This document shows positions 1 through 64,000 of a stretch of DNA of 64,000 bases, one piece after another. Both the position numbers and the translations under genes were made by a program. Under the pieces are notes generated by a model that saw nothing but the letters and a program-made list of their open reading frames with translations, was not told the DNA's origin and did no database searches. Source of the stretch: Armatimonadota bacterium (lineage in GTDB: Bacteria; Armatimonadota; Chthonomonadetes; Chthonomonadales; Chthonomonadaceae); NCBI GenBank assembly GCA_028871815.1, contig JAGWMJ010000001.1, forward strand, positions 372,001-436,000, given 5' to 3'. The first letter of the stretch is position 1. Every line of letters begins with the position of its first letter.

Positions 1-176
1 CTGTCATCGTCTGCCACAACCACCCGTCTGGCGACCCGCAGCCGTCACCCGAGGACCGGCAGGTCACCGCCCGCCTTGCCGAAGCCGCTAAGGTTCTCGG
101 CATCGACCTCCTCGACCATGTTGTTGTCGGCTGCAACGGAAAGCACTGTTCGCTCAAGCAGCTTGGAGTGTTCTGA
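1..176 (+). CDS. RadC-like JAB/MPN-domain protein, C-terminal fragment
   Basis: The reading frame is open from base 3 to a TGA at 174-176 and gives 57 residues, cut by the window edge. It contains [14 protein letters not shown], the metal-binding HxHPSGxxxPSxxD motif of the RadC/JAB family, then the usual helix and a DHVVVG-like end. RadC-like proteins are common on plasmids and integrated elements. Despite the name, their role in DNA repair is not established. The gene ends normally, so only the N-terminal part is missing from view. The next coding region starts nearly 580 bases downstream, so it is probably not in the transfer operon. Confidence 0.85.
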
Positions 177-753
177 GGTGCGCCGCCATATGAAAGAGCA
201 CGGTACAGCCTATAACGGGCGGCGCGGGCAGACGCGAAGGAGTTACCCACAGGGACCCCCTACGGGCTATCCCCTATGGATAACTCCTTCCGGTTTTCCG
301 CAGCCGAACCGCTTGGGGGCAATTGGTAAGCCCCGCAGACGGTCCGTCTACGGAAAACCATTCTCTCTTAGGCCGCTCTGCGTCCGCGACGCGGCCCGAC
401 ACTTCGACAACGGCAGCGAGCCGTCACGCAGCGCCCCTCTCGATTCCCAGCACCAGCGTGCTCGGAGCCTCGCGACACGTCTGTTCCATCGCACCAGCGT
501 CGCATTGCTGCTGCTGCCAGAGAATCTACAGCCCTCCGCCCGAAGCTCGCAAATCGTGTCGCACATCAGTACCCGACTGCTTCGCCTTATCGGATAGCCG
601 CCATGCAACGACTAGGAAATCCTTCGGGCTTCGCCCTCGGTACACCTGATGCACCTTCGGTGCTAACAGCTTCGCGCACAACCAGCAATTCCCAGGCTCG
701 CTTTTCGCTTGCAAACTGCAATCAAGGGGAGCAACCCAGAGGTCAGATTTACG
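177..753. other. Non-coding region, candidate origin of transfer or replication
   Basis: No convincing gene is present: the open frames here are arginine, serine and proline rich and resemble no family. The stretch contains the 19-bp inverted repeat at 236-290, a second inverted repeat at 333-353 (CCGCAGACGG, one base, CCGTCTACGG, 9 of 10 pairs), and short GGGC-ttc-GCCC and GCACC-ttc-GGTGC hairpins near 629-662. It lies directly before a relaxosome-type gene and a MobF relaxase, where oriT is normally found. I cannot identify a nic site by sequence. A replication origin is the main alternative. Confidence 0.5.
236..290. repeat. Imperfect 19-bp inverted repeat with two DnaA-box-like sequences
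   Basis: Arms at 236-254 and 272-290 pair at 17 of 19 positions around a 17-base centre. The left arm contains TTACCCACA (243-251). The right arm, read on the minus strand, contains TTATCCATA (275-283). Each differs by one base from the DnaA-box consensus TTATCCACA. Both mismatched pairs become G-T wobbles on one strand, so a hairpin could still form. Confidence 0.7.
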
Positions 754-1137
754 ATGGAATCAGCTAACCAGGAGTGTTTGCGGAGCGACCAACCCCCGAA
801 ACGGTCGGCTACCAGCAGCCGGCGCCGCCAGCCGCACCGTCGCCGACCGACGTTCACGATCGGATTCCGCGTGGACGAGTACTACCTCGCGATACTTGAG
901 AAGGGCGCGGCAAGCTACGAAATCAGTATCCATGAGTACGCCCGGCAGCGACTCTTAGAGCTGCTGGACCGGCACGACGAAACTCGGCTACTTGCCGAAC
1001 TCGACCAAGTGACCGCTGACGTGGCGGAACTCCGAGAAGACATTGCCCGGTCGTTGGAAGTCATCCTTGTGAACCTCACCAAGGGCGACGCGCAAGCGAT
1101 CAGGTCATGGATATCGGACAACCTCCGCCGGGGCTAA
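754..1137 (+). CDS. Small relaxosome-type DNA-binding protein (MobC/TrwA-like role)
   Basis: The product has 127 residues. The N-terminal ~35 residues are very basic (RRRQPHRRRP). Next comes a short strand-helix-helix stretch (TFTIGFRVDEYYLAILEKGA) typical in size and pattern of ribbon-helix-helix proteins, then an acidic heptad-like helix (LLAELDQVTADVAELREDI) that could be a coiled coil. I chose ATG 754, preceded by an AGAGGT-type ribosome site; a TTG at 709 is also in frame. It ends 6 bases before the relaxase gene and they probably share a transcript. Auxiliary nicking proteins are usually encoded here. The function is inferred from position and composition, not from a family match. Confidence 0.6.
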   Translation: MESANQECLRSDQPPKRSATSSRRRQPHRRRPTFTIGFRVDEYYLAILEKGAASYEISIHEYARQRLLELLDRHDETRLLAELDQVTADVAELREDIARSLEVILVNLTKGDAQAIRSWISDNLRRG

Positions 1138-1143
1138 CACGCG

Positions 1144-3885
1144 ATGCTCTCCTTAGCTGACATCGAGAATGGCCAGGAACACTACTACGACGGGCTGGCC
1201 CGAGAGGACTACCTGACCAACGGCGGCGAGGCGCCCGGTATCTGGCTTGGCCGGGGCGCCGCGGCCCTTGGCCTCGAAAGCACGGTCGTGTCCGAGACGT
1301 TCATTCGTGTGTTCCAGGGCTTTCACCCGGATCGGGACGCCACTCTTGTACAGAACGCCGGTAAGGAGAACCGCCAACCTGGATGGGATCTGACGTTCTC
1401 GGCGCCGAAGTCCGTGTCCGTCCTATTTGCACTCGCCAATCCACACACTCGCCGGCATATACAGAGCGCGCATCTCAACGCGGTGCGAGAGGCGATCGGA
1501 TACCTGGAGGATGTGGCGTGCTTCACTCGCCGCGGGAAAGGCGGACGCGTCAAGCAACGTGCTGGCTTCATCGTCGCGGCGTACGAGCACGGGACATCAA
1601 GAGCGCAAGATCCTGACCTGCACACACACGCGCTGTGTTTGAACGCGGGGATAGGAGAAGACGGTCTGCCGGGCGCGATCGTCAGCAAGCCGGTGTACCG
1701 ACACAAGATGGCGGCCGGCGCGGTCTATCGCGCGAGCCTTGCGCTCGGGATGCAGCAGATCGGATTTGTGATAGAGCGTGACGGCGTCTTCTTCCGGGTC
1801 GCAGGCGTACCACACGGCCTCTGTGACCGGTTCTCCACCCGGAGCAAAGAGCTGCGTGCCTTCATGAAAGAACAGGGAGTTGAGGGCCCGGCCGCCGCAG
1901 CTTGGGCGGCAGTAAAGACTCGACAAGTCAAGGGACACGTTGCGCGCGAAGTGCTCTTCATGCAGTGGGCTGAGATCGCAGCCACGTTTGGCTTCTCGCG
2001 CTCCAATGTGATTGCATTGCGCGGGAATGCCGTTCCGGTCTCCTCTCCGGCGATAGCTGACGGGATTATCGCTGATGCGGTCCACCGTCTGTCGTTGGAG
2101 AAGAGCCACTTTCCAGAGAGAGACTTCCTTCAGAAGGTCGCCGAGGCCGCCGCGGGTACCGGGTTGTCTGTATCAGAAGTACGAGCGCTCACTCAACGGG
2201 CGATCTCAGGTGGCGAGCTAGTGCCTTTGGGAGAGGTCAGTGGAGAACGGCGATTCACGACGAAGGACATACTGGCGAGCGAGGCCAGATTGCTCCGGAC
2301 TGTGGGCGAGATGAACCAGCAGTCCGGTTTCCACATTTCCGACCAGTTACTCGCACGAGCGATCGGCTCGACAGAAGCAGAAGAAACCGTCAACGCAAGG
2401 GAGCGCGACCCCAGTGCAACCCCGATACGGCTGAGCCAGGAACAACATGCAGCGTTGAGGCACATTGCCGACTCCCGAAGTCGGATCGTCGCCGTATCTG
2501 GCATGGCCGGCACGGGTAAGTCCGCAATGCTGGGCGCCGCACGTCGAGCATGGGAGCGCGGCGGTTATCGGATCATCGGCGCAGCAGTGTCCGGCAAGGC
2601 GGCGCGCGGACTTGCCCGGAGCTCGGGTATCGACAGCATCACAATCAGCAGGCTTCTGTACGAACTAGGCCGACCGCCCCTCAATGGTCCCGGCATTATG
2701 CAGAGCCTCAAGGCCGAGTTCAAGCATGCCACATGGCAGATTGACAGCAAGACACGCCGCAAGCTCCTCGGCCAATACCATAAGGCGACGAGCAGGTTGG
2801 CCCATGAATGGAAGTATATGACCTGGCAGATCAGCCGGCGCCATCGCGACTTCTTGAATTATAAGCTCGACCGCGACAAGTACAAGCTCGACAACAAGAC
2901 AGTGCTCGTGATTGACGAGGCGGGAATGGTCGGCACTCGCCAGATGGAGAGATTGCTCCAGGCGTGCGCTCATGCCAACTGCAAAGTCGTGCTGGTAGGC
3001 GACGAGCGGCAGCTCCAGCCCGTAGAGCCTGGCGGGCCGTTCTACTCCATCTTGAACCGAATCGGGTGTGCCCGCCTCTCCGACATCGTCCGGCAGGGTC
3101 TCGACGCTGGAGACACGAACCCGGCGTGGAAACGTGAAGCAAGTCGCGCCATGGCGGAGGGCAGAGCGGGTGACGCGCTGCGAGCCTATTCGGACCGTGG
3201 CTTCTTCTACGTGGCCCAAGGCAGAAAACGCGCTCTACAAGCGCTCATCCGCAAGTGGGCTGAGATTGGCCTCAGGAAACCAGAGTCGTGCCTCATCATG
3301 ACCGGCAAGAGGCGCGAGGCAGACGAACTCAATAGACTAGCGCAGGACGAGAGGCGGCGAGCCGGACGGCTCGGCCTTCGGTTCGCTCGCGTTGGAGCCG
3401 CGACATTCTACGAACTCGACCGCGTCGTATTCACGAGGAACAGCCAGTGCATCGGCGTGATGAACGGCGATTTCGGCACGGTCACTCACGTGGACAACGT
3501 ATCCGCGAGGCTCAAGGTGCAGCTAGACAGCGGCGCGGAAGTCGCGGTTCCGTTCCGCAGGTATATGGACTTGTCGCTGGGATATGCGAGCACAACACAC
3601 AAAGCCCAAGGGGCGACGGTAGACCACGCCTATGTGCTCTGCGGAGGGCCGATGGCTGATCGCGAACTCAGCTACGTCCAAGCGTCGCGGGCGCGCCTGG
3701 ATACGCACTTCTTTTCCGAGGCTCTTCCGGGTCCGGATTCGAGGAAAGAGCAGCGAGCGGAGCGAACTATAAACGAACTTGCCCGGATCATGAGCAGGAG
3801 CCGGCAGAAGGACCTGGCACACGACGTATTGCGCCAACCGACAACCGGCCCGGAACCGCTTGAGCTAACCCCGATCTTCTCCTGA
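1144..3885 (+). CDS. MobF/TrwC-family conjugative relaxase-helicase
   Basis: The product has 913 residues, near the length of TrwC. The N-terminal relaxase domain has a tyrosine pair (HYYDGL, near residue 15) and the metal-binding histidine triad H149, H160 and H162 (DPDLHTHALC). The helicase half has a Walker A at 453-460 (GMAGTGKS), a DEAG motif II (VIDEAGMVG), GDERQLQP, and a C-terminal SF1 motif (STTHKAQGATVDHAYV). Known role: nicks oriT, stays covalently bound to the 5' end and unwinds the strand for transfer. It is the second gene of the mobilization operon. All key motifs are present, so it appears functional. Confidence 0.95.
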   Translation: MLSLADIENGQEHYYDGLAREDYLTNGGEAPGIWLGRGAAALGLESTVVSETFIRVFQGFHPDRDATLVQNAGKENRQPGWDLTFSAPKSVSVLFALANPHTRRHIQSAHLNAVREAIGYLEDVACFTRRGKGGRVKQRAGFIVAAYEHGTSRAQDPDLHTHALCLNAGIGEDGLPGAIVSKPVYRHKMAAGAVYRASLALGMQQIGFVIERDGVFFRVAGVPHGLCDRFSTRSKELRAFMKEQGVEGPAAAAWAAVKTRQVKGHVAREVLFMQWAEIAATFGFSRSNVIALRGNAVPVSSPAIADGIIADAVHRLSLEKSHFPERDFLQKVAEAAAGTGLSVSEVRALTQRAISGGELVPLGEVSGERRFTTKDILASEARLLRTVGEMNQQSGFHISDQLLARAIGSTEAEETVNARERDPSATPIRLSQEQHAALRHIADSRSRIVAVSGMAGTGKSAMLGAARRAWERGGYRIIGAAVSGKAARGLARSSGIDSITISRLLYELGRPPLNGPGIMQSLKAEFKHATWQIDSKTRRKLLGQYHKATSRLAHEWKYMTWQISRRHRDFLNYKLDRDKYKLDNKTVLVIDEAGMVGTRQMERLLQACAHANCKVVLVGDERQLQPVEPGGPFYSILNRIGCARLSDIVRQGLDAGDTNPAWKREASRAMAEGRAGDALRAYSDRGFFYVAQGRKRALQALIRKWAEIGLRKPESCLIMTGKRREADELNRLAQDERRRAGRLGLRFARVGAATFYELDRVVFTRNSQCIGVMNGDFGTVTHVDNVSARLKVQLDSGAEVAVPFRRYMDLSLGYASTTHKAQGATVDHAYVLCGGPMADRELSYVQASRARLDTHFFSEALPGPDSRKEQRAERTINELARIMSRSRQKDLAHDVLRQPTTGPEPLELTPIFS

Positions 3886-3962
3886 CCGGACAACCACGAA
3901 CTCCAGTCCCAGGCCGTCGTCCGCCCGCAAGGGACCACAAGGCAGGGCAAGCGGAGAGACGC

Positions 3963-6071
3963 ATGGACTTCCTTCGCAGCGCAATACTGAGCGCCATCGG
4001 CACAATTGTGACGCTTCTTGTCTACCTCGGCGAGGGCGTCCTCATGGGAGCAATCGGCATCGTCGTAGGCCGACAGAATCCTACCGCACACCTCAATCCA
4101 TCCATGGAGCTGGCCCTCGCCGCAGTGGCCTTCGTCATGGGGATATCTGTCGCGTCTACCTTTTCAGGGCCGCCGATAATGCTCATGCCGCGGCTACGTC
4201 AACACCTCGAACTCGGCGAATATGTCCTCAGACTCGTGGTTGCATATGCCATCGGCATAGCCGCTACCATCGGGCTTTATATTGTGCGGCGCAACTTACC
4301 TACACACTCGGAGTTCGGTGACTATATGTTCCCGAGAGACGACACGCTCGGGATCTTGGTCTTTACAGCAGCATGTGGGATCGTCACCGGATACCTGTCG
4401 TCTGTCTTCGTTCGCCACGAGTCGTCCGGCGGAAGCCGCCGTGAGCACAAGCCCCAAAAGGTAATGTCCGGAGTTGTCGAGTCCGATTATGCGTCAAGAC
4501 GTAGGGAGGCGTACCGGAACCTCGGCGGAACACAGCCGGGACCAGCGGCGCCGCGTGGTCCTGCCCCATCGGACCGAACGGCCCAAGGACGGAAGACCCC
4601 GTGGATCGCTATGGCCGTTATCGGTGTGCTCGGTATCGCAATCCTGGCTGCCGGCCGGTCACTAATTCGGAAGGGAAATGACGTTCCGGCAGCGGTCGTC
4701 AAGAAGGCATCAGAACCGCAATCCTCACCAACGGCGAGCCCGGTCTCCGATCAGGCTTTCGAGGACATCTCGCCCCACCAGGTCCCAGATCTGATTCACG
4801 ACACCGCTTCTCAGGTATCGGCCCTTCCAGAACCGTATCGCACGGAGATCGCAAGCCGAATCGCCTTGATCGCGTACAAGATTGGCAACGCCCGCCTCGC
4901 TATCGACTGTGCTGCGATTGGGTCCGGTCGTGGCCGCGATGCGACGCTGCATACCCTCGCTGAGGAGCTGGCGTTCGTCGATGATCGCCTTGGTGCTACA
5001 GATCTGCTCAAGCAGTTCAACGTCTCCGGGTTTACGCTGCTTAGCCCGCCGTATATCTTGGCCCGCAACGGAAAGCTGAACGACGCGACGCTTGCATCGG
5101 TTGGCATTCCGAAGGACGAGAGCGCCCTGAGCATTGCTCTCGGCCAAGTGTATCGCGGCGACTACACCGAGGCCAAGCGAACACTTATGGACCGAAGTGG
5201 AAGCACGGACGCAGTGGCCGAGGCCTGGTTGAGGCTGTTCGTCGCGTACTCGCTTCCACCATACGAGGTGCCTACGGCACTCGACGAGGCGGGCAAAGCG
5301 ATCGCTGACCTTCCGACCAGTGAAGCCGATAGGAATCCGCTCCTTAAAGCGCTTGCCGAACTCCAGATGAAAAGCGGAAAGACTGATCTCGCCCTATTCA
5401 CGCTCCCGTTGTCCCTGATCGACAAGAGCGACTCCTCGGACGGGACCAAACAGCTCGACGACGAGACAGACGACCTCTTGATGGGAGTCGCCATGATGCA
5501 AGCTCGCACTTGGAAGTTCGCGGATGCGAAGGCGACCGTTCGGCGCATGAAGAGGCGAATAGTGCAGGCAGAAGCCCTTGCGCGTATAGCGTCGTTTCAG
5601 GTCGAGTGGGGAAGCCGATTTGATGCGAGGGAGACCCTATCGAAAGCAAACGAATTGCTTTCAAGCGTGTCTGGGGCGTTGCTCGATTCAGATGAATGGA
5701 ATCGTGAGATTTCCCCAGACCACGATGCATTCCGGGCGAACTGGTTCGTGGCGTGGGCGAACTATCGGATCGGCGACAGGGACGAAACCCGGAAGGACGT
5801 CGACCTCGCGGTCAGATCATACGAGGACTTGTCATCCAAGAATGCAGGCGCGCAACCGCTGTCGGATACTGATAAAGCAACTTATGCAAGGCTACTTGCT
5901 CATGTGTGGTACCTGGACCTCGCAACCACGAAGCAGAGCGATGCAGCCGAGGTAAACGATTCGTTGTTCGACCGGCTGTTCGGGGCCTCATTCCACCTAT
6001 CTAGCTACAACCCTCCGATTGTGGTTCGGCCCCATCTTCCGCCGTATCGCAGGAAGCATGAGCTGCAATAG
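3963..6071 (+). CDS. Large multi-pass membrane protein of the mobilization operon
   Basis: The 702-residue product starts at an ATG preceded by GGAGAG. The first ~160 residues hold four or five hydrophobic segments (for example the stretches around residues 10-35, 45-65, 90-108 and 125-145). A low-complexity linker follows, then one more membrane segment (WIAMAVIGVLGIAILAAG, near residue 220). The remaining ~450 residues are alpha-helical and contain repeated alanine-rich helix pairs resembling TPR-like arrays. It sits between the relaxase and coupling-protein genes in the same orientation. I do not recognise the family. A link between relaxosome and membrane, or a sensor, are possible roles. 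Confidence 0.7.
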   Translation: MDFLRSAILSAIGTIVTLLVYLGEGVLMGAIGIVVGRQNPTAHLNPSMELALAAVAFVMGISVASTFSGPPIMLMPRLRQHLELGEYVLRLVVAYAIGIAATIGLYIVRRNLPTHSEFGDYMFPRDDTLGILVFTAACGIVTGYLSSVFVRHESSGGSRREHKPQKVMSGVVESDYASRRREAYRNLGGTQPGPAAPRGPAPSDRTAQGRKTPWIAMAVIGVLGIAILAAGRSLIRKGNDVPAAVVKKASEPQSSPTASPVSDQAFEDISPHQVPDLIHDTASQVSALPEPYRTEIASRIALIAYKIGNARLAIDCAAIGSGRGRDATLHTLAEELAFVDDRLGATDLLKQFNVSGFTLLSPPYILARNGKLNDATLASVGIPKDESALSIALGQVYRGDYTEAKRTLMDRSGSTDAVAEAWLRLFVAYSLPPYEVPTALDEAGKAIADLPTSEADRNPLLKALAELQMKSGKTDLALFTLPLSLIDKSDSSDGTKQLDDETDDLLMGVAMMQARTWKFADAKATVRRMKRRIVQAEALARIASFQVEWGSRFDARETLSKANELLSSVSGALLDSDEWNREISPDHDAFRANWFVAWANYRIGDRDETRKDVDLAVRSYEDLSSKNAGAQPLSDTDKATYARLLAHVWYLDLATTKQSDAAEVNDSLFDRLFGASFHLSSYNPPIVVRPHLPPYRRKHELQ

Positions 6072-6106
6072 CGCCGGGCTCCGCGCCGTGCTACGATGCT
6101 CGGCTC

Positions 6107-7879
6107 ATGGCCCCATTCCTGATCTCGGTCGTGATACTCACGGCCCTGGCGCTATCGTTCTACGTTCCGGCCTTTCCTTGGTCAGCGATAGCGCCTGGCA
6201 ACGTACATCTTGCCGGGCAAGCCCTCACCGCGGCGGCTATACTCATCATTGTTTCTGGACGATTTCGGAAGAACCAGGCTCGCGGCGTAACTGAGATGAA
6301 GTTCCTGAAAGCCAAGAGATCATCAACAGGGGAGAATGCTCCTGGTGGCGGCATCTACTTCGGTGGATTGCCATTGCCGCCCGACTCCGCCACGTCCCAT
6401 TTTATGGTCGTCGGGTCTACCGGGAGCGGAAAGACGCTGACCTTGCGGATGGCAATGGGCTCGGTCCTGCCGGCGCTTCTCACCCAGCCAGACCAGAGGG
6501 CTGTCGTGTTCGACGCCAAACAGGACGCTATCTCCGTGCTATGGGGCATCCTCGACGATGCAATGAGGCGCAGCTCCGGCGTTGACCGAGACTTCACCGT
6601 AGAGATTGCAAAGCGGATATTCATTCTCAACCCATTCGACCAGAGATGCTACGAATGGAACATCGCGGCGGATGTGCGGAGCCCGGAGGTTGCGCTCCAG
6701 TTTGCCACGATTCTTATCCCGGAGGAATCCGGCCCCAATCGCTACTTCTCCGATGCCGCGCGCGACTTGCTAACAGGCGTTATCAACGTTCTCGTCGAGC
6801 GCTCCGGTGAGGAGTGGAGGTTCTCTGACATCCTGTATGCGATGCGCAGCGGGGACCGACTTCGGCATGTTCTTCGGCAAACGCCCGAAGGTGAAGACCT
6901 AATCGACCTGCACCTGGAAGGAGGCAATACAACCAGAAGCGTCATATCGACGGCCCGCTCCAAGCTCGCCCCTTACGAGGTCGTTGCGGCGCTCTGGCGC
7001 CATGCGGGAGCGGCAGGGCGACGCATCAGCCTCCACGAATTCTTGAGGTCCAATTCGATCCTCGTACTCGGCACGAACCAGGCGGCTCTTGCGCCGATCC
7101 AGGCGGTGAATCGCGTCATTTTCCAGCGTATGACAGAGCTCATCCTCAATCAGAGCGAGAATGAAGAGCGGCGGAACTGGTTCTTCCTTGACGAGCTCCG
7201 CAAGCTCGGGCGGCTCGATGGATTGGATGCGCTCATGACCAATGGAAGAAGCAAGGGCGCCGCGGTTTTCGTGGGTTTTCAGGATATCGATGGACTTCGC
7301 GCGGTCTACGGTCGAGAGATCGCTGGCGAGATTACGTCAATGTGCGCGAGCTTCGGCGTGTTGCGAGTGGCCGGCGCATCGACACCACAGTGGGCGAGCG
7401 AGATCTTCGGCGAGCACGAGGTTGTACAGAAGACGCGAAGCCAATCGGATACATTCGGCGGGGGCGGCACCACTTACGGATCGTACACGACTGGCGAATC
7501 GGAGCATATTCGGGAGAAGCGTTTGTATCTGCCCTCATTTTTCCGCATGGTGCCGCGGCCGGAGATCGGCAAGCCCCTCTACGGTTACTTCTGCTCCGCC
7601 TACCTGCAAAGCAAGCCTTACTATGCCGAGATACCACCGGGCGAGGTCGATGAGATGCTCGTGGAGAAGGCGTCGAGTGACCTTGACTTCGAGCCCTGGC
7701 CCGACACAACGTCCAAGAAGCTCCCTCTCTGGACGGCGACCGACTTCGAACGGCTGAACCTGCCGCCAATGAGGATCACCGTTCCAGGCGTCGCCGAGCC
7801 GGCTGGAGCGCCAGGTCAACAGTTCATAGATCCGTTCGCATCTCACCGCGTCAACCCTCTACCGGAGCAGGAAGCGTAG
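6107..7879 (+). CDS. Type IV coupling protein, VirD4/TrwB/TraD family
   Basis: The 590-residue product has two N-terminal membrane segments (about residues 1-22 and 28-46), then a hexameric ATPase domain. Walker A is GSTGSGKT near residues 103-110. Walker B is WFFLDELRKLGRL near residue 360. It is followed by NGRSKGAAVFVGFQDI and the CASFGVLRVAG segment seen in TraD/TrwB proteins. Known role: docks the relaxosome onto a mating channel and pumps the DNA strand. Together with the relaxase it defines a MOB module. No VirB4, VirB6 or pilus genes are seen in the window, so a channel would have to come from outside the window or from another element. Confidence 0.93.
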   Translation: MAPFLISVVILTALALSFYVPAFPWSAIAPGNVHLAGQALTAAAILIIVSGRFRKNQARGVTEMKFLKAKRSSTGENAPGGGIYFGGLPLPPDSATSHFMVVGSTGSGKTLTLRMAMGSVLPALLTQPDQRAVVFDAKQDAISVLWGILDDAMRRSSGVDRDFTVEIAKRIFILNPFDQRCYEWNIAADVRSPEVALQFATILIPEESGPNRYFSDAARDLLTGVINVLVERSGEEWRFSDILYAMRSGDRLRHVLRQTPEGEDLIDLHLEGGNTTRSVISTARSKLAPYEVVAALWRHAGAAGRRISLHEFLRSNSILVLGTNQAALAPIQAVNRVIFQRMTELILNQSENEERRNWFFLDELRKLGRLDGLDALMTNGRSKGAAVFVGFQDIDGLRAVYGREIAGEITSMCASFGVLRVAGASTPQWASEIFGEHEVVQKTRSQSDTFGGGGTTYGSYTTGESEHIREKRLYLPSFFRMVPRPEIGKPLYGYFCSAYLQSKPYYAEIPPGEVDEMLVEKASSDLDFEPWPDTTSKKLPLWTATDFERLNLPPMRITVPGVAEPAGAPGQQFIDPFASHRVNPLPEQEA

Positions 7880-7890
7880 GCGACTCTCAC

Positions 7891-8280
7891 GTGATGCGTA
7901 TGATCGATGAGCGCCACGTAATCGAGGGGACGCACCTTCAGGTCCGTTGGTTCATCGACGAGGACCACCGGACCAGCCCTGTCTTCGTCTTCGAGGAGCT
8001 GCCCGAATCCACAGTCAGTTTCACTGTCAACCGCGAGAACCTAGCGGCTGAACTCTCCGAAGTGATGAAGACCACGCCAGATCGGCTCATGTGGTATGAG
8101 CAAGCGCCGGACAGCCGACTCACCGAATTCGTGTTCCGGCCGGGCTACATTATCCAATCGGAGGTACCGCGAGAAAAGGTCGAGCAGATGGTCGGTCACA
8201 AGCTAGACCCTTACCCGGTACGAATGCTCGCTGTCGAGAAGCTTGCAATGCCGAAGCCGGAACCGGAGCCGCAGCCGTAG
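7891..8280 (+). CDS. Small acidic protein of unknown function downstream of the coupling protein
   Basis: The 129-residue product starts at GTG 7891 or at ATG 7894 or 7900; the sequence does not decide. It is soluble, mixes strands and one helix (NRENLAAELSEVMKTTPDRL), and ends in a PKPEPEPQP tail. It follows the coupling-protein gene by 11 bases and is probably in the same operon. I do not recognise the family. An accessory transfer or entry-exclusion function is possible only by position. Confidence 0.6.
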   Translation: MMRMIDERHVIEGTHLQVRWFIDEDHRTSPVFVFEELPESTVSFTVNRENLAAELSEVMKTTPDRLMWYEQAPDSRLTEFVFRPGYIIQSEVPREKVEQMVGHKLDPYPVRMLAVEKLAMPKPEPEPQP

Positions 8281-8286
8281 GGCAGG

Positions 8287-9315
8287 TCAGGGGCGGCGCC
8301 ACGGGAACAGTATCGTGAGCAGCCGGGCCGAGCGGAATCGTCCGCCGTCTGCAATCTCCACCGTCGATCGCGATGAAGAATCCGCTCCAGCGTCGCCAAA
8401 GAGTAGCCGGTCCACTTTCTTCTCCAGAAAGCGCCGCAGGGGATCAAAGCTGAACGCAATCAGCAGGACGAGGAACTGCGTCGCCTTGTCCGAACTGCCC
8501 GTTAGGTACTGCGTCGCGACGAACACCCCGCTGCTGTATGCTCCTAGCACGAACGCAAGCAGAGCCCCGTAAACGAGCGTTTCCCGAACGAGGAACGTGA
8601 GATCGAACAATCCCTTGACGAGCGTCGCATAGGCGACGGCGAGCACGAACCAGAGCACCGACAGCGAGCCCACATCGCACAGATCGAAGTTGCCAAAGCC
8701 GTACGGCAGAATCGCATTGGTAACTAAACCGACACTACCCGTCACAAGTATGCCGCCACCGATCAGGGAGAATTGTGCCGCCACCGATTCGGTTGCCGCG
8801 CGCCGGCGCTCGCGAAAGGCTCTTCTAAGCGAAAGGACAAGGTAGTAGAGTACGTGCAGCAGATAGACCGGGTACAGCGGTCCGTAGACGGTTACGGCCC
8901 GGCCATTGGCCGGGATCTCCTGAGCATCAACCAGAGGCGTGAGCATCGTAATCGCAACGATGGCGCCTGTCTCTACCGCGTATACCACGCCGAGCGTAGG
9001 AGCCCGCGATCGTGCAGCCGCCTGAACACGAACGACGAATCGATAGGCCAGGTAGACGGCGAGCGCGACCACTGCGAAGTTGAATCTTCCGACCCAGAGT
9101 TGCGCTACCGGCAGGCGCACCCTCACTTCCAGGAACAGCGTAAGCTGCCAGCACAGCAACGCGGACGCGAGAGCTAAGAAGGCCCGATCCACGCGCCAAT
9201 GTCCGTTTTGGCGCCGCCTGCGATGAGCGAGGATCAGATACACCAGCCCGCCCAGCGCGGCGAAGGACACATAGTAGAGCGCGGGTACGACGCCAACGAA
9301 GGTTGCCGACGACAT
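8287..9315 (-). CDS. Orphan 7TM sensor-like membrane protein (histidine-kinase N-terminal type)
   Basis: The 342-residue product from ATG 9315 (GTG 9375 is also in frame) has about seven hydrophobic segments with short loops. It ends in a cytoplasmic tail containing FDPLRRFLEKKVDRLLFG. This pattern, ending in the ...DRLFFG-like segment, is what precedes the kinase core in 7TM-type histidine kinases. Here the protein stops after about 40 more residues with no HisKA or HATPase domain. It is convergent with the transfer operon, with only 6 bases between stop codons. It could be a truncated kinase or a stand-alone receptor. Confidence 0.65.
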   Translation of the reverse strand: MSSATFVGVVPALYYVSFAALGGLVYLILAHRRRRQNGHWRVDRAFLALASALLCWQLTLFLEVRVRLPVAQLWVGRFNFAVVALAVYLAYRFVVRVQAAARSRAPTLGVVYAVETGAIVAITMLTPLVDAQEIPANGRAVTVYGPLYPVYLLHVLYYLVLSLRRAFRERRRAATESVAAQFSLIGGGILVTGSVGLVTNAILPYGFGNFDLCDVGSLSVLWFVLAVAYATLVKGLFDLTFLVRETLVYGALLAFVLGAYSSGVFVATQYLTGSSDKATQFLVLLIAFSFDPLRRFLEKKVDRLLFGDAGADSSSRSTVEIADGGRFRSARLLTILFPWRRP

Positions 9316-9389
9316 ACGCCAATAGTCGATCGGTCGAGGAGGAACGTCAACCCGCTGCCTGACCGAGCGGACCAAGCGGGGATGGTAGA

Positions 9390-10043
9390 TTAGACAGAAG
9401 CATCAGAAGGTCGAAGCGCGAGGCGGGGCCGGCGTGAGAGCCGGAATGCCTGCATGACGACATCGTGGTAGTGTTCCGAGTTCGCCGCCCGGCAGAGGAT
9501 CGATTTCGCGACCTCCGCCATTTCGAGGGTACAGAGGTACGTCTGTGCGCCCCAGTGCAGGCGAGGCTCACCTTGGATCTGCAGCGGCCACCCGATTCGC
9601 CGGTAGAGGGCGTAAGTACGCGGGTTCGTCTCAATGTAGAGCCGGGTGACGCCTTCGGCGACACAGTATCGCCATGTCTCCGCGACAAGGTGCCAGTACA
9701 GGCTCGCACGGCCCCGAAAGGGCTTGTGAACCACCAGCAGCTCCACGTGTGCACAGCGCCCGTTCGGACCTGTCGGCACATCCGGCCAGACATGTTGGCA
9801 CGACAGGCCTCCGGTCCTATCTGGAAAGGCGATCTGGAGTCCGCCCGCGAGTTCGTCGTTCACCAGGAGCCCGAAGTAGGCGGAGCGGTACTGGTCGCAA
9901 CCTAGCGCATCGCCGGGCTGCCAGTCCCTTTCTGCTACGACCTCATCGAACAGACCAAGCAGTGCGTCGATCTCATCGCGCTCGATCAGGCGGACGACTT
10001 GTACGTCGGCAGCCTGGTTTGTCCACAGCGTAAGCACGGACAT
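9390..10043 (-). CDS. GNAT-fold N-acyltransferase
   Basis: The 217-residue product starts at ATG 10043 behind an AAAGGCGG-like site (GTG 10088 is an alternative). The core pattern AHVELLVVHKPFRGRASLYW, followed by ETNPRTYALYRRIGW, matches the acyl-CoA loop and the last strand-helix of GNAT enzymes. The N-terminal QYRSAYFGLLVNDELAGGLQ region fits the first strands. The substrate is unknown. Some plasmid-borne GNATs of this build make N-acyl amino acids, which is only a possibility here. Its 5' side faces the XRE regulator at 10189. Confidence 0.7.
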   Translation of the reverse strand: MSVLTLWTNQAADVQVVRLIERDEIDALLGLFDEVVAERDWQPGDALGCDQYRSAYFGLLVNDELAGGLQIAFPDRTGGLSCQHVWPDVPTGPNGRCAHVELLVVHKPFRGRASLYWHLVAETWRYCVAEGVTRLYIETNPRTYALYRRIGWPLQIQGEPRLHWGAQTYLCTLEMAEVAKSILCRAANSEHYHDVVMQAFRLSRRPRLALRPSDASV

Positions 10044-10188
10044 TCCGCCTTTCCGCCAATGCCGGTCAAGCAAACCAACGGAGACCACTCACCATTGTAC
10101 CACAAATGAACCTTATAGAGTGTGCTCCTATAGGGCGGGATAACTTAGGGAGTGACGCGATAGGACGTGAGCGGGGTAAAGTGTACGT

Positions 10189-10437
10189 ATGGCGAGCGAG
10201 CGGCACCCGGCCCTAGCCCTGCTGGGCCAACAGATCAGGAAAACTCGGAAGGCACGAGGGATTTCTCAAGAGGACTTCGCTGCGGAGGCGGGCCTCGGCC
10301 GGTCGTACTATGGCGGCGTCGAGCGCGGCGAGCGCAATCTGTCGGCACTGAATCTTATGCGCATTGCGGCGGCGCTCCACGTGGAGGTCGGCGAGCTCTT
10401 CCCGCCGGTTCAGGACTTCGGAGGACACCTTGAGTAG
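10189..10437 (+). CDS. XRE-family helix-turn-helix regulator
   Basis: The 82-residue product is almost wholly one HTH_3 domain: GQQIRKTRKARGISQEDFAAE followed by GLGRSYYGGVERGERNLS and LNLMRIAAALHVEVGELFP. This is the classical lambda-Cro/C-protein pattern. It could act as a controller for the divergent GNAT gene or for nearby genes. The upstream gap contains CCTATAGG and other AT-rich dyads that could be operators. The start is ATG 10189. Confidence 0.9.
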   Translation: MASERHPALALLGQQIRKTRKARGISQEDFAAEAGLGRSYYGGVERGERNLSALNLMRIAAALHVEVGELFPPVQDFGGHLE

Positions 10438-10466
10438 CCGCCGCTGGCGGAAGAGAGGGTGAGACT

Positions 10467-10688
10467 ATGGCTGAGAGCATTACGATCAACTTCGCCGATC
10501 ACGAAGTCGGCATCCAGTATCACCCGGAGACACAGGAAGCGACGTTCCGCGACGAAATGCTGGCCCGAGAGCTAGCGCTGAATGCGCTGGCAGCCCAGGC
10601 GATCGTGCATCGATCCGAGCGAGGTATTCCGGTGCCGCCTGCTCTTGCAGCGATTGCGGCAGCGCACACGTTCCATGACCTACTATGA
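10467..10688 (+). CDS. Small hypothetical protein next to the XRE regulator
   Basis: The 73-residue product follows the regulator gene by 29 bases and is preceded by GAGAGGGTGAG-like purine-rich sequence. Two predicted strands (SITINFADHEVGIQYHPE) are followed by two alanine-rich helices. I recognise no family. The size and pairing with an XRE gene would fit a small regulatory or toxin-antitoxin component, without direct support. Confidence 0.55.
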   Translation: MAESITINFADHEVGIQYHPETQEATFRDEMLARELALNALAAQAIVHRSERGIPVPPALAAIAAAHTFHDLL

Positions 10689-10734
10689 GCACAGCATGCC
10701 ATTCGAAGGCCGTGGGCACGACCCGATCCGTGCT

Positions 10735-11223
10735 CTAGCGTCCTCTTCGTAGCTTCCGGTAATCCGCTTCGGTGACACCGGCGCGAACACCTCCTTCTGA
10801 CAGGAGCATGCGGGCGGTAATGTGGTAAATCATCGTTGCGGCTACGATCATCAGAGCTGCAAGATTGGGAGATACTCGAAGGAGCAGAGCGAACGCCGGA
10901 ACAGCGATGACGATACTCGTAACAAACGCGACCCACACATTGCGGAAGATCCCGAGGACCTCGGCGAGAGTGTCTTCGTTCATCGAGGTGAGGAGGCGCC
11001 AGGAGCCAGCTCCGTAGAACACCAGGCAGATCGCGAACGCCTCCCAGAAGTGAAGTCGGGTTGAATCGAATGGCGGACTGCCGAGCATTCGATATGTCCC
11101 AAAGAACAGACCCGACGCCACAAGCGAAATGAGGAGGACATGGATAGCCCAGGCTAGCAGATAGGCTAATGCCCCAAAGGCCGTGAGGATGCTCGTAAGG
11201 ACATCTTCCCAGAAACCGCGCAA
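10735..11223 (-). CDS. Small integral membrane protein
   Basis: The 162-residue product has four hydrophobic segments (around residues 10-45, 62-78, 92-112 and 115-140) and a basic C-terminal tail. A TTG start at 11223 is chosen because GGAGGTCAGAA lies immediately before it. It is divergent from the gene at 11296. I do not recognise a family. Confidence 0.6.
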   Translation of the reverse strand: MRGFWEDVLTSILTAFGALAYLLAWAIHVLLISLVASGLFFGTYRMLGSPPFDSTRLHFWEAFAICLVFYGAGSWRLLTSMNEDTLAEVLGIFRNVWVAFVTSIVIAVPAFALLLRVSPNLAALMIVAATMIYHITARMLLSEGGVRAGVTEADYRKLRRGR

Positions 11224-11295
11224 TTCTGACCTCCGCGCCGCTGCTCAAGGGCGCCGCCATCGGGATACTTGTTCGACCAGCGCGCAAGCCACCAT

Positions 11296-11763
11296 ATGAG
11301 CTACTATAGTACCTGCTCACCGAATCCAGAACGGCCCGAGACCCTTGCCAAGCTCGTGGCATACGTGAACGGAAAGCGCTGGTGGCATTGCCCCCCGCGC
11401 GACCCGGATGCGTACCGACTTCGCGGGAAATTCTTCGCGTCGTCTTACCAGGAGGCTGAGTTCTACGGCCGGCCGCTAGACCAGTCAGAGCGAGTTCGTA
11501 TCCACAACCCGGTCGTTGGCGACGAGGAAGCGATCCTGACGGAGCTATTCGGCTCCGCCACGGCGATCGCCGGGCTTAACGAACATGAAGGTGAGCGGGC
11601 TATACAGGCGCGCTTTGCGCTCGACACCAAGATGCGAGCACGCGCGGTTGAGCTTGGCTACGACGCGATCATTCTCATGACCCCGGCCGGCCACGCGGAG
11701 TACGTCCACTCCGGGACGATTCCGCACAGCCTGGAACTGAACGTCCTGACGCTCCACGAGTAG
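11296..11763 (+). CDS. Hypothetical protein with a possible ADP-ribosyltransferase-like fold
   Basis: The 155-residue product starts at ATG 11296. The segment GKFFASSYQEAEFYGRPL followed by RVRIHNPVVGDEEA resembles the strand-helix layout of small ART-like proteins, in which a structural S/T-rich strand precedes a helix. The later AVELGYDAIILMTP segment fits a second core strand. I cannot name catalytic residues with confidence, so the ART idea is tentative. It lies alone between divergent and convergent membrane-protein genes. Confidence 0.55.
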   Translation: MSYYSTCSPNPERPETLAKLVAYVNGKRWWHCPPRDPDAYRLRGKFFASSYQEAEFYGRPLDQSERVRIHNPVVGDEEAILTELFGSATAIAGLNEHEGERAIQARFALDTKMRARAVELGYDAIILMTPAGHAEYVHSGTIPHSLELNVLTLHE

Positions 11764-11851
11764 AATCCCTGGTGACGTAGTCGCAAGGGATCCATAATCC
11801 GTTTGGAAGGGGCTTCGCGTATCGGAATCAACGGATGTTTAGTGTTGTGCC

Positions 11852-12814
11852 TCATCTGGCAGCAGTAGCATGCACCAGCCAGACATATATCTGAGGTCCT
11901 TTAGAGGCGAGAATGATCGTGACAATGCACCACGCCGCATCGTACAGGCGTGCGACCGCAATAGCGATTCGATTGTACAGACGGCAATTCCCGACGCGAT
12001 TTGCCTCTGTAGCCCACAGAATCTGCTTTACCGCAGATCTCAATCTCAGTCGCTCCACTTCATCGTCCCGAGCTTGAGCCCTTGCCACTGCAGCCTCGCT
12101 ACTCGCGTTTACCGTTAGGGCGACGCATATCAATCCGATTAGTCGTAACAGGAGGCTCGGAGCCGCCGCAGTCCGGTTAGGCACAGCAGGAGGAGCGTCA
12201 GACTGTTCCCCCACACCTCCGAAGGCTTCACGGATACCTATATGATATAGAGGCAATGGCTCTAGAAATCGGATGCAGAGAAACGTAGTGTGAAGGAGAC
12301 ACAAGCCCGCCAGCACAGCCATCAGCCAGTAGGAAACGCTGAGCAGTGTCAGGAGGCCATCCGGATACTCTGCCCCCACACCCTCACGAGTCGGAGCAGT
12401 GAAGGCCGCGGGTACCAGCAACGTCACAATTGCGATCAACACGCCGGCCATCGTTCCTGTCGCCACAGTGCGATCCACTCGCGATCCACGCCTTGCGATC
12501 TCAACATCTAGTTCTCGGTGCGCGAGAAGGAAGGCTTCGCGGTATTCCGCGGTTCGCAGATTCTGCAGGAACTCAGTTCCAGATGGCCATTCGACGCCTG
12601 CATTCCATTTGTCCAGGAGGGAGCTCTGTTCCCGCGCCAGCGCACGATCACTGAGCCACGGTTCGGCTAAGGCTTCTCTTAGTGCCTTTGGAATCCACCA
12701 TACAGTCACCGTCCGCATCGCCCACACAATCCAAGTCACGCAGAATCTCAACCGAGCCACGAATGCCTTGTCCGTTGAATCTGTGGACTCGCTGGCTTCC
12801 ACCATTAACTCCAT
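11852..12814 (-). CDS. Membrane protein of the graspetide-type cluster
   Basis: The 320-residue product starts at ATG 12814, overlapping the end of the ATP-grasp gene by 10 bases, which suggests translational coupling. It has an N-terminal hydrophobic stretch (FCVTWIVWAMRTVTVWWIP), two central membrane helices (ATGTMAGVLIAIVTLLVPAA and SYWLMAVLAGLCLLHTTFLC), a third near LLRLIGLICVALTV, and one at the C terminus. I do not recognise the family. Coupling to the maturase suggests a role in export or immunity for the modified peptide. Tgm-type clusters often carry a methyltransferase in this position, and none is present here. Confidence 0.65.
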   Translation of the reverse strand: MELMVEASESTDSTDKAFVARLRFCVTWIVWAMRTVTVWWIPKALREALAEPWLSDRALAREQSSLLDKWNAGVEWPSGTEFLQNLRTAEYREAFLLAHRELDVEIARRGSRVDRTVATGTMAGVLIAIVTLLVPAAFTAPTREGVGAEYPDGLLTLLSVSYWLMAVLAGLCLLHTTFLCIRFLEPLPLYHIGIREAFGGVGEQSDAPPAVPNRTAAAPSLLLRLIGLICVALTVNASSEAAVARAQARDDEVERLRLRSAVKQILWATEANRVGNCRLYNRIAIAVARLYDAAWCIVTIILASKGPQIYVWLVHATAAR

Positions 12815-13737
12815 GCTGTGATTGTATCGACGATTGCCGATGCAATGGGTAGACCGGTTCCTGTCTGAAGCCATCCCCATTCACCGTTCGGATTGGCCTC
12901 TACGAAGTAGTAGGTACCTAGGTGGTGAATCAGGTCTATTCCAGCGAACACCAATCCGAGGGCCTCCACCAGCGCAACCAGTCTCCTGCTGAGTTCATCG
13001 GGCAATGTCACAGGCTCCCAAGGTAGCTCATGGCTCGACTGGCGCCAATCGACAGGCAATTGTTCATTTCGATACAGGCGCGCCGCGAAAGCTCTATCGC
13101 CGACAACGGTAACTCGGATATCATCCTTCGGGATTAATGCCTCCTGGCAAATGAATGGCGCCAAAGCCGCCTCTTCGTCCGAAGGCGTATCGTCGCCGCT
13201 CAGCAAGTGGGTAAACACGAACGCATTCTCGCTCTCGATCAGCGGAGCATAGACCGCCTTTACGACGGTGCCCTTACGGGACTGTTTGCGGAAGTCAGAC
13301 ACTTCATTGGCACTATTAGTCACGATCGTTTTCGGTACTTCTAATCCGATCTCTGCCGCCTTTCGTAGCTGGACCAGTTTGCATTCAGCGCGGTCGTTAT
13401 TGAATGGGTCGTTCATCCACCGGAAGCCGTTGAGGCTAACAAGCCCGAGTACCAACCTTTGCCATTGGTCGTTGGCGAACCAAGACGCCGCGGCATCAGA
13501 CTCTAACACGATCGGGCCCGGACGCCGGAACCATATGCCGCCATTCGCCGGATACGTTATCAACTGTCTACCGTTCGGGGCGCAGACACGTAGGGTTCCG
13601 GCGACAGGATCCAGACGCCAACGTGTCTGCGCGGCGTCCTCCACGTTGAAACGCCAAAAGCGGAGCCCTCGTTCGCCCAACTCTCGGACGACGAGGTCAG
13701 CGCTTACATCCTCCTTGTTCGTGAGAAGAATGACCAT
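12805..13737 (-). CDS. ATP-grasp peptide maturase (graspetide ligase, TgmB/MvdD type)
   Basis: The 310-residue product opens with VILLTNKEDVSADLVVREL and a later GIWFRRPGP, both typical of the N-terminal domain of SAV_5884/TgmB-like ribosomal-peptide maturases. The ATP-grasp part follows, with GTVVKAVYAPLI, DIRVTVVGDRAFAARL, GIDLIHHLGTYYFVEANPNG (metal-binding D/E and N) and EWGWL. Known role: activates Asp or Glu side chains with ATP and forms ester or amide links to Thr/Ser or Lys in a precursor. Only 5 bases separate it from the upstream precursor-like gene, so the two are likely one transcript. Confidence 0.85.
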   Translation of the reverse strand: MVILLTNKEDVSADLVVRELGERGLRFWRFNVEDAAQTRWRLDPVAGTLRVCAPNGRQLITYPANGGIWFRRPGPIVLESDAAASWFANDQWQRLVLGLVSLNGFRWMNDPFNNDRAECKLVQLRKAAEIGLEVPKTIVTNSANEVSDFRKQSRKGTVVKAVYAPLIESENAFVFTHLLSGDDTPSDEEAALAPFICQEALIPKDDIRVTVVGDRAFAARLYRNEQLPVDWRQSSHELPWEPVTLPDELSRRLVALVEALGLVFAGIDLIHHLGTYYFVEANPNGEWGWLQTGTGLPIASAIVDTITAWS

Positions 13738-13742
13738 GCACG

Positions 13743-14018
13743 CTACTTCGGTTTGGGTTTCGGCGTAGGCGGAGGCGGAGAAGGCGGCCGTGGCCGATCC
13801 TTTTGGTCTTCACCTTTCTCGATGTCATCTTTCTTCGTCCTGGCTCCCGCGTAGCCTGGGACATCGATCACTGGCACTCGGCCACCCTGGGTCGCCACCA
13901 CGGTCATGCAGAGTTCGGGATCGTACCAGATGCTCGGCGGATTCGGTTCCTTAGGGCGCCCACGGATCATTGCGTATCTCATCAGTAACGGCCTGCTCTG
14001 ACTTCCAGAGTTACCCAT
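13743..14018 (-). CDS. Candidate graspetide precursor peptide (TgmA-like)
   Basis: The 91-residue product starts at ATG 14018 behind a strong GGAGG. The leader holds RPLLMRYAMIRGRP and YDPELCMTVV, which fit the RPFxLRY and YDPxxQxxV pattern of ATP-grasp-target RiPP precursors. After GGRVPVIDVPGYAGA comes TKKDDIEKGEDQKD, a run rich in possible nucleophiles (one Thr, four Lys) and acids (four Asp, two Glu). The C-terminal 17 residues are only Arg, Pro, Ser, Thr and Lys (RPRPPSPPPPTPKPKPK), which is unusual. Assignment rests on motif layout and the adjacent maturase. The crosslink pattern is unknown. Confidence 0.75.
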   Translation of the reverse strand: MGNSGSQSRPLLMRYAMIRGRPKEPNPPSIWYDPELCMTVVATQGGRVPVIDVPGYAGARTKKDDIEKGEDQKDRPRPPSPPPPTPKPKPK

Positions 14019-14132
14019 TCCACTTGCCTCCTTGCTACAGGATACTGCATGGACACCGGTTTCGTGTTGCCGTCGGCGAGCATCGCCCGCACTTGCTTGG
14101 GAAGCACGGAACACATACCATGGACCCCATGG

Positions 14133-14162
14133 CATACGTGATAAACTGGATTATCACGTATG
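14133..14162. other. dif-like palindromic recombination site candidate
   Basis: Perfect 12-bp inverted arms, CATACGTGATAA (14133-14144) and TTATCACGTATG (14151-14162), flank a 6-base centre, ACTGGA. The inner ends TAA-N6-TTA are the hallmark of Xer/dif core sites. The site is 25 bases upstream of a tyrosine recombinase start codon. It could also be an operator for that gene or for the divergent precursor gene. Confidence 0.6.
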
Positions 14163-14187
14163 GCCAGGCCTACTCGTAGGTGCTAGA

Positions 14188-15162
14188 ATGACGCCCAACA
14201 TGATCGCCAAAAGCTCGCTTGTACGATCCGCACCAACCGGGCTACCCGCTATCGAACTGCTGGCCGCGATCCCCGAAGAGGAGATCTGGCTCAACGGCCA
14301 GCGGAGCCACCACACTCGGCGTGCGTACAAGGAGGATGTTCTCCACTTCATGCGCTCGCTCGGCGTCACCACGCGAGAGGAGCTGCGACAGGTCGAGCGC
14401 GCCGCCGTCATCGCTTGGATTCGGCAAATGGAGGAGCAACAGGAGAAAGCCCGCACAATTAGGCGGCGCCTCTCGGCCCTGTCCAGTCTCTACACGCACC
14501 TCGTAGCGCGCCGAGCGGCGGACACGAATCCGGTTCGCGAGATCAAGCGCCCACGAGTGAATCGGACGAAGGGAGTTACCGCGGCATTCTCGGCGAAGCA
14601 AGCGCGGCGGATTCTCGACGCACCGGATGGGGAAACTTTGAGCGGGCTTCGCGACCGGGCGATCTTGTCGGTTCTGTTCCAGGCAGGTCCGCGCCGCGCG
14701 GAAGTCGCCAGCATGAAGGTCAAAGACTTCTACATGAACGCAGGCTACCACTCGCTTCGCTTTACACGGAAAGGCGGCGAGGACCATGCCCTCGCGCTCA
14801 ACCCGCAAACCGCGCAACGGATCGAGCAGTATCTTGCGGCATCGAACCACGGAGGTGATATAGAGGGGCCGCTGTTCCGAGCAGTCAGACCAAGCTGGAG
14901 AAACCACGACGACCGCCGCCACATTCACCCCGACGCGATAGATCGGATCGTAAGGAAGTACGTGAAGGTCGCGCTCAACATCGAGCGCGGGTTCTCGGCC
15001 CACTCCTGCCGGGCGACCTTTGCAACTACTTCGCTTGCGAACGGCTCAAGCCTTGAGGATGTGCAGGAAGCGTTGGGCCACGCGGACGCGACCACCACCA
15101 AGCTCTACGACAAGCGGGGTTTCAACCCGGAGAAGAGCGCCGCCTTCTTTGCGAATTACTGA
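14188..15162 (+). CDS. Tyrosine recombinase, Xer-like (probable resolvase)
   Basis: The 324-residue product starts at ATG 14188. The N-terminal SAM-like core-binding domain (TRRAYKEDVLHFMRSLGV) is followed by the catalytic domain. Active-site residues are seen in order: Arg in GPRRAEVASM, Lys in RFTRKGGEDH, His-x-x-Arg in SAHSCRATFA, His in LGHADATTTKLYDKRG, and Tyr in the same segment. It is far from the tRNA junction and lacks the arm-binding extension of many integrases. It sits next to a dif-like site, so resolution of plasmid multimers or circular intermediates is more likely than insertion. Confidence 0.9.
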   Translation: MTPNMIAKSSLVRSAPTGLPAIELLAAIPEEEIWLNGQRSHHTRRAYKEDVLHFMRSLGVTTREELRQVERAAVIAWIRQMEEQQEKARTIRRRLSALSSLYTHLVARRAADTNPVREIKRPRVNRTKGVTAAFSAKQARRILDAPDGETLSGLRDRAILSVLFQAGPRRAEVASMKVKDFYMNAGYHSLRFTRKGGEDHALALNPQTAQRIEQYLAASNHGGDIEGPLFRAVRPSWRNHDDRRHIHPDAIDRIVRKYVKVALNIERGFSAHSCRATFATTSLANGSSLEDVQEALGHADATTTKLYDKRGFNPEKSAAFFANY

Positions 15163-15165
15163 GAT

Positions 15166-15180
15166 CGTGAACCGTTCACG
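15166..15180. repeat. Short perfect palindrome after the recombinase gene
   Basis: CGTGAAC and GTTCACG arms are separated by one base, 4 bases past the recombinase stop. No T-run follows, so it is not a typical intrinsic terminator. A protein-binding site is possible. Confidence 0.45.
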
Positions 15181-15264
15181 CTAACCGCCGCCTCGTCGAA
15201 AGCACAATCCTGACCAGACAGGAATTGATCGAGCGCGGAAGGCGTGTTATGCTCTGCGCCCCAT

Positions 15265-16338
15265 ATGGAGCCGCACGAGCAGTCAACCGTTTCCCAGATT
15301 GGCGATGCAACGACCTCAGACGAGGAGACCTTCGCATCCATCCCCCTGCGGCGCCGGAAATCGCATCATCCTCCGGGCGAGGGCGCTCAGACTGACCGCG
15401 ATGTCTATGCGATTGTCACCGAGCGTATCACCTCAGCCCTAGAAGCCAGTACAGTTCCTTGGAAAAAGCCCTGGGCCGTAGAAGGCGGTCTTCCGCGCAA
15501 CCTCGGCACGCGACGACCTTATCGCGGGATGAACGTTCTACTTTTGTCGCTTGGACAGGCATACCGATCTCCTTGGTGGCTTACATTCCGGCAGGCGACG
15601 GAACTCGGCGGCCATGTCCGTAAAGGCGAGCATGCGTCGTTGGTCACGTTCTGGAAATCCGCTGAGCGAAGAACCGACCACGACGGAACGGATGAAGGTG
15701 ACGAGGCGAATTCAGGCAGTGTAAGACGGGCGCCGATCCTGCGATACTATAACGTGTTCAATGTCGAGCAGTGCGAAGGCATCGTTTCGCCGCCCAGTGG
15801 GGAGTTCCAACCGAAACCGAACGAGCGAATCGAAGCCTGCGAGATGGTCGTTCAGCATATGCCGCAACGACCGACGATTCGGCGAGATCCGCGTCAAGCG
15901 TCATATTCGCCGGTTACCGACGCAGTAGGGATTCCGGATCTGCCCCAGTTCGAGACCGCCGAGGACTACTACGCCACTCTCTTCCACGAGCTCGTTCACA
16001 GCACGGGCCACAAGTCGCGTTTGGCGCGCCAGACGCTGGGAACGCCAACCCCGTTTGGCAGTCCCGATTACTCTCAAGAGGAGTTGGTCGCCGAGTTCGG
16101 AGCTGCGTTTCTCTGCGGACACACGGGCATCCTGCCCACGACGGTGAACAATCAGGCGGCCTACATTAACGGCTGGCTCGCAGTCCTCCAGAAGGACAAG
16201 CGCCTGCTGCCCATCGCCGCCTCCCAGGCGCAGCGAGCCGCCGATTGCATTCTGGCTAGCGATCAGACGGAACAGACTTGGTCCGCTGGCGAGAGCAGCC
16301 AAGCAAGACTGGCCGAAGAGGACGGACAAGCGGGCTAA
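15265..16338 (+). CDS. ArdC-type antirestriction protein with zincin-like domain
   Basis: The 357-residue product (ATG 15265; GTG 15244 also in frame) has the N-terminal ssDNA-binding ArdC domain: DVYAIVTERITSALEAS, VPWKKPW, RPYRGMNVLLL, WWLTFRQATELGGHVRKGEH. The C-terminal half has a metallopeptidase-like HELVHSTGH (HExxH) and the later EELVAEFGAAFL. Known role: ArdC proteins coat incoming single-stranded plasmid DNA and shield it from restriction. It lies 115 bases before the large defence operon, so the element carries both counter-defence and defence genes side by side. Confidence 0.9.
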   Translation: MEPHEQSTVSQIGDATTSDEETFASIPLRRRKSHHPPGEGAQTDRDVYAIVTERITSALEASTVPWKKPWAVEGGLPRNLGTRRPYRGMNVLLLSLGQAYRSPWWLTFRQATELGGHVRKGEHASLVTFWKSAERRTDHDGTDEGDEANSGSVRRAPILRYYNVFNVEQCEGIVSPPSGEFQPKPNERIEACEMVVQHMPQRPTIRRDPRQASYSPVTDAVGIPDLPQFETAEDYYATLFHELVHSTGHKSRLARQTLGTPTPFGSPDYSQEELVAEFGAAFLCGHTGILPTTVNNQAAYINGWLAVLQKDKRLLPIAASQAQRAADCILASDQTEQTWSAGESSQARLAEEDGQAG

Positions 16339-16453
16339 GGAATTCGCGGGCTAGGCGACGAAGATATCGTATCTTGAAGGGGCGATCAGTTAGCTTTCGG
16401 CTCGCCAGCACATCGACGGTCGTCCTATCCGATATGGCCGCCCCGAGGTCGTC

Positions 16454-19400
16454 ATGGACGTGTTCAACCTCCATCGCAATCTTCTTGCGGACTATGCCTC
16501 ATATATACGCAGCTTCATCCGTATCCGAGATACGCGGATACAGGATTACGTTGGCGCGAGCTTGTCACGCGGGCTGTTGTGGCCCGATCCCCTAATTCAG
16601 CTCAATCCGTCCTTTGAGCCCGGCTCCTCAATCGATGACCTGATTCGCTCGGGCGTCCTCCACGACGAATGCGGGCGGATCTTCCGCCTGAAGTCCCTTG
16701 CAGACGGCACGGGCAAGGCACTCCGCCTGCACAAACACCAATCTGATGCCGTGGAGCTGGCCCACAAGAGGGACCCTTATGTCCTAACAACTGGCACAGG
16801 GTCCGGGAAGAGCCTAGCTTACATCGTGCCTATTGTTGACAGCGTCCTCCGCCACGGCTCGGGCAAAGGCATCAAGGCGATCGTTGTCTACCCCATGAAC
16901 GCGCTCGCGAACAGCCAAGCCGGAGAGCTCGAGAAGTTCCTCAGTTACGGCTACCCAGAAGGACGAGAGCCGGTCACGTTCGCGCGGTACACAGGGCAAG
17001 AGTCTGACGAGCAGCGAGCAAAGATCCTGCAGCGTCCGCCAGACATCCTTCTGACGAACTACGTCATGTTGGAGTTGATTCTGACCCGGCCCTACGAGCG
17101 ACCGTTGATCGACCATGCACAGGGATTGCGCTTCTTCGTCCTCGACGAAATGCACACATATCGCGGCCGGCAAGGCGCTGATGTCGCACTGCTTGTGAGG
17201 CGCACACGAGAAGCGCTGAACTCGCCGGAGATGCAATGTGTCGGTACATCAGCAACGCTGGCGAGCCTTGGGACATTCGAGGAGCAGCGCGCTGAAGTCG
17301 TCCGGGTCGCATCGCAACTGTTCGGCGTGGCCGTGAAACCAGAGAGCGTAATCGGCGAAGCCTTGCGTCGCTCTACGAGCAGTCGGGATCTGGCAGAACC
17401 ACTATACGTGTCGGAGCTCACTTCGCGAATCGCCGACCTCGACCGCAAGCCGCCAGAGACCTACTCCGGATTCACGAGCGACCCTCTGTCAATCTGGATC
17501 GAATCGACTTTCGGACTCAACGAGGAACCAGGTACTGGTCGGTTGGTCAGGAGGCAGCCGCGGTCGCTATCCGGGGAAGATGGCGCCGCCAACGAACTGT
17601 CTGATCTGATCGGCCTCGACTATGAGCGGTGTGAAGCTGCGATACAAGACGGACTTCTCGGCGGATATCAATGCGAGCGTAATCCCGAAACCGGCTTTCC
17701 TGCGTTCGCATTCCGTCTCCATCAATTCATATCCCGTGGGGATACCGTCTACGCCAGTGTCGAAGACGAAAGCTCTCGACATATCACCGTCCATGGCCAG
17801 CAGTTTGTGCCAGGTGACCGCGATCGGGTGCTTCTTCCACTCGTCTTCTGCCGTGAGTGTGGGCAAGAGTACTATTGCGTTCGCCGGTGTGCAGACGACA
17901 AGTCGGGAGCGATGGAATACCACCCGCGCGAGCTCTCAGATGAATTCGATGACGACGAAGGGGAAGCCGGCTTTCTTCACCTCAGTGTCAGTAACCCGTG
18001 GCCAACCACCGAGTCCGAATACGTCGACCGCTTGCCAGACGACTGGGTTGAGGTAGACAACGGCACATCGCACGTACGGCGAGATCGGCGGCCCGTGCTT
18101 CCTGCGGCGATCAGGATCGGGCTGCTTGGGCGTGAAACAGCAGACGGGGTACTAGCCCACTACCTCGGTGCACCGTTCCGCTTTTGCCTTCAATGCGGCG
18201 TTTCATACTCGGCAACACAAAGAAGCGACTTCTCCAAGCTCTCCGCGCTATCATCCGAGGGCAGGAGCACGGCAACGACGATACTCTCGCTCGCTGCAAT
18301 CCGCCGCCTTCGAGGGCAATCGGACCTCGACGCGGACGCTCGAAAGCTTCTGTCCTTCACGGATAACCGGCAGGATGCCTCCTTGCAGGCAGGTCACTTC
18401 AATGACTTCGTAGAGATTTCCCTGCTTCGCTCAGCTCTCTTCGCCGCAGTCGCGAGAGCGGGTGCGGGTGGCCTGCGACATGAGGAGCTGACGCAGCGTA
18501 CCTTTGAGGCTCTCGCACTGCCGAAGGAGCTCTACTCCGCAAACCCCGAGGAGAGATTCCAGGCCGAGCGAGACACTCAACGGGCTTTTCGCAACTTGCT
18601 CGGCTACCGCCTTTACCGCGACCTAAAGCGCGGTTGGCGCGTGACGGCACCGAATCTTGAGCAGTGCGGGTTGCTGCAAATCCAATACGAGTCGCTAGAT
18701 GAAGCTTGCGCCGCGGACGATCTCTGGCAGGGCACCCACCCGGCCCTCGTTACGGCGGCGCCCGACACCCGCTTCCATATCGCGAAAACGCTGCTCGACT
18801 TCATGAGGCGCGAGCTCGCGATCAAGGTTGATTACCTTGACGCACTCTTCCAGGAGCAGCTCCAGCAGCAGAGCAGCCAGCGACTCCGCGAGCCATGGGC
18901 GATGGACGAGAACGAGAAGCTGGAAACCAACTCGGTTCTCTTTCCGAGATCTCGCCGACGGAACGATTACCGAGGCAACGTCTATTTGTCCGCTCGTGGC
19001 GGATATGGGCGATTTCTCTGCAGGCCCACGACGTTCCCGGAATACTCGGCCGCTGGAAAGCGCCTGAAGACGGACGATGCTCAAGCAATCGTGTTGCAAG
19101 TCCTTCAGGCTCTCACCGTAGCTGGTATCATCGAGCGCGTTTCTGAACCCATTGCGGAGGAGCAAGTACCGGGGTTCCAGGTCGTCGCAGCGTCAATAAG
19201 CTGGGTCGCTGGAGAAGGTGAACAAGCGTTCCACGACCCCATTCGAGTGCCAAGACAGCCCGCCGACGGCAGTCGGACGAATCCCTTCTTCGTTGCCTTC
19301 TACAAGACCGTGGCAAGCGATCTGCATGGGCTGGAAGCGCGGGAGCATACCGCTCAAGTGCCGTATGACGAGCGGCAGGATCGAGAGAATCGCTTCCGCA

Positions 19401-21673
19401 GTGGCGTACTCCCTGTTCTATACTGCTCGCCGACCATGGAGCTGGGAGTGGACATCTCCCGCCTGAACGTGGTCAACATGCGCAACGTTCCGCCGACGCC
19501 ATCGAATTATGCACAGCGGAGCGGTCGCGCCGGGCGGAGCGGTCAGCCTGCACTCGTCTTCTCTTACTGTACAACCGGCAGCCCGCACGACCAGTACTTC
19601 TTCAAGCGGCCGGACCGCATGGTTGCTGGCGCCGTTTCGCCGCCACGACTCGATCTCGCAAACGAGGACCTTGTTCGAGCCCATGTTCATGCGATTTGGC
19701 TAGCCGAGACGGGGTATGGTGGCCATGCCCTTTCGCTAGGCAAGTCGCTGAGGGACCTACTCGATCTCACAGGCAGTCCACCGTCACTCCGGCTTCTGGA
19801 CTTCGTGCAGGCAGCGTTGGACGATCCGCAAGCCCGAGTTAGGGCAAAGCAGCGCGCCGAACGGGTCCTTGCTACCTTCGATGGAGAACTGCGGTCCTCA
19901 GACTGGTGGAGTCCTCGTTGGCTTGACGACGTTCTTCTTCAGGTTGGTCGGAGCTTCGAGTCCGCGTGCCAGCGTTGGCGCGAGCTCTACCTTTCGGCAC
20001 TTAAGCAGCAGGAAGTCCAGAACGCCATAGTCCTAGACGCATCGCGCCCGCCTCGCGACAAGGAATCGGCCAGGCGACTCCGCGCCGAAGCCGAACAGCA
20101 ACTGAAGCTCCTCACAGAAGTCGAGAACGTCGCACAGTCTGATTTCTACTCGTATCGCTACTTTGCCAGCGAGGGGTTCCTGCCGGGCTACAACTTCCCC
20201 CGCTTGCCGCTCTCCGCCTACATTCCGGGCCGCTCCAGGAGACAGCGTGAGGAGTTTCTATCGCGTCCGCGGTTCCTCGCCATCTCGGAATTCGGCCCTC
20301 GGTCCATCGTTTACCACGAGGGCGCCCGCTATGAGATCAACAAAGTCATTCTTCCAGTTGCCGAGCGCGAAGGTGACGACGAGCTGTTCACGGGTAGGGC
20401 AAAGCTGTGTCCGTCCTGCGGCTATCTGCATCCGGTTTCTAACGCCGACTCGTTCGATACGTGTGAACGGTGCTCGCAGCAACTGGATGCTTCGATAACC
20501 AACCTCTTCCGCCTGCAGAACGTGGCTACCCGTCGCCGTGAGCGGATCTCGTGCGACGAAGAAGAGCGGATGCGCATGGGCTTCGATATTCGGACGGGTG
20601 TTCGCTTCGCTGACTATGGAGCCGGACCGGTCTACCGAACGGCCGCAGTTCTGGCTGGCAGCAAGCCGCTAGCAGAACTGGCATATGGGAACGCCGCAAC
20701 CCTATGGCGTATCAACCAGGGTTGGACGCGGCGGAAGAACAAACAGCAACTTGGATTCGTGCTCGACATCGAGCGAGGCTTCTGGGCGAGGAACGAGCAG
20801 GAGATTCCTGAGGGAACCGACCCAGACCCACTCTCTGCACGTGTTGCGAGAGTGATTCCGTACGTCGATGATCGCCGCAACTGCTTGCTCATCACGTTGG
20901 CGGACCTGCAGCCGCCAAGTGTCATGGCGTCCCTTCAGGCCGCGCTAAAGAACGCAGTTCAGGTCACCTACCAGTTGGAGGACAGCGAGATCGCCGCGGA
21001 GCCACTTCCCGGTCGAGACGAGCGGAATCTGCTCCTCTTCTATGAGGCAGCCGAAGGTGGCGCCGGAGTTCTGCGCCGCCTCCTAGACGATCCCGGAGCC
21101 GTGCAAGAAGTCGCTACAGAAGCGCTTCGCATCTGTCACTTTGACCCCGTAACCGGAGACGATCTGAAGCGGGCGCCACAAGCTCGCGAGGATTGCGAGG
21201 CTGCCTGCTACGACTGTCTCATGAGCTACGCGAACCAACGGGATCACGAACTGCTCGACCGCAAGGCCATCGCACCGGTCCTCCTGGCACTCCGCGACGC
21301 GACGGTCTCGGCATCGCCTGCGTCGGTGCCGCGATCTACACATCGTGACTCCCTGTTGGAACGTTGCGGATCGCAGCTAGAGCGCGCGTGGATAAACCAC
21401 ATGGACGCGAAGGGTCATCGCCTTCCAACAGACTGTCAGAAGGTAATCGGAGGGTGCGGAACGCGCCCTGACTTTCTGTACCTCGACCACGGCCACCAGG
21501 CCGCCATCTACGTTGACGGGCCACCTCACGACTTTCCCGATCGGCAGGCGAGGGACGAGCAACAAACCGTCTGCATGGAGGACCAAGGCTACATCGTAGT
21601 TCGGTTTCATCATCAGGCCAACTGGGATGAGATCATTGCGAAGTATCCGTCGCTCTTCGGGAGACCGGAATGA
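16454..21673 (+). CDS. Giant SF2 helicase with DUF1998/MZB-like zinc region and C-terminal nuclease-like domain
   Basis: The 1739-residue product has Walker [10 protein letters not shown] (112-120), DEMH box (231-234), [22 protein letters not shown] and [10 protein letters not shown] (near 1020), so both RecA lobes are present. A zinc site CPSCG...CERC lies near 1319-1340. The C-E-A-A-C-Y-D-C cluster near 1580 is the DUF1998/MZB signature of MrfA, DruE and DrmA/DrmB-like proteins. The last ~110 residues ([24 protein letters not shown]) resemble Vsr/DUF559-type endonuclease domains. Its stop overlaps the next start (ATGA). First gene of the defence operon; likely translocates on DNA and may cleave it. 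Confidence 0.85.
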
Positions 21674-24489
21674 GCTTCGCCGTCGGATCGCTGGTGAAGG
21701 CACGCGGGCGTGAGTGGGTCGTATTGCCCGAATCCGAAGACGAACTCCTTGTTCTCCGTCCGCTGGGCGGAACGGAAGACGAGGTTGCGGGCATCTTTCT
21801 TCCACTAGAGAAGGTCGAGCCGGCTGCATTCGACCTACCGGACCCCTCACACAGTGGGGACTTCCGCTCGTGCAGACTTCTCCGGGACGCGGTGCGTCTC
21901 GGCTTCCGGTCCAGCGCCGGCCCATTTCGCTCGTTTGCACAGATTGCCGTCGAGCCGAGAGCGTATCAAATCGTTCCGCTGCTCATGGCGCTCAAAATGG
22001 AGACCGTTCGGCTCCTGATCGCGGACGACGTTGGCATCGGCAAGACGATCGAAGCGGGTCTTGTCGCCAGGGAGCTTCTGGATCGAGGAGAAGTCACTCG
22101 CCTTGCGGTTCTGTGTTTGCCGCAGATAGCAGAGCAATGGCAGGCGGAGCTCCGAGACAAGTTCCACATCGACGCCGAGCTAGTACTGCCATCTACTGCT
22201 TCACGCTTGGAGAGAAACTGCCGCATCGGGCAATCGCTGTTCGACATCTACCCATTCGTCGTCGTATCCACTGACTTCATTAAGTCCGACCGCCGATTGG
22301 ACGAGTTTCTTCGCACGTGTCCTGAGCTGGTTATCGTTGACGAGGCACATACCTGCGCCTGGAGTGGCGAAGGCCGGGGAGGGCGCCACCAGCGTCATCG
22401 ATTGGTATCCGGCCTGGCCGCGCGGCAGGACCGTCACCTCATGCTCGTGACCGCTACCCCGCATAGCGGCAACGAGAATGCATTTCGCTCGCTGCTCCGT
22501 CTCCTGAAACCGGAATTCGGGGAGCTGTCGGACGACCTTTCGGGACCACAGAACGAACGGCACAGGCGAACGCTTGCAGCTCACTTCGTTCAGCGACGCC
22601 GGGCGGACATTCGCTCCTATCTGAGCGACGAGACGCCCTTCCCAAGTCGTGAGGAAGCGGAAGAGACCTACAAGCTGTCCGAACCCTATCGCAAGCTCTT
22701 CGACAAGGTCTTGCGCTACGCTCGCGAGACCGTCGCCGATCAAACGGGCGGAAAGCACCGCCAAAGAGTTCGGTGGTGGTCGGCGTTGGCGCTGCTCCGG
22801 TCCATTGCATCCAGCCCCGCAGCGGCAGCGGCGACTTTGAGAAGCCGAGCATCGACGGCGGACACTGTAACCGTCGAGGAAGCCGACGCGGTCGGGCGCA
22901 GGTCAGTCCTCGACCTGCCGGGTGATGAGTCTGCTGAGGATGCGGACGTAACGCCGGGCAGCATCGAGGGAACCGAAGACGACGAGTCGCAGCCCAATCG
23001 TCGGCGCCTGTTGGATCTGGCGCGCGAGGCGGACGCGCTCAAGGGAGCGGACGATTTCAAGCTCCAAAAGGCGATCACTCTCCTCAAGAAGGTTGTTCAA
23101 GACGGATTCCGACCGATCGTGTTCTGCCGTTTTATCGACACTGCACATTACGTGGCGCAAGCCCTCAGGGAGAAGCTTCCGAAGGATATCGAGGTTTCAT
23201 CGATCACGGGAACACTGCCTCCGGCAGAGCGCGAATCCCGAGTGGCCGAGCTCATTCAAGCGCCGAAGCACATTCTCGTGTGCACGGACTGCTTGTCGGA
23301 GGGCATCAACCTCCAAGAAGGGTTCGATGCCGTCGTTCACTACGACCTGTCGTGGAACCCCACTCGCCATGAGCAGCGCGAAGGCCGAGTAGACCGATAC
23401 GGCCAGCCCTCAGGCACGGTTCGAGCGCTGACCTACTACGGAGTAGACAACCAGATCGACGGGATCGTCCTCGACGTGCTCCTTCGCAAGCACAAGATGA
23501 TCCGAAACAGCCTCGGTATCTCCGTACCGGTACCCGCGAACTCCGACCAGGTTGTCGAAGCCATCTTCGAGGGCCTGCTGCTGCGCGGCGCAACCGGCGC
23601 GGCCTCCTCTCAGCTCTCTCTGCAGTTTGACGAATTGATTGCCCAGCAAAAGCACGATCTCCATACGGAATGGGAGGCTGCAACGGAACGCGAGAAGAGG
23701 TCTCGCACGCTCTTCGCCCAGGAGACGATTAAGGTTGCAGAGGTCGCTACCGAGCTTGACGCCGTACGCGATGCCATCGGGTCCGGCACAACCGTCGAGG
23801 CATTCCTCCGCGAGTCGATTCGTGCCAACGGCGGAACGGTTTCAGGATCGGGCACGCTTGAGTCGGACCTCGCCGCTTGTCCGCAGGCGGTCCAAGATGC
23901 TGTCGGAGGCACCACGAAGTTCCGAGCGCGATTCTCCCTACCGGTCCGAGAGGACGAGATCTACTTGTCGCGCACCCATCCCATCGTGGAAGGTCTCGCC
24001 ACCTATACGATGGATTCGGCGCTTGACACGCTGGGGAATGGTGTGGCCCGCCGCTGCGGAGCCATCCGCACCGATCACGTGGAGCGTCGGACGACCCTCT
24101 TGATGCTCCGGTTGCGATTTCACATCGTAAGCCGGCGCGGAACGGACGAACGACAGCTTCTGGCGGAGGACCTCTCGCTCGTTGCATTTGAGGGTTCACC
24201 ACAGAGCCCGCATTGGCTAGACACCGGGCACGCGGAGTCTCTCTTACTCGCTGAACCGAAGGGCAACATACCACCCGACCAGGCGCAGTCTTTCCTCCAG
24301 CGCGTGATAGACGACTTTGAATATCTCCGGCCGGCACTGGACACGACCGCCCAGGAGTGCGCCGAGGAACTGCTGAACTCGCACCGCCGTGTTCGCTCCG
24401 CGTCGGAACAACGCGGAATCACCTATCGAGTCGAGCCGCAATTACCACCGGATGTGCTCGGACTCTATGTTTTTCTGCCCGCCGTGTGA
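21670..24489 (+). CDS. SNF2-family helicase, DrmD-like
   Basis: The 939-residue product opens with a small beta domain. Then it has the helicase core: Walker A DDVGIGKTIEAGL (near 118-130), CLPQIAEQWQAEL, DEAH in VIVDEAHTC (near 222), TATPHSG, and in lobe 2 CTDCLSEGINLQEGF and QREGRVDRYGQ. The segment GPFRSFAQIAVEPRAYQIVP before Walker A is what I associate with DrmD-type proteins of DISARM class 1. Known DISARM role: one of the translocases that restrict unmodified phage DNA. It overlaps the upstream helicase gene and is 9 bases from the methylase gene. Confidence 0.85.
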   Translation: MSFAVGSLVKARGREWVVLPESEDELLVLRPLGGTEDEVAGIFLPLEKVEPAAFDLPDPSHSGDFRSCRLLRDAVRLGFRSSAGPFRSFAQIAVEPRAYQIVPLLMALKMETVRLLIADDVGIGKTIEAGLVARELLDRGEVTRLAVLCLPQIAEQWQAELRDKFHIDAELVLPSTASRLERNCRIGQSLFDIYPFVVVSTDFIKSDRRLDEFLRTCPELVIVDEAHTCAWSGEGRGGRHQRHRLVSGLAARQDRHLMLVTATPHSGNENAFRSLLRLLKPEFGELSDDLSGPQNERHRRTLAAHFVQRRRADIRSYLSDETPFPSREEAEETYKLSEPYRKLFDKVLRYARETVADQTGGKHRQRVRWWSALALLRSIASSPAAAAATLRSRASTADTVTVEEADAVGRRSVLDLPGDESAEDADVTPGSIEGTEDDESQPNRRRLLDLAREADALKGADDFKLQKAITLLKKVVQDGFRPIVFCRFIDTAHYVAQALREKLPKDIEVSSITGTLPPAERESRVAELIQAPKHILVCTDCLSEGINLQEGFDAVVHYDLSWNPTRHEQREGRVDRYGQPSGTVRALTYYGVDNQIDGIVLDVLLRKHKMIRNSLGISVPVPANSDQVVEAIFEGLLLRGATGAASSQLSLQFDELIAQQKHDLHTEWEAATEREKRSRTLFAQETIKVAEVATELDAVRDAIGSGTTVEAFLRESIRANGGTVSGSGTLESDLAACPQAVQDAVGGTTKFRARFSLPVREDEIYLSRTHPIVEGLATYTMDSALDTLGNGVARRCGAIRTDHVERRTTLLMLRLRFHIVSRRGTDERQLLAEDLSLVAFEGSPQSPHWLDTGHAESLLLAEPKGNIPPDQAQSFLQRVIDDFEYLRPALDTTAQECAEELLNSHRRVRSASEQRGITYRVEPQLPPDVLGLYVFLPAV

Positions 24490-24498
24490 CACCGAACG

Positions 24499-27400
24499 AT
24501 GCAAGTCAAGCGCCGAGACATCTTCACAACGGTTCGGACCGAAGGCGGAATTCTGCCCGCCGACCTCTTGCAGCGCGTCGTCTCCGCTGACCGAAGCGTT
24601 GAGGGACTTTCCCCAGAAGACTATCACCTAGCGCCAAGCGAGAAGATCAACGAGGCGATCAACCGCGCATGGAACCGGCTGCAGGGCTCATGGGAGACGT
24701 TCCGCGCCGCGGCCGAGAAGCTGCCAACCGGCGATCCAGGAACAAGCGTAACGCGCGAGCGCTGGCTCCTTCCGCTGTTTCAGGAGCTAGGCTACGGCCG
24801 ATTGCAGACCGCCAAGGCGACCGAGATCGACGGAAAGTCGTATGCGGTCTCGCACGCGTGGGGACATGTACCCATCCACCTGGTAGGCTGCCTGGTCGAA
24901 TTGGATAGACCGACGCGTGGCGTGGCGGGCGCGGCAAGATCCAGCCCGCACAGCCTGACGCAGGAGCTCCTCAATCGCTCCGACGAGCACCTTTGGGCTT
25001 TCGTCTCGAATGGGAGGCGACTGCGAATCCTACGCGACAACAAGAGCCTGACACGCCAGTCCTACGTCGAGTTCGACCTCGAATCGGTGATGGAGGGCGA
25101 GGTCTACGCGGACTTCGTTCTCTTGTGGCTCCTCTGCCATGAGTCGCGCGTGGAGGCGGAACGGCCTGAGCAGTGCTGGCTTGAGAAGTGGTCGCGGGCG
25201 GCGCAGGAACAGGGCACGCGCGCCCTTGACCAGCTTCGCGACGGCGTTGAGAAAGCAATCACCGCTCTCGGTAAGGGCTTCGTTGCGCATCCAGCCAACC
25301 GCGGCCTACGCGATTGCCTCCGCTCCGGTTCACTCTCAACACAGGATTACTACCGCCAGCTACTTCGCGTCGTCTACCGGCTGCTGTTCCTCTTCGTAGC
25401 GGAGGATCGTGAGCTTCTCCTCGACCCAGGAGCTTCGCAAGATGCGCGAGCACGTTACCTCCGGTTCTATGCTTCGGCACGCTTGCGCCGATTGGCGGAG
25501 CGCCAGCGCGGAACGCGGCACAGCGATCTCTACGCCGGCTTAAGCATCGTTCTCGATAACCTCTACGCCGGCCTGCCGGCGCTTGGCTTGCCGGCACTTG
25601 GCAGCTTCCTATTCTCCTCCAGCGCCACCTCGGATCTGAATGCCTGCGAGATCGCGAACCACGACCTCCTTGACGCCATCCGCGCGCTTGCCTTTACGTT
25701 GGACGGTCGAATCAGGCGCGCCGTGGACTACAAGAACCTCCGCTCCGAGGAACTCGGCAGCGTGTATGAGGCCCTCCTTGAGCTCCACCCCGAGCTGAAC
25801 GTAGACGCGGGCACGTTCGGCCTTCGTACAGCCGGAGGGAGCGAGCGGAAGACAACCGGCTCGTACTACACGCCCGACAGCCTTGTTCAGTGCCTTCTCG
25901 ACAGCGCGCTTGACCCCGTCGTGGACGAGGCGGTCAAGAAACCGAATCCGGAGCAAGCGATCCTCGACCTGAAGGTCTGCGACCCAGCGTGCGGTAGCGG
26001 GCATTTCCTCATCGCCGCAGCGCACCGAATTGCGAAGCGGTTGGCATCTGTCCGAACGGGCGACGAGGAGCCTTCGCCCGCAGCCACGAGAACCGCGCTC
26101 CGCGACATCATCGGCCGTTGTATATACGGCGTGGATCTCAATCCAATGGCGGTCGAGTTGTGCAAGGTTGCGCTCTGGATGGAGGCGTTGGAACCGGGCC
26201 GACCGCTATGTTTCCTCGACCACCACATCCAGTGCGGCAACAGTCTGGTTGGGGCGACACCGGCGCTCATCGAAAACGGAATCCCCGACGCTGCATTCGA
26301 CCCCATCGAAGGGGACGACAAGGCAGTCTGCACTGAGTTCAAGCGACGCAATCGCACGGAGCGCGAGGGGCAGGGCTCGCTCTACGACGCGAACCTGCAA
26401 CCATGGGAGCGTCTGGGCGACCTCACCACCGGCATTGTTCAACTAAGCGATCTCCCGGACGACACGCTCGCGGGTGTCCAGACGCGCCAGGCGCGCTACG
26501 AGGAGCTGGTACGCTCACAAGCCTATGAGAACGGCAAAATGCTGGCGGACGCCTGGTGCGCCGCGTTCGTGTGGAAGAAGACGCGTGAAGCCGATCGATA
26601 CCCGCTAACGACCGCACAACTGCGCCGCATACTTCGGAGCCCACATAACGTTGAGGCGTGGATGCGCCACGAGATCGAGCAACTCGCACAGGAATACAGA
26701 TTTCTACACTGGCACCTCGCATTCCCCGATGTTTTCCGGATTCCCGGCGAGAACGAGACGGCTGACGATGCACAGTCGGGGTGGATCGGCGGGTTCCATA
26801 TTGTCTTAGGCAATCCGCCTTGGGACACCCTTAGCCCTGACCAACGAGAGTTCTTCAGTCGATGGGTCGTCGGCCTGCGGTCGCTGGCCCCCGGTGAACA
26901 GAAGGAAGAGGTCGAGAAGCTCCTCGCAGATACATTCATTACATCGCTTTGGACGGCTCACTGTCGCAATCTGTTCGCATTGGTTCACTTCCTGAAGAGC
27001 AGCGGCGTCTACACGTTGTATGCGCCAGGCAACCTCGGCAAGGGCGATTTCAATGTATACCGGATGTTTGTGGAGTTGGCGGTTCGTCGTGTTCGGCCCG
27101 CCGGGCTTGCTGCACAAATCGCTCCTGCCGGTCTGTACGGCGGCGCCAATGCTTCGGCCATTCGGAAGTTCATGCTCGACGAGAATCGCCTTATGTTGCT
27201 GGTTGGGTGCGAGAATAAGGGTCGCGTGTTCTTTCCCCATGTACATCCGCAAACGTGGTTCACATTGTACGCATTACAGCGTGGTGGTCGCACAGCGAGG
27301 CTAAGTACTGCATTCGGCATCGACTCGGTCGAGAAGGCACTCAGCGTCCGCGCCGAAACGATTGAGCTGGACGCAGACCTAATCCGCGAACTTGCGCCCG

Positions 27401-28746
27401 ATACATACGCCATCGCCGATCTCCGGAGCCTAAGCGAATTGGCGACCAACCAGAAGATTAACGGAGCGTGCCCTGCTTTCGGTAATCGAGGCGCTGGTCC
27501 GCCGATTCGCCATTACCAGCGCGAGATTGACATGGGAAATGATCGAGACCTCTTCACTTCAGATCCGAGAGGACTACCTGTGTATGAGGGACGGATGATC
27601 GACCACTATGATCATCGCGCGAAAACTTACCAATCGGGCCACGGCAACAGCGCCATCTGGATCGAGCGTCCATTCACAGACCCAGAGAAGGCCGTTGTCC
27701 CGCAATGGCGAGTCCTCCCCGAGAATATCCCGTCGAAGCTCGGCAATCGGTGCACTCACTATCGAATCGGTTTCGGCGACGTTGCCAACCCGCGAAATGA
27801 GAGGAGCTTTGTCGCGACTCTGATCCCACCAGGCACGATCTGTGGCCACACGGTCCCTACAATAACCTTCGAGCCTGGGTACGAATGGGCATACCTGCCA
27901 TGGCTAGCCGTCGCCAACAGTTTCGTAATGGACGCATTCGCTCGCCGGAAGTTGAGCTCTCCGCATATGACCTACACGGTCCTCGACAGCTTGCCCTTTC
28001 CTCGGCCGTCGCTCACGGAGCCCTTGGTCCATGATGTGGCCCGGTTAGTCTTGCGCCTGATATGCACGGCGCCTGAAATGGCCGGCTATTGGAACCACAT
28101 GGCGGAGCTGGGCCTAGTCGAGCGCGTGCCTCCAGATACCATACCCCTCGACGCGTTTCGGACCGAAACGGCTAGAATCCAGGCTCGCGCACGGATTGAG
28201 GCGATCGTCGCAATTCGTGTATTCAGCCTCACACGCGATGAGCTCTGCGGTGCGCTTGACACGTTCGACGTATTGCAACGGCGCGAGGTTATCGCGTTTG
28301 GCGATTATCAAACCAAACGCGTCACGCTCGAAGCCTTCGACGAAATGTGGGAGGCGATAGAGACCGGCGCCCCATATCGCACCCGACTCGATCCGCCGCC
28401 GCCGAACGGCTGGACGCCACCGGAGGAGCTGCTGAAGGACACGTTCGCCACGGCGGCGGCCTACACCCCGGCCAAGGCAGAGACGCCGATCGATCGCGAG
28501 GAGCCAGCCGACTTCGCCCTCGTGTCTCCGCCCGCCTCGCCAAAGCCGATCCTGGACAAGGACGGCGAGGTCCTCCGTGTGCGGGTGTATGACCACAAGG
28601 AGCAGGTTGTGCTGAACCGGGGCGTCGCGGTCGGAAGGGAGAAGCGCGACGGCACGTCAATATGGAAGGTCCTGGCGGACGGAGAGAAGGAGCCGAGAAG
28701 CTTCGCAAGCCCGCCGTTCGTGTTGAAGTGGTTGAGGGCCAGATGA
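24499..28746 (+). CDS. Large Eco57I/PglX-type adenine-specific DNA methylase, DrmMI-like
   Basis: The 1415-residue product has SAM-binding motif I DPACGSGHFL (near 495-504), preceded by GSYYTPDSLVQCLLDSALDP, and the catalytic motif IV NPPW in VLGNPPWDTL (near 771). This is the N6-adenine class of Eco57I, PglX and DrmMI proteins. The ~490-residue N-terminal region and ~600-residue C-terminal region would hold target recognition. The final ~30 residues (IWKVLADGEKEP then SPPFVLKWL) recur in the small protein at 33603. Likely role: marks self DNA, or acts with the helicases as in DISARM. No separate cognate restriction enzyme is seen. Confidence 0.88.
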   Translation: MQVKRRDIFTTVRTEGGILPADLLQRVVSADRSVEGLSPEDYHLAPSEKINEAINRAWNRLQGSWETFRAAAEKLPTGDPGTSVTRERWLLPLFQELGYGRLQTAKATEIDGKSYAVSHAWGHVPIHLVGCLVELDRPTRGVAGAARSSPHSLTQELLNRSDEHLWAFVSNGRRLRILRDNKSLTRQSYVEFDLESVMEGEVYADFVLLWLLCHESRVEAERPEQCWLEKWSRAAQEQGTRALDQLRDGVEKAITALGKGFVAHPANRGLRDCLRSGSLSTQDYYRQLLRVVYRLLFLFVAEDRELLLDPGASQDARARYLRFYASARLRRLAERQRGTRHSDLYAGLSIVLDNLYAGLPALGLPALGSFLFSSSATSDLNACEIANHDLLDAIRALAFTLDGRIRRAVDYKNLRSEELGSVYEALLELHPELNVDAGTFGLRTAGGSERKTTGSYYTPDSLVQCLLDSALDPVVDEAVKKPNPEQAILDLKVCDPACGSGHFLIAAAHRIAKRLASVRTGDEEPSPAATRTALRDIIGRCIYGVDLNPMAVELCKVALWMEALEPGRPLCFLDHHIQCGNSLVGATPALIENGIPDAAFDPIEGDDKAVCTEFKRRNRTEREGQGSLYDANLQPWERLGDLTTGIVQLSDLPDDTLAGVQTRQARYEELVRSQAYENGKMLADAWCAAFVWKKTREADRYPLTTAQLRRILRSPHNVEAWMRHEIEQLAQEYRFLHWHLAFPDVFRIPGENETADDAQSGWIGGFHIVLGNPPWDTLSPDQREFFSRWVVGLRSLAPGEQKEEVEKLLADTFITSLWTAHCRNLFALVHFLKSSGVYTLYAPGNLGKGDFNVYRMFVELAVRRVRPAGLAAQIAPAGLYGGANASAIRKFMLDENRLMLLVGCENKGRVFFPHVHPQTWFTLYALQRGGRTARLSTAFGIDSVEKALSVRAETIELDADLIRELAPDTYAIADLRSLSELATNQKINGACPAFGNRGAGPPIRHYQREIDMGNDRDLFTSDPRGLPVYEGRMIDHYDHRAKTYQSGHGNSAIWIERPFTDPEKAVVPQWRVLPENIPSKLGNRCTHYRIGFGDVANPRNERSFVATLIPPGTICGHTVPTITFEPGYEWAYLPWLAVANSFVMDAFARRKLSSPHMTYTVLDSLPFPRPSLTEPLVHDVARLVLRLICTAPEMAGYWNHMAELGLVERVPPDTIPLDAFRTETARIQARARIEAIVAIRVFSLTRDELCGALDTFDVLQRREVIAFGDYQTKRVTLEAFDEMWEAIETGAPYRTRLDPPPPNGWTPPEELLKDTFATAAAYTPAKAETPIDREEPADFALVSPPASPKPILDKDGEVLRVRVYDHKEQVVLNRGVAVGREKRDGTSIWKVLADGEKEPRSFASPPFVLKWLRAR

Positions 28747-29555
28747 TGATCAACAACCCACAGAAGCTGTCGATTGACGAAGAGGATGCCTTCAACTTCA
28801 TTGTCCACTGCTTGGCAAGCAAGAAGTCCCATTTCGACAGTTACGGCTATGAGGTCTATCTGCCCAAGATCATCCAGCATTACCTGCATTCGCAAGTAAA
28901 GGGATTCGATCTCCGATATGAGCAGACGTACATCGGCCAACTATCTGCCGAGTTCATGTCCGCGGCGTGGGAGCTCTGTCGGCGCGGAGTGTTGCGGCCG
29001 GGAGTACGTGCCTACCAGCAGCAAGTTACCGACGACGGTTCAGGTGGAAACGGATACTGCATTACCTCACTCGGCCGCGATTGGCTATCGCGCGCCCAAG
29101 ACTTCGATTACGTTTTTGTCGAGCCGGGTCGCTTTGCAAGTCTCTTTTCTCAAATGAATTCGCGGTTCGGCGTAGCCTATGCCGCCCGATCACAGGAAGC
29201 GATTCGATGCTACCGGGCGCTTGCTTACCTTGCATGTTGCGCGATGTGTGGTGCCGCGGCGGAGTCAGTTCTACTGGCGCTTGCCATTGCCAAGAATGGT
29301 GACGAACAAGCAGTCGAGAAGATGTACTCGTCCTCAGGCGGGCGAGGTCGAGTTGAGAGTCTAGTGATCGGCCAGCAAACTGACCAAGTAAAGGCGGAGA
29401 TGCGCGGATATTTGACGCTGCTAAAGTATTGGCGCGACAGCGCAGCGCATGGAAGCGTTGAAGGTCTGGCGGAAACAGAAGCCTATACGTCGTTGACTAC
29501 CTTGCTTCGATTCGCACTCTATGCGGACGAGCGGTGGGAGACGCTAATCGCCTAG
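28743..29555 (+). CDS. Defence-operon protein with HEPN-like RX4H motif
   Basis: The 270-residue product starts at ATG 28743, overlapping the methylase stop, so it is translationally coupled. The N-terminal half looks like winged-helix or mixed fold (FVEPGRFASLFSQMNSRFG follows a strand-rich part). The C-terminal half is alpha-helical with AAAESVLLALAIAKNG and LKYWRDSAAHGS. The R-x4-H in RDSAAH is the signature of HEPN-type domains such as DUF4145. Many HEPN proteins in defence loci are RNases that act after infection. Family membership here is inferred from the motif and helix content only. Confidence 0.65.
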   Translation: MMINNPQKLSIDEEDAFNFIVHCLASKKSHFDSYGYEVYLPKIIQHYLHSQVKGFDLRYEQTYIGQLSAEFMSAAWELCRRGVLRPGVRAYQQQVTDDGSGGNGYCITSLGRDWLSRAQDFDYVFVEPGRFASLFSQMNSRFGVAYAARSQEAIRCYRALAYLACCAMCGAAAESVLLALAIAKNGDEQAVEKMYSSSGGRGRVESLVIGQQTDQVKAEMRGYLTLLKYWRDSAAHGSVEGLAETEAYTSLTTLLRFALYADERWETLIA

Positions 29556-29567
29556 GATTTGAGGCTA

Positions 29568-30935
29568 ATGGGAAGACGCAATGCGAGCAATAAAGCACGG
29601 GTCATGGAGCATGTGACGAACCATTACCTGTCGTCTACCCGATTCAACGGCATTCCATTCTCCGATCTGCTCCAAGAAGTTCATTTGGAAGAGCCACTGG
29701 GGAGACGCGCCCTACGCTCGCTTTTGAAGGACGGCAGCGTTTCGCTTGAATTCGGCGACCGGCATCCCAACCAGTTCATAAAGGCGCTGCGCGAGGAGCC
29801 TCTCGAAGGCCAGATTGCAAGGTTCGCCGAATGGGAGCGGGAAAACAGAGAGCCACACGAACCGAAGGTTGCACTTCGAATTCCGGCCACGGAACACAGC
29901 CCCGAAATCAGAATCGTGAAGAGCGAAGGCAGCTTCTGCGTTTACCCAACACCACAGCATCTAGCGACTGTCGTTAACGCCGCTGACTACGCCGGCAAGC
30001 CATTCACGCTCCGACTAGCCCGCGGTGAGCCGCAACTCGGTTTCGAAGTTTTCGACCTCAGCGTCTTGGAGCATTATCGAAACGACCCCCGCTACTACTA
30101 TCAGAACGACGACATACTCGGAACAATCTACCTCGCAGAACATCCGCCGCGACAAATGCCGGAGTCCGATCAGGTCTACCTTCAGGCATTTGGCTTTGCA
30201 TACGACGAGAAGCTCAACCGAGTGTTGGCCGCGTGGCTGTGGGATCTGTCCTGCCTCTCACCCGAACACCAACAGTTGTGGAACGCGAAACGCGCTATCG
30301 GCGAATACAAGCTCCATCCGGACTTCTATCGCGGCCAGGTCTTAGGGGAGTGGTACGAGGGCATATCCGTGTTCGGCGCGTTCATCGAGCAAGTAAAGTT
30401 CGTAAACGAAGCGTGCACAGTAATGGGGCGACCGGCCTTGTTCAGGAACGTACTCTCGCACGAGGACAGACCGCGCGAGTTCGGGTTCCTCCTCCGTCCA
30501 ACTCTCAAGGACTACAATTCCTTCGTCCACTTACTCGACAAGCTACTCTCGGAAAACGTTAGCTTCGACTTCTTCAGGAACGAGATCACACGAGAGCGCG
30601 AGATCGTACGCAAGGACGGAAAGACCATTGTTGAGCAGAAGGGATCACTCCAAGTCATGGAGGAGTGGCTGAAGTCGAAATATCCGCCTGAGGCAGCTCC
30701 GGATATCGAGGACATGATGGAGGCGTTCAAGAACGTCCGCCGTCAGCGGCAAAAACCTGCACACGCCGTGGAGGAAAACCGCTTTGACAACGACTTCGTC
30801 GTTCAGCAGCGTAAGCTAATGGAAGAGGTCGTTGGCGCGATGAATACCCTTTGCAGCATGTGCCTGTCCCAATCGGCAGTCAAGGCTAAGGGCATGAAGC
30901 ACCCGTTGGAAGGTAGACAGGTTTGGCCAGTGTGA
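29568..30935 (+). CDS. Unrecognised 455-residue defence-operon protein
   Basis: ATG 29568 follows a GAGG site 3 bases away and 12 bases after the HEPN-like gene, so it belongs to the same operon. The N-terminal part contains a helical ~60-residue region (possible DNA-binding). The middle is rich in aromatic residues (RNDPRYYYQNDDILGTIYL; LGEWYEGISVFGAFIEQVKF). The C terminus is charged and helical. No catalytic motif is obvious and I do not recognise the family. Co-transcription with the helicases and methylase suggests it is part of the same system. Confidence 0.7.
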   Translation: MGRRNASNKARVMEHVTNHYLSSTRFNGIPFSDLLQEVHLEEPLGRRALRSLLKDGSVSLEFGDRHPNQFIKALREEPLEGQIARFAEWERENREPHEPKVALRIPATEHSPEIRIVKSEGSFCVYPTPQHLATVVNAADYAGKPFTLRLARGEPQLGFEVFDLSVLEHYRNDPRYYYQNDDILGTIYLAEHPPRQMPESDQVYLQAFGFAYDEKLNRVLAAWLWDLSCLSPEHQQLWNAKRAIGEYKLHPDFYRGQVLGEWYEGISVFGAFIEQVKFVNEACTVMGRPALFRNVLSHEDRPREFGFLLRPTLKDYNSFVHLLDKLLSENVSFDFFRNEITREREIVRKDGKTIVEQKGSLQVMEEWLKSKYPPEAAPDIEDMMEAFKNVRRQRQKPAHAVEENRFDNDFVVQQRKLMEEVVGAMNTLCSMCLSQSAVKAKGMKHPLEGRQVWPV

Positions 30936-31086
30936 CACGACCAGTGGCAGGTAACTAATCTCGTAGAAAGAGTCGGGAGCTTTCGGTCATGTGGAAGAGA
31001 TCGCGCTCGCGCCGGGTTCCGCGAATTCACGAACGCGGCATACAGCAAGCCGCAGCACGTCGCGGGCCAGACGAAGGGCGCACACG

Positions 31087-31398
31087 ATGACGCTGGAGCA
31101 GGAGTTTCTACAGGACATGATCGGCGGCGACGACATTCTGCGAAAGCAGTACGGCTACAACGCGACGTACTTCCGACAAATGGTCGCCGAGCACGGCGGC
31201 GTCGAGGCCGCGCGCTTGCTGTTGCGGAGCAAGGACGCCCAGGCTGGCCTAACTACCCTCTGGGAACTGGGCCGGCTCGACATGAGCATGGAGCAGCTCG
31301 TACTGCGCGCAAAGTACCGCTCGCTATTCACGGAAGAAGAGCGGGCTATCGCCCGAAAGCGGCTACGGGATCTCGGCTACGAACCGCGGATGGACTGA
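31087..31398 (+). CDS. Small helical protein of unknown function
   Basis: The 103-residue product starts at ATG 31087 with an AAGGG-type site. It is helical throughout: EQEFLQDMIGGDDILRKQYG, FRQMVAEHGGVEAARLLL, LTTLWELGRLDMSMEQLV, then a basic end. The pattern (AARLLL, glutamate/arginine-rich, aromatic YNATYF) is a recurring small protein in bacterial defence or mobile regions. I cannot assign a biochemical function. It precedes the DUF262 gene by 48 bases and probably shares its transcript. Confidence 0.6.
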   Translation: MTLEQEFLQDMIGGDDILRKQYGYNATYFRQMVAEHGGVEAARLLLRSKDAQAGLTTLWELGRLDMSMEQLVLRAKYRSLFTEEERAIARKRLRDLGYEPRMD

Positions 31399-31446
31399 GC
31401 TCGCCGGCCACCGTCGCAGAAAAACCCTAAGAGTGGAGAATAGCCG

Positions 31447-33552
31447 ATGCAAGCCAGGCTCTGCCAGTTTACGAGCATTATCAACGGGATCACGCAGTTT
31501 GTCATTCCAGTCTTTCAGCGCGATTATCGTTGGACAGAAGCGAACTGTGAGCAGTTGTGGAAGGACGTACTGCAGGTCGCCGCAGGCTCTGGCGACCATG
31601 CCCACTTCCTCGGCTCGGTCGTCTACGTGTCCACTGGAGACTCAAGTGCCGGCTTCACACGTTGGCTGATGGTAGACGGGCAGCAGCGTCTCACGACGCT
31701 AACCCTTCTACTTGCCGCGCTCCGCGACCAGATCCTCGAATCGCAATGGACAGGCGGAGAGGATGGTCCGACCGCCAACCGAATCGACGCCTACTTCCTT
31801 AAGAACCTCCAAGAGGAGGGGCCTCGACGCCACAAACTCGTTCTCCGCCGCTACGACCAGAAGACGCTCCAAGCGATTCTCGACGCTTCACCGCTGCCAG
31901 ACACGATTTCTGAGCGTATCCGGGACAACTACGAGTACTTTCGGGAGCAGATGGCAGGGACCGATCCAGAGGTTGTCTACCGTGGGATTGGTCGGCTCGC
32001 CGTGGTAGACATTACCCTCGATAGGGCCACCGACGATCCGCAACTCATCTTCGAAAGCCTGAACTCCACAGGGCTTGATCTCAGCCAATCCGACCTCATC
32101 CGTAACTTCATCCTGATGAGGTTGGATGACAAGGAGCAGACGCGCCTGTATGAGAGTTACTGGGGCAAGATCGAGAGCCTCTTCCGCGGATCTGAACGCA
32201 CGTTCGATGCCTTCATGCGCGACTATATCGCACTGAAGACTCAGGCGAGCAGACAGGAGCGAGCGGACGAGATCTACTTTGCTTTCCGGCGCCTGTTTGG
32301 CGACCTTGGCACCGGTCATGACGAGCTGGAGCACTTCCTGGACGAGCTGTATCGGTTCGCCCGTTACCACGCGATGTTTAGCATGGGTACGGGTTCCCCT
32401 GAGAAGTTCCGAGAGCCACTTGCCCGCCTGCGAAGGCTCGTCGATGTTCCAGCGACCATCGTCATGCGTCTGCTCGACTGCCGCGATACCTACGGCACTT
32501 TGAGCGATGAGGACTTCGTCCGGGCTGTCGGGTTGATCGAGAGCTACATCTTCCGGCGTTCGATTACCGGTGACCAGACGCGTGGTTACTGGCAGGTCTT
32601 CGCGAATCTGGCGTATCGCATCGACAATGGGCAGCCCTTGCAGTCCCTAATGGTCGGGCTCGCACGGCTTCGCGATAATTACAGCTTTCCTGATGACGGC
32701 GAGTTCCGCAAGGCCCTTGAGGAGCGGGACATCTACGGAAAGCGGGTCTGCTTTGAGTTGCTCGATCGTCTGGAGAATCTCAACACCAAAGAGGTGACGG
32801 ATACCAGCAAGTACTCGGTCGAGCACATCATGCCGCAAAACGAGAACCTCTCGGCTGAGTGGCGAACCATGCTCGGCAACGATTGGCGCGAAGTCCAGCG
32901 GCTATGGTTGCACCGTCTCGGCAACCTGACATTGACTGGCTACAACAGCACCTACTCGGACCGGCCATTCTCCGACAAGAAGACAATCTCGGGAGGATTC
33001 GAGGAGAGCTCCGTTCGCCTCAACAAGTATGTCCGGGAGCAGTCATGCTGGACCACTGCAGAAATGGAGCATCGAGGAAAGCTCCTCGCAGGTCAAGCTC
33101 TCGTTGCCTGGCCGAATCTTGTGGTAGACAAGTCGCTGATCTCCGCCGCCGACGAGGCAGAAAGGCGAGCCACTGCAAAGCGCCGCGACGTGGGAAAAGT
33201 GCCAATGACGCCACGAGCCCGCGAGCTATTCCAGCTATTGAGCCAGAGGATTCGCGACATCGACGGAGAGATTATCGAGCTCGCCGAGCAGAAGTCCGTC
33301 AGCTACTACCACGGAGCGTTCTTTCTGGAACTCCTGCCGCGAAAGCACGGGATCGTCGCATTGCTCGCCCTCGACTTCAACGAAGTTGTGGACGACGCCG
33401 GCATTGCTAGGGACGCCTCGCAATGGAAGTTCTTCGCAAACGCTGTGCACGAGGGCGGAGTGAGCGTGAGCATCAACCAGGAGTCCGACGTGGAGGACGC
33501 GATGGCCATCATCCGGCAGGCGCACTCAATCGCTTCCGCTGGCACGGTGTAA
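31447..33552 (+). CDS. GmrSD-type restriction protein: DUF262, DUF1524 HNH and DUF5655-like
   Basis: The 701-residue product has DUF262 at the N terminus: QRDYRWTEANCEQLWKD, FLGSVVY, and the DGQQRLTTL nucleotide-binding signature. DUF1524 follows near residues 455-520, with the HNH-type EHIMPQN and HRLGNLTLTGYNS. The last ~110 residues resemble DUF5655 (SYYHGAFFLELLPRKHGI). Known: GmrSD-like enzymes use NTP hydrolysis to cut modified, often glucosylated, phage DNA. All catalytic signatures are present. It would complement the methylation-based system upstream by attacking modified DNA. Confidence 0.9.
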   Translation: MQARLCQFTSIINGITQFVIPVFQRDYRWTEANCEQLWKDVLQVAAGSGDHAHFLGSVVYVSTGDSSAGFTRWLMVDGQQRLTTLTLLLAALRDQILESQWTGGEDGPTANRIDAYFLKNLQEEGPRRHKLVLRRYDQKTLQAILDASPLPDTISERIRDNYEYFREQMAGTDPEVVYRGIGRLAVVDITLDRATDDPQLIFESLNSTGLDLSQSDLIRNFILMRLDDKEQTRLYESYWGKIESLFRGSERTFDAFMRDYIALKTQASRQERADEIYFAFRRLFGDLGTGHDELEHFLDELYRFARYHAMFSMGTGSPEKFREPLARLRRLVDVPATIVMRLLDCRDTYGTLSDEDFVRAVGLIESYIFRRSITGDQTRGYWQVFANLAYRIDNGQPLQSLMVGLARLRDNYSFPDDGEFRKALEERDIYGKRVCFELLDRLENLNTKEVTDTSKYSVEHIMPQNENLSAEWRTMLGNDWREVQRLWLHRLGNLTLTGYNSTYSDRPFSDKKTISGGFEESSVRLNKYVREQSCWTTAEMEHRGKLLAGQALVAWPNLVVDKSLISAADEAERRATAKRRDVGKVPMTPRARELFQLLSQRIRDIDGEIIELAEQKSVSYYHGAFFLELLPRKHGIVALLALDFNEVVDDAGIARDASQWKFFANAVHEGGVSVSINQESDVEDAMAIIRQAHSIASAGTV

Positions 33553-33602
33553 CGTGTCGTCCGGCGTTCAGCGGGATCACTTGAGGGTGGTGGCGCGCTG
33601 CT

Positions 33603-33845
33603 ATGGCTAACACGCGTTGCCAGTTGACCGTTGAGGAGTGGATAAGGCAATCGTGGATGCCGATCGGGTTCGGCAAGACCTTTCTGCCGCGACCCTACGA
33701 ACTTACTACAGTGGGCCATTTCGATTTCGACGCCGTGAGCGACGGCGGCACGATCGTGTGGAGGGTCCTGGCAGCCGGGGAAGAGGAGCCAAAGAGCGTC
33801 TGTAGTCCGCCGTTCGTTCTGAGGAGGTTGGTGAGGAAGACATGA
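33603..33845 (+). CDS. Small tail-domain protein sharing a C-terminal module with the methylase
   Basis: The 80-residue product ends in VWRVLAAGEEEP then SPPFVLRRLVRKT. The methylase at 24499 ends in IWKVLADGEKEP then SPPFVLKWLRAR. The match continues at DNA level (both read GGTCCTGGC and CCGCCGTTCGT). Its stop overlaps the start of the OLD-like gene (ATGA), just as the methylase stop overlaps its follower. The N-terminal 45 residues (TRCQLTVEEWIRQSW) differ. It may be a docking or recruitment module, or a remnant of a second methylase gene. Confidence 0.65.
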   Translation: MANTRCQLTVEEWIRQSWMPIGFGKTFLPRPYELTTVGHFDFDAVSDGGTIVWRVLAAGEEEPKSVCSPPFVLRRLVRKT

Positions 33846-35452
33846 AGCTCAAGCGAGTTCGGATTCAGAACTACCGTAGCATCAAGGACGCATCATTCGA
33901 CGTTGGCGACCTTTGCGCACTCATTGGTCCGAACAACGCCGGCAAGTCCAACATTCTGAACGCGCTAGCCTATCTACTCGGCGACACATGGCCCACGACC
34001 CGTGCGGTTGACCCTGCTGACTTCTACGCCTATTCCGAGGATGATCTAGTCCTATCCGTATGGTTCGATGAGGTTCGACAAGTCAAAGGCGATGTCGGCG
34101 CACCTGTGGACTTCACCGGAATCCAGTTCAAGATCGACAGATACAAGAAGAAGACAGGGAAAAAGCAGGTCGGCGATCTAAAATCGTCTTTCCTCTGCAT
34201 CGACAACGCCGGCCAGGCGGTTCAGATACTGAAGAGGCCGAACCCGAACGCCAAGCCGTATCCGACACCGGCCAACGTAACCACCGACATCCGCGATGAA
34301 CTCCCGGTCGTGATGATCGACGTTGACCGCAACGCTCGATACCACCTTTCAGGCAGTTCCCGCTCCATCTTCGGAAGGATGCTCGCAGACATCGCAAAAG
34401 AGCTACGCGATGACAAGGATCGGTTCAAGCAGTTTGAGGCCAAGTTCGGCGAAGCCCGTAAACTGTTGCGCACACCGGGTTTCGAGCAGATGGAGTCCAA
34501 GATCGGAGAGCAGCTCAAGAAGCACACTGGGCTGGAGAATGTCACGCTTCAGCTAGATGGATTGGACCCGATCAACATCTACAAGAACTTCTCCATCCTC
34601 TTCCAGGATGCGGATACACCCCAAGTAGTAGACTCAGAACGAATGGGCTCAGGCGTTCAATCCGCGCTTGTTATGAGCTTGCTCCAAGCATATAGGGAAA
34701 TGAGGAAGGAGAATGCGGTTCTCCTATTCGAGGAACCTGAGCTCTATCTACATCCTCACGGTCGGCGCCACCTATTTCGCTTGCTACGCGAGCTCGCAGC
34801 GAACGGCGTTCAGACCGTATACACTACGCACAGCCAGGATTTCCTCGACCTCTCCTCTCTTGAGTCGGTCCGAATGGTCCACAAGACGAAGGTCACTGGT
34901 TCATGCGTAATCCCACCGGACATGCAGAAGGTCAAAGGCGATTGGCGCAGCCGAGTGAAACATCTGAGCGAGCCGAAGAATGAGGTGTTCTTCGCGCGGC
35001 GCGTCGTAGTCGTCGAAGGCGCGACAGAGCGCCTTGCTATCCGGCGGTTGGCTACGATGATGCCGACTGTACTGGAGCTCGATCATTGCGACTGTTCCGT
35101 GATTGAATCGAGTAGCAAGAGTGCCGTCCACATCCTCGTGAATATCATGGCCGCGCTCGGAAAACCGGTGCTCGCCATTTACGACACCGATTCCGACAAG
35201 ACTGCCCCTGCGGACATTGGGACAAACGAGAAGTGGGAGAAAGAGATATCGGCCGCAGTAACGGCGCACGGCAAAGCCCACGCATGGAAATGCGATCCGT
35301 GTTTTGAGTCCGAGGCTGGAATGGCCGATCCGCGTAAGTCCGACAAACCGGAACGAATGATGGAATGGCTCGATGCGGCGGGCGACTGGAACGGCATCAC
35401 CAAGCGCCTTCAAGACCTCATGCAGACTGTTGCCGTGTTTGCCAGGACGTAG
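33842..35452 (+). CDS. OLD-family ATPase-TOPRIM nuclease
   Basis: The 536-residue product has an ABC-type ATPase: KLKRVRIQNYRSIKDASFDV, Walker A GPNNAGKSN (near 29-37), the signature-like MGSGVQSALVMSLL, and Walker B LLFEEPELYLHPHG. The C-terminal TOPRIM domain has the catalytic Glu in VVVEGATE (near 395) and DTDSD (near 450). OLD proteins are DNases and common antiphage effectors. No UvrD-like helicase (GajB) or other known partner is adjacent, so Gabija is not supported. It overlaps the small tail-domain gene by 4 bases, which suggests a joint function. Confidence 0.88.
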   Translation: MKLKRVRIQNYRSIKDASFDVGDLCALIGPNNAGKSNILNALAYLLGDTWPTTRAVDPADFYAYSEDDLVLSVWFDEVRQVKGDVGAPVDFTGIQFKIDRYKKKTGKKQVGDLKSSFLCIDNAGQAVQILKRPNPNAKPYPTPANVTTDIRDELPVVMIDVDRNARYHLSGSSRSIFGRMLADIAKELRDDKDRFKQFEAKFGEARKLLRTPGFEQMESKIGEQLKKHTGLENVTLQLDGLDPINIYKNFSILFQDADTPQVVDSERMGSGVQSALVMSLLQAYREMRKENAVLLFEEPELYLHPHGRRHLFRLLRELAANGVQTVYTTHSQDFLDLSSLESVRMVHKTKVTGSCVIPPDMQKVKGDWRSRVKHLSEPKNEVFFARRVVVVEGATERLAIRRLATMMPTVLELDHCDCSVIESSSKSAVHILVNIMAALGKPVLAIYDTDSDKTAPADIGTNEKWEKEISAAVTAHGKAHAWKCDPCFESEAGMADPRKSDKPERMMEWLDAAGDWNGITKRLQDLMQTVAVFART

Positions 35453-35525
35453 GCTGGAGCCCCGGAGTTTTATCTGTGCGGCGTTTGTGTTGAACAGGTT
35501 GAAGGCGAAATAGCAAACCGGCGAA

Positions 35526-36968
35526 TTACATTACGAGTTGCCGCAGATAGGCATGAAGATGACGATTGATTTTCTCGTCGTCACGGCTCGCTCGTGCTTC
35601 TAGCAGCAACCTAATGTCGGTGTCGTCGAGCGCCAAGATGAATCCCCGATCGTCGTTCACCGCATCTCGGCAACGCTTCGTCATCATGTCTCTGTCCTGT
35701 ATTGAGCGACAGACTAATAAGCCACACTTACCGCGATTCGGGCTGAAGCGCCCCGCCAGCTGGTCCAACTCCGGGTTCACAGGATCATCTTTGTAGTTCT
35801 TGCACTCGGCGAAGACATACGGGCATGGAATGTCGTGCCTCAACTTGAGATCGAAGAAGAAACCCTTGCTTGCTGAGTTCTGAAAACTGATGTCAATGCG
35901 CTTGCGCCCATCATGGATCTCCTGCTCCTTCTTCGGGTATCTAAGAGACGGATAGAAGATGACCTCCAGCGCGCCCATGATGAAGGCATGAAACCTTCCT
36001 GCAGTATCGCCACCCGGAGGAATAGAGTCTAATTCGTCAATCAGTTTACGCACATCGATCGCGCGACGGTCAGTCTGGACACCTTCGATTTCCTCGTTGT
36101 TAGGCGGGCCGGGCTTGGCGGCGAGCGACTTCTTATACTCCTCCAGTATGTCCGGGTGCTCCTCCGAGAACTTCGCGAGAAACGCTTTACTGCAGGGATA
36201 CTTCTCCTTCAGGTCGGTCTTGGTGACTACGCGTTTACCGTTCTTGAGGACTTTGACAAGCGACGTCGCGGCTTCCAAGTTTTCGGCTTGAAGGTATTCC
36301 AAGACGAAGTTGCGGTGGTATTCTTGATGATCGACAGCAAGTCGAAATCTGGTCGCTGCTTTGGGGACAAGAATGAGGCGTTCGCCCTGGTAGGTGGGGA
36401 GATTTACGTATCGATTCTCCCAATTGCGACGATCTGAGTTCCAAACGAACCCGGATTGTGTCTTGCGTGTTGGAATACCCAACAACGTACATTGAGTTTC
36501 GGTGTATTCTAGAAGCTTGCCCCGAATGATGTTGACTGTGACATCCGAGATCTTATCGTTACTGATACCTTCAATCAGAAGCTCGCAGTCCGACAGATCG
36601 CGTAGTTGTCCAGACGCGACCGCCCGGCTCTTGCTCAATTGTGAGTAGATCTGATTGGCTTGATGGCGCCCGATTCCTCTCCCAGCCGGACGACCCGAGG
36701 ACAACCCTAGGTGGGTTTCGTTCGGCTCGTGCAGATTCAGGAGTAATGTCCCTGCCGTGCGAGTATCACCGCTGCGTATGCTATCAACTACCAGTTGGAA
36801 GAAATCTACGATGAGGTCGTTGCATTCCATATACCAAATGTCGTCGGCCAAACTCAGCGCGTAAGGATCAACGAACAGCGGGATGTCAGTCGTGAGAGGA
36901 ATGTCAATGAAATCCAATTCCGCTTGAGACTTGCCCAATCGGAAGTGATCTGAGAAGCGGTATGCCAC
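35526..36968 (-). CDS. PD-(D/E)XK-type nuclease domain protein
   Basis: The 480-residue product is given a GTG start at 36968, preceded by AGGAG; a TTG at 36998 is an alternative. The C-terminal ~150 residues contain GRKRIDISF, then YVFAECKNYKDD, fitting the D...ExK catalytic core of Mrr-like nucleases. Then GLLVCRSI and FILALDDTDI follow. The N-terminal ~330 residues (FRLGKSQAELDFIDIPLTTD, DPYALSL) are unrecognised and may sense or bind a target. It is convergent with the OLD gene. A further restriction-type effector is the likely role. Confidence 0.7.
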   Translation of the reverse strand: MAYRFSDHFRLGKSQAELDFIDIPLTTDIPLFVDPYALSLADDIWYMECNDLIVDFFQLVVDSIRSGDTRTAGTLLLNLHEPNETHLGLSSGRPAGRGIGRHQANQIYSQLSKSRAVASGQLRDLSDCELLIEGISNDKISDVTVNIIRGKLLEYTETQCTLLGIPTRKTQSGFVWNSDRRNWENRYVNLPTYQGERLILVPKAATRFRLAVDHQEYHRNFVLEYLQAENLEAATSLVKVLKNGKRVVTKTDLKEKYPCSKAFLAKFSEEHPDILEEYKKSLAAKPGPPNNEEIEGVQTDRRAIDVRKLIDELDSIPPGGDTAGRFHAFIMGALEVIFYPSLRYPKKEQEIHDGRKRIDISFQNSASKGFFFDLKLRHDIPCPYVFAECKNYKDDPVNPELDQLAGRFSPNRGKCGLLVCRSIQDRDMMTKRCRDAVNDDRGFILALDDTDIRLLLEARASRDDEKINRHLHAYLRQLVM

Positions 36969-37320
36969 TTGATTCTCTCCTGAACTGCCGTAGAGCAAAT
37001 CGCTGGGACGGCCTAAGCAATGCTAACGCCAGTGCTTAAGCGCTAGGCCCGCCGATCAACCAGCTTTCGTCGTCACCGAAGACGGCTGGCATCCAGTTAC
37101 GCACCTTCTTGTTGCCTCAGAGTACCACACGAGAACGGGCGCGCTGACGAGCTGGTACGAGGCCAGGCACGCGCGGTATCTGCGTCCCTCGACGCGGCGG
37201 GAACACTGGCCCGAGTATGCGCAACATCAATCCCCTCGCGAAGACTCTTCGGATGTCAGGCCCTACTGCAACCGAACATGCAACTGTACTTGTCGTCGGC
37301 GCCAGGGCATACTCGTTGTC
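36969..37320 (+). pseudogene. Gap with a possible gene remnant (open frame without a start)
   Basis: From 37027 to 37320 the plus strand is open in the frame of the primase gene but has no ATG, GTG or TTG. It reads protein-like: AFVVTEDGWHPVTHLLVASE, TGALTSWYEARHARYL. The last ~25 codons before 37321 look random (CNRTCNCTCRRR). This suggests the end of a lost gene, or an N-terminal extension of the primase begun at a rare codon. The inverted repeat GCCTAAGC...GCTTAAGC near 37011-37041 may mark an old junction. No other feature was seen. Confidence 0.35.
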
Positions 37321-38214
37321 ATGTACGACGAGCGGGCAAGGTGGGAATCACGGGCGCGGGCGGAACACGATGCGGAGCGCACAAGGCGCGCATATGCCGC
37401 GGTCGAAATGCTCGACGCCTTTGCTAACGTCGGCGCGAAGGCGTTCGACCTCACAATCACCTCCGAGATTGGGGAGAAGGTCAGCTTCAGGCGCGGCGTC
37501 CGCGGTCAGGAGCTCCGCCGATCTCTGCCGGATCTGCTGGCGCGCTGCTGCGCCCATCGATGGAACGTGATCGTAAGGCCGAAGGCCCCGCCCGTGTTTC
37601 TGCAGCTTGACGACCTAGACGCCGAGCGCCGCGGCCGGCTCGATCGCGTATCATTCCTAAGCCTGGAAACGAGCCCCGGCAACTTCCAGGCGTGGGTCGC
37701 GCTCAACGAGGTGAGCAGCGACGACCTTCCGCGTCGGCTCCGCCTTGGTGTTGGCGCCGATCCGAGTGCATCGGGAGCCACGCGAGTCGCCGGCAGCAGG
37801 AACTTCAAGCCCAAATACGCCCCCGACTACCCGGAGGTCGCGGTATGTCACGTTCGGCCGGGCAACCTCACATCAGAGGCAGAGCTGGGCGCGGCGGGCT
37901 TCCTCGCTCCTCCTGATACGAGGTGTGCCGGCCCCGTCCCGAAACGACGGCCACTGCGGACGCGGAAACGATGGCCGTCGTACGAGCGCTGTGTCGCCGA
38001 CGCGCCGGCCAATCACGGCGGCACCGCGCCTGACATCAGCCGCGCGGACTTCACATTCTGCCTTATCGCCATCGATTGGGGCTGGACGCCGGACGATACC
38101 GCGGCTCGCCTGATGGAAGAGAGTTCGAAGGCGAGAGAGAACGGCGAGCGATACGCTAGACTGACCGCCCAGCGCGCAGCAGATGCCTTAACGCGTCGGC
38201 GCACCGCCTACTGA
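37321..38214 (+). CDS. RepB-like DNA primase
   Basis: The 297-residue product contains VFLQLDDLDAERRGRL, LSLETSPGNFQAWVAL and GADPSASGATRVAGSRNFKP. These are the three conserved blocks of the RepB' primase family first known from plasmid RSF1010 (archaeo-eukaryotic primase-like fold). Known role: primes plasmid strands at single-stranded initiation sites. The C-terminal ~90 residues are helical and basic. It marks this region as the replication module of a former or facultative plasmid. Confidence 0.88.
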   Translation: MYDERARWESRARAEHDAERTRRAYAAVEMLDAFANVGAKAFDLTITSEIGEKVSFRRGVRGQELRRSLPDLLARCCAHRWNVIVRPKAPPVFLQLDDLDAERRGRLDRVSFLSLETSPGNFQAWVALNEVSSDDLPRRLRLGVGADPSASGATRVAGSRNFKPKYAPDYPEVAVCHVRPGNLTSEAELGAAGFLAPPDTRCAGPVPKRRPLRTRKRWPSYERCVADAPANHGGTAPDISRADFTFCLIAIDWGWTPDDTAARLMEESSKARENGERYARLTAQRAADALTRRRTAY

Positions 38215-38219
38215 CCCGT

Positions 38220-38558
38220 TTACGCCGCTTCATCCACGACCGTCCGCGTTCTGCCCTGCTCAAGTATCCAGTCATGAGCGCGATCGGCGGCCTTGCACAG
38301 CAGCGGAAGGTCCTCACGGCCGAAGCTGTCGGAGCGCTTCCATTGCTGGCCGTCCTTGTATATCCGACTGACTGTAACATTGTGCCGAGGGCCGTACTCG
38401 GTCTCGTGCATCCAGATCGCCGCCACGATGCGCCCAAGCCGGATCTCGTGGACTGGCTGGTTTGTTCGCCCGATGGATTCGCCATTAAGGTCGCTGTCCT
38501 GGTCATCGGGCTGGGCCGGTAGGGGTTGTCGTCGCTGCCTCGTCTCTGTGTTGCGCAT
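38220..38558 (-). CDS. Small plasmid-associated protein, function unknown
   Basis: The 112-residue product starts at ATG 38558 behind TTGGAGGAA. The core EIRLGRIVAAIWMHETEYG, then HNVTVSRIYKDGQQW and SFGREDLPLLCKAADRAHDW, is a recurring small protein on plasmids and integrated elements, seen in many bacteria. No biochemical role is known to me. It is convergent with the primase gene (5 bases between stops) and lies downstream of the gene at 38623, likely in one operon. Confidence 0.75.
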   Translation of the reverse strand: MRNTETRQRRQPLPAQPDDQDSDLNGESIGRTNQPVHEIRLGRIVAAIWMHETEYGPRHNVTVSRIYKDGQQWKRSDSFGREDLPLLCKAADRAHDWILEQGRTRTVVDEAA

Positions 38559-38622
38559 GTTCCTCCAAGGTAAATGGGTCCGCTCGGCTGCCTGGCAGAG
38601 CGGCGCGTTCGTGTAGATGCTC

Positions 38623-38928
38623 CTAGTACTCCTCCGGCAGGAGGATGGTCGTGACAGACCTGTCCGCCTCCGTGATGATCCAGATCTTGGCGCCAGTCTG
38701 CGGGAGCGTGTACGCGGAGAGGAGCCGGAAGCCTTCGCGCAAGGACAGCTCGTTCTCTTCCTGGTCGGCCTTGCAAACCTCACCCCAATCTCCGCGCTGA
38801 TGTCGCCGGATGAACTCCAGTGGCGTCACCTTCGCGTCCGTCAGAGCTTCGAGCGCAGCCGGCGTCGCAAGGAGCCGTCCTAGGTCCACCTGAATTCGTC
38901 GTCGGCGGTCGGGGTTCTGAGCGAGCAT
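38623..38928 (-). CDS. Small plasmid-associated protein, function unknown
   Basis: The 101-residue product starts at ATG 38928 behind GGAGGCAAG. Recognisable segments are VDLGRLLATPAALEALTDA, FIRRHQRGDWGEVC and FRLLSAYTLPQTGAKIWIIT, ending in a TILLPEEY-type tail. This is a recurrent partner of the protein at 38220 on plasmids and integrative elements. A well-formed promoter (38946-38973) precedes it. The function is not known. Confidence 0.75.
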   Translation of the reverse strand: MLAQNPDRRRRIQVDLGRLLATPAALEALTDAKVTPLEFIRRHQRGDWGEVCKADQEENELSLREGFRLLSAYTLPQTGAKIWIITEADRSVTTILLPEEY

Positions 38929-38945
38929 CTTGCCTCCAGCGTGCC

Positions 38946-38973
38946 AGCATAGCAGCTCGCGCCCGCTAGTCAA
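38946..38973 (-). promoter_or_regulatory. Sigma70-type promoter for the 38928-38220 gene pair
   Basis: Read on the minus strand: -35 TTGACT (38968-38973), 16-base spacer, -10 TATGCT (38946-38951), about 17 bases before the start codon. It is divergent from the replication promoter. Confidence 0.6.
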
Positions 38974-39003
38974 GAAAAGTCTACGCTCGCGCACGATTTC
39001 CTC

Positions 39004-39054
39004 TTGACGCCTCGGTACCGCTGGCCTAATACTGCATCCTGCCTACAGGATGCA
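39004..39054 (+). promoter_or_regulatory. Promoter with overlapping palindromic operator of the replication operon
   Basis: A -35-like TTGACG (39004-39009) and a weak -10-like TAATAC (39027-39032) are 17 bases apart. A perfect 9-bp inverted repeat (TGCATCCTG and CAGGATGCA, 39033-39041 and 39046-39054, 4-base centre) covers the likely transcription start. Repression by a small DNA-binding protein, such as the ribbon-helix-helix protein two genes on, is a reasonable guess. Confidence 0.55.
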
Positions 39055-39065
39055 AGGGAGGACAT

Positions 39066-39920
39066 ATGGTCAGCTATCTCAAACACTTCCGCCTCAACCG
39101 CCCACCGTTCTCGACGACCCCCGACCCGGCGTTCGCTTATAGCAGCCTTGAGCATGAGAAAGCCCTGCTCAAGATAGACTACTACGCACGTGAACGACAG
39201 GGGCTCTTCCTTCTGATCGGTGAGGTCGGCACCGGCAAGACCACCGTATCCCATCTCGCCGTGAATTCGTGGCGGGAGGAGCCGGACCGGTTCGTTGTCG
39301 GGCAAGTGAACGACGCATCACCCCGCACGCCGGCAGCGTTCCTCCGTAACGTCCTGGCGTCGTTCGGCATTCCGCCTGTGAGGAATCTACTCGACCTCAA
39401 GGCGGAACTGCGGGCCTTTCTGGTTGACGAGTACAAGAAGGGCCGCACCGTGGTCCTCGTCATCGATGAGGCGCAGACCATACATTCCTACAACCTCCAC
39501 ACGATCCACGCGATGACGAACGAGCAGACGCAGACCGAGAAGCTCATCCAAATCGTGCTTCTAGCCCAGCCCAACTTCAAGAACAGGCTCGCACAGAATC
39601 CGGCGCTGAGATCGAGGATCGCCGGCATTGCAACGCTTGACCCCCTCACCTGGGAGGAATCGCTCGAAATGCTCCGCCATCGGATGACAATAGCGGGCGG
39701 TCACTTCGACGGCGTGTTCCTGGAACCAACGCACAAGATGCTCTACAACGCGACGGGAGGCGTTCCGCGCGACCTCTGCGTTCTCTGCAACGCGGCGCTC
39801 CTGGCCGCATTCGCCGCGGGCAAGCCGGAGATTGACGATCACACTCTGCGGCGCACGCTGAGCGACTACAACATGAAGAACTGGGCGAGCCCCGATTTCC
39901 GGGCGGCAGCCAACCAATAG
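39066..39920 (+). CDS. ExeA/GspA-like AAA ATPase of the plasmid maintenance module
   Basis: The 284-residue product starts at ATG 39066 behind GGGAGGAC. It opens with YLKHFRLNRPPFSTTPDP, the typical ExeA/TniB-like start, then Walker A GEVGTGKTT (near 57-65), Walker B VVLVIDEAQT, and sensor/arginine features LAQPNFKNRL and RSRIAG. Family members pull or load protein complexes (secretion, transposition). On plasmids this type occurs next to replication genes. First gene of a three-gene operon with the RHH and replication genes. Confidence 0.85.
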   Translation: MVSYLKHFRLNRPPFSTTPDPAFAYSSLEHEKALLKIDYYARERQGLFLLIGEVGTGKTTVSHLAVNSWREEPDRFVVGQVNDASPRTPAAFLRNVLASFGIPPVRNLLDLKAELRAFLVDEYKKGRTVVLVIDEAQTIHSYNLHTIHAMTNEQTQTEKLIQIVLLAQPNFKNRLAQNPALRSRIAGIATLDPLTWEESLEMLRHRMTIAGGHFDGVFLEPTHKMLYNATGGVPRDLCVLCNAALLAAFAAGKPEIDDHTLRRTLSDYNMKNWASPDFRAAANQ

Positions 39921-39926
39921 GCAGAT

Positions 39927-40409
39927 ATGACATCGCAACGAACGAGAAGCCTCACACTCCCCAGCGATCCGGTTGCCAGATTGCGAGAGCTGCACGAGCT
40001 CGATGCACGACCGCGCAACGGCGCAGAAACGCAGCAACGTAGCAACGCACCCTCGCCGCAACGCGCCAACGCTGCCACGAGCGAGCCAGTCAACGCTGCT
40101 CCGCCAGAGCCAAGCACCGCGTCAGCGCGCGAGCGAGAGGACGCCCAACCGCACGACCGCAGTAACGGGGCGGCGCCGCAAGGCGAGGTTGGCGCAGACC
40201 CGGTCCGCCAGGCCATGAAGGACGCGCTTAAGCGTCCATACGCCACCGACCTACACAACGGGCCGAGTACGAGCTCGACAATCCGGCTTCCGGCGGACCT
40301 CTGGGAACGCCTTGACATGGCCGCGCGGCTCCAGAGCCAGACCAAGCAGTCAATTATCGCCGATGCGCTCAAGGAGCACCTTCAGCGCATCGGGAGGCGA
40401 TCGCAATGA
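39927..40409 (+). CDS. Ribbon-helix-helix protein with low-complexity N-terminal half
   Basis: In the 160-residue product, residues ~112-155 (SSTIRLPADLWERLDMAARL, then SIIADALKEHL) form a CopG/Arc-type ribbon-helix-helix domain. Residues 30-90 are rich in Ala, Asn, Gln, Ser and Pro and are encoded by an 8-base-periodic DNA repeat. Likely role: autorepressor or centromere-binding factor for the ATPase. The stop overlaps the next start (ATGA). Confidence 0.75.
   Translation: MTSQRTRSLTLPSDPVARLRELHELDARPRNGAETQQRSNAPSPQRANAATSEPVNAAPPEPSTASAREREDAQPHDRSNGAAPQGEVGADPVRQAMKDALKRPYATDLHNGPSTSSTIRLPADLWERLDMAARLQSQTKQSIIADALKEHLQRIGRRSQ
40026..40095 (+). repeat. Iteron-like array of degenerate GCAACGCN octamers
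   Basis: Hexamers related to GCAACG lie at 40026, 40034, 40042, 40058, 40066, 40074 and 40090, all on an 8-base grid; another copy at 40015 is off grid. An 8-base period is not a codon multiple, so the repetition is at DNA level although it lies in a coding region. It is about 310 bases before the replication gene. Confidence 0.55.
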
Positions 40410-41539
40410 CACGCGCGCTCATCCCAAACAGCACTCAGATTCCCGATGTCATCCTCGACTTCTGGCTTTCGGAACTCTCGGGCGCAGAACTCAAGGTCGT
40501 TTTGTACGTTGGGCGCAGGACGTTCGGCTTCGGGAAGCAGAGCGACAACATCAGCCTTAGTCAGATAAGCACCGGCATCGTTAAGCGCGATGGAACTGTT
40601 CTCGACACCGGCACCGGACTGTCCCGGTCAAGTGTCGCGAGAGCAATCAAGACCCTGGAGGCGAAGCAGATCATCCTTCGCAAGTTAAACCTCAATGAGA
40701 AATCGAACGAACACGAGGAGAGTACCTACCGACTCAATCTCGCTTGGAGGGTCAAGGGCAGTTCGGGAGGGGGAGGGAGGGTAGTCCCAGATTCGGACCA
40801 CGTACCTTCAAACGGTGACGCGAGGTGGTCTCACGACCGGACCACCAGTAGTCCCAAGATCGAACCGGGCGTAGTCCCAGAATCGAACCCTCAAGAAACA
40901 GCACAAGAGGCAGAACAAGAAACAGCAGCAGTGCCATCCGTACCGTGTACGGATGCTGCTGAACTCGTACATGAGCTAATCGCTCATGACATGAACCGAG
41001 GTGACGCGATCCGACTTGCGACGGCTGACGCCGCCCAGTGCCGCCGGCAACTCGACTTCCTGCGGTTCCGCATGAGAGTGGGGTTCGTCTTCAAGAGTGG
41101 CCGGGGGGCGTTCCTTCGCCGAGCTATCGAGGACGGATTCGCCCCGCCACGAGGTTATGAAGAAGCACGGCGCGCAGAGGTCCGATCCATGGCGAGAAAG
41201 GCTCACAGGAGCGCTGAGATTGCCCTGAGAGCCTCGAAACGGAGTTCGCTGAAGCAGACTCTTGCCCGCCTTGAGATCGACCAACCTGACGAGTTTGCGG
41301 CATTCCTGGCATATGTTGAAAGGAAGAAGCGGGAGGCCGTGGACAGACCGATCGTCAAGGGAGCGCCGGAAGTTGGAGAACGGCTCATCCGGTCCTTCGA
41401 GACCGAAGGAACACGTTTGGCGCTGCTGGCAGAGTTTCTTACCGATCAGTCACTCTCGTACGGGACGCAACGGATGCCGCGCTCATTCGACGGATCGACG
41501 CGGATTGTCGGCTCGACCTCTTCGAGGAAACCGTCGTAG
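40406..41539 (+). CDS. Winged-helix replication protein (phage O / plasmid initiator-like)
   Basis: The N-terminal ~110 residues of the 377-residue product (SELSGAELKVVLYVGRRTFG, LSQISTGI, GLSRSSVARAIKTLEAKQII) match the helix-turn-helix of phage replication protein O and related initiators. The central ~60 residues are a polar linker. The C terminus is helical and basic (RSMARKAHRSAEIALRASKR). Likely role: binds the nearby octamer repeats and recruits host helicase. The 3' end overlaps the convergent SARP-DUF4263 gene by 94 bases. Confidence 0.75.
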   Translation: MTRALIPNSTQIPDVILDFWLSELSGAELKVVLYVGRRTFGFGKQSDNISLSQISTGIVKRDGTVLDTGTGLSRSSVARAIKTLEAKQIILRKLNLNEKSNEHEESTYRLNLAWRVKGSSGGGGRVVPDSDHVPSNGDARWSHDRTTSSPKIEPGVVPESNPQETAQEAEQETAAVPSVPCTDAAELVHELIAHDMNRGDAIRLATADAAQCRRQLDFLRFRMRVGFVFKSGRGAFLRRAIEDGFAPPRGYEEARRAEVRSMARKAHRSAEIALRASKRSSLKQTLARLEIDQPDEFAAFLAYVERKKREAVDRPIVKGAPEVGERLIRSFETEGTRLALLAEFLTDQSLSYGTQRMPRSFDGSTRIVGSTSSRKPS

Positions 41540-42864
41540 GTCCGAATTGCCAGACCACTCGATTCGTTTCCCCGCCGCGCTTCCAACTTCTCTTTTGCAC
41601 GCACGCTGCTCAGCTCGGACCTACGGCCAATGACGAGTGTGCACTTCGGGATGAAGAAGCCGCGAGAGAGCGGTTCGCCTGCGACCTCCTCATACCGCGG
41701 TCCAAAGACCTCTGGCAAATGCCACTGGTTTCGGCCGATCCAGTAAGCACACGCTTCGAGGAGTTCCGTCGCGCGGTGGAACTGAGGCGTGAATTCCTCG
41801 CGCTCCGTGAAGATGCGCGTAGCTGGATCTGCGAAGGAGATCACGTGGACGTAGCTCCGACCGGATTGCGGCTCGATGTATGCAAAGTCGGCGCACGCGA
41901 GATCAGCGTGAGACTTGTGCCCAAGATCAATATTGGACATTACAACGCCGGCATGAACGAAATCTGAACCCGCCAATAAGTGCGGATGCTGTCGGAGCAA
42001 CCTCCTGACGGCCGCGGCGGTCTGCTCCTTGTCGATTGCTCGCGCAAGTTCGGCCCGTAATTGCTCGCTTGAGCTCTGCTTCACTGCTTCATAGGGCTGC
42101 CGCGGTTCGTTAACGACATCGGCCCCTACGTGCCTAGTGACGTGGAATCGCTCAACAGACGGAAGGTCTGCCATGTTCGATCCGCCCTTGGCACGGAACT
42201 GCGTCAATGCCCAGACAGCCCTATCCCGTTTTCCCAGGAACTCGCACGCTTCCACATACCGCCTAGTCCGTTCTTCGTCGGGCCGCGGATTCTCCGCTAG
42301 AGCGATTGCAAGGGACCTGATCTCGGCGTCGCGGTCACCCTTCTCCCTCGCAAGATTTGCGATGGCGTCAACCGCAGCGAAGAGTTCCCCTCGGAGTAGC
42401 TCACGCTCTGGTTCGATAGATGCAACTCCATCAGGGAAGTCTGATAACAATCGACTAGGGCGCATGTGCACGGCCGCTTCGATTTGAGCCGGATCGGCAT
42501 CCGCCACCGCGTCGATGAGAATCGAGCGGAACTCAATGAGGTCGAATTCGGCGCCGGTGAGATCCAAGTGGATAACGCCTGCGGCCGGACGCGATATCCG
42601 CTCCTCTGCCCAGCCGAGGCAGGCCTCAAGTTGCGGCATGATGCGATTCACGGGGTAGTTGGTTCCGTCGCCGAATGGCCATAGGGCGACCGACAGCTCT
42701 CTCCTCGACAACGAACGACTCCGCGCACTCGCCATCGCTAGCAGGATGAAGACCCATCGCGTCTTCTTCGGCATGAACCGCACAGGATTGCCGTTTACCA
42801 TGACCTCGCTCGCGCCGAACACGCGAATTCCCAGGGAATGGGAACGGCCTGTGTCAACTGCCAT
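41446..42864 (-). CDS. SARP-like regulator fused to a degenerate DUF4263 (Shedu-type) domain
   Basis: The N-terminal ~100 residues of the 472-residue product (VFGASEVMVNGNPVRFMPKK, LSRRELSVALWPFG) are an OmpR/SARP-type winged helix. A BTAD-like helical repeat region follows to ~225. The C-terminal ~180 residues follow DUF4263: LLRQHPHLLAGSDF, ADFAYIEPQSG, LLEACAYWIGRNQWHLPEVF, PKCTLVIGRRSEL, AIRTYDGFLEEVE. Where SduA-like nucleases have a VEIK-type ExK, this protein reads YVHVISFADP. It is therefore probably a binding or sensing domain, not a nuclease. I know of no described protein of this composition. Confidence 0.7.
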   Translation of the reverse strand: MAVDTGRSHSLGIRVFGASEVMVNGNPVRFMPKKTRWVFILLAMASARSRSLSRRELSVALWPFGDGTNYPVNRIMPQLEACLGWAEERISRPAAGVIHLDLTGAEFDLIEFRSILIDAVADADPAQIEAAVHMRPSRLLSDFPDGVASIEPERELLRGELFAAVDAIANLAREKGDRDAEIRSLAIALAENPRPDEERTRRYVEACEFLGKRDRAVWALTQFRAKGGSNMADLPSVERFHVTRHVGADVVNEPRQPYEAVKQSSSEQLRAELARAIDKEQTAAAVRRLLRQHPHLLAGSDFVHAGVVMSNIDLGHKSHADLACADFAYIEPQSGRSYVHVISFADPATRIFTEREEFTPQFHRATELLEACAYWIGRNQWHLPEVFGPRYEEVAGEPLSRGFFIPKCTLVIGRRSELSSVRAKEKLEARRGNESSGLAIRTYDGFLEEVEPTIRVDPSNERGIRCVPYESD

Positions 42865-43041
42865 TGCGCCGCGATTGTCCTTCCATTGAACCCTCCGCTT
42901 CTACGTTAGTTGCCACCCAACATTCCCGAACTCCCAGGGATTTGCCACTCCTTTTGCAATCCGCCCCGGCCGCACAATTCAACCATTAGCGCGGGCCGCA
43001 TATCCTCATCATGCGATGCGTGCTCGCCGGGAGCAGGTCCG

Positions 43042-43554
43042 GTGCCAGCCAAGCGAGTGGACATCGACAAAACGAAGAACGCCGATCGGCTCGCGGTGCA
43101 TTTCAGCTCGCGGACTGACCTCTGGGCGACACCGGCCGACTTCTTCGCCCGCTTCAACGATGAATTCCAGTTTACCCTCGATGTTTGTGCGCTACCCGAG
43201 AACGCCAAGTGCGAGCGGTTCTTCACTCCGGCTGAAGACGGACTGAGCCAGCAGTGGACCGGAGTCTGCTGGATGAATCCGCCGTACGGTCGAGCCATTC
43301 GGCACTGGGTCGAGAAGGCGTATCACAGCGCGCGAGCCGGAGCCACGGTCGTTTGTCTCCTGCCAGCCAGAACAGATACGAAGTGGTGGCATACGTGGGT
43401 CAAGCCCTTCGGCGAGACACGTTTCATTCAGGGCCGGCTCAAGTTTGGAAACTGCAAGAATTCCGCCCCTTTCCCTTCAGCGATTGTTATCTTTCGGCCT
43501 GGCGCTGCACCGATTGTGTGCAGTGCTTGCGAAGGTGCCGGTCAGCACCGATGA
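43042..43554 (+). CDS. Phage-type DNA N6-adenine methyltransferase (Dam family)
   Basis: The GTG start at 43042, behind GGGAGCAGG, gives 170 residues; GTG 43057 and TTG 42910 are alternatives. RTDLWATPADFFARFNDEF, LDVCALPENAKC and the catalytic WMNPPYGRAIRHWVEKA define the phage Dam family, with LPARTDTKWWH after it. Such stand-alone methylases protect mobile DNA from host restriction. It overlaps the small XRE gene (ATGA). Confidence 0.9.
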   Translation: MPAKRVDIDKTKNADRLAVHFSSRTDLWATPADFFARFNDEFQFTLDVCALPENAKCERFFTPAEDGLSQQWTGVCWMNPPYGRAIRHWVEKAYHSARAGATVVCLLPARTDTKWWHTWVKPFGETRFIQGRLKFGNCKNSAPFPSAIVIFRPGAAPIVCSACEGAGQHR

Positions 43555-43754
43555 CGCCCGCAACCATAGCAAGGATGGAAGCGGGCCTGACCATTAAGGA
43601 GGCGTCACGCCGAGCAAGGATCAGCGAAGGGTATCTTCGCCAGATCGAGCGCCGCGGTGCTTCATACTCGGTAGCCCGGCGGCTCGCCGCGCTCTACCAG
43701 TGTCGTCTCGACGTGTTCTTGCCAAGAAAGGAGGACAGTAAGGCGCCATTCTAA
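43551..43754 (+). CDS. Small XRE-type helix-turn-helix protein
   Basis: The 67-residue product starts at an ATG overlapping the methylase stop. AGLTIKEASRRARISEGYLR followed by QIERRG and VARRLAALYQCRLDVFL gives a full HTH_3 domain. It is translationally coupled to the methylase, like the controller proteins of restriction-modification systems. A perfect hairpin follows 3 bases after its stop. Confidence 0.85.
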   Translation: MTPATIARMEAGLTIKEASRRARISEGYLRQIERRGASYSVARRLAALYQCRLDVFLPRKEDSKAPF

Positions 43755-43757
43755 CCG

Positions 43758-43789
43758 GGCTACCTGTGGGGTCGCAGCCACAGGTAGCC
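43758..43789 (+). terminator. Intrinsic terminator after the methylase-XRE pair
   Basis: A perfect 12-bp stem (GGCTACCTGTGG and CCACAGGTAGCC) with an 8-base loop is followed by a T/C-rich run (tctcttccttt). It separates the plus-strand genes from the convergent integrase gene. Confidence 0.8.
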
Positions 43790-43821
43790 TCTCTTCCTTT
43801 CCCCGTTCTTCTCGCCCCTGA

Positions 43822-44808
43822 TTACCGTACGCTTCTCCTCAACCTATCAGCCGGGGAGTATTGCCGGTGCTGGTTCTCTATATCCGCCTGCGCGAGCGCA
43901 ACGTAGCGGTTCGTCATTGTCAGGCTGGTGTGCCCGAGGATCTGCTGTAGGGTGAACACGTTCCCTCCGGCCCGCAGAAACTCCACGGCAAATGTATGAC
44001 GGAATGTGTGCGGGCTGCAGCGGGCAGCCTGTAGCCTTGCCGAGCGACCCAGCCGCACAAACAGGAGCCGGAGGCCGCTTCGAGTCAGCCGTTCGCCGCG
44101 TTCTGACATGAATAGGGGTTCGCCCGGTTCCTGTGGCTCTGCTTTGAGGTAGTTCCACAGCGATTTCGCCGCCGTCTTTCCAAACGGAACCATCCGGCGC
44201 TTGTTCCCCTTCCCAACCACTCCACAGCGCCTTGCCTGAAAGTCTACATCCTCGCGATTCAGGGAGCAGAGCTCAGAGGCACGCAGGCCGGTGTCCAAGA
44301 GGAAGTAGACAATCGCCTGGTTTCGGTATGCCATCTGCGAACGCTTCGCTGCGTTCAGGAGAGCTTCAACCTGGTCCGTCGTGAACGGCTGAACCTGATC
44401 TGCGCGTGAGGTCGGAACCGGAATGCGCTCCATCGGGGAGACGCCGAGTCCGTCTTCCGAGACGATCCAGCGAAAGAGGGTCCGCAGGTGTCCGTGGTAG
44501 GTGTGAACCGTACGCGGGCGAACGGGGCGCGTCTGCTGTGCGTTTCCCCAGCGCCCGCCGGCTTCCTGGTGGCCGTTGGTGACGTAGGCGAGGAACTGCC
44601 TTAATTCCATCGTGCCGCAGCAGTCGAGGTTCTTTTCGCGCAAGAACCAGACGAGCTTGCTAACGATGGAGCGGCGGTTACCGAGGGTGCGAGCGGAATG
44701 CTGATCGATTTCGCCGGACAACAGCCAGCCATCCGCGTAGCGCTCAAGGTCGTTTACGCCGATAGTGGCCGCCTCCGTTTTCGTAAAACGAGGCGCTCTG
44801 TTGTTCAT
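43822..44808 (-). CDS. Tyrosine integrase of the island
   Basis: The 328-residue product starts at ATG 44808 behind GGAGGATAAA. The N-terminal core-binding domain holds RTVHTYHGHLRTLFRWIVSE. The catalytic domain shows Arg in DTGLRASELCSL, Lys in GVVGKGNKRR, His-x-x-Arg in PHTFRHTFAVEF, His in LGHTSLTMTNRYVAL, and Tyr at the end of that segment. The gene begins about 95 bases from the 3' end of tRNA-Val. Known: integrases of this layout insert elements into tRNA 3' ends. Confidence 0.92.
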   Translation of the reverse strand: MNNRAPRFTKTEAATIGVNDLERYADGWLLSGEIDQHSARTLGNRRSIVSKLVWFLREKNLDCCGTMELRQFLAYVTNGHQEAGGRWGNAQQTRPVRPRTVHTYHGHLRTLFRWIVSEDGLGVSPMERIPVPTSRADQVQPFTTDQVEALLNAAKRSQMAYRNQAIVYFLLDTGLRASELCSLNREDVDFQARRCGVVGKGNKRRMVPFGKTAAKSLWNYLKAEPQEPGEPLFMSERGERLTRSGLRLLFVRLGRSARLQAARCSPHTFRHTFAVEFLRAGGNVFTLQQILGHTSLTMTNRYVALAQADIENQHRQYSPADRLRRSVR

Positions 44809-44901
44809 TTTATCCTCCGAACGGTCGTTCAGAGGACAGCAAGACGCCAAACTATTGCGCTCAGTCTGAGCACGAAACGTCGCAGCAGTGCTAGACTTTT
44901 A

Positions 44902-44973
44902 TGGGCAGTACTGGATTCGAACCAGTGACCTCCTCGGTGTGAACGAGGCGCTCTACCGCTGAGCCAACCGCCC
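44902..44973 (-). tRNA. tRNA-Val (anticodon CAC), island attachment site
   Basis: 72 bases fold into a full cloverleaf: acceptor GGGCGGT with ACTGCCC, D stem GCTC/GAGC, anticodon stem CCTCG/CGAGG with loop TTCACAC, T arm ACTGG-TTCGAAT-CCAGT, discriminator A. CCA is not encoded. The 3' end faces the integrase gene, so the gene's 3' part is probably supplied by the island. Confidence 0.95.
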
Positions 44974-45290
44974 GACGTTGGGAATCTACCACGGCGCCGG
45001 GTGAATGTCAATGCCGGCGCGGTGGCTGCCAGCCAGCCAGAAACCGGGTGATCTCGACCCGGGGTGAGCGCACGTCCTGCACCAACGCCGCCAATTGAAC
45101 CCGGGCGCCGACCTTGCCGGCCGACACGCCGTGAGCCGGCTCGTCGGCAATCTAGGCTTGCAGAAACGTGACCAGCTCGGGGCGGTGTGGACTGCTCACC
45201 ACCGCTTACAAATACGAACAAGTGAGCCGGCACGCTGCCGGCTCACTCGTTCTGGAACCCGGATTCCGGAGTGCGGAGGAGTGGAACCCG
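44974..45290. other. Chromosomal intergenic region beside the island junction
   Basis: No full gene is seen. On the minus strand a short run ending HRPELVTFLQA-stop (stop near 45152) could be the end of a lost coding region. Otherwise the stretch holds only the hairpin at 45221-45247. Confidence 0.5.
45221..45247 (-). terminator. Strong hairpin downstream of the 45291 gene
   Basis: A perfect 11-bp stem (AGTGAGCCGGC and GCCGGCTCACT) with a 5-base loop lies 43 bases past the minus-strand stop. The following minus-strand sequence TGTTCGTATTTGT is only moderately T-rich. Confidence 0.6.
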
Positions 45291-46163
45291 CTATGGGGCG
45301 GGCGGCGGCCCGCCCGGTCCACCACCGCGCAGCTTCATGATCCTGTCCATCATCGCTTTCTGCTCCTGCGAATCGTAGTCGGCAGCCGGCAGCTCCTTAT
45401 AGTCGGCCGGAATGGTAAAGAGCGCATCGTCGAGCGGATCGCGCGAGATATCGGTCAACTGCTGCGTCATCTGTTGGCCGTTCGGACCCGTGACGATCAT
45501 ACGGGTGATGATGCCGCCCATCAGGGCCTTCATCTTGTCGATATCGCCGTGCAGCGTGTACGTCATTTTGCACCCGGTTGGTGTGGTGACGTCGCGGCTC
45601 GGCATGAACCGGGCGGGACAGCCGGACGGCAGGGTACCGGGCGCCGACCATACCTCGATCGTAGACGTGCGGTCGGCATCCCCCAGGCAGCCGGATGTCA
45701 CCGAGTGAATGGTGAGCTTCGAATGCGTGCATGGCAGGTTGGCTACGGTTTCCTGGCCGAGGTCCTGCACGGTGAATGTGGTATCGGATTTCCCGGTCAT
45801 CTGTCCGGATTGCGCGCCGGCGCCGCCTCGCATTCCACGGAAACTTTGTGCGGCGAGCGCGGGCGCGCCGACGGGCGCGACCTTATAGATCTTGAGGTTC
45901 GGGTCCAGCGTGTAGGTCTGCTCTTTCGCGCAGAGCGTAAGCGTCACCAGGGTCATGTCCATCGGGCCGAACTTGATGTGCGTTTCGGTGCGCTCGTTAG
46001 CTCCCTTATAGTAGTGAGTAACCGAGATGCCACCGCCGGGTCTGCCGGCGCCCCCGCCGACCTTCATTTCGGTGGTGTACTTCACGTCCGCGTTGGCGCG
46101 CGCCGTGATAGCGATAGCCGCCGCGGCCGCGGCTATTGCCAGCGGGCGGGTGTTAATCCTCAT
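45291..46163 (-). CDS. Secreted protein, DUF4412-like
   Basis: The 290-residue product starts at ATG 46163 behind AGGAGGTTATCG. An N-terminal signal peptide (LAIAAAAAAIAITARANA) precedes VKYTTEMKVGG. The body is strand-rich with TLCAKEQTYTLDPNLKIYKV and ALMGGIITRMIVTGPNGQQ, resembling DUF4412-type periplasmic proteins. The C terminus is LRGGGPGGPPPAP. Function unknown; probably envelope-located. Confidence 0.7.
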   Translation of the reverse strand: MRINTRPLAIAAAAAAIAITARANADVKYTTEMKVGGGAGRPGGGISVTHYYKGANERTETHIKFGPMDMTLVTLTLCAKEQTYTLDPNLKIYKVAPVGAPALAAQSFRGMRGGAGAQSGQMTGKSDTTFTVQDLGQETVANLPCTHSKLTIHSVTSGCLGDADRTSTIEVWSAPGTLPSGCPARFMPSRDVTTPTGCKMTYTLHGDIDKMKALMGGIITRMIVTGPNGQQMTQQLTDISRDPLDDALFTIPADYKELPAADYDSQEQKAMMDRIMKLRGGGPGGPPPAP

Positions 46164-46292
46164 CGATAACCTCCTGGATCGCCAGAGTTGATCTCTATCG
46201 CGGAAGAACGAGGCAGGTCCGTGCGCCAGATTTCGTCACGCCCGGGGCGCTATTCCTGCTTCGAGACGCTGCAATCCGGGGGTTTTTCGGGG

Positions 46293-47552
46293 TCAGAAAT
46301 CCCAATCGGGGCACGGGCGGGGTAAGCGCAGCAGCCGGTCGAGACCCTCGAGCAGCCGATCCGGCGCCTTTAACTTATCGGTGATTGCCAACCCCGTGGC
46401 CGGCTGCACGCCCAGCCACAGCCGCGTAAACGCGCCGACCTCGGCCTGCATGACCGGCAAACCCGGTGCGGTTCCGCGGTGAGCGCTCGATTCCGGCCCG
46501 AACGTAATCACATACTCTCCGGCGCATCCTCGCCACTTTGAAGTTGAGCCGGCTGCGAGGTACTTCTCAATCGGATCTGAGAGCTTCAGGTTAAACCGGA
46601 TGGGCTCACCGCAAACCTGCGTCTTGCTCACGCACGGCTCCAGGTGGTTGATGCGCGCCTGCCAGTAGCCGCGCGCCTCCAATCTGGCCGCAAACTTGCC
46701 GCCCGCTGTGGTGCGGAACCGGGCAAACGGCTGGCTCAGCAGATCCTGCAGCTGGATGCCCGCGGGTTCGGGCATCCGAACCAGATGAATCCGGTCGCCG
46801 AGGGAGCGGATCACCGACATGAGCTCGAGGAACTCTGTTGGCGTGCGCCAGGCCATAAACGGGATGAAGAGCGGCCCAAACTCTGCATTGTCGTCTGTGC
46901 TGAACCATGCCATGTGGGTGATGGCCCCGGAGCCTGGGTCCCGGAAGCCCAATCCGAATGTCGTCGCCGGGTTGTTCATCCAGCCGCCCGAGATGCCGAC
47001 CGGGTGCAGGTTTGTGCCGCCATGTGAGCGTCGCCGCGCCAGACGGCAGGCGTGCACGGCTTTCTGCTCATCGCACGCGATGCGCTGCGGCGGTCGGTGC
47101 GAAACGGGCAGCTGCAGGTCGGCAGGGTTGAACGACGCCCACACCTCGTACGCGCCGGTGCCGAAACCGAGTTCATTGTAGAACCCCTGCTCAAACATGC
47201 CAAGCACCGTAAGAGCCGCGCCTTCCCGAGCGTCGTGCGCCACAAGCTGCGCCGTCAGGCGCCTGGCCAGCCCCTGCTTGCGCGCGATGCGGCTAACTGC
47301 AACACCGGTCACGCAGGCGATGGGCAGCTCCGAGTCAAGGTACTGCATCGCTCCGCGGCATGAGCATGCCAGGGCCTCAGCCGAGCCATCCATCTCCGCA
47401 ACTACAGCCCGGCCGGCCTCCACAACCATGTCGGCATCCGTACCGAGCCCGGAGGGGTCCTGGCTCCAGCCAACTTCCATCCAGATTCGACGGGCGGCGT
47501 CGCGGTCGCGCTTCTTCCTGTACGCGCGTATTGTGGCTGATGGGGCGTTCAT
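46293..47552 (-). CDS. Eis-like GNAT acetyltransferase
   Basis: The 419-residue product has an N-terminal GNAT fold: ITGV-like CVTGVAVSRIARKQGLARRL (acyl-CoA loop R/K-x-x-G-x-A), then FYNELGFGTGAYEVWASF. A second GNAT-like half (FMAWRTPTEFLELMSVIRSL) and a C-terminal SCP2-like region (GAFTRLWLGVQPATGLAI, LLRLPRPCPDWDF) follow. This three-part layout is that of Eis (enhanced intracellular survival) proteins, which acetylate amines such as aminoglycosides or protein lysines. The natural substrate here is unknown. Confidence 0.82.
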   Translation of the reverse strand: MNAPSATIRAYRKKRDRDAARRIWMEVGWSQDPSGLGTDADMVVEAGRAVVAEMDGSAEALACSCRGAMQYLDSELPIACVTGVAVSRIARKQGLARRLTAQLVAHDAREGAALTVLGMFEQGFYNELGFGTGAYEVWASFNPADLQLPVSHRPPQRIACDEQKAVHACRLARRRSHGGTNLHPVGISGGWMNNPATTFGLGFRDPGSGAITHMAWFSTDDNAEFGPLFIPFMAWRTPTEFLELMSVIRSLGDRIHLVRMPEPAGIQLQDLLSQPFARFRTTAGGKFAARLEARGYWQARINHLEPCVSKTQVCGEPIRFNLKLSDPIEKYLAAGSTSKWRGCAGEYVITFGPESSAHRGTAPGLPVMQAEVGAFTRLWLGVQPATGLAITDKLKAPDRLLEGLDRLLRLPRPCPDWDF

Positions 47553-47627
47553 GGAAGCGGTGCGGCAGGTGCCTTAACGAGCAACAGGGGCGGCTGCGCA
47601 GTTTGTGCGCTGCCGCCCCTTGTGAAG

Positions 47628-47708
47628 TGCCGGGGACAGGAGTTGAACCTGCAAGCCGTTAAGCATACGCACCTCAAGCGTACGTGTCTACCATTTCACC
47701 ACCCCGGC
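47628..47708 (-). tRNA. tRNA-Leu (anticodon GAG)
   Basis: 81 bases form a class II cloverleaf: acceptor GCCGGGG with CCCCGGC, anticodon stem TACGC/GCGTA with loop TTGAGGT, an extended variable region, and T arm around GGTTCAACTCC. CCA is not encoded. It lies 13 bases from tRNA-Glu. Confidence 0.93.
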
Positions 47709-47721
47709 ACGTTTTGGGCCG

Positions 47722-47793
47722 TAGGGATACGGGGAATCGAACCCCGGTTTGAGGACTGAAAATCCCCCGTCCTGACCGCTGGACGATATCCCC
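47722..47793 (-). tRNA. tRNA-Glu (anticodon TTC)
   Basis: 72 bases fold as acceptor GGGGATA with TATCCCT, D stem GTCC/GGAC, anticodon loop TTTTCAG and T arm CGGGG-TTCGATT-CCCCG, discriminator A. The first acceptor pair is G-U rather than the usual G-C. Confidence 0.92.
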
Positions 47794-47871
47794 AAAACAA
47801 GCGCCGCCGAATAGCGGTGCCTATTATGGGCGAGCCATGGTGGCAGAGTCAAGCGCTGCCTGTGGCCGCGC

Positions 47872-48558
47872 CTACCGCCCGCCGGTGGCCAGGTTGCCTT
47901 TCTGGATAAACTCCTGCCACAGGTCATCCAGGCTCATTCCGGTGTCATCCTTCCAGAGGTCCGGTGTGTAGGTGTTGGATCGCAGTGCGGCGTTCATCTT
48001 CAGCGCGATGTTCACGTGGTGCGCTTTCTGGATCCAGGCCAGAAAAGCCGCGGCGGTCTTATAGGCATCGGTATAGTGGGCGCGCTGCGGGTTGATGGGC
48101 GGAAGTTTGGCTTTTGGCTCGTAGACGAAGAACCGGACCCAGTCAGCTATTCCCTCCACGAGCCACGAGGGATCGTAGGTGGGATACTGCTGCACCACAT
48201 GCGTCATTTCATGGATGACCATGCCCTTGTCTTCGGGGTGCTGTTCAATCCAATGCGCTGCGATGTGGATGGTGGTCCCGGCGGTGTACGCCACACCCTT
48301 CATATCCTTTACAAACAGCAGGTGGACCTCACCGGGAGGCGTGAATCCTGGCGTGGCCAGCAGCTTCGCCACCTTTGGGTACCACTTCTCAACCAGTTTC
48401 TGGGCCATGGCGGCCCATGCCGCATCGTTGGGAACCTGTGACGTATCGGTTGTGACCACAACCGGTTTCGGGCGCGGCGCCAGCGCGGAAGCAGAGATAG
48501 GACAAACCGCTATAGCGCACATTGCCGAGGCAGCCGCGAGGGCGTGAAGGTACTTCAT
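47872..48558 (-). CDS. Secreted basic-secretory-protein-type metallopeptidase
   Basis: The 228-residue product is taken from ATG 48558, which gives a signal peptide (LHALAAASAMCAIAVCPISA). A farther upstream frame is open but not protein-like. HEMTHVVQQYPTYDPSWLVE contains the HExxH zinc motif, and GIADWVRFF with the LAWIQKAHH and DDLWQEF segments match the BSP (PF04450) family. Known role: secreted peptidase-like proteins of plants and bacteria. Its precise substrate is unknown. Confidence 0.85.
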   Translation of the reverse strand: MKYLHALAAASAMCAIAVCPISASALAPRPKPVVVTTDTSQVPNDAAWAAMAQKLVEKWYPKVAKLLATPGFTPPGEVHLLFVKDMKGVAYTAGTTIHIAAHWIEQHPEDKGMVIHEMTHVVQQYPTYDPSWLVEGIADWVRFFVYEPKAKLPPINPQRAHYTDAYKTAAAFLAWIQKAHHVNIALKMNAALRSNTYTPDLWKDDTGMSLDDLWQEFIQKGNLATGGR

Positions 48559-48898
48559 AATGTGGTGATTGTACCCGTCCCGGCGCTCGCCGCGCCACGA
48601 TGCGGCATCCAACCTCCGGGTGGGCGAGGGCGCTTCTTCGCGTATGTTCGCGCCGCGACCCAGCCTGACGGAGCGGCGTGCGATCCGGCCCGACCGGGCG
48701 CCGGGCATGTTGGGTATACTGTGCCGTCTGTGGCGCGTCGGTGTTTTGCCCGTGTAGGCAGAAGCGGCGCTACAGTTTGCAGAATTGACGGGGGCAACGA
48801 CGCCTACCCAGATGCGTATGCCCCATAACGACCGCTCCGGTCGCGGCGCGTAAAAGCGCTCCGGGGCCGGCGGCGAGTGGCGAAAGGGTTCCACGAGA
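48559..48898. other. Divergent intergenic region before the acyl-CoA operon
   Basis: 340 bases separate the secreted peptidase from the E1 gene. A TATACT (48715-48720) could be a -10 element of the plus-strand operon, but no good -35 lies upstream. I see no ORF worth calling. Confidence 0.4.
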
Positions 48899-50899
48899 AT
48901 GGTCGCTCAAGGCAATCGTGCTGCCCAACCTCTGGCTGTTGGCGCAAGCCCGGCGCACGGAGTTGAACTGCTGAGGCTGATGATGCTCTCTCGCGAGGGC
49001 GACCGGCGCGAAGCGATTCTGATGCGGCAGGGCAAGGGCTGGTTTCAGGTGCCCGGAATGGGGCATGAGGCTATGGCCGCGCTAGCCGCCGAGTTGACGC
49101 CGGACGACATCCTCTTCCCTTTCTATAGAGACCGGGCGCTGGTATTGGCCCGCGGCATGACCACCGAGGATTTGGCGCTGGACTTTCTGGCGCGCCAGGG
49201 ATCCAGCAGCGAGGGCCGGAACATGCCCGCGCACACCTCGGCCAGGGCGCTGAACATCTTCTCCATCGCCACGCCAACCGGGGCGCAGTGCCTGCCCGCG
49301 GTTGGAGCGGCACAGGGGATCAAGCTGAGCGGCTCAAACGCCATTGTGCTCTGCTCGATCGGCGATGCCGCAACCCGCCAGGGCGAGTTTTTTGAAGCGG
49401 TTTGCCAGGCGGTTCAGGATCAGCTTCCGATTGTGTTTGTGGTGGAGGATAACCAGTACGCCATCAGCACGCCAACGGAGCATATGCTGCCGTTCCGGCT
49501 GGATATATTCAACGCGAAGCTCGTTGAGCGCATCAACGGGCGCGTGGTGACCGAAGTTACCGAGCGGTGCGGCGATGCCATTCGGCGCACCCGCGCCGGC
49601 GCCGGGCCGTGCATCCTGTGGTGCGAACTCGATCGGCTTGGGTCGCACACCAGCGCCGACGACCAGCGCGTCTACCGAGCCGCCGACGAGCTGGAAGCCC
49701 TGCCCTTGCGCGACCCGATTCTGCTGTACGGTCAGTACCTGATTTCACAGGGCCAGCTTGACGAGGCCGGACTCGCCACCATGCACGCTGAGGTACTGGA
49801 AGAGGTAGATGCGATTTATGCACGCATCGACCTGGCGCCGTTCCCACCGCCGGCCACGGTCCTTGAGAATGTGCTTGGGGAGGAAGGCAAACCGGGCCCC
49901 ATACCGGCTCAGGCCGACGGTGAAACCGACACCATCGTGGCAGCGGTCAACCGCACGCTGCGTGCCGGTCTGGCTGCCGTGCCGACCATGCTGATGACCG
50001 GTGAAGATATTGAAGATCCAAAGGGCGGCGTCTTCGGCATCACCAAGGGCCTCAGCACCGACTATCCGGATCGTGTCCGCAACTCGGCGCTTGCGGAGGC
50101 GACTATTGTGGGGACGGCGGTTGGTCTGGCCGCCACCGGCTTCCGTCCGGTCTTCGAGATCCAGTTCATCGATTTCATTACGCCGGCGTTCAACCAGCTG
50201 GTGGTTCAGGCGTCCAGTCTGCGCTGGCGCACGGCAGGAACGTGGACCTGCCCGGCGGTGTTTTATGCCCCGTACGGCGCCTATCTGCCCGCCGGCGGCA
50301 TCTGGCACAGCCAGAGCAACGAGGGCTGGTTCGCGCACATCCCGGGCCTTCGCGTTGCGGTGCCCTCCACGCCAGAGGATGCGGCCGGGCTCTTCTGGTC
50401 CGCGCTGCACGATAACGATCCGACGCTGATCCTGGTTCCCAAGCACATATTCCGGGTCCGGATGCCGGTGCGGCCCAACACACCTGTGCCGTTTGGCAAG
50501 GCTTCGATTCGCCGTTCCGGCACCGACGTCACCCTCGTTGCCTGGGGCAACTGCATGGAGATTGCCGAACAGGCTGCCGACGAGGTGGAGAAGCAGGGCG
50601 TCTCGGCAGAGATTGTGGACCTGCGCTCCATTGTGCCCTGCGACTGGCAGACCATCGAGAATTCGCTGCGCAAAACCGGCCGACTTGTGGTGGTTCACGA
50701 AGATACCCGCACCTGCGGCTTCGGCCAGGCAGTGATTGCCGAAATGACTTCCACGCCGGACCGCTTCTTCCTGCTGAATGCGCCGCCGCAGCTGGTCGCG
50801 CGGCCGGACGTCCACATTCCGTTTTGTCCTTCGCTTGAGTTGAGCCTGCTCCCATCGGTGGAACAGGTGGTACAAGCGATACACACCACACTGGAGTAG
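48899..50899 (+). CDS. 2-oxoacid dehydrogenase E1, fused alpha and beta subunits
   Basis: The alpha half of the 666-residue product (residues ~1-320) has the thiamine-diphosphate motif GDAATRQGEFFEAV...EDNQYAIST and the HTSADD loop. The beta half begins near MLMTGEDIEDPKGGVFGITK and continues with FEIQFIDFITPAFNQLV, GGIWHSQSNEGWFAHIPGL and VVHEDTRTCGFG. These are branched-chain-type (BkdA1/A2-like) features. It decarboxylates 2-oxoacids such as 2-oxoisovalerate and reductively acylates E2. The E2 gene follows after 4 bases. Confidence 0.88.
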   Translation: MVAQGNRAAQPLAVGASPAHGVELLRLMMLSREGDRREAILMRQGKGWFQVPGMGHEAMAALAAELTPDDILFPFYRDRALVLARGMTTEDLALDFLARQGSSSEGRNMPAHTSARALNIFSIATPTGAQCLPAVGAAQGIKLSGSNAIVLCSIGDAATRQGEFFEAVCQAVQDQLPIVFVVEDNQYAISTPTEHMLPFRLDIFNAKLVERINGRVVTEVTERCGDAIRRTRAGAGPCILWCELDRLGSHTSADDQRVYRAADELEALPLRDPILLYGQYLISQGQLDEAGLATMHAEVLEEVDAIYARIDLAPFPPPATVLENVLGEEGKPGPIPAQADGETDTIVAAVNRTLRAGLAAVPTMLMTGEDIEDPKGGVFGITKGLSTDYPDRVRNSALAEATIVGTAVGLAATGFRPVFEIQFIDFITPAFNQLVVQASSLRWRTAGTWTCPAVFYAPYGAYLPAGGIWHSQSNEGWFAHIPGLRVAVPSTPEDAAGLFWSALHDNDPTLILVPKHIFRVRMPVRPNTPVPFGKASIRRSGTDVTLVAWGNCMEIAEQAADEVEKQGVSAEIVDLRSIVPCDWQTIENSLRKTGRLVVVHEDTRTCGFGQAVIAEMTSTPDRFFLLNAPPQLVARPDVHIPFCPSLELSLLPSVEQVVQAIHTTLE

Positions 50900-50903
50900 C
50901 CAC

Positions 50904-52055
50904 GTGCCGACTCAGGAAATACTGGTGCCGCAGATGGGCGAAGGCCTGCAGGAGGTGCGAATCCTTAGCTTCGCCAAGAACCCGGGAGATATGATCCGCC
51001 GGGACGAGCTGATCTACAGCATGGAGACCGACAAGGCAACCATGGATGTGGAGTCGCCGTTTTCCGGGACGCTACGACGCTGGCTGGTATCGGAAGGCGA
51101 TATCGTGCCGATCGGCGCGCCGATTGCCGAGGTGGAAGTGGCGGCCGCAACTGCCTCCAGCGCGGCGCAGCCTGCTCCAGCGGCGCCACCGGCAGATGCC
51201 GCGGCGGTGCCGCCGGCCGCCGCTCGACCGGTGCTGCGGGTTGCGCCGCGCACCCGGCAGCACTGTAAAACACTGGGTGTGTCGGAAGAGGAGATGGCGC
51301 TCATTCCCTCCCTATCCGGCACACTGATGCCGGAGGATGTGGATCGCTACCTTGCCCTCCGCGCCCCGGCCGAGGGCCAGAGCAGCTCGGAGTATACCGA
51401 TCACACGCTGTCACAACAGCAGCGGTTGTTGATCTACCACTTCAAACGGAGCGCGCAGACCATTGTCCCCGGCACCATCCGGCGCGTGGTGGAGTGGGGA
51501 TTGGTAAAGTCACGCGTGGGCCAGATCAAGCGTGACCAACCGGAACTGCACGTCTCGGAGTTTCAGTCGTTTGCCTGGGTTGTTGCCCAGGTTTCCAACC
51601 AGCATCCAAAGTTCCGGTCCATCCTGGTGGGCGAGCAGACGCTGCGCGAATATAACAACCTGAACATGGGCGTGGCCGTGTCGCTGCCGGAGGGCAACCT
51701 CACCACGGCGGTGATCCGGGCAGCCAATCAGCTGCCGTATCCGGAGTTTGTGAAGACGCTTCAACAACGCATCCGCGCCGCCCGGGATGGCGCCGACCAG
51801 GCAGACGCGGCCACGCAGCTGCTGTTGACGTACATGGGAGGGTACGGCGTGATTGATGCCGTGCCCGTGTTGGTCGCCCCAGCGATCGCGGTCCTGTTTA
51901 TCGGCGCCGCATTCGAGCAGGAGGGGAAGACGTTGGCCAACACCGTGCTGACCTTTGACCACCGCGTGGTAAATGGCGTGCAGGCCGCGGAGTTTCTGCA
52001 GGCCGTCGGCCAGGCTGCGGAGGAGTTTGGGCGCGATGGGGTGGCCGCATCGTGA
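50904..52055 (+). CDS. 2-oxoacid dehydrogenase E2, dihydrolipoyl acyltransferase
   Basis: The 383-residue product starts at GTG 50904. The lipoyl domain (residues 1-80) has the lipoylated Lys in METDKATMDVESP. An Ala-Pro linker precedes an E1/E3-binding domain (VAPRTRQHCKTLGV). The acyltransferase domain ends in FDHRVVNGVQAAEFL. The catalytic His353 is present, but the usual Asp of DHRxxDG is Asn357. It forms the core of the branched-chain complex and passes the acyl group to CoA. Its stop overlaps the next start. No E3 gene is seen. Confidence 0.88.
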   Translation: MPTQEILVPQMGEGLQEVRILSFAKNPGDMIRRDELIYSMETDKATMDVESPFSGTLRRWLVSEGDIVPIGAPIAEVEVAAATASSAAQPAPAAPPADAAAVPPAAARPVLRVAPRTRQHCKTLGVSEEEMALIPSLSGTLMPEDVDRYLALRAPAEGQSSSEYTDHTLSQQQRLLIYHFKRSAQTIVPGTIRRVVEWGLVKSRVGQIKRDQPELHVSEFQSFAWVVAQVSNQHPKFRSILVGEQTLREYNNLNMGVAVSLPEGNLTTAVIRAANQLPYPEFVKTLQQRIRAARDGADQADAATQLLLTYMGGYGVIDAVPVLVAPAIAVLFIGAAFEQEGKTLANTVLTFDHRVVNGVQAAEFLQAVGQAAEEFGRDGVAAS

Positions 52056-53767
52056 CCGCGGCGCCGGTGACCCGAAACCCGCCCATTGGCGGCGGCTTTC
52101 TGACGATGCCGGCGGATGGAGATCCCGGATTCGCGCCGGAGGATCTCTCGGCGGAAGAGCGCCTGATGGGTCGCACGGCGGCGGAGTTTCTTGCCGGCGA
52201 GGTTCTACCGCAAACCGAACGGATTGAATCGGGCGATACGGCGCTCATGCACGGGCTGATGCAGCAGGCCGGCAGCCTGGGTCTGCTCGCAGGCGATATC
52301 CCGGCGATCTACGGCGGACTCGGCGCGAGCCAGGCCGCCTGCGCGCTGATTGCCGAAAACCTCAACTGGCAGCAATCGTTTGCCCTAACGCACGAAGCCC
52401 ATACGGTAATTGGCACGCTGCCCCTACTCTACTTCGGTTCGGCCGATCAAAAGCGGCGGTACCTGCCGAGTCTGGCGAGTGGCGAATACATCGCATCGTT
52501 TGCGCTGAGCGAAGCCGGATCCGGCTCGGACGCGCTGGCGGCCGCCGCTCGGGCCACCCGCTCGGCGGACGGTAAATCGTACACGCTGACGGGCGAGAAG
52601 ATGTGGATCACCAATACGGCGTTTGCCGGCCTGTTCACCGTATTTGCCCAGGTGGAGGGCAGCGGGTTGACGGCCTTTCTGGTGGAGCGCGATTCCCGCG
52701 GATTTGGCTTTGGGCGTGAAGAGCACAAACTGGGGATGAAGGGGACCTCCACGCGGCGGCTGCTTCTCGATGACGTTTTGGTGCCGGCCGAGAATGCCAT
52801 GGAACCGGGGCGCGGTCACTACGCCGCGCTGTGCGCTCTGAACATGGGCCGAATGCGGCTGGAAGCCGGCGCAACCGGCGGCATCAAGCAGCTTTTAGGC
52901 GCCTGCTGCCGGTATGCGAAGCAGCGCCACACCTTTGGCAAGGCGCTTGCCGAATACGGGCTCATTCTCTCCAAACTCGGCGCCATGGCAGCGGACCTGT
53001 TCGCACTTGAGACCATGGTATACCGGCTGGCCGGGGACCTGGACCGCCTGTTTGCACCGATTGACCCGGACGGAGGGGATGCCGGAGCGAAATACCACCA
53101 CGCCGCGCAGGAGATGGCGCTGGAGTGCAACGCCGTCAAGGTGTTCGGCTCGGAGGCGTACAGCCTGCATGCGGACGAAGCGATCCAGATCCATGGCGGG
53201 AACGGCTATACCGAGGAGTATCCCTTCGCCCGGACGTGGCGCGACCAGCGCCTGCTGCGCATCGGCGAGGGCGCCAACGAGATCGTGCGTGTGGCCCTGA
53301 TCAACCAGCTCGACCGCAGGATCGCCAAAGGCGCCGTGGCGCTGCTCGATGACGATGCGGCCTCTTTCAGCGAGGAGGATCTGGAACGTGCGCTGCGTGG
53401 GATCATCGGCGCCGCACATCGCGAGCTGACGCGCTGCGCGGATGCGATGCATCCCGCCGATGCGCAGGTGGCAACTGCCGCGCTCGCCGACCTGGTGGTG
53501 AGCCTCTACGCCTGCAGCAGCATGCGGATGCGTACCGAGCGCTCCACTGGCGAGCGACGGAGCGTGATGCAACGGCTGCGGGATGCGGCAGAGGACCGCC
53601 TGACGGCAACGGCCACCGGGGCACTTGCCGTGATCCGGCGCACCCTGCCGCAGAACAACCTCGCAACTACCCGGTTGGAGCGACGACGCTCCTTTGGCCC
53701 AAACCCATGCATGCTCCTGCGCCTGGCAGCCGAGGCGTCTCTGGAGCGTGACGGGTACCCGCTGTGA
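52052..53767 (+). CDS. Acyl-CoA dehydrogenase, long (VLCAD/ACAD9-like) form
   Basis: The 571-residue product has a GTG start overlapping the E2 stop. The N-terminal helical domain holds LGLLAGDIPAIYGGLG. The FAD/substrate region has FALSEAGSGSDA and TGEKMWITN. The C-terminal catalytic part has IQIHGGNGYTEEYPFARTWR and RIGEGANEIVRV. The extra ~170 C-terminal residues resemble VLCAD-type enzymes. Likely role: dehydrogenates acyl-CoA in the branched-chain or butyryl pathway. Confidence 0.88.
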   Translation: MTAAPVTRNPPIGGGFLTMPADGDPGFAPEDLSAEERLMGRTAAEFLAGEVLPQTERIESGDTALMHGLMQQAGSLGLLAGDIPAIYGGLGASQAACALIAENLNWQQSFALTHEAHTVIGTLPLLYFGSADQKRRYLPSLASGEYIASFALSEAGSGSDALAAAARATRSADGKSYTLTGEKMWITNTAFAGLFTVFAQVEGSGLTAFLVERDSRGFGFGREEHKLGMKGTSTRRLLLDDVLVPAENAMEPGRGHYAALCALNMGRMRLEAGATGGIKQLLGACCRYAKQRHTFGKALAEYGLILSKLGAMAADLFALETMVYRLAGDLDRLFAPIDPDGGDAGAKYHHAAQEMALECNAVKVFGSEAYSLHADEAIQIHGGNGYTEEYPFARTWRDQRLLRIGEGANEIVRVALINQLDRRIAKGAVALLDDDAASFSEEDLERALRGIIGAAHRELTRCADAMHPADAQVATAALADLVVSLYACSSMRMRTERSTGERRSVMQRLRDAAEDRLTATATGALAVIRRTLPQNNLATTRLERRRSFGPNPCMLLRLAAEASLERDGYPL

Positions 53768-53773
53768 CCCCTT

Positions 53774-56700
53774 ATGCAAACCGAACCGTATGACGCCGAA
53801 CACGCAATCCGTTTCGTAACGGCCGCCAGCATCTTTGATGGCCATGATGCCGCCATCAACATCATTCGCCGTGTGCTTCAGGCTTCCGGCGCCGAGGTGG
53901 TGCACCTCGGGCACAATCGTTCGGTGGACGAAATAGTCACCACCGCGATTCAAGAAGACGTACAGGGCGTAGCCGTCAGCTCGTATCAGGGCGGGCACAT
54001 GCAGGTGTTCCGCTATCTGCGGCGGCTGTTGAATGAGCGCGGCGGCGAGCACATCCAGCTATTTGGCGGTGGCGGCGGCGTTATTCTGCCCGCCGAGATT
54101 GCCGAACTCGGCTCCGAAGGCACGGCGACCATATTCTCGCCGGAGGATGGGCGCCGCCTCGGCCTGCAGGGCATGGTGAACACCATGCTGCGCGCGTGCG
54201 ACTTCTCCACCACACCGTGCCTGGGCGGTGAACCCGAGGCGTTGAACAAGGGGGGTTGGAAGGGGCTGGCCTCCGGAATCACGCTGGCCGAGCAGGCTGC
54301 CTCGGGCAGCTGCCCCGCGGCCGCCGCATGGGTGGATTCGCTGCCCGCCGCGGCGAACCCCGCGCCGGTGGTTGGCATCACCGGAACGGGAGGCGCCGGC
54401 AAGTCGACGCTGATTGACGAGCTGCTGCTGCGCTTCCTGAACGATTTTGAGGGCCGGCGTATCGGGATTCTCTCCATAGACCCCACGCGCCGATCCACGG
54501 GCGGGGCTTTACTGGGCGACCGCATCCGAATGAACAACGTTTTTCGGCCGGGCGTCTACATGCGGTCGCTGGCTACGCGCGGTGGCGGCACGGAGCTATC
54601 TCCTGCCGTACAAGGCGCATTGCGCGTGATGCAGGCTGCCGGCTTCGATCTGATTCTGGTGGAGACCTCCGGCATTGGGCAGGCCGACGCCGCCATCACG
54701 GCAGTTGCCGGCGTGACGCTGTACGTTATGACGCCGGAGTTTGGCGCCGCTTCGCAACTCGAAAAGATCGAGATGCTGGCTTCCGCTGATCTCGTAGCTG
54801 TCAACAAGCTAGATCGTCCCGGCGGGCAGGATGCGCTCCGGTATGTGCGCAAGCAGGTTCAGCGCAACCGCGGCGCAGTCGCGGAGCCGCTGGAGGCCAT
54901 GCCGGTTTACGGAGTGATGGCGTCGCGGTACGGAAATGCGGGCGTGTCAGCACTCTTTCGTGCGCTCACAGAGCGCCTGGGCGAGCGCTGGCAGCTGCCC
55001 GATGCGTCGCCGTTCGCCGCCCCAGCTTCAACACCGCAATCGCTCGTTCCCGCGCGGCGAAGTGGCTACCTTGCGACCATTGCGCAGGCGGTGCGCAGCT
55101 ACCATTCCACCGTGGCTGCGCAGTGTCAGGCAGTCCGCACCCTCCAGCGCCTGGAGCATGCCCGAGGCGCGGTGGCGGGCGACTCCGACGCGGAGCGCGC
55201 GCTCGATCGCGCGATAGCCCACGCCGAAACAGGTGTCTCCCCGGAAACGCGCCGGCTGCTGGATGAATGGCCCAGCCACGAACGCGCGGTGCGGGAGGCC
55301 GATTCCGGCGGCGAACGCCGGTCCAGCCTCACACTCTCCGGAATTTCGATACCCCGAGTGGCCACACCACATCTTGAGGATGCCGGCGAGCTCGTCGGTT
55401 GGCTTCTCAAGGAGAATCTGCCGGGTCAGTTCCCATTCACCGCCGGCGTGTTTGCGTTCAAGCGTGAGAGTGAAGAGCCGAAGCGCCAGTTCGCCGGTTC
55501 GGGCGGGCCCGAACGCACCAACCGCCGCTTCCATCTGCTCTGCGCGGGCGAGCCGGCTCGGCGGCTTTCCACAGCGTTCGACCCCGCGACGCTCTACGGC
55601 GAGGATCCTGACGATACGCCCGATGTATATGGGCGCGTGGGCGAGTCGGGCGTGAGCATCTGCACGCTGGATGACATGAAGAAGCTGTACGCCGGCTTCG
55701 ACCTGTGCGACCCGCAAACGTCGGTTTCGATGACGATCAACGGCCCCGCGCCGATTCTGCTCGCGATGTTCTTCAACACCGTGATCGATCAGCAGATGGA
55801 GCGGCTGGCCGCGTCTCTCGGCCGGACGCCGGATGAAGTCGAGGCAGCACGGGTGCGCGCGGAGGCCCTCGCCTCGGTGCGCGGCACCGTACAGGCCGAT
55901 ATTCTGAAAGAGGATCAGGCGCAGAACGAATGCATCTTCGCCATCGACTTCGCGCTGCGAATGATGGGCGACGTCCAGCAGTTCTGCATCGACAATGGCG
56001 TCCGCAACTACTATACGGTGTCGGTATCGGGATTCCACATGGCGGAGGCGGGCGCCAATCCGGTATCGCAGCTCGCCTTCACGCTTGCAAACGCCTTCAC
56101 CTACCTGGAGTACTACCTGAGCCGTGGCATGAGCATTGACGCATTTGCGCCCAGCTTCTCGTTCTTCTTCTCCAACGGCATGGATCCGGAGTACTCCGTG
56201 CTGGGTCGCGTTGCCCGCCGGATATGGGCAGTTGCGCTTCGCGATGTTTACGGCGCCAACTCCCGCTCTCAAAAGCTGAAGTACCATATCCAGACCTCCG
56301 GGCGCTCGCTTCACGCGCAGGAGATTGAGTTCAACGATATTCGTACCACGCTGCAGGCGCTCCTGGCGCTGGAGGATAACTGCAACTCGCTGCACACCAA
56401 CGCATACGATGAGGCCATCACCACGCCGACCGAGGAGTCGCTGCGGCGGGCCGTGGCCATCCAGCTTATCCTGAACAAGGAGTTCGGCGTACTGAAGAAT
56501 GAGAACCCCACGCAGGGCTCGTTCTTCATCGAGCAGCTTACCGACGCCGTGGAAGCGGCGGTGCTGGCGGAGCTGGACCGTCTGCATGAGCGCGGCGGCG
56601 TTACCGGCGCGATGGAGACGCAGTACCAGCGCGGCCGCATTCAGGATGAATCGCTCGAGTACGAGCGGCGCAAGCAGAGCGGAGCGCTGCCGATTGTCGG

Positions 56701-56989
56701 CGTGAACATGTTCCTCAATCCCGATCAGGAGAAGGGCGACTACCATCCGCCGGATGTGGCCGTTGAGCGGGCTGAGACCGCGGAGAAAGATGCACAGATC
56801 GCGGCTCTGCAAGAGTTCCACACGCGGCATGCCGCCGAGGCCCCGAGCCGGCTTGCGGCTCTAAAGGCCGCGGCGGCCGGCGATGGTAACGTGTTTGAGA
56901 TGCTGATGAGCGCGGTAAGGACCTGCTCGTTGGGCCAGATCACACACGCCCTGTACGAAGTCGGCGGGCGCTACCGGCGCAATATGTAG
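53774..56989 (+). CDS. icmF: IcmF, fused B12-dependent isobutyryl-CoA mutase with G-protein chaperone
   Basis: The 1071-residue product has a cobalamin-binding domain (IFDGHDAAINIIRRVL, His24), a MeaB-like GTPase (P-loop GTGGAGKSTL near 200-210, SVDPT-like SIDPTRRSTGGALLG) and the mutase barrel from ~540. Substrate-site residues are Phe560 (TAGVFAFK) and Gln717 (DQAQNECIF), where methylmalonyl-CoA mutase has Tyr and Arg. This is the isobutyryl-CoA type. It interconverts isobutyryl-CoA and n-butyryl-CoA, linking valine breakdown to beta-oxidation. Confidence 0.95.
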   Translation: MQTEPYDAEHAIRFVTAASIFDGHDAAINIIRRVLQASGAEVVHLGHNRSVDEIVTTAIQEDVQGVAVSSYQGGHMQVFRYLRRLLNERGGEHIQLFGGGGGVILPAEIAELGSEGTATIFSPEDGRRLGLQGMVNTMLRACDFSTTPCLGGEPEALNKGGWKGLASGITLAEQAASGSCPAAAAWVDSLPAAANPAPVVGITGTGGAGKSTLIDELLLRFLNDFEGRRIGILSIDPTRRSTGGALLGDRIRMNNVFRPGVYMRSLATRGGGTELSPAVQGALRVMQAAGFDLILVETSGIGQADAAITAVAGVTLYVMTPEFGAASQLEKIEMLASADLVAVNKLDRPGGQDALRYVRKQVQRNRGAVAEPLEAMPVYGVMASRYGNAGVSALFRALTERLGERWQLPDASPFAAPASTPQSLVPARRSGYLATIAQAVRSYHSTVAAQCQAVRTLQRLEHARGAVAGDSDAERALDRAIAHAETGVSPETRRLLDEWPSHERAVREADSGGERRSSLTLSGISIPRVATPHLEDAGELVGWLLKENLPGQFPFTAGVFAFKRESEEPKRQFAGSGGPERTNRRFHLLCAGEPARRLSTAFDPATLYGEDPDDTPDVYGRVGESGVSICTLDDMKKLYAGFDLCDPQTSVSMTINGPAPILLAMFFNTVIDQQMERLAASLGRTPDEVEAARVRAEALASVRGTVQADILKEDQAQNECIFAIDFALRMMGDVQQFCIDNGVRNYYTVSVSGFHMAEAGANPVSQLAFTLANAFTYLEYYLSRGMSIDAFAPSFSFFFSNGMDPEYSVLGRVARRIWAVALRDVYGANSRSQKLKYHIQTSGRSLHAQEIEFNDIRTTLQALLALEDNCNSLHTNAYDEAITTPTEESLRRAVAIQLILNKEFGVLKNENPTQGSFFIEQLTDAVEAAVLAELDRLHERGGVTGAMETQYQRGRIQDESLEYERRKQSGALPIVGVNMFLNPDQEKGDYHPPDVAVERAETAEKDAQIAALQEFHTRHAAEAPSRLAALKAAAAGDGNVFEMLMSAVRTCSLGQITHALYEVGGRYRRNM

Positions 56990-57068
56990 CGTGGCGCGCG
57001 TGCTCCTTCGGGGGTAAAGTGAACCAGCGACTGGCGCCGGTCGTAATCCAGATGATGGAGGCGCTGTT

Positions 57069-58289
57069 ATGCTTGCTTTGACCCGCGAAAAGCTCGATCA
57101 GGCCCGCCGGCTCGTTGCCGCCTCGGGGTTGGACATATGGATGACCTTTGTGCGGGAGACCAGCGGCGGTGGCGATCCTGCGCTCCCTCTGATACTCACC
57201 GGGGCCCTGACGTGGCAAAGCGCGCTGATGGTATCTAAAGATGGGAAGGCCGTGGCCGTTGTGGGCAATTACGACGCCGAGCCGCTTGAGGCGACGGGAG
57301 ATTGGGACGAGGTTATCCCGTATGTTCGCAGCATTCGTGAGCCCCTGAACGAGGCCCTGAATCGGCTTGTTCCAGAGGGCGGCGGGCCGCCGCGAATCGG
57401 TGTGAACCATTCGCTGGATGACGGCAAGGCCGATGGCATTACATGGGGCATGTACCTGGTGCTGTGCGACTACCTGAAGGGCACGCGGTTCGAAAACGCG
57501 ATCGAGAGCGCCGAATCGGTGATCGTGCCGCTTCGCTCGGTCAAGACGCCTGGCGAGCTGGAGCGAATCCGGGACGCGGTCCGGCAAACCGACCGTTTGC
57601 TGGCACAGTTCGCCCGGTCGGCGCGCATCGGCGTTAGCGAGCAGTCGCTATTCGATTCTGTTCAGGACGCAATCGACGATGCCGGGCTGGGTTACGCCTG
57701 GGACCGATCGGGCAACCCGATTGTGAACACCGGCCCCAACTCCATGGTTGGGCACGGGCGTCCATCCCACCAGATCAAGATCGCGCCTGGGCACATTCTT
57801 CACATCGACGTTGGCGTTCAGGTGGATGGCTACTGCTCGGACGTTCAACGGTGTTGGTATGTGCAGGAGGCCGGTGAGGCGGCACTTCCAGAGGATGTGG
57901 TGACCGCGTGGGCGGCCGTGATGGGCGCTATCGACGCCGGGAGGAAGGCGCTGGCGCCGGGCGCACTCGGCTGGCAGGTAGACAAGGCCGCGCGCAGCGC
58001 ACTGGTTGCATCCGGGTACCCGCAGTACATGCATGCGCTGGGGCATCAAGTTGGCCGTGCGGCGCATGACGGCGGCGGCGTGCTGGGACCAACCTGGGAG
58101 CGATACGGACGGACAACCTCCATGAGCGTTGAGGAAGGCGAAGTCTATACGCTGGAGCTGGGTGTGATGGTGGAGGGCCGCGGTTACCTGGGAGTTGAGG
58201 AGATGGTGGTGGTAACCGGCGACGGCTGCGACTACCTGACGGAGCGACAGACGGAGCTGCCGCTGCTTGCCGCGGACCGGACGGCATGA
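57069..58289 (+). CDS. M24-family metallopeptidase (Xaa-Pro aminopeptidase-like)
   Basis: The 406-residue product starts at ATG 57069 behind GGAGG. A creatinase-like N-terminal domain precedes the pita-bread fold with metal ligands: Asp in HIDVGVQVDGYCSDVQRCW (two), His in ALGHQVGRAAHDGG, Glu in LELGVMVEGRGYL and Glu in VEEMVVV. Likely a cytosolic peptidase; the substrate is unknown. Its stop overlaps the next start (ATGA). Confidence 0.9.
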   Translation: MLALTREKLDQARRLVAASGLDIWMTFVRETSGGGDPALPLILTGALTWQSALMVSKDGKAVAVVGNYDAEPLEATGDWDEVIPYVRSIREPLNEALNRLVPEGGGPPRIGVNHSLDDGKADGITWGMYLVLCDYLKGTRFENAIESAESVIVPLRSVKTPGELERIRDAVRQTDRLLAQFARSARIGVSEQSLFDSVQDAIDDAGLGYAWDRSGNPIVNTGPNSMVGHGRPSHQIKIAPGHILHIDVGVQVDGYCSDVQRCWYVQEAGEAALPEDVVTAWAAVMGAIDAGRKALAPGALGWQVDKAARSALVASGYPQYMHALGHQVGRAAHDGGGVLGPTWERYGRTTSMSVEEGEVYTLELGVMVEGRGYLGVEEMVVVTGDGCDYLTERQTELPLLAADRTA

Positions 58290-59317
58290 AGGCGCTGGTC
58301 TTTCGCGGCGAGAGGCAGCTGGCCGTTGAGGAGGCGCCGGAGCCCCGGCCGGCAGCGGGCGAAGCGCTGATAGAGGTCAGCTGTTGCGGAATCTGCGGCT
58401 CCGACCTCAGCGGGTACCTCGGGCACAGCGCGCGCCGCAATCGCAGCGTCCCGCTCATCATGGGCCACGAGGTCTGCGGCACGGTACGGGATATTACTCC
58501 CGGCGCCGGTGATGCAGTTGCGATCGGTGACCGGGTGGCGCTGCAGCCGGTGATCGCATGCGGAACGTGTCCCGCGTGTCGCCGCGGCAGCCCGCACCTG
58601 TGCCCTTCCATGTCTCTGATCGGCATCGAGCGCCACGGCGGATTCGCGCCGCTGCTTGCGGCGCCGGTAAACCGGCTCTTCCCGATTCCCGATTCACTCC
58701 CGGATTCCGCCGCGGCGTTGTGCGAAACGCTTGCCGTGGAGGTGCATCTGTTCCGAGAGTTTGCACCCCCACTGCTGCGCTGCACCGTGGTGCTTGGATG
58801 CGGCCCGCAAGGGCTGCTGGCGATACAACTTGCGCGCCTGGCGGGCGCAAATCCGATTGTAGCGGTCGACATTGCGCCATACCGTCTGGAGACCGCCCGC
58901 AAGATGGGCGCCGCATTCACGGTGGATGCACGCTCGGATAGTGTGAACGGGCAGGTTATGGCCCTGACGGATGGTTGGGGATCGGAGTTTGTCGTAGAGA
59001 CGAGCGGCGCATCGGCGATGCGGGCCGGCGCACCCGGGCTTGTGGCGCCCGGCGGCACCCTGGCGCTGATTGGGCTGGGCGCGGGTGAGACGGAGATGAA
59101 CTTTCTGCCGGTTGTGGCGAAGGAGATCCGGATTCAGGGAAGCTACTGCTACCGCGACGACGACTTTGTTCGCGCGCTGGAGCTGCTTTCCACCGGGAGT
59201 ATCGATACCGCCGGGATGACCACCGTGTCGCCACTGGCGGATGGCGCGCAGCTCTTTGACACGCTGGTGACCGACCCCGGGCGTCTCGTGAAGGTGCTGC
59301 TCAGCTCTGCGTCCTGA
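58286..59317 (+). CDS. Zinc-binding medium-chain alcohol dehydrogenase
   Basis: The 343-residue product has catalytic zinc motif CGICGSDLSGYLGH and GHEVCGTV, structural zinc cysteines in CGTCPACRRGSPHLC, and the Rossmann VVLGCGPQGLLAIQLARLAG. It belongs to the threonine or sorbitol dehydrogenase branch of the MDR superfamily. The substrate is unknown; the location suggests a polyol or amino-acid-derived alcohol. Confidence 0.9.
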   Translation: MKALVFRGERQLAVEEAPEPRPAAGEALIEVSCCGICGSDLSGYLGHSARRNRSVPLIMGHEVCGTVRDITPGAGDAVAIGDRVALQPVIACGTCPACRRGSPHLCPSMSLIGIERHGGFAPLLAAPVNRLFPIPDSLPDSAAALCETLAVEVHLFREFAPPLLRCTVVLGCGPQGLLAIQLARLAGANPIVAVDIAPYRLETARKMGAAFTVDARSDSVNGQVMALTDGWGSEFVVETSGASAMRAGAPGLVAPGGTLALIGLGAGETEMNFLPVVAKEIRIQGSYCYRDDDFVRALELLSTGSIDTAGMTTVSPLADGAQLFDTLVTDPGRLVKVLLSSAS

Positions 59318-59386
59318 TTCGATCACGCCGCCATTCTCGAGCAGCAGCCCTCACGATCTCGCCCGGCGCGCGCCGCGCCCGGGAAT

Positions 59387-59848
59387 TCAACTGAGAGGCG
59401 AACCGACTTCGCCGACTCCTTCAGACAGACCGCCTCCGCGTTCGTCCGGGTACCATCCGCGGTTTAGCAAGAGCACATACCGGCCGCCGAAATGCTGTTC
59501 GGCTACCTTCGCCACATCGCTGATGGTCATCAGCTCCGCCACCGCTCCAGCCAGTTCGGGGTTCTCGGCCAATTCGGCTGCCGCCAGTTCGCGGGTGCAG
59601 AAGACCGCAAGGCAGCCTTCCTGAACGCTCGACGCGAAACCGGCGTACGTGCCGGAATCGGGATAGCGAAACAAACATGCGGTCTCGCTGCTGTGAAGTT
59701 GCTGGTATCGGTATGCTCCCCTCGGCTCCGCATCGGCGGTGGCTTCCGCCGCAGCTGCGCGTCCGTCGCGCCGCCAGCAGCCCGGTTCATCTCCCTCTTG
59801 CAGGCCCGGATCACTCCGGGTGGCGCCGTTTTTGCTTTTCATTGACAT
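59387..59848 (-). CDS. Paralog family copy 1: domain B only
   Basis: The 153-residue product starts at ATG 59848 behind GAGGAG; ATG 59842 and an upstream in-frame ATG at 60055 are alternatives. Domain B (~100 residues) reads YRYQQLHSSETACLFRYPDS, GTYAGFASSVQEG, then ELAAAELAENPEL and GGRYVLLLNRGWYP. The same domain forms the second half of the 60794 protein. The preceding 296 bases (59849-60144) hold only degenerate family sequence. I recognise no known family. Confidence 0.6.
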   Translation of the reverse strand: MSMKSKNGATRSDPGLQEGDEPGCWRRDGRAAAAEATADAEPRGAYRYQQLHSSETACLFRYPDSGTYAGFASSVQEGCLAVFCTRELAAAELAENPELAGAVAELMTISDVAKVAEQHFGGRYVLLLNRGWYPDERGGGLSEGVGEVGSPLS

Positions 59849-60144
59849 GTGGCTCCTCGTTGCCCGCTGTGTGCTTCCAGTCAAGCTCTCTGGTCGCCGC
59901 CGACGCGGACCGCTGCCGGGATGGCGGTTCACTGACGTGTGCGACCTCGCTCGATTGGCATAAACATCCCCGACGCGTCCGGCACGACCGCTTCTCCAGC
60001 GTCGGCCCGTACCTGGCCGACTTCGTCCAGGCTTCAATGCCGGTACTTTGGGCATGCTAACAGTGCTTACTCACACTGCGTTACTCGCGCAATGGCGGTA
60101 AATCCGGAAGATGTGGGCGCCGATTCACGAGGAGCTGCGGCCAT

Positions 60145-60664
60145 TTATCGCCCCGGAAGGAAAGCTGCCCACAGCGTATGGCGCCTGGGCGGCAAACTGT
60201 CGCTGATCCGCGATTGGGCCACCGGCGATACGTCGATCGGCTCCGCAGATCCTACCCAGAAGATGCGCCAGCGCCCCCGGCACTGCTTCTCGGCTATGGC
60301 CTGTATCTCGGACCACGCGGCCTCATGCGCCACCATCTCGCTTATAGGGTCCAGGTTCCGCTCGGCGGCACGGGCCATAGCCTCCGATGTCAGGACGACC
60401 CTACAAGCACCTTCGTCTTCGTCTCCGCACATGCTGGTGTCGCAGACCAGAGGGTCCGCAAAAACCCAAAACAGATCGTCGCTGGTGCGCGAGTCGACCT
60501 GCGGCTTGCAGGCGCGTGGTCGCTGGTGAGAGACCGTCGGTTTGTGTTTGCCGGCGCGTTCGCCCTTTGCCGCAGCTTGCTGTTTAGCGTTGGAAGCGCG
60601 CACCGTCCAGCACGGGCCGGAACCACTCATGGCTACTCTCTACTTCGTCTTTTTTCTTGCTCAT
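60145..60664 (-). pseudogene. Paralog family copy 2: domain A, start frameshifted
   Basis: The family start MSKKKDEVESS is read from ATG 60664 with its AGGAGT site, but that frame stops after 26 codons. The rest of domain A (KGERAGKHKP, SDDLFWVFADPLVCD, MVAHEAAWSEIQAIAEKQC, GRWRIFW) is open in another frame from 60630 to 60145. A one- or two-base slip near the start would explain this. It may instead use ATG 60630 and be functional. Confidence 0.65.
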
Positions 60665-60793
60665 GGTAACTCCTGCTTCCGAGCGGATTACCAAGGTGAC
60701 CGGCAGCGCTTCGGTCCTGCGGCTCACTTCATTTACTCGCCGACCTGGGAAGCAGGCGCGCGATCTCTGCCGGCAAGCACGCCACCATGCGGC

Positions 60794-61540
60794 TCAGTCG
60801 TCTGGCGAATCGCTTTCGCCGGATTCTCCCACCAGGCCAGGTTCGGATTCGCCGGCGCACCACGTCCGGGACAGCAAGAGCACATAGCGGCCATCGTAAT
60901 CCTCTTCGGCCAGCCTTGCCACCTCAGTGATGGGCATCTGCATCACCTCTGCCCCTTTGAGAATGGGATTATCGGCCAGTTCGGCGATGGCCAGATCGAG
61001 GCTTCGTGCGACTGCAAGGTAGGAAGGCTCGCCGGTCGGCACATAGCAGGCGTATGAGCCGGAGGCGGGATAGTGAAACACGCAGGCGGTGTCGGTGCTG
61101 CGGATCTGGTTGTATCGGAATTTCGCGTCCGGCTCTTTCTCGGTGCTCGCTTCCGCTGTGGTTTCGGCGTGGCGTTTCCTGTAGATCTGAGAAGCCGGGC
61201 GTTTCCAGAAGAGCCAACAGCGCCCCTCGCACTCCCGCTCGGCGATCGCTTGTATTTCGGACCAGCGAGCCTCAAAGGTCACCATGTGGCGTAGGAAGTG
61301 CGACCGCTTCTTCTCGGCACGGGCCAACGCCTCCGAGGCGTAGACGGCGAGACATGGGTCATCGTCCCCGTTTGGACACATGATGTACTCAAGGTCCACC
61401 GGATCCACGATGACCCAGAACGAATCGCCACTACTGCGCGCAGCGCCTTTCTGCTTGTGTGAAGCTGACGACCCGCAAGGCACGCCGAGCTTATGTTTCC
61501 GGCCATGCTCAACCTTTTTCGCGTATTTCTTCTTGCTCAT
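60794..61540 (-). CDS. Paralog family copy 3: two-domain form (A plus B)
   Basis: The 248-residue product starts at ATG 61540 behind AGGAG. Domain A: MSKKKYAKKVEHGRKHK, DSFWVIVDPVDLEYIMC, SEALARAEKKRSHFLRHM, EARWSEIQAIAERECEG. A linker (TTAEASTEKEP) leads to domain B: RYNQIRSTDTACVFHYPASG, LAVARSLDLAIAELADNP, YDGRYVLLLSRTW. This is the only intact full-length member. Soluble, no signal peptide, function unknown. Confidence 0.75.
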   Translation of the reverse strand: MSKKKYAKKVEHGRKHKLGVPCGSSASHKQKGAARSSGDSFWVIVDPVDLEYIMCPNGDDDPCLAVYASEALARAEKKRSHFLRHMVTFEARWSEIQAIAERECEGRCWLFWKRPASQIYRKRHAETTAEASTEKEPDAKFRYNQIRSTDTACVFHYPASGSYACYVPTGEPSYLAVARSLDLAIAELADNPILKGAEVMQMPITEVARLAEEDYDGRYVLLLSRTWCAGESEPGLVGESGESDSPDD

Positions 61541-61758
61541 GGTAACTCCTGGACAGACAGACCTGGAGGCTGGGATCGTGTCGGTTTCCGCCGCTTACCG
61601 GCATTAAATAACTCGCGAAATTGGCGTGAATCCGGAAGGGATTCGGGCCGATTCACGAGGAGATCCGGCGAATCGTCAACCCACAAAAGAGACCGCCCGG
61701 AGCACGTGGCATCCGGGCGGCAACCTGCTTTTCAACCGCCAGTCCGGCTGGCGGCGGA

Positions 61759-62121
61759 CTAATAGATCCGAGCCGCCGGCTGTGTCCAGAAGATCCGCCA
61801 GCGCCCTTCGCACTGCTCCTCAGCAATCGCCTGTATTTCGGACCACGAAGCCTCGTGTGCCACCATACGGTTCAAGTAGGGCATCCGTTCCTCGGCGGAA
61901 CGAGCCATCGCCTCCGACGTCAAGATGACCATAAAAGGTTCGTCGTCTTCATCTCCACACATGGCGTAGTCGCCGATGAGGGGATCCGCAAAGATCCAGA
62001 ACTGATCGTCACTACTGCGCCAATCGACCCGCGGAATGCATGAGCCGGAGCGCTTGCAAGACACATTCGGCCTGTGTTTGTTGCCCCGCTCACTCTTTTT
62101 CGCGTCTTTCTTTTGACTCAT
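61759..62121 (-). CDS. Paralog family copy 4: domain A only
   Basis: The 120-residue product starts at ATG 62121 behind AGAGG: MSQKKDAKKSERGNKHRP, SSDDQFWIFADPLIGDYAMC, EDDEPFMVILTSEAMARSAE, MVAHEASWSEIQAIAEEQCE, GRWRIFWTQPAARIY. It is the near twin of copy 5 within the tandem duplication. The conserved WSEIQAIAE helix and acidic cysteine-containing segment define the family. Function unknown. Confidence 0.75.
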   Translation of the reverse strand: MSQKKDAKKSERGNKHRPNVSCKRSGSCIPRVDWRSSDDQFWIFADPLIGDYAMCGDEDDEPFMVILTSEAMARSAEERMPYLNRMVAHEASWSEIQAIAEEQCEGRWRIFWTQPAARIY

Positions 62122-62257
62122 GATAACCTCTTGGCCGGAATTGATTCCCAATTTCGTGAGTTTCTTCTCGCCCGTGATAACTCCTCGCAAGACAGGTCTG
62201 GAGTCCGGGATGGTGTCGGTTTGCGCCGATTACCGACACTTTATAACTCGCGAAATT

Positions 62258-62284
62258 GGCGTGAATCCGGAAGGGATTCACGCC
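62258..62284. repeat. Perfect 11-bp inverted repeat between copies 4 and 5
   Basis: GGCGTGAATCC (62258-62268) and GGATTCACGCC (62274-62284) flank 5 bases. The equivalent hairpin in the other repeat unit (near 61623-61649) has decayed on one arm. No T-run follows on either strand. Confidence 0.65.
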
Positions 62285-62393
62285 GATTCACGAGGAGATC
62301 CGGCGAATCGCCAACCCGGAAAAGAGACCGCCCGGAGCTCGTGGCGTCCGGGCGGCAAGGTGCTTTTCAACCGCCAGTCCGGCTGGCTGCGGA

Positions 62394-62756
62394 CTAAAAG
62401 ATCGGAGCAGCCGGCTGTGCCCAGAAGATCCGCCAGCGCCCTTCGCACTGCTCCTCAGCAATCGCCTGTATTTCGGACCACGAAGCCTCATGCGCCACCA
62501 TGTGGCTCAGGAAGTGCGACAGCTTCTCCTCGGCGCGGGCCAACCCCTCCGATGCGAAGACTGCAACGCAGGATTCATCCGCTTCGTTTCCGCACATCGC
62601 GTAGTCGCCAACGAGGGGATCCACAAAGATCCAGAACGGATCGTCACTACTGCGCGAATCGACTCGCGGCTTGCGTGAGCCTGAGCGCTTGCAAGACACA
62701 TCCGGCTTGTGTTTGTTGCCCCGCTCACCCTTTTTCGCGTCTTTCTTTTTGCTCAT
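62394..62756 (-). CDS. Paralog family copy 5: domain A only
   Basis: The 120-residue product starts at ATG 62756 behind AGAGG: MSKKKDAKKGERGNKHKP, SSDDPFWIFVDPLVGDYAMC, SEGLARAEEKLSHFLSHM, WSEIQAIAEEQCEGRWRIFW. It is the near twin of copy 4. The N-terminal lysine run and the conserved single Cys after DYAM recur in all domain-A copies. It lies 96 bases from the thiolase stop. Confidence 0.75.
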   Translation of the reverse strand: MSKKKDAKKGERGNKHKPDVSCKRSGSRKPRVDSRSSDDPFWIFVDPLVGDYAMCGNEADESCVAVFASEGLARAEEKLSHFLSHMVAHEASWSEIQAIAEEQCEGRWRIFWAQPAAPIF

Positions 62757-62852
62757 GATAACCTCTTATCCGGAATGGATTTCCAAAATGAGCGGCACTG
62801 TCACGACGTCGCCCGGTCCAGGCTTTGTGCGCGGCCATAATCAAGACGCGCC

Positions 62853-64000
62853 TCAGTAGGCAAACTCCAGCACGCCGGCTGCCCCCATACCCAGCGCAGC
62901 GCACATCGTAATCAGTCCGCGCTTCGCCCCACGCCGTTTTGCCTCGAACACCATGGAGACGGCCTGGCGCGCCCCGGTGCATCCCAACGGATGGCCGAGG
63001 GCGCAGGCGCCGCCGTTCACGTTGACGCGGTCGAGCGGGAGTGGGAACAGGCGATCGCTGGCCAGTACCTGTGCGGCAAATGCTTCGTTGAATTCGATGA
63101 GGTCAAACTGGTCAATGGTAAGGCCCATCCGCTTCAGCAGCCGCGGCATGGCAAATGCCGGCGCGATGCCGAATCGCTCTGGAGCCACCGCAGCCACGGA
63201 GTAGCCGGCGAACCGCGCCAAAGGCGTCAAGCCGAGGCGCTCGGCGTTTTCCGGGGTCATCAGGGCGACCGCTGCCGCTCCATCGCTGCGCTGCGAAGCG
63301 TTGCCGGCCGTTATCACGCCGTCCTTCAGGAATGCCGGACGAAGTTTGGCGAGCGCCTCGGCGGAGGTCTCTCGTCGTGGTCCCTCATCCACGGCCACCT
63401 CCGCGCGCCGGATTTGCGCATGCTCACCGTTGACCACCTGCGTCTCGGTGGTAACGGGAACAATCTCGGCGTCAAACCGGCCGGCATCCTGCGCGGCCAG
63501 CGCCTTCCGATGGCTTTCCAGCGCGAACGCGTCTGCGCTCTCCCTTGAGATGTCGAACTCGTCGGAGATCGATTCCACCGACAGGCCCATGCTGAGATAG
63601 GTATCCGGGCGGTTCGCGATCAGCCACGGGTTCGGGCGCGTGGACGGCCCCATGAAGGTTACCAGGCTCATGCTTTCGACGCCGCCCGCGACCACCACGT
63701 CGGCGTGGCCAGTTGCGATTTTCGCGGCGCCGGTCGCAATGGCTTCCAGACCGGAGGCGCAGAACCGGTTGATCGTTGCAGCCGGCACCGAGTCGGGCAG
63801 GCCGGCGCGCAGCGCGGCAACACGGGCCACATTCATGCCCTGTTCCGCCTCAGGCATGGCGCAACCCAGGATGATATCGTCAACGGTGACCGGATCGATG
63901 CCTGGCGCGCGATCGAGAACCGATTTCACCACAACAGCTGCCAGTTCATCTGGGCGCGTCGACCGGAACGCACCTTTTGGCGCGCGGCCGATCGCCGTTC
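62853..64000 (-). CDS. Acetyl-CoA acyltransferase (thiolase), cut by the window end
   Basis: The frame is open through 64000, starting inside TAIGRAPKGAFRSTRPDELA, so only the first few residues are missing. The active-site cysteine is in INRFCASGLEAIATG, the histidine in ALGHPLGCTGARQ, and the second cysteine in CAALGMGAAGVLEF. Known role: last step of beta-oxidation, or reverse condensation. It fits the acyl-CoA genes 3-14 kb away but is on the opposite strand. Confidence 0.93.
   Translation of the reverse strand, partial: TAIGRAPKGAFRSTRPDELAAVVVKSVLDRAPGIDPVTVDDIILGCAMPEAEQGMNVARVAALRAGLPDSVPAATINRFCASGLEAIATGAAKIATGHADVVVAGGVESMSLVTFMGPSTRPNPWLIANRPDTYLSMGLSVESISDEFDISRESADAFALESHRKALAAQDAGRFDAEIVPVTTETQVVNGEHAQIRRAEVAVDEGPRRETSAEALAKLRPAFLKDGVITAGNASQRSDGAAAVALMTPENAERLGLTPLARFAGYSVAAVAPERFGIAPAFAMPRLLKRMGLTIDQFDLIEFNEAFAAQVLASDRLFPLPLDRVNVNGGACALGHPLGCTGARQAVSMVFEAKRRGAKRGLITMCAALGMGAAGVLEFAY

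Follow-up and report, generated by a model that had tools for sequence, protein, structure and literature searches.

We identified, in the 64,000-nucleotide stretch of DNA analysed here (the window), a mobile element whose conserved replication core encodes a SARP-like transcription regulator fused to an SduA/DUF4263 domain, the domain of the Shedu immune nucleases, with the ExK motif of the active site lost. A former nuclease has here probably been built into a switch that controls genes of the element itself. Shedu is known as a nuclease core under exchangeable sensor domains, and modular N-terminal fusions are typical of the family (PMC12137116); the relation here looks reversed, with an apparently non-catalytic Shedu core joined to a transcription regulator. 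Each half is of a known family and, as far as a limited check goes, the combination, the conserved loss of the catalytic residues and the location in the element core are new. The literature searched had no description of a SARP-DUF4263 fusion; this check was limited and did not cover the main Shedu classification.

The fusion gene and its two halves

The gene lies exactly where an earlier reading, made from the sequence alone, had placed it, and its parts are as follows.

41446..42864, minus strand: SARP-SduA fusion gene, an ORF of 472 amino acids with an ATG start and a full-length ortholog (L002:1474-2877, 52% identical)
42565..42837, minus strand: OmpR-type winged helix, about residues 10-100, from a profile match to wHTH-BTAD proteins
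42124..42564, minus strand: BTAD-like helical domain, about residues 101-247, from the wHTH-BTAD profile alignment
41524..42009, minus strand: SduA_C/DUF4263 domain, residues 286-447, from PF14082 and PADLOC SduA

The N-terminal half was proposed by the sequence-only reading to be a winged-helix plus BTAD regulator, and profile-profile comparison agrees: wHTH-BTAD proteins encoded in related genomes align to residues 3-247 (probability 99.3, E 3.4e-20), and these proteins give curated matches to PF03704 (BTAD, best E 9.5e-25) and for the most part run on into AAA or NB-ARC. In the ortholog the winged-helix part is also matched by Trans_reg_C (E 0.002). The Pfam BTAD model gave no direct match to the N-terminal half of the fusion and, since the wHTH-BTAD profile alignment is positive, we regard the protein as a divergent member of the SARP group. 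Small SARPs consist of wHTH and BTAD, to which the medium and large ones add NB-ARC and TPR (PMC10972967). The fusion shares with SARP regulators the wHTH and BTAD half and direct repeats of SARP style upstream of the gene; in contrast, a dead Shedu core replaces NB-ARC/TPR/LAL, and the gene resides in a mobile element whereas the usual SARP context is a biosynthetic cluster (PMC10972967).

The C-terminal half, suggested earlier to be DUF4263-like, is matched by PF14082 (SduA_C) over residues 286-447 with 36.8 bits (curated cut-off 27, E 5.5e-9) and by PADLOC SduA over residues 262-451 (best E 1.2e-10). Alignment to SduA by profile-profile comparison, the check that had been suggested, was likewise positive, with E 1.2e-6 for the C-terminal domain against short Shedu proteins and E 3.6e-6, over 152 columns, for a three-sequence C-terminal profile against long Shedu proteins; a two-sequence full-length profile aligned with the long proteins over its last 52 columns only (probability 7%). 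The SduA_C match at the C-terminus together with the wHTH-BTAD profile alignment at the N-terminus confirms, at the level of sequence, that the fusion is real. The AlphaFold model of the C-terminal domain, made from three sequences, had a pLDDT of 41 and was too poor for use.

The lost active site and its conservation

Shedu nucleases carry a PD-(D/E)XK active site (D...E-x-K, Gln), which is incomplete in the fusion, where the Asp alone is kept. The residues concerned were compared with those of 17 other DUF4263 proteins, of which 13 belong to the same phylum, two are encoded on viral contigs and two on plasmids, one of Rhizobium and one of E. coli.

41830..41838, minus strand: degenerate ExK motif, S343-F344-A345, from a column-by-column alignment with 17 relatives
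41887..41889, minus strand: retained family Asp, D326, which is Asp in 19 of 19 aligned proteins

The sequence-only reading had located the loss of ExK in the strand YVHVISFADP, and the alignment bears it out, with S343 and A345 at the E and K positions. The first position is Glu in all 17 relatives and the third is Lys in seven, Glu in nine and Gly in one. In the following helix, the Gln that 16 of the 17 possess is replaced by Leu368 in the fusion and by V in the ortholog, which in the same alignment keeps the Asp and has S-F-A identical to the window protein. The register of the motif is clear from the alignment to the nearest outside relative found for the C-terminal domain, a Rhizobium phaseoli protein encoded on plasmid pRetBra5b (L065:5923-6567, E 2e-7), in which CDFAYFAPVSGANYLNLVEIKDP aligns opposite ADFAYIEPQSGRSYVHVISFADP of the window protein. 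This short Shedu protein has the motifs DFAY, DP and IRT(Y/F)DG in common with the fusion but stands alone and has an intact VEIK motif (VEIKDP). The solved SduA chain 8ti8_A gave the same ExK register, in a weak profile alignment (E 0.6). In V. cholerae Shedu the substitution of the nuclease Lys (K557A) abolishes defence (PMC12137116) and, by analogy, catalysis is likely to be lost in the fusion as well. This case is a warning that a match to a DUF4263 or PADLOC model does not by itself mark a functional Shedu system.

We consider it improbable that the protein is still an active nuclease, targeted by its winged helix and cutting with migrated or unusual catalytic residues around D326 (e.g. 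H340, S343, D346). These four residues are invariant between the two orthologs, and migrated catalytic residues do occur in the PD-(D/E)XK superfamily; nevertheless, E, K/E and Q are all gone, a nearby acidic-x-Lys pair is absent and D346 occurs beside an intact ExK in the Rhizobium relative, so that it is no replacement residue. From these substitutions we infer the absence of cleavage.

The sequence-only reading had called for other SARP-DUF4263 fusions, and one more was found: among 291 genomes of the phylum, the full-length protein is present in the window's own genome and in G022, which belongs to a different family of the same order. The two orthologs are about 50-53% identical over the winged helix; the figure is 47% for the BTAD part and rises to 66% across residues 320-460, and the residues common to both include ISFADP..RIF.ER.EFT.QF.RA. 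With synonymous sites saturated, pN is 0.22 in residues 320-460 as compared with 0.37 in the DNA-binding half; dN in residues 320-460 is 0.25, and the DNA-binding half shows about twice the nonsynonymous divergence of this region. Conservation is strongest in residues 341-380 and 441-460, which take in the surroundings of the former active site and the helix that follows. With two known members these values describe the conservation of one pair, and the searches beyond the phylum were shallow. By this comparison of sequences, the dead Shedu domain is under constraint. Since D...S-F-A is identical in the diverged ortholog and the dead domain has changed less than the DNA-binding half, loss of ExK is not recent decay and most likely preceded the split of the two copies. 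Its maintenance in a diverged ortholog fits the earlier suggestion of a former nuclease, retained for another task. A decaying defence gene of no present function would account for the missing catalytic residues; this is scarcely credible, as the frames are intact in two diverged genomes with identical substitutions, the amino-acid constraint is strong (dN 0.25 in residues 320-460) and the upstream region is conserved.

Among the 31 genomes of the order, the window protein alone gave an SduA_C match, and any such match was found in 14 of the 291 genomes of the phylum. This rarity bears on the proposal that the protein, a dead copy of a defence domain carried by a mobile element, is an anti-defence decoy poisoning host Shedu through mixed oligomers. 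Oligomeric Shedu is known (PMC12904381); however, hosts would seldom hold the target, and a conserved winged helix is unnecessary for a decoy, which makes this explanation very unlikely. Phage records and IMG/VR yielded no relative carrying the fusion or its C-terminal domain, and IMG/VR does hold short Shedu proteins without the fusion. A scan of genome contigs for further fusions returned a single match, by chance, to a peptidyl-prolyl isomerase-like protein; the scan was insensitive, because its search words are missing from the true ortholog as well.

The mobile element and its conserved core

The fusion gene is part of an integrated element with the following core and edge features.

37321..38214, plus strand: RepB-like primase, core (PF16793 E 1.4e-5; 62% identical in L018)
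38623..38994, minus strand: small conserved core protein (70% identical in L018)
39066..39920, plus strand: AAA ATPase, core (PF13401 E 1.6e-20; 75% identical in L017)
39927..40409, plus strand: ribbon-helix-helix-like core protein (weak RHH_1 match; syntenic in L017)
40406..41539, plus strand: RepO-like replication protein (PF04492 E 1.4e-8; about 50% identical and in the same place in L017)
43042..43554, plus strand: phage-type Dam N6-adenine methylase, divergent from the fusion gene, with a probable GTG start
43822..44850, minus strand: tyrosine integrase, element edge (PF00589 E 6.5e-41)
44902..44973, minus strand: tRNA-Val, insertion site (ARAGORN)

The RepO-like gene is convergent with the fusion gene and overlaps it by 94 nt. 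The methylase was matched by PF05869 (E 5.3e-31) on a longer dam ORF (42910-43554), and Dam is the divergent neighbour of the fusion gene in L017, the G022 locus, too. A copy of the 3' end of the tRNA-Val gene with one mismatch is found 53.7 kb upstream, at contig position 363248, and the element likely ends near contig positions 363248 and 416925, as judged from the sequence. A second copy, with two mismatches, is located at contig position 360167. The two copies, C1:360167 and C1:363248, lie left of the window about 3.1 kb apart and are possibly att sites accompanied by a second small insertion.

The gene order primase, small protein, AAA ATPase, RHH-like protein, RepO, fusion and Dam is common to the window and G022. 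The two elements differ in recombinase, tRNA site and defence cargo; that of G022 has a serine-recombinase-like gene, named from a reading of its sequence alone, beside tRNA-Met. The cargo in the window comprises DpdE/DrmD-like, DruE-like and DrmMI-like genes, GmrSD, an OLD-like ATPase and a PDC-M36A protein, and the element also carries a TrwC relaxase, a TrwB-like coupling protein and ArdC; none of the cargo genes, the relaxase, the coupling protein or ArdC was matched in the G022 contig. The fusion gene is therefore conserved with the replication core and, unlike Shedu, sits outside the defence cargo. The link to the defence block entertained by the sequence-only reading was rejected, as the element of the ortholog has different defence genes and synteny keeps the replication module on one side of the fusion gene and the Dam methylase on the other. 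At the other RepO-bearing loci of the phylum no fusion gene was found.

Several further features of this DNA were observed. Within the cargo, a three-gene block at 16454-28746 resembles DruE (1739 aa), DpdE/DrmD (939 aa) and DrmMI/type IIG methyltransferase (1415 aa) and is possibly a hybrid of Druantia, Dpd and DISARM parts, and the gene at 35526-36998 (minus strand) encodes a protein that strongly matches the PDC-M36A candidate defence family (E 1.8e-45) and has no Pfam match. The small protein at 38623-38994 (minus strand) ends in ITEADRS.TT.LLP.EY; its relatives (L018:106-405, L018:13665-14375 and L057:7137-7583) lie close to replication or relaxase genes in several elements, two of them on the G022 contig. 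The stretch from the primase to the small protein (about 38220-38570) is conserved with G022 (alignment score 186, shuffle maximum 45) and probably contains a small gene overlooked by a simple gene caller. Outside the element, 60794-62756 (minus strand) holds three short tandem paralogs with MSKKK-like starts.

A candidate operator and the proposed role of the fusion

The region between the fusion gene and dam contains the following elements.

42932..42995, minus strand: conserved intergenic block upstream of the fusion gene, common to the ortholog's locus
42942..42959, minus strand: candidate operator, direct repeat TTGCAA-N6-TGGCAA, ending 77 nt before the ATG
42910..42915, minus strand: third half-site TGGCAA, with a collinear TGGCAA upstream of the ortholog

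The local alignment of the block of about 64 nt between the window and G022 scored 43, a value reached by none of 1000 dinucleotide shuffles, and its mismatches show no codon periodicity. Of the regions examined as controls, the AAA/small-protein intergenic region and the primase-small protein stretch are also conserved, and the regions upstream of the primase and downstream of Dam are not. The G022 counterpart of the repeat, TGGCAG-N6-TGTCAA, likewise ends 77 nt before the ATG, and the extra TGGCAA ends 45 nt (window) and 44 nt (G022) before it. Among pitches of 8-15, a pitch of 12 was best for both regions combined, 12 bp as compared with the classical 11. Allowing up to one mismatch, the pattern TKGCARN6TGKCAA has a single match in the 64-kb window, at this intergenic region, a count that is not significant with 1.3 expected. 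In 20 kb of G022 (L017) it has two matches, both in this region, a number attained by three of 200 shuffles; the two intergenic regions themselves supplied the pattern, so that these matches are no independent test. Scans of the fusion/dam intergenic region for sigma-70 promoters and terminators found nothing. SARPs bind heptameric direct repeats with spacers of 4-15 nt (PMC10972967), and the resemblance of the intergenic repeats to SARP operators in style is suggestive.

On this sequence evidence we favour, on balance, the reading that the fusion protein is a sequence-specific regulator belonging to the element core, to which the dead Shedu core gives an input domain without catalysis. Its SARP-like half would bind the TGGCAA-type direct repeats found between its gene and dam and control its own promoter, the dam promoter, or both. 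The C-terminal core, presumably no longer cutting, would take the place that NB-ARC and TPR have in larger SARPs; it probably binds DNA of a particular state, e.g. ends or excision or replication intermediates, or alternatively sets the oligomeric state, and its state would alter the grip of the winged helices. We infer the DNA binding at the repeat block, the direction of regulation and the signal.

That a dead PD-(D/E)xK domain can take on a different DNA-related role is known from RecC: as in the fusion, its C-terminal nuclease-like domain is inactivated and reused for a DNA-related function (PMC1185551). In contrast to the fusion, a transcription regulator, RecC is part of a helicase-nuclease machine and belongs to another branch of the superfamily. 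Shedu itself, whose C-terminal domain is homologous to that of the fusion, differs in having ExK and Gln and in lacking a transcription regulator as its N-terminal half. The Shedu protein EcSduA forms homotetramers and senses the ends of DNA, and end binding is ascribed to its N-terminal clamp (PMC12904381). End sensing may thus lie outside the Shedu core, which limits the idea of a sensor and makes oligomerisation a serious rival. It is a tentative suggestion that the core is a DNA-state sensor, recognising ends or replication or transfer intermediates without cleaving them, which would switch the methylase and the replication core between a quiet integrated and an active state. Comparably doubtful, in our estimate, is a regulator whose dead Shedu domain is a dimerisation or oligomerisation scaffold only, with no sensing. 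The homotetramer of EcSduA (PMC12904381) speaks for such a scaffold, as does the binding of SARP-like proteins to repeated sites, by which oligomers are favoured; the conservation peak at the former active site, an indirect argument, exceeds what a passive scaffold would seem to need.

Should the core of the proposed regulator still be able to recognise DNA, a defence module would have been repurposed by a mobile element for the timing of its life cycle, and the fusion would be a clean system in which the Shedu core can be studied separately from cleavage.

A different arrangement was observed on a viral contig (L067:2437-3612), where a Shedu domain follows another N-terminal region and has the motif VELGSP; the Glu is kept and Gly stands at the Lys position, and this domain is possibly impaired.
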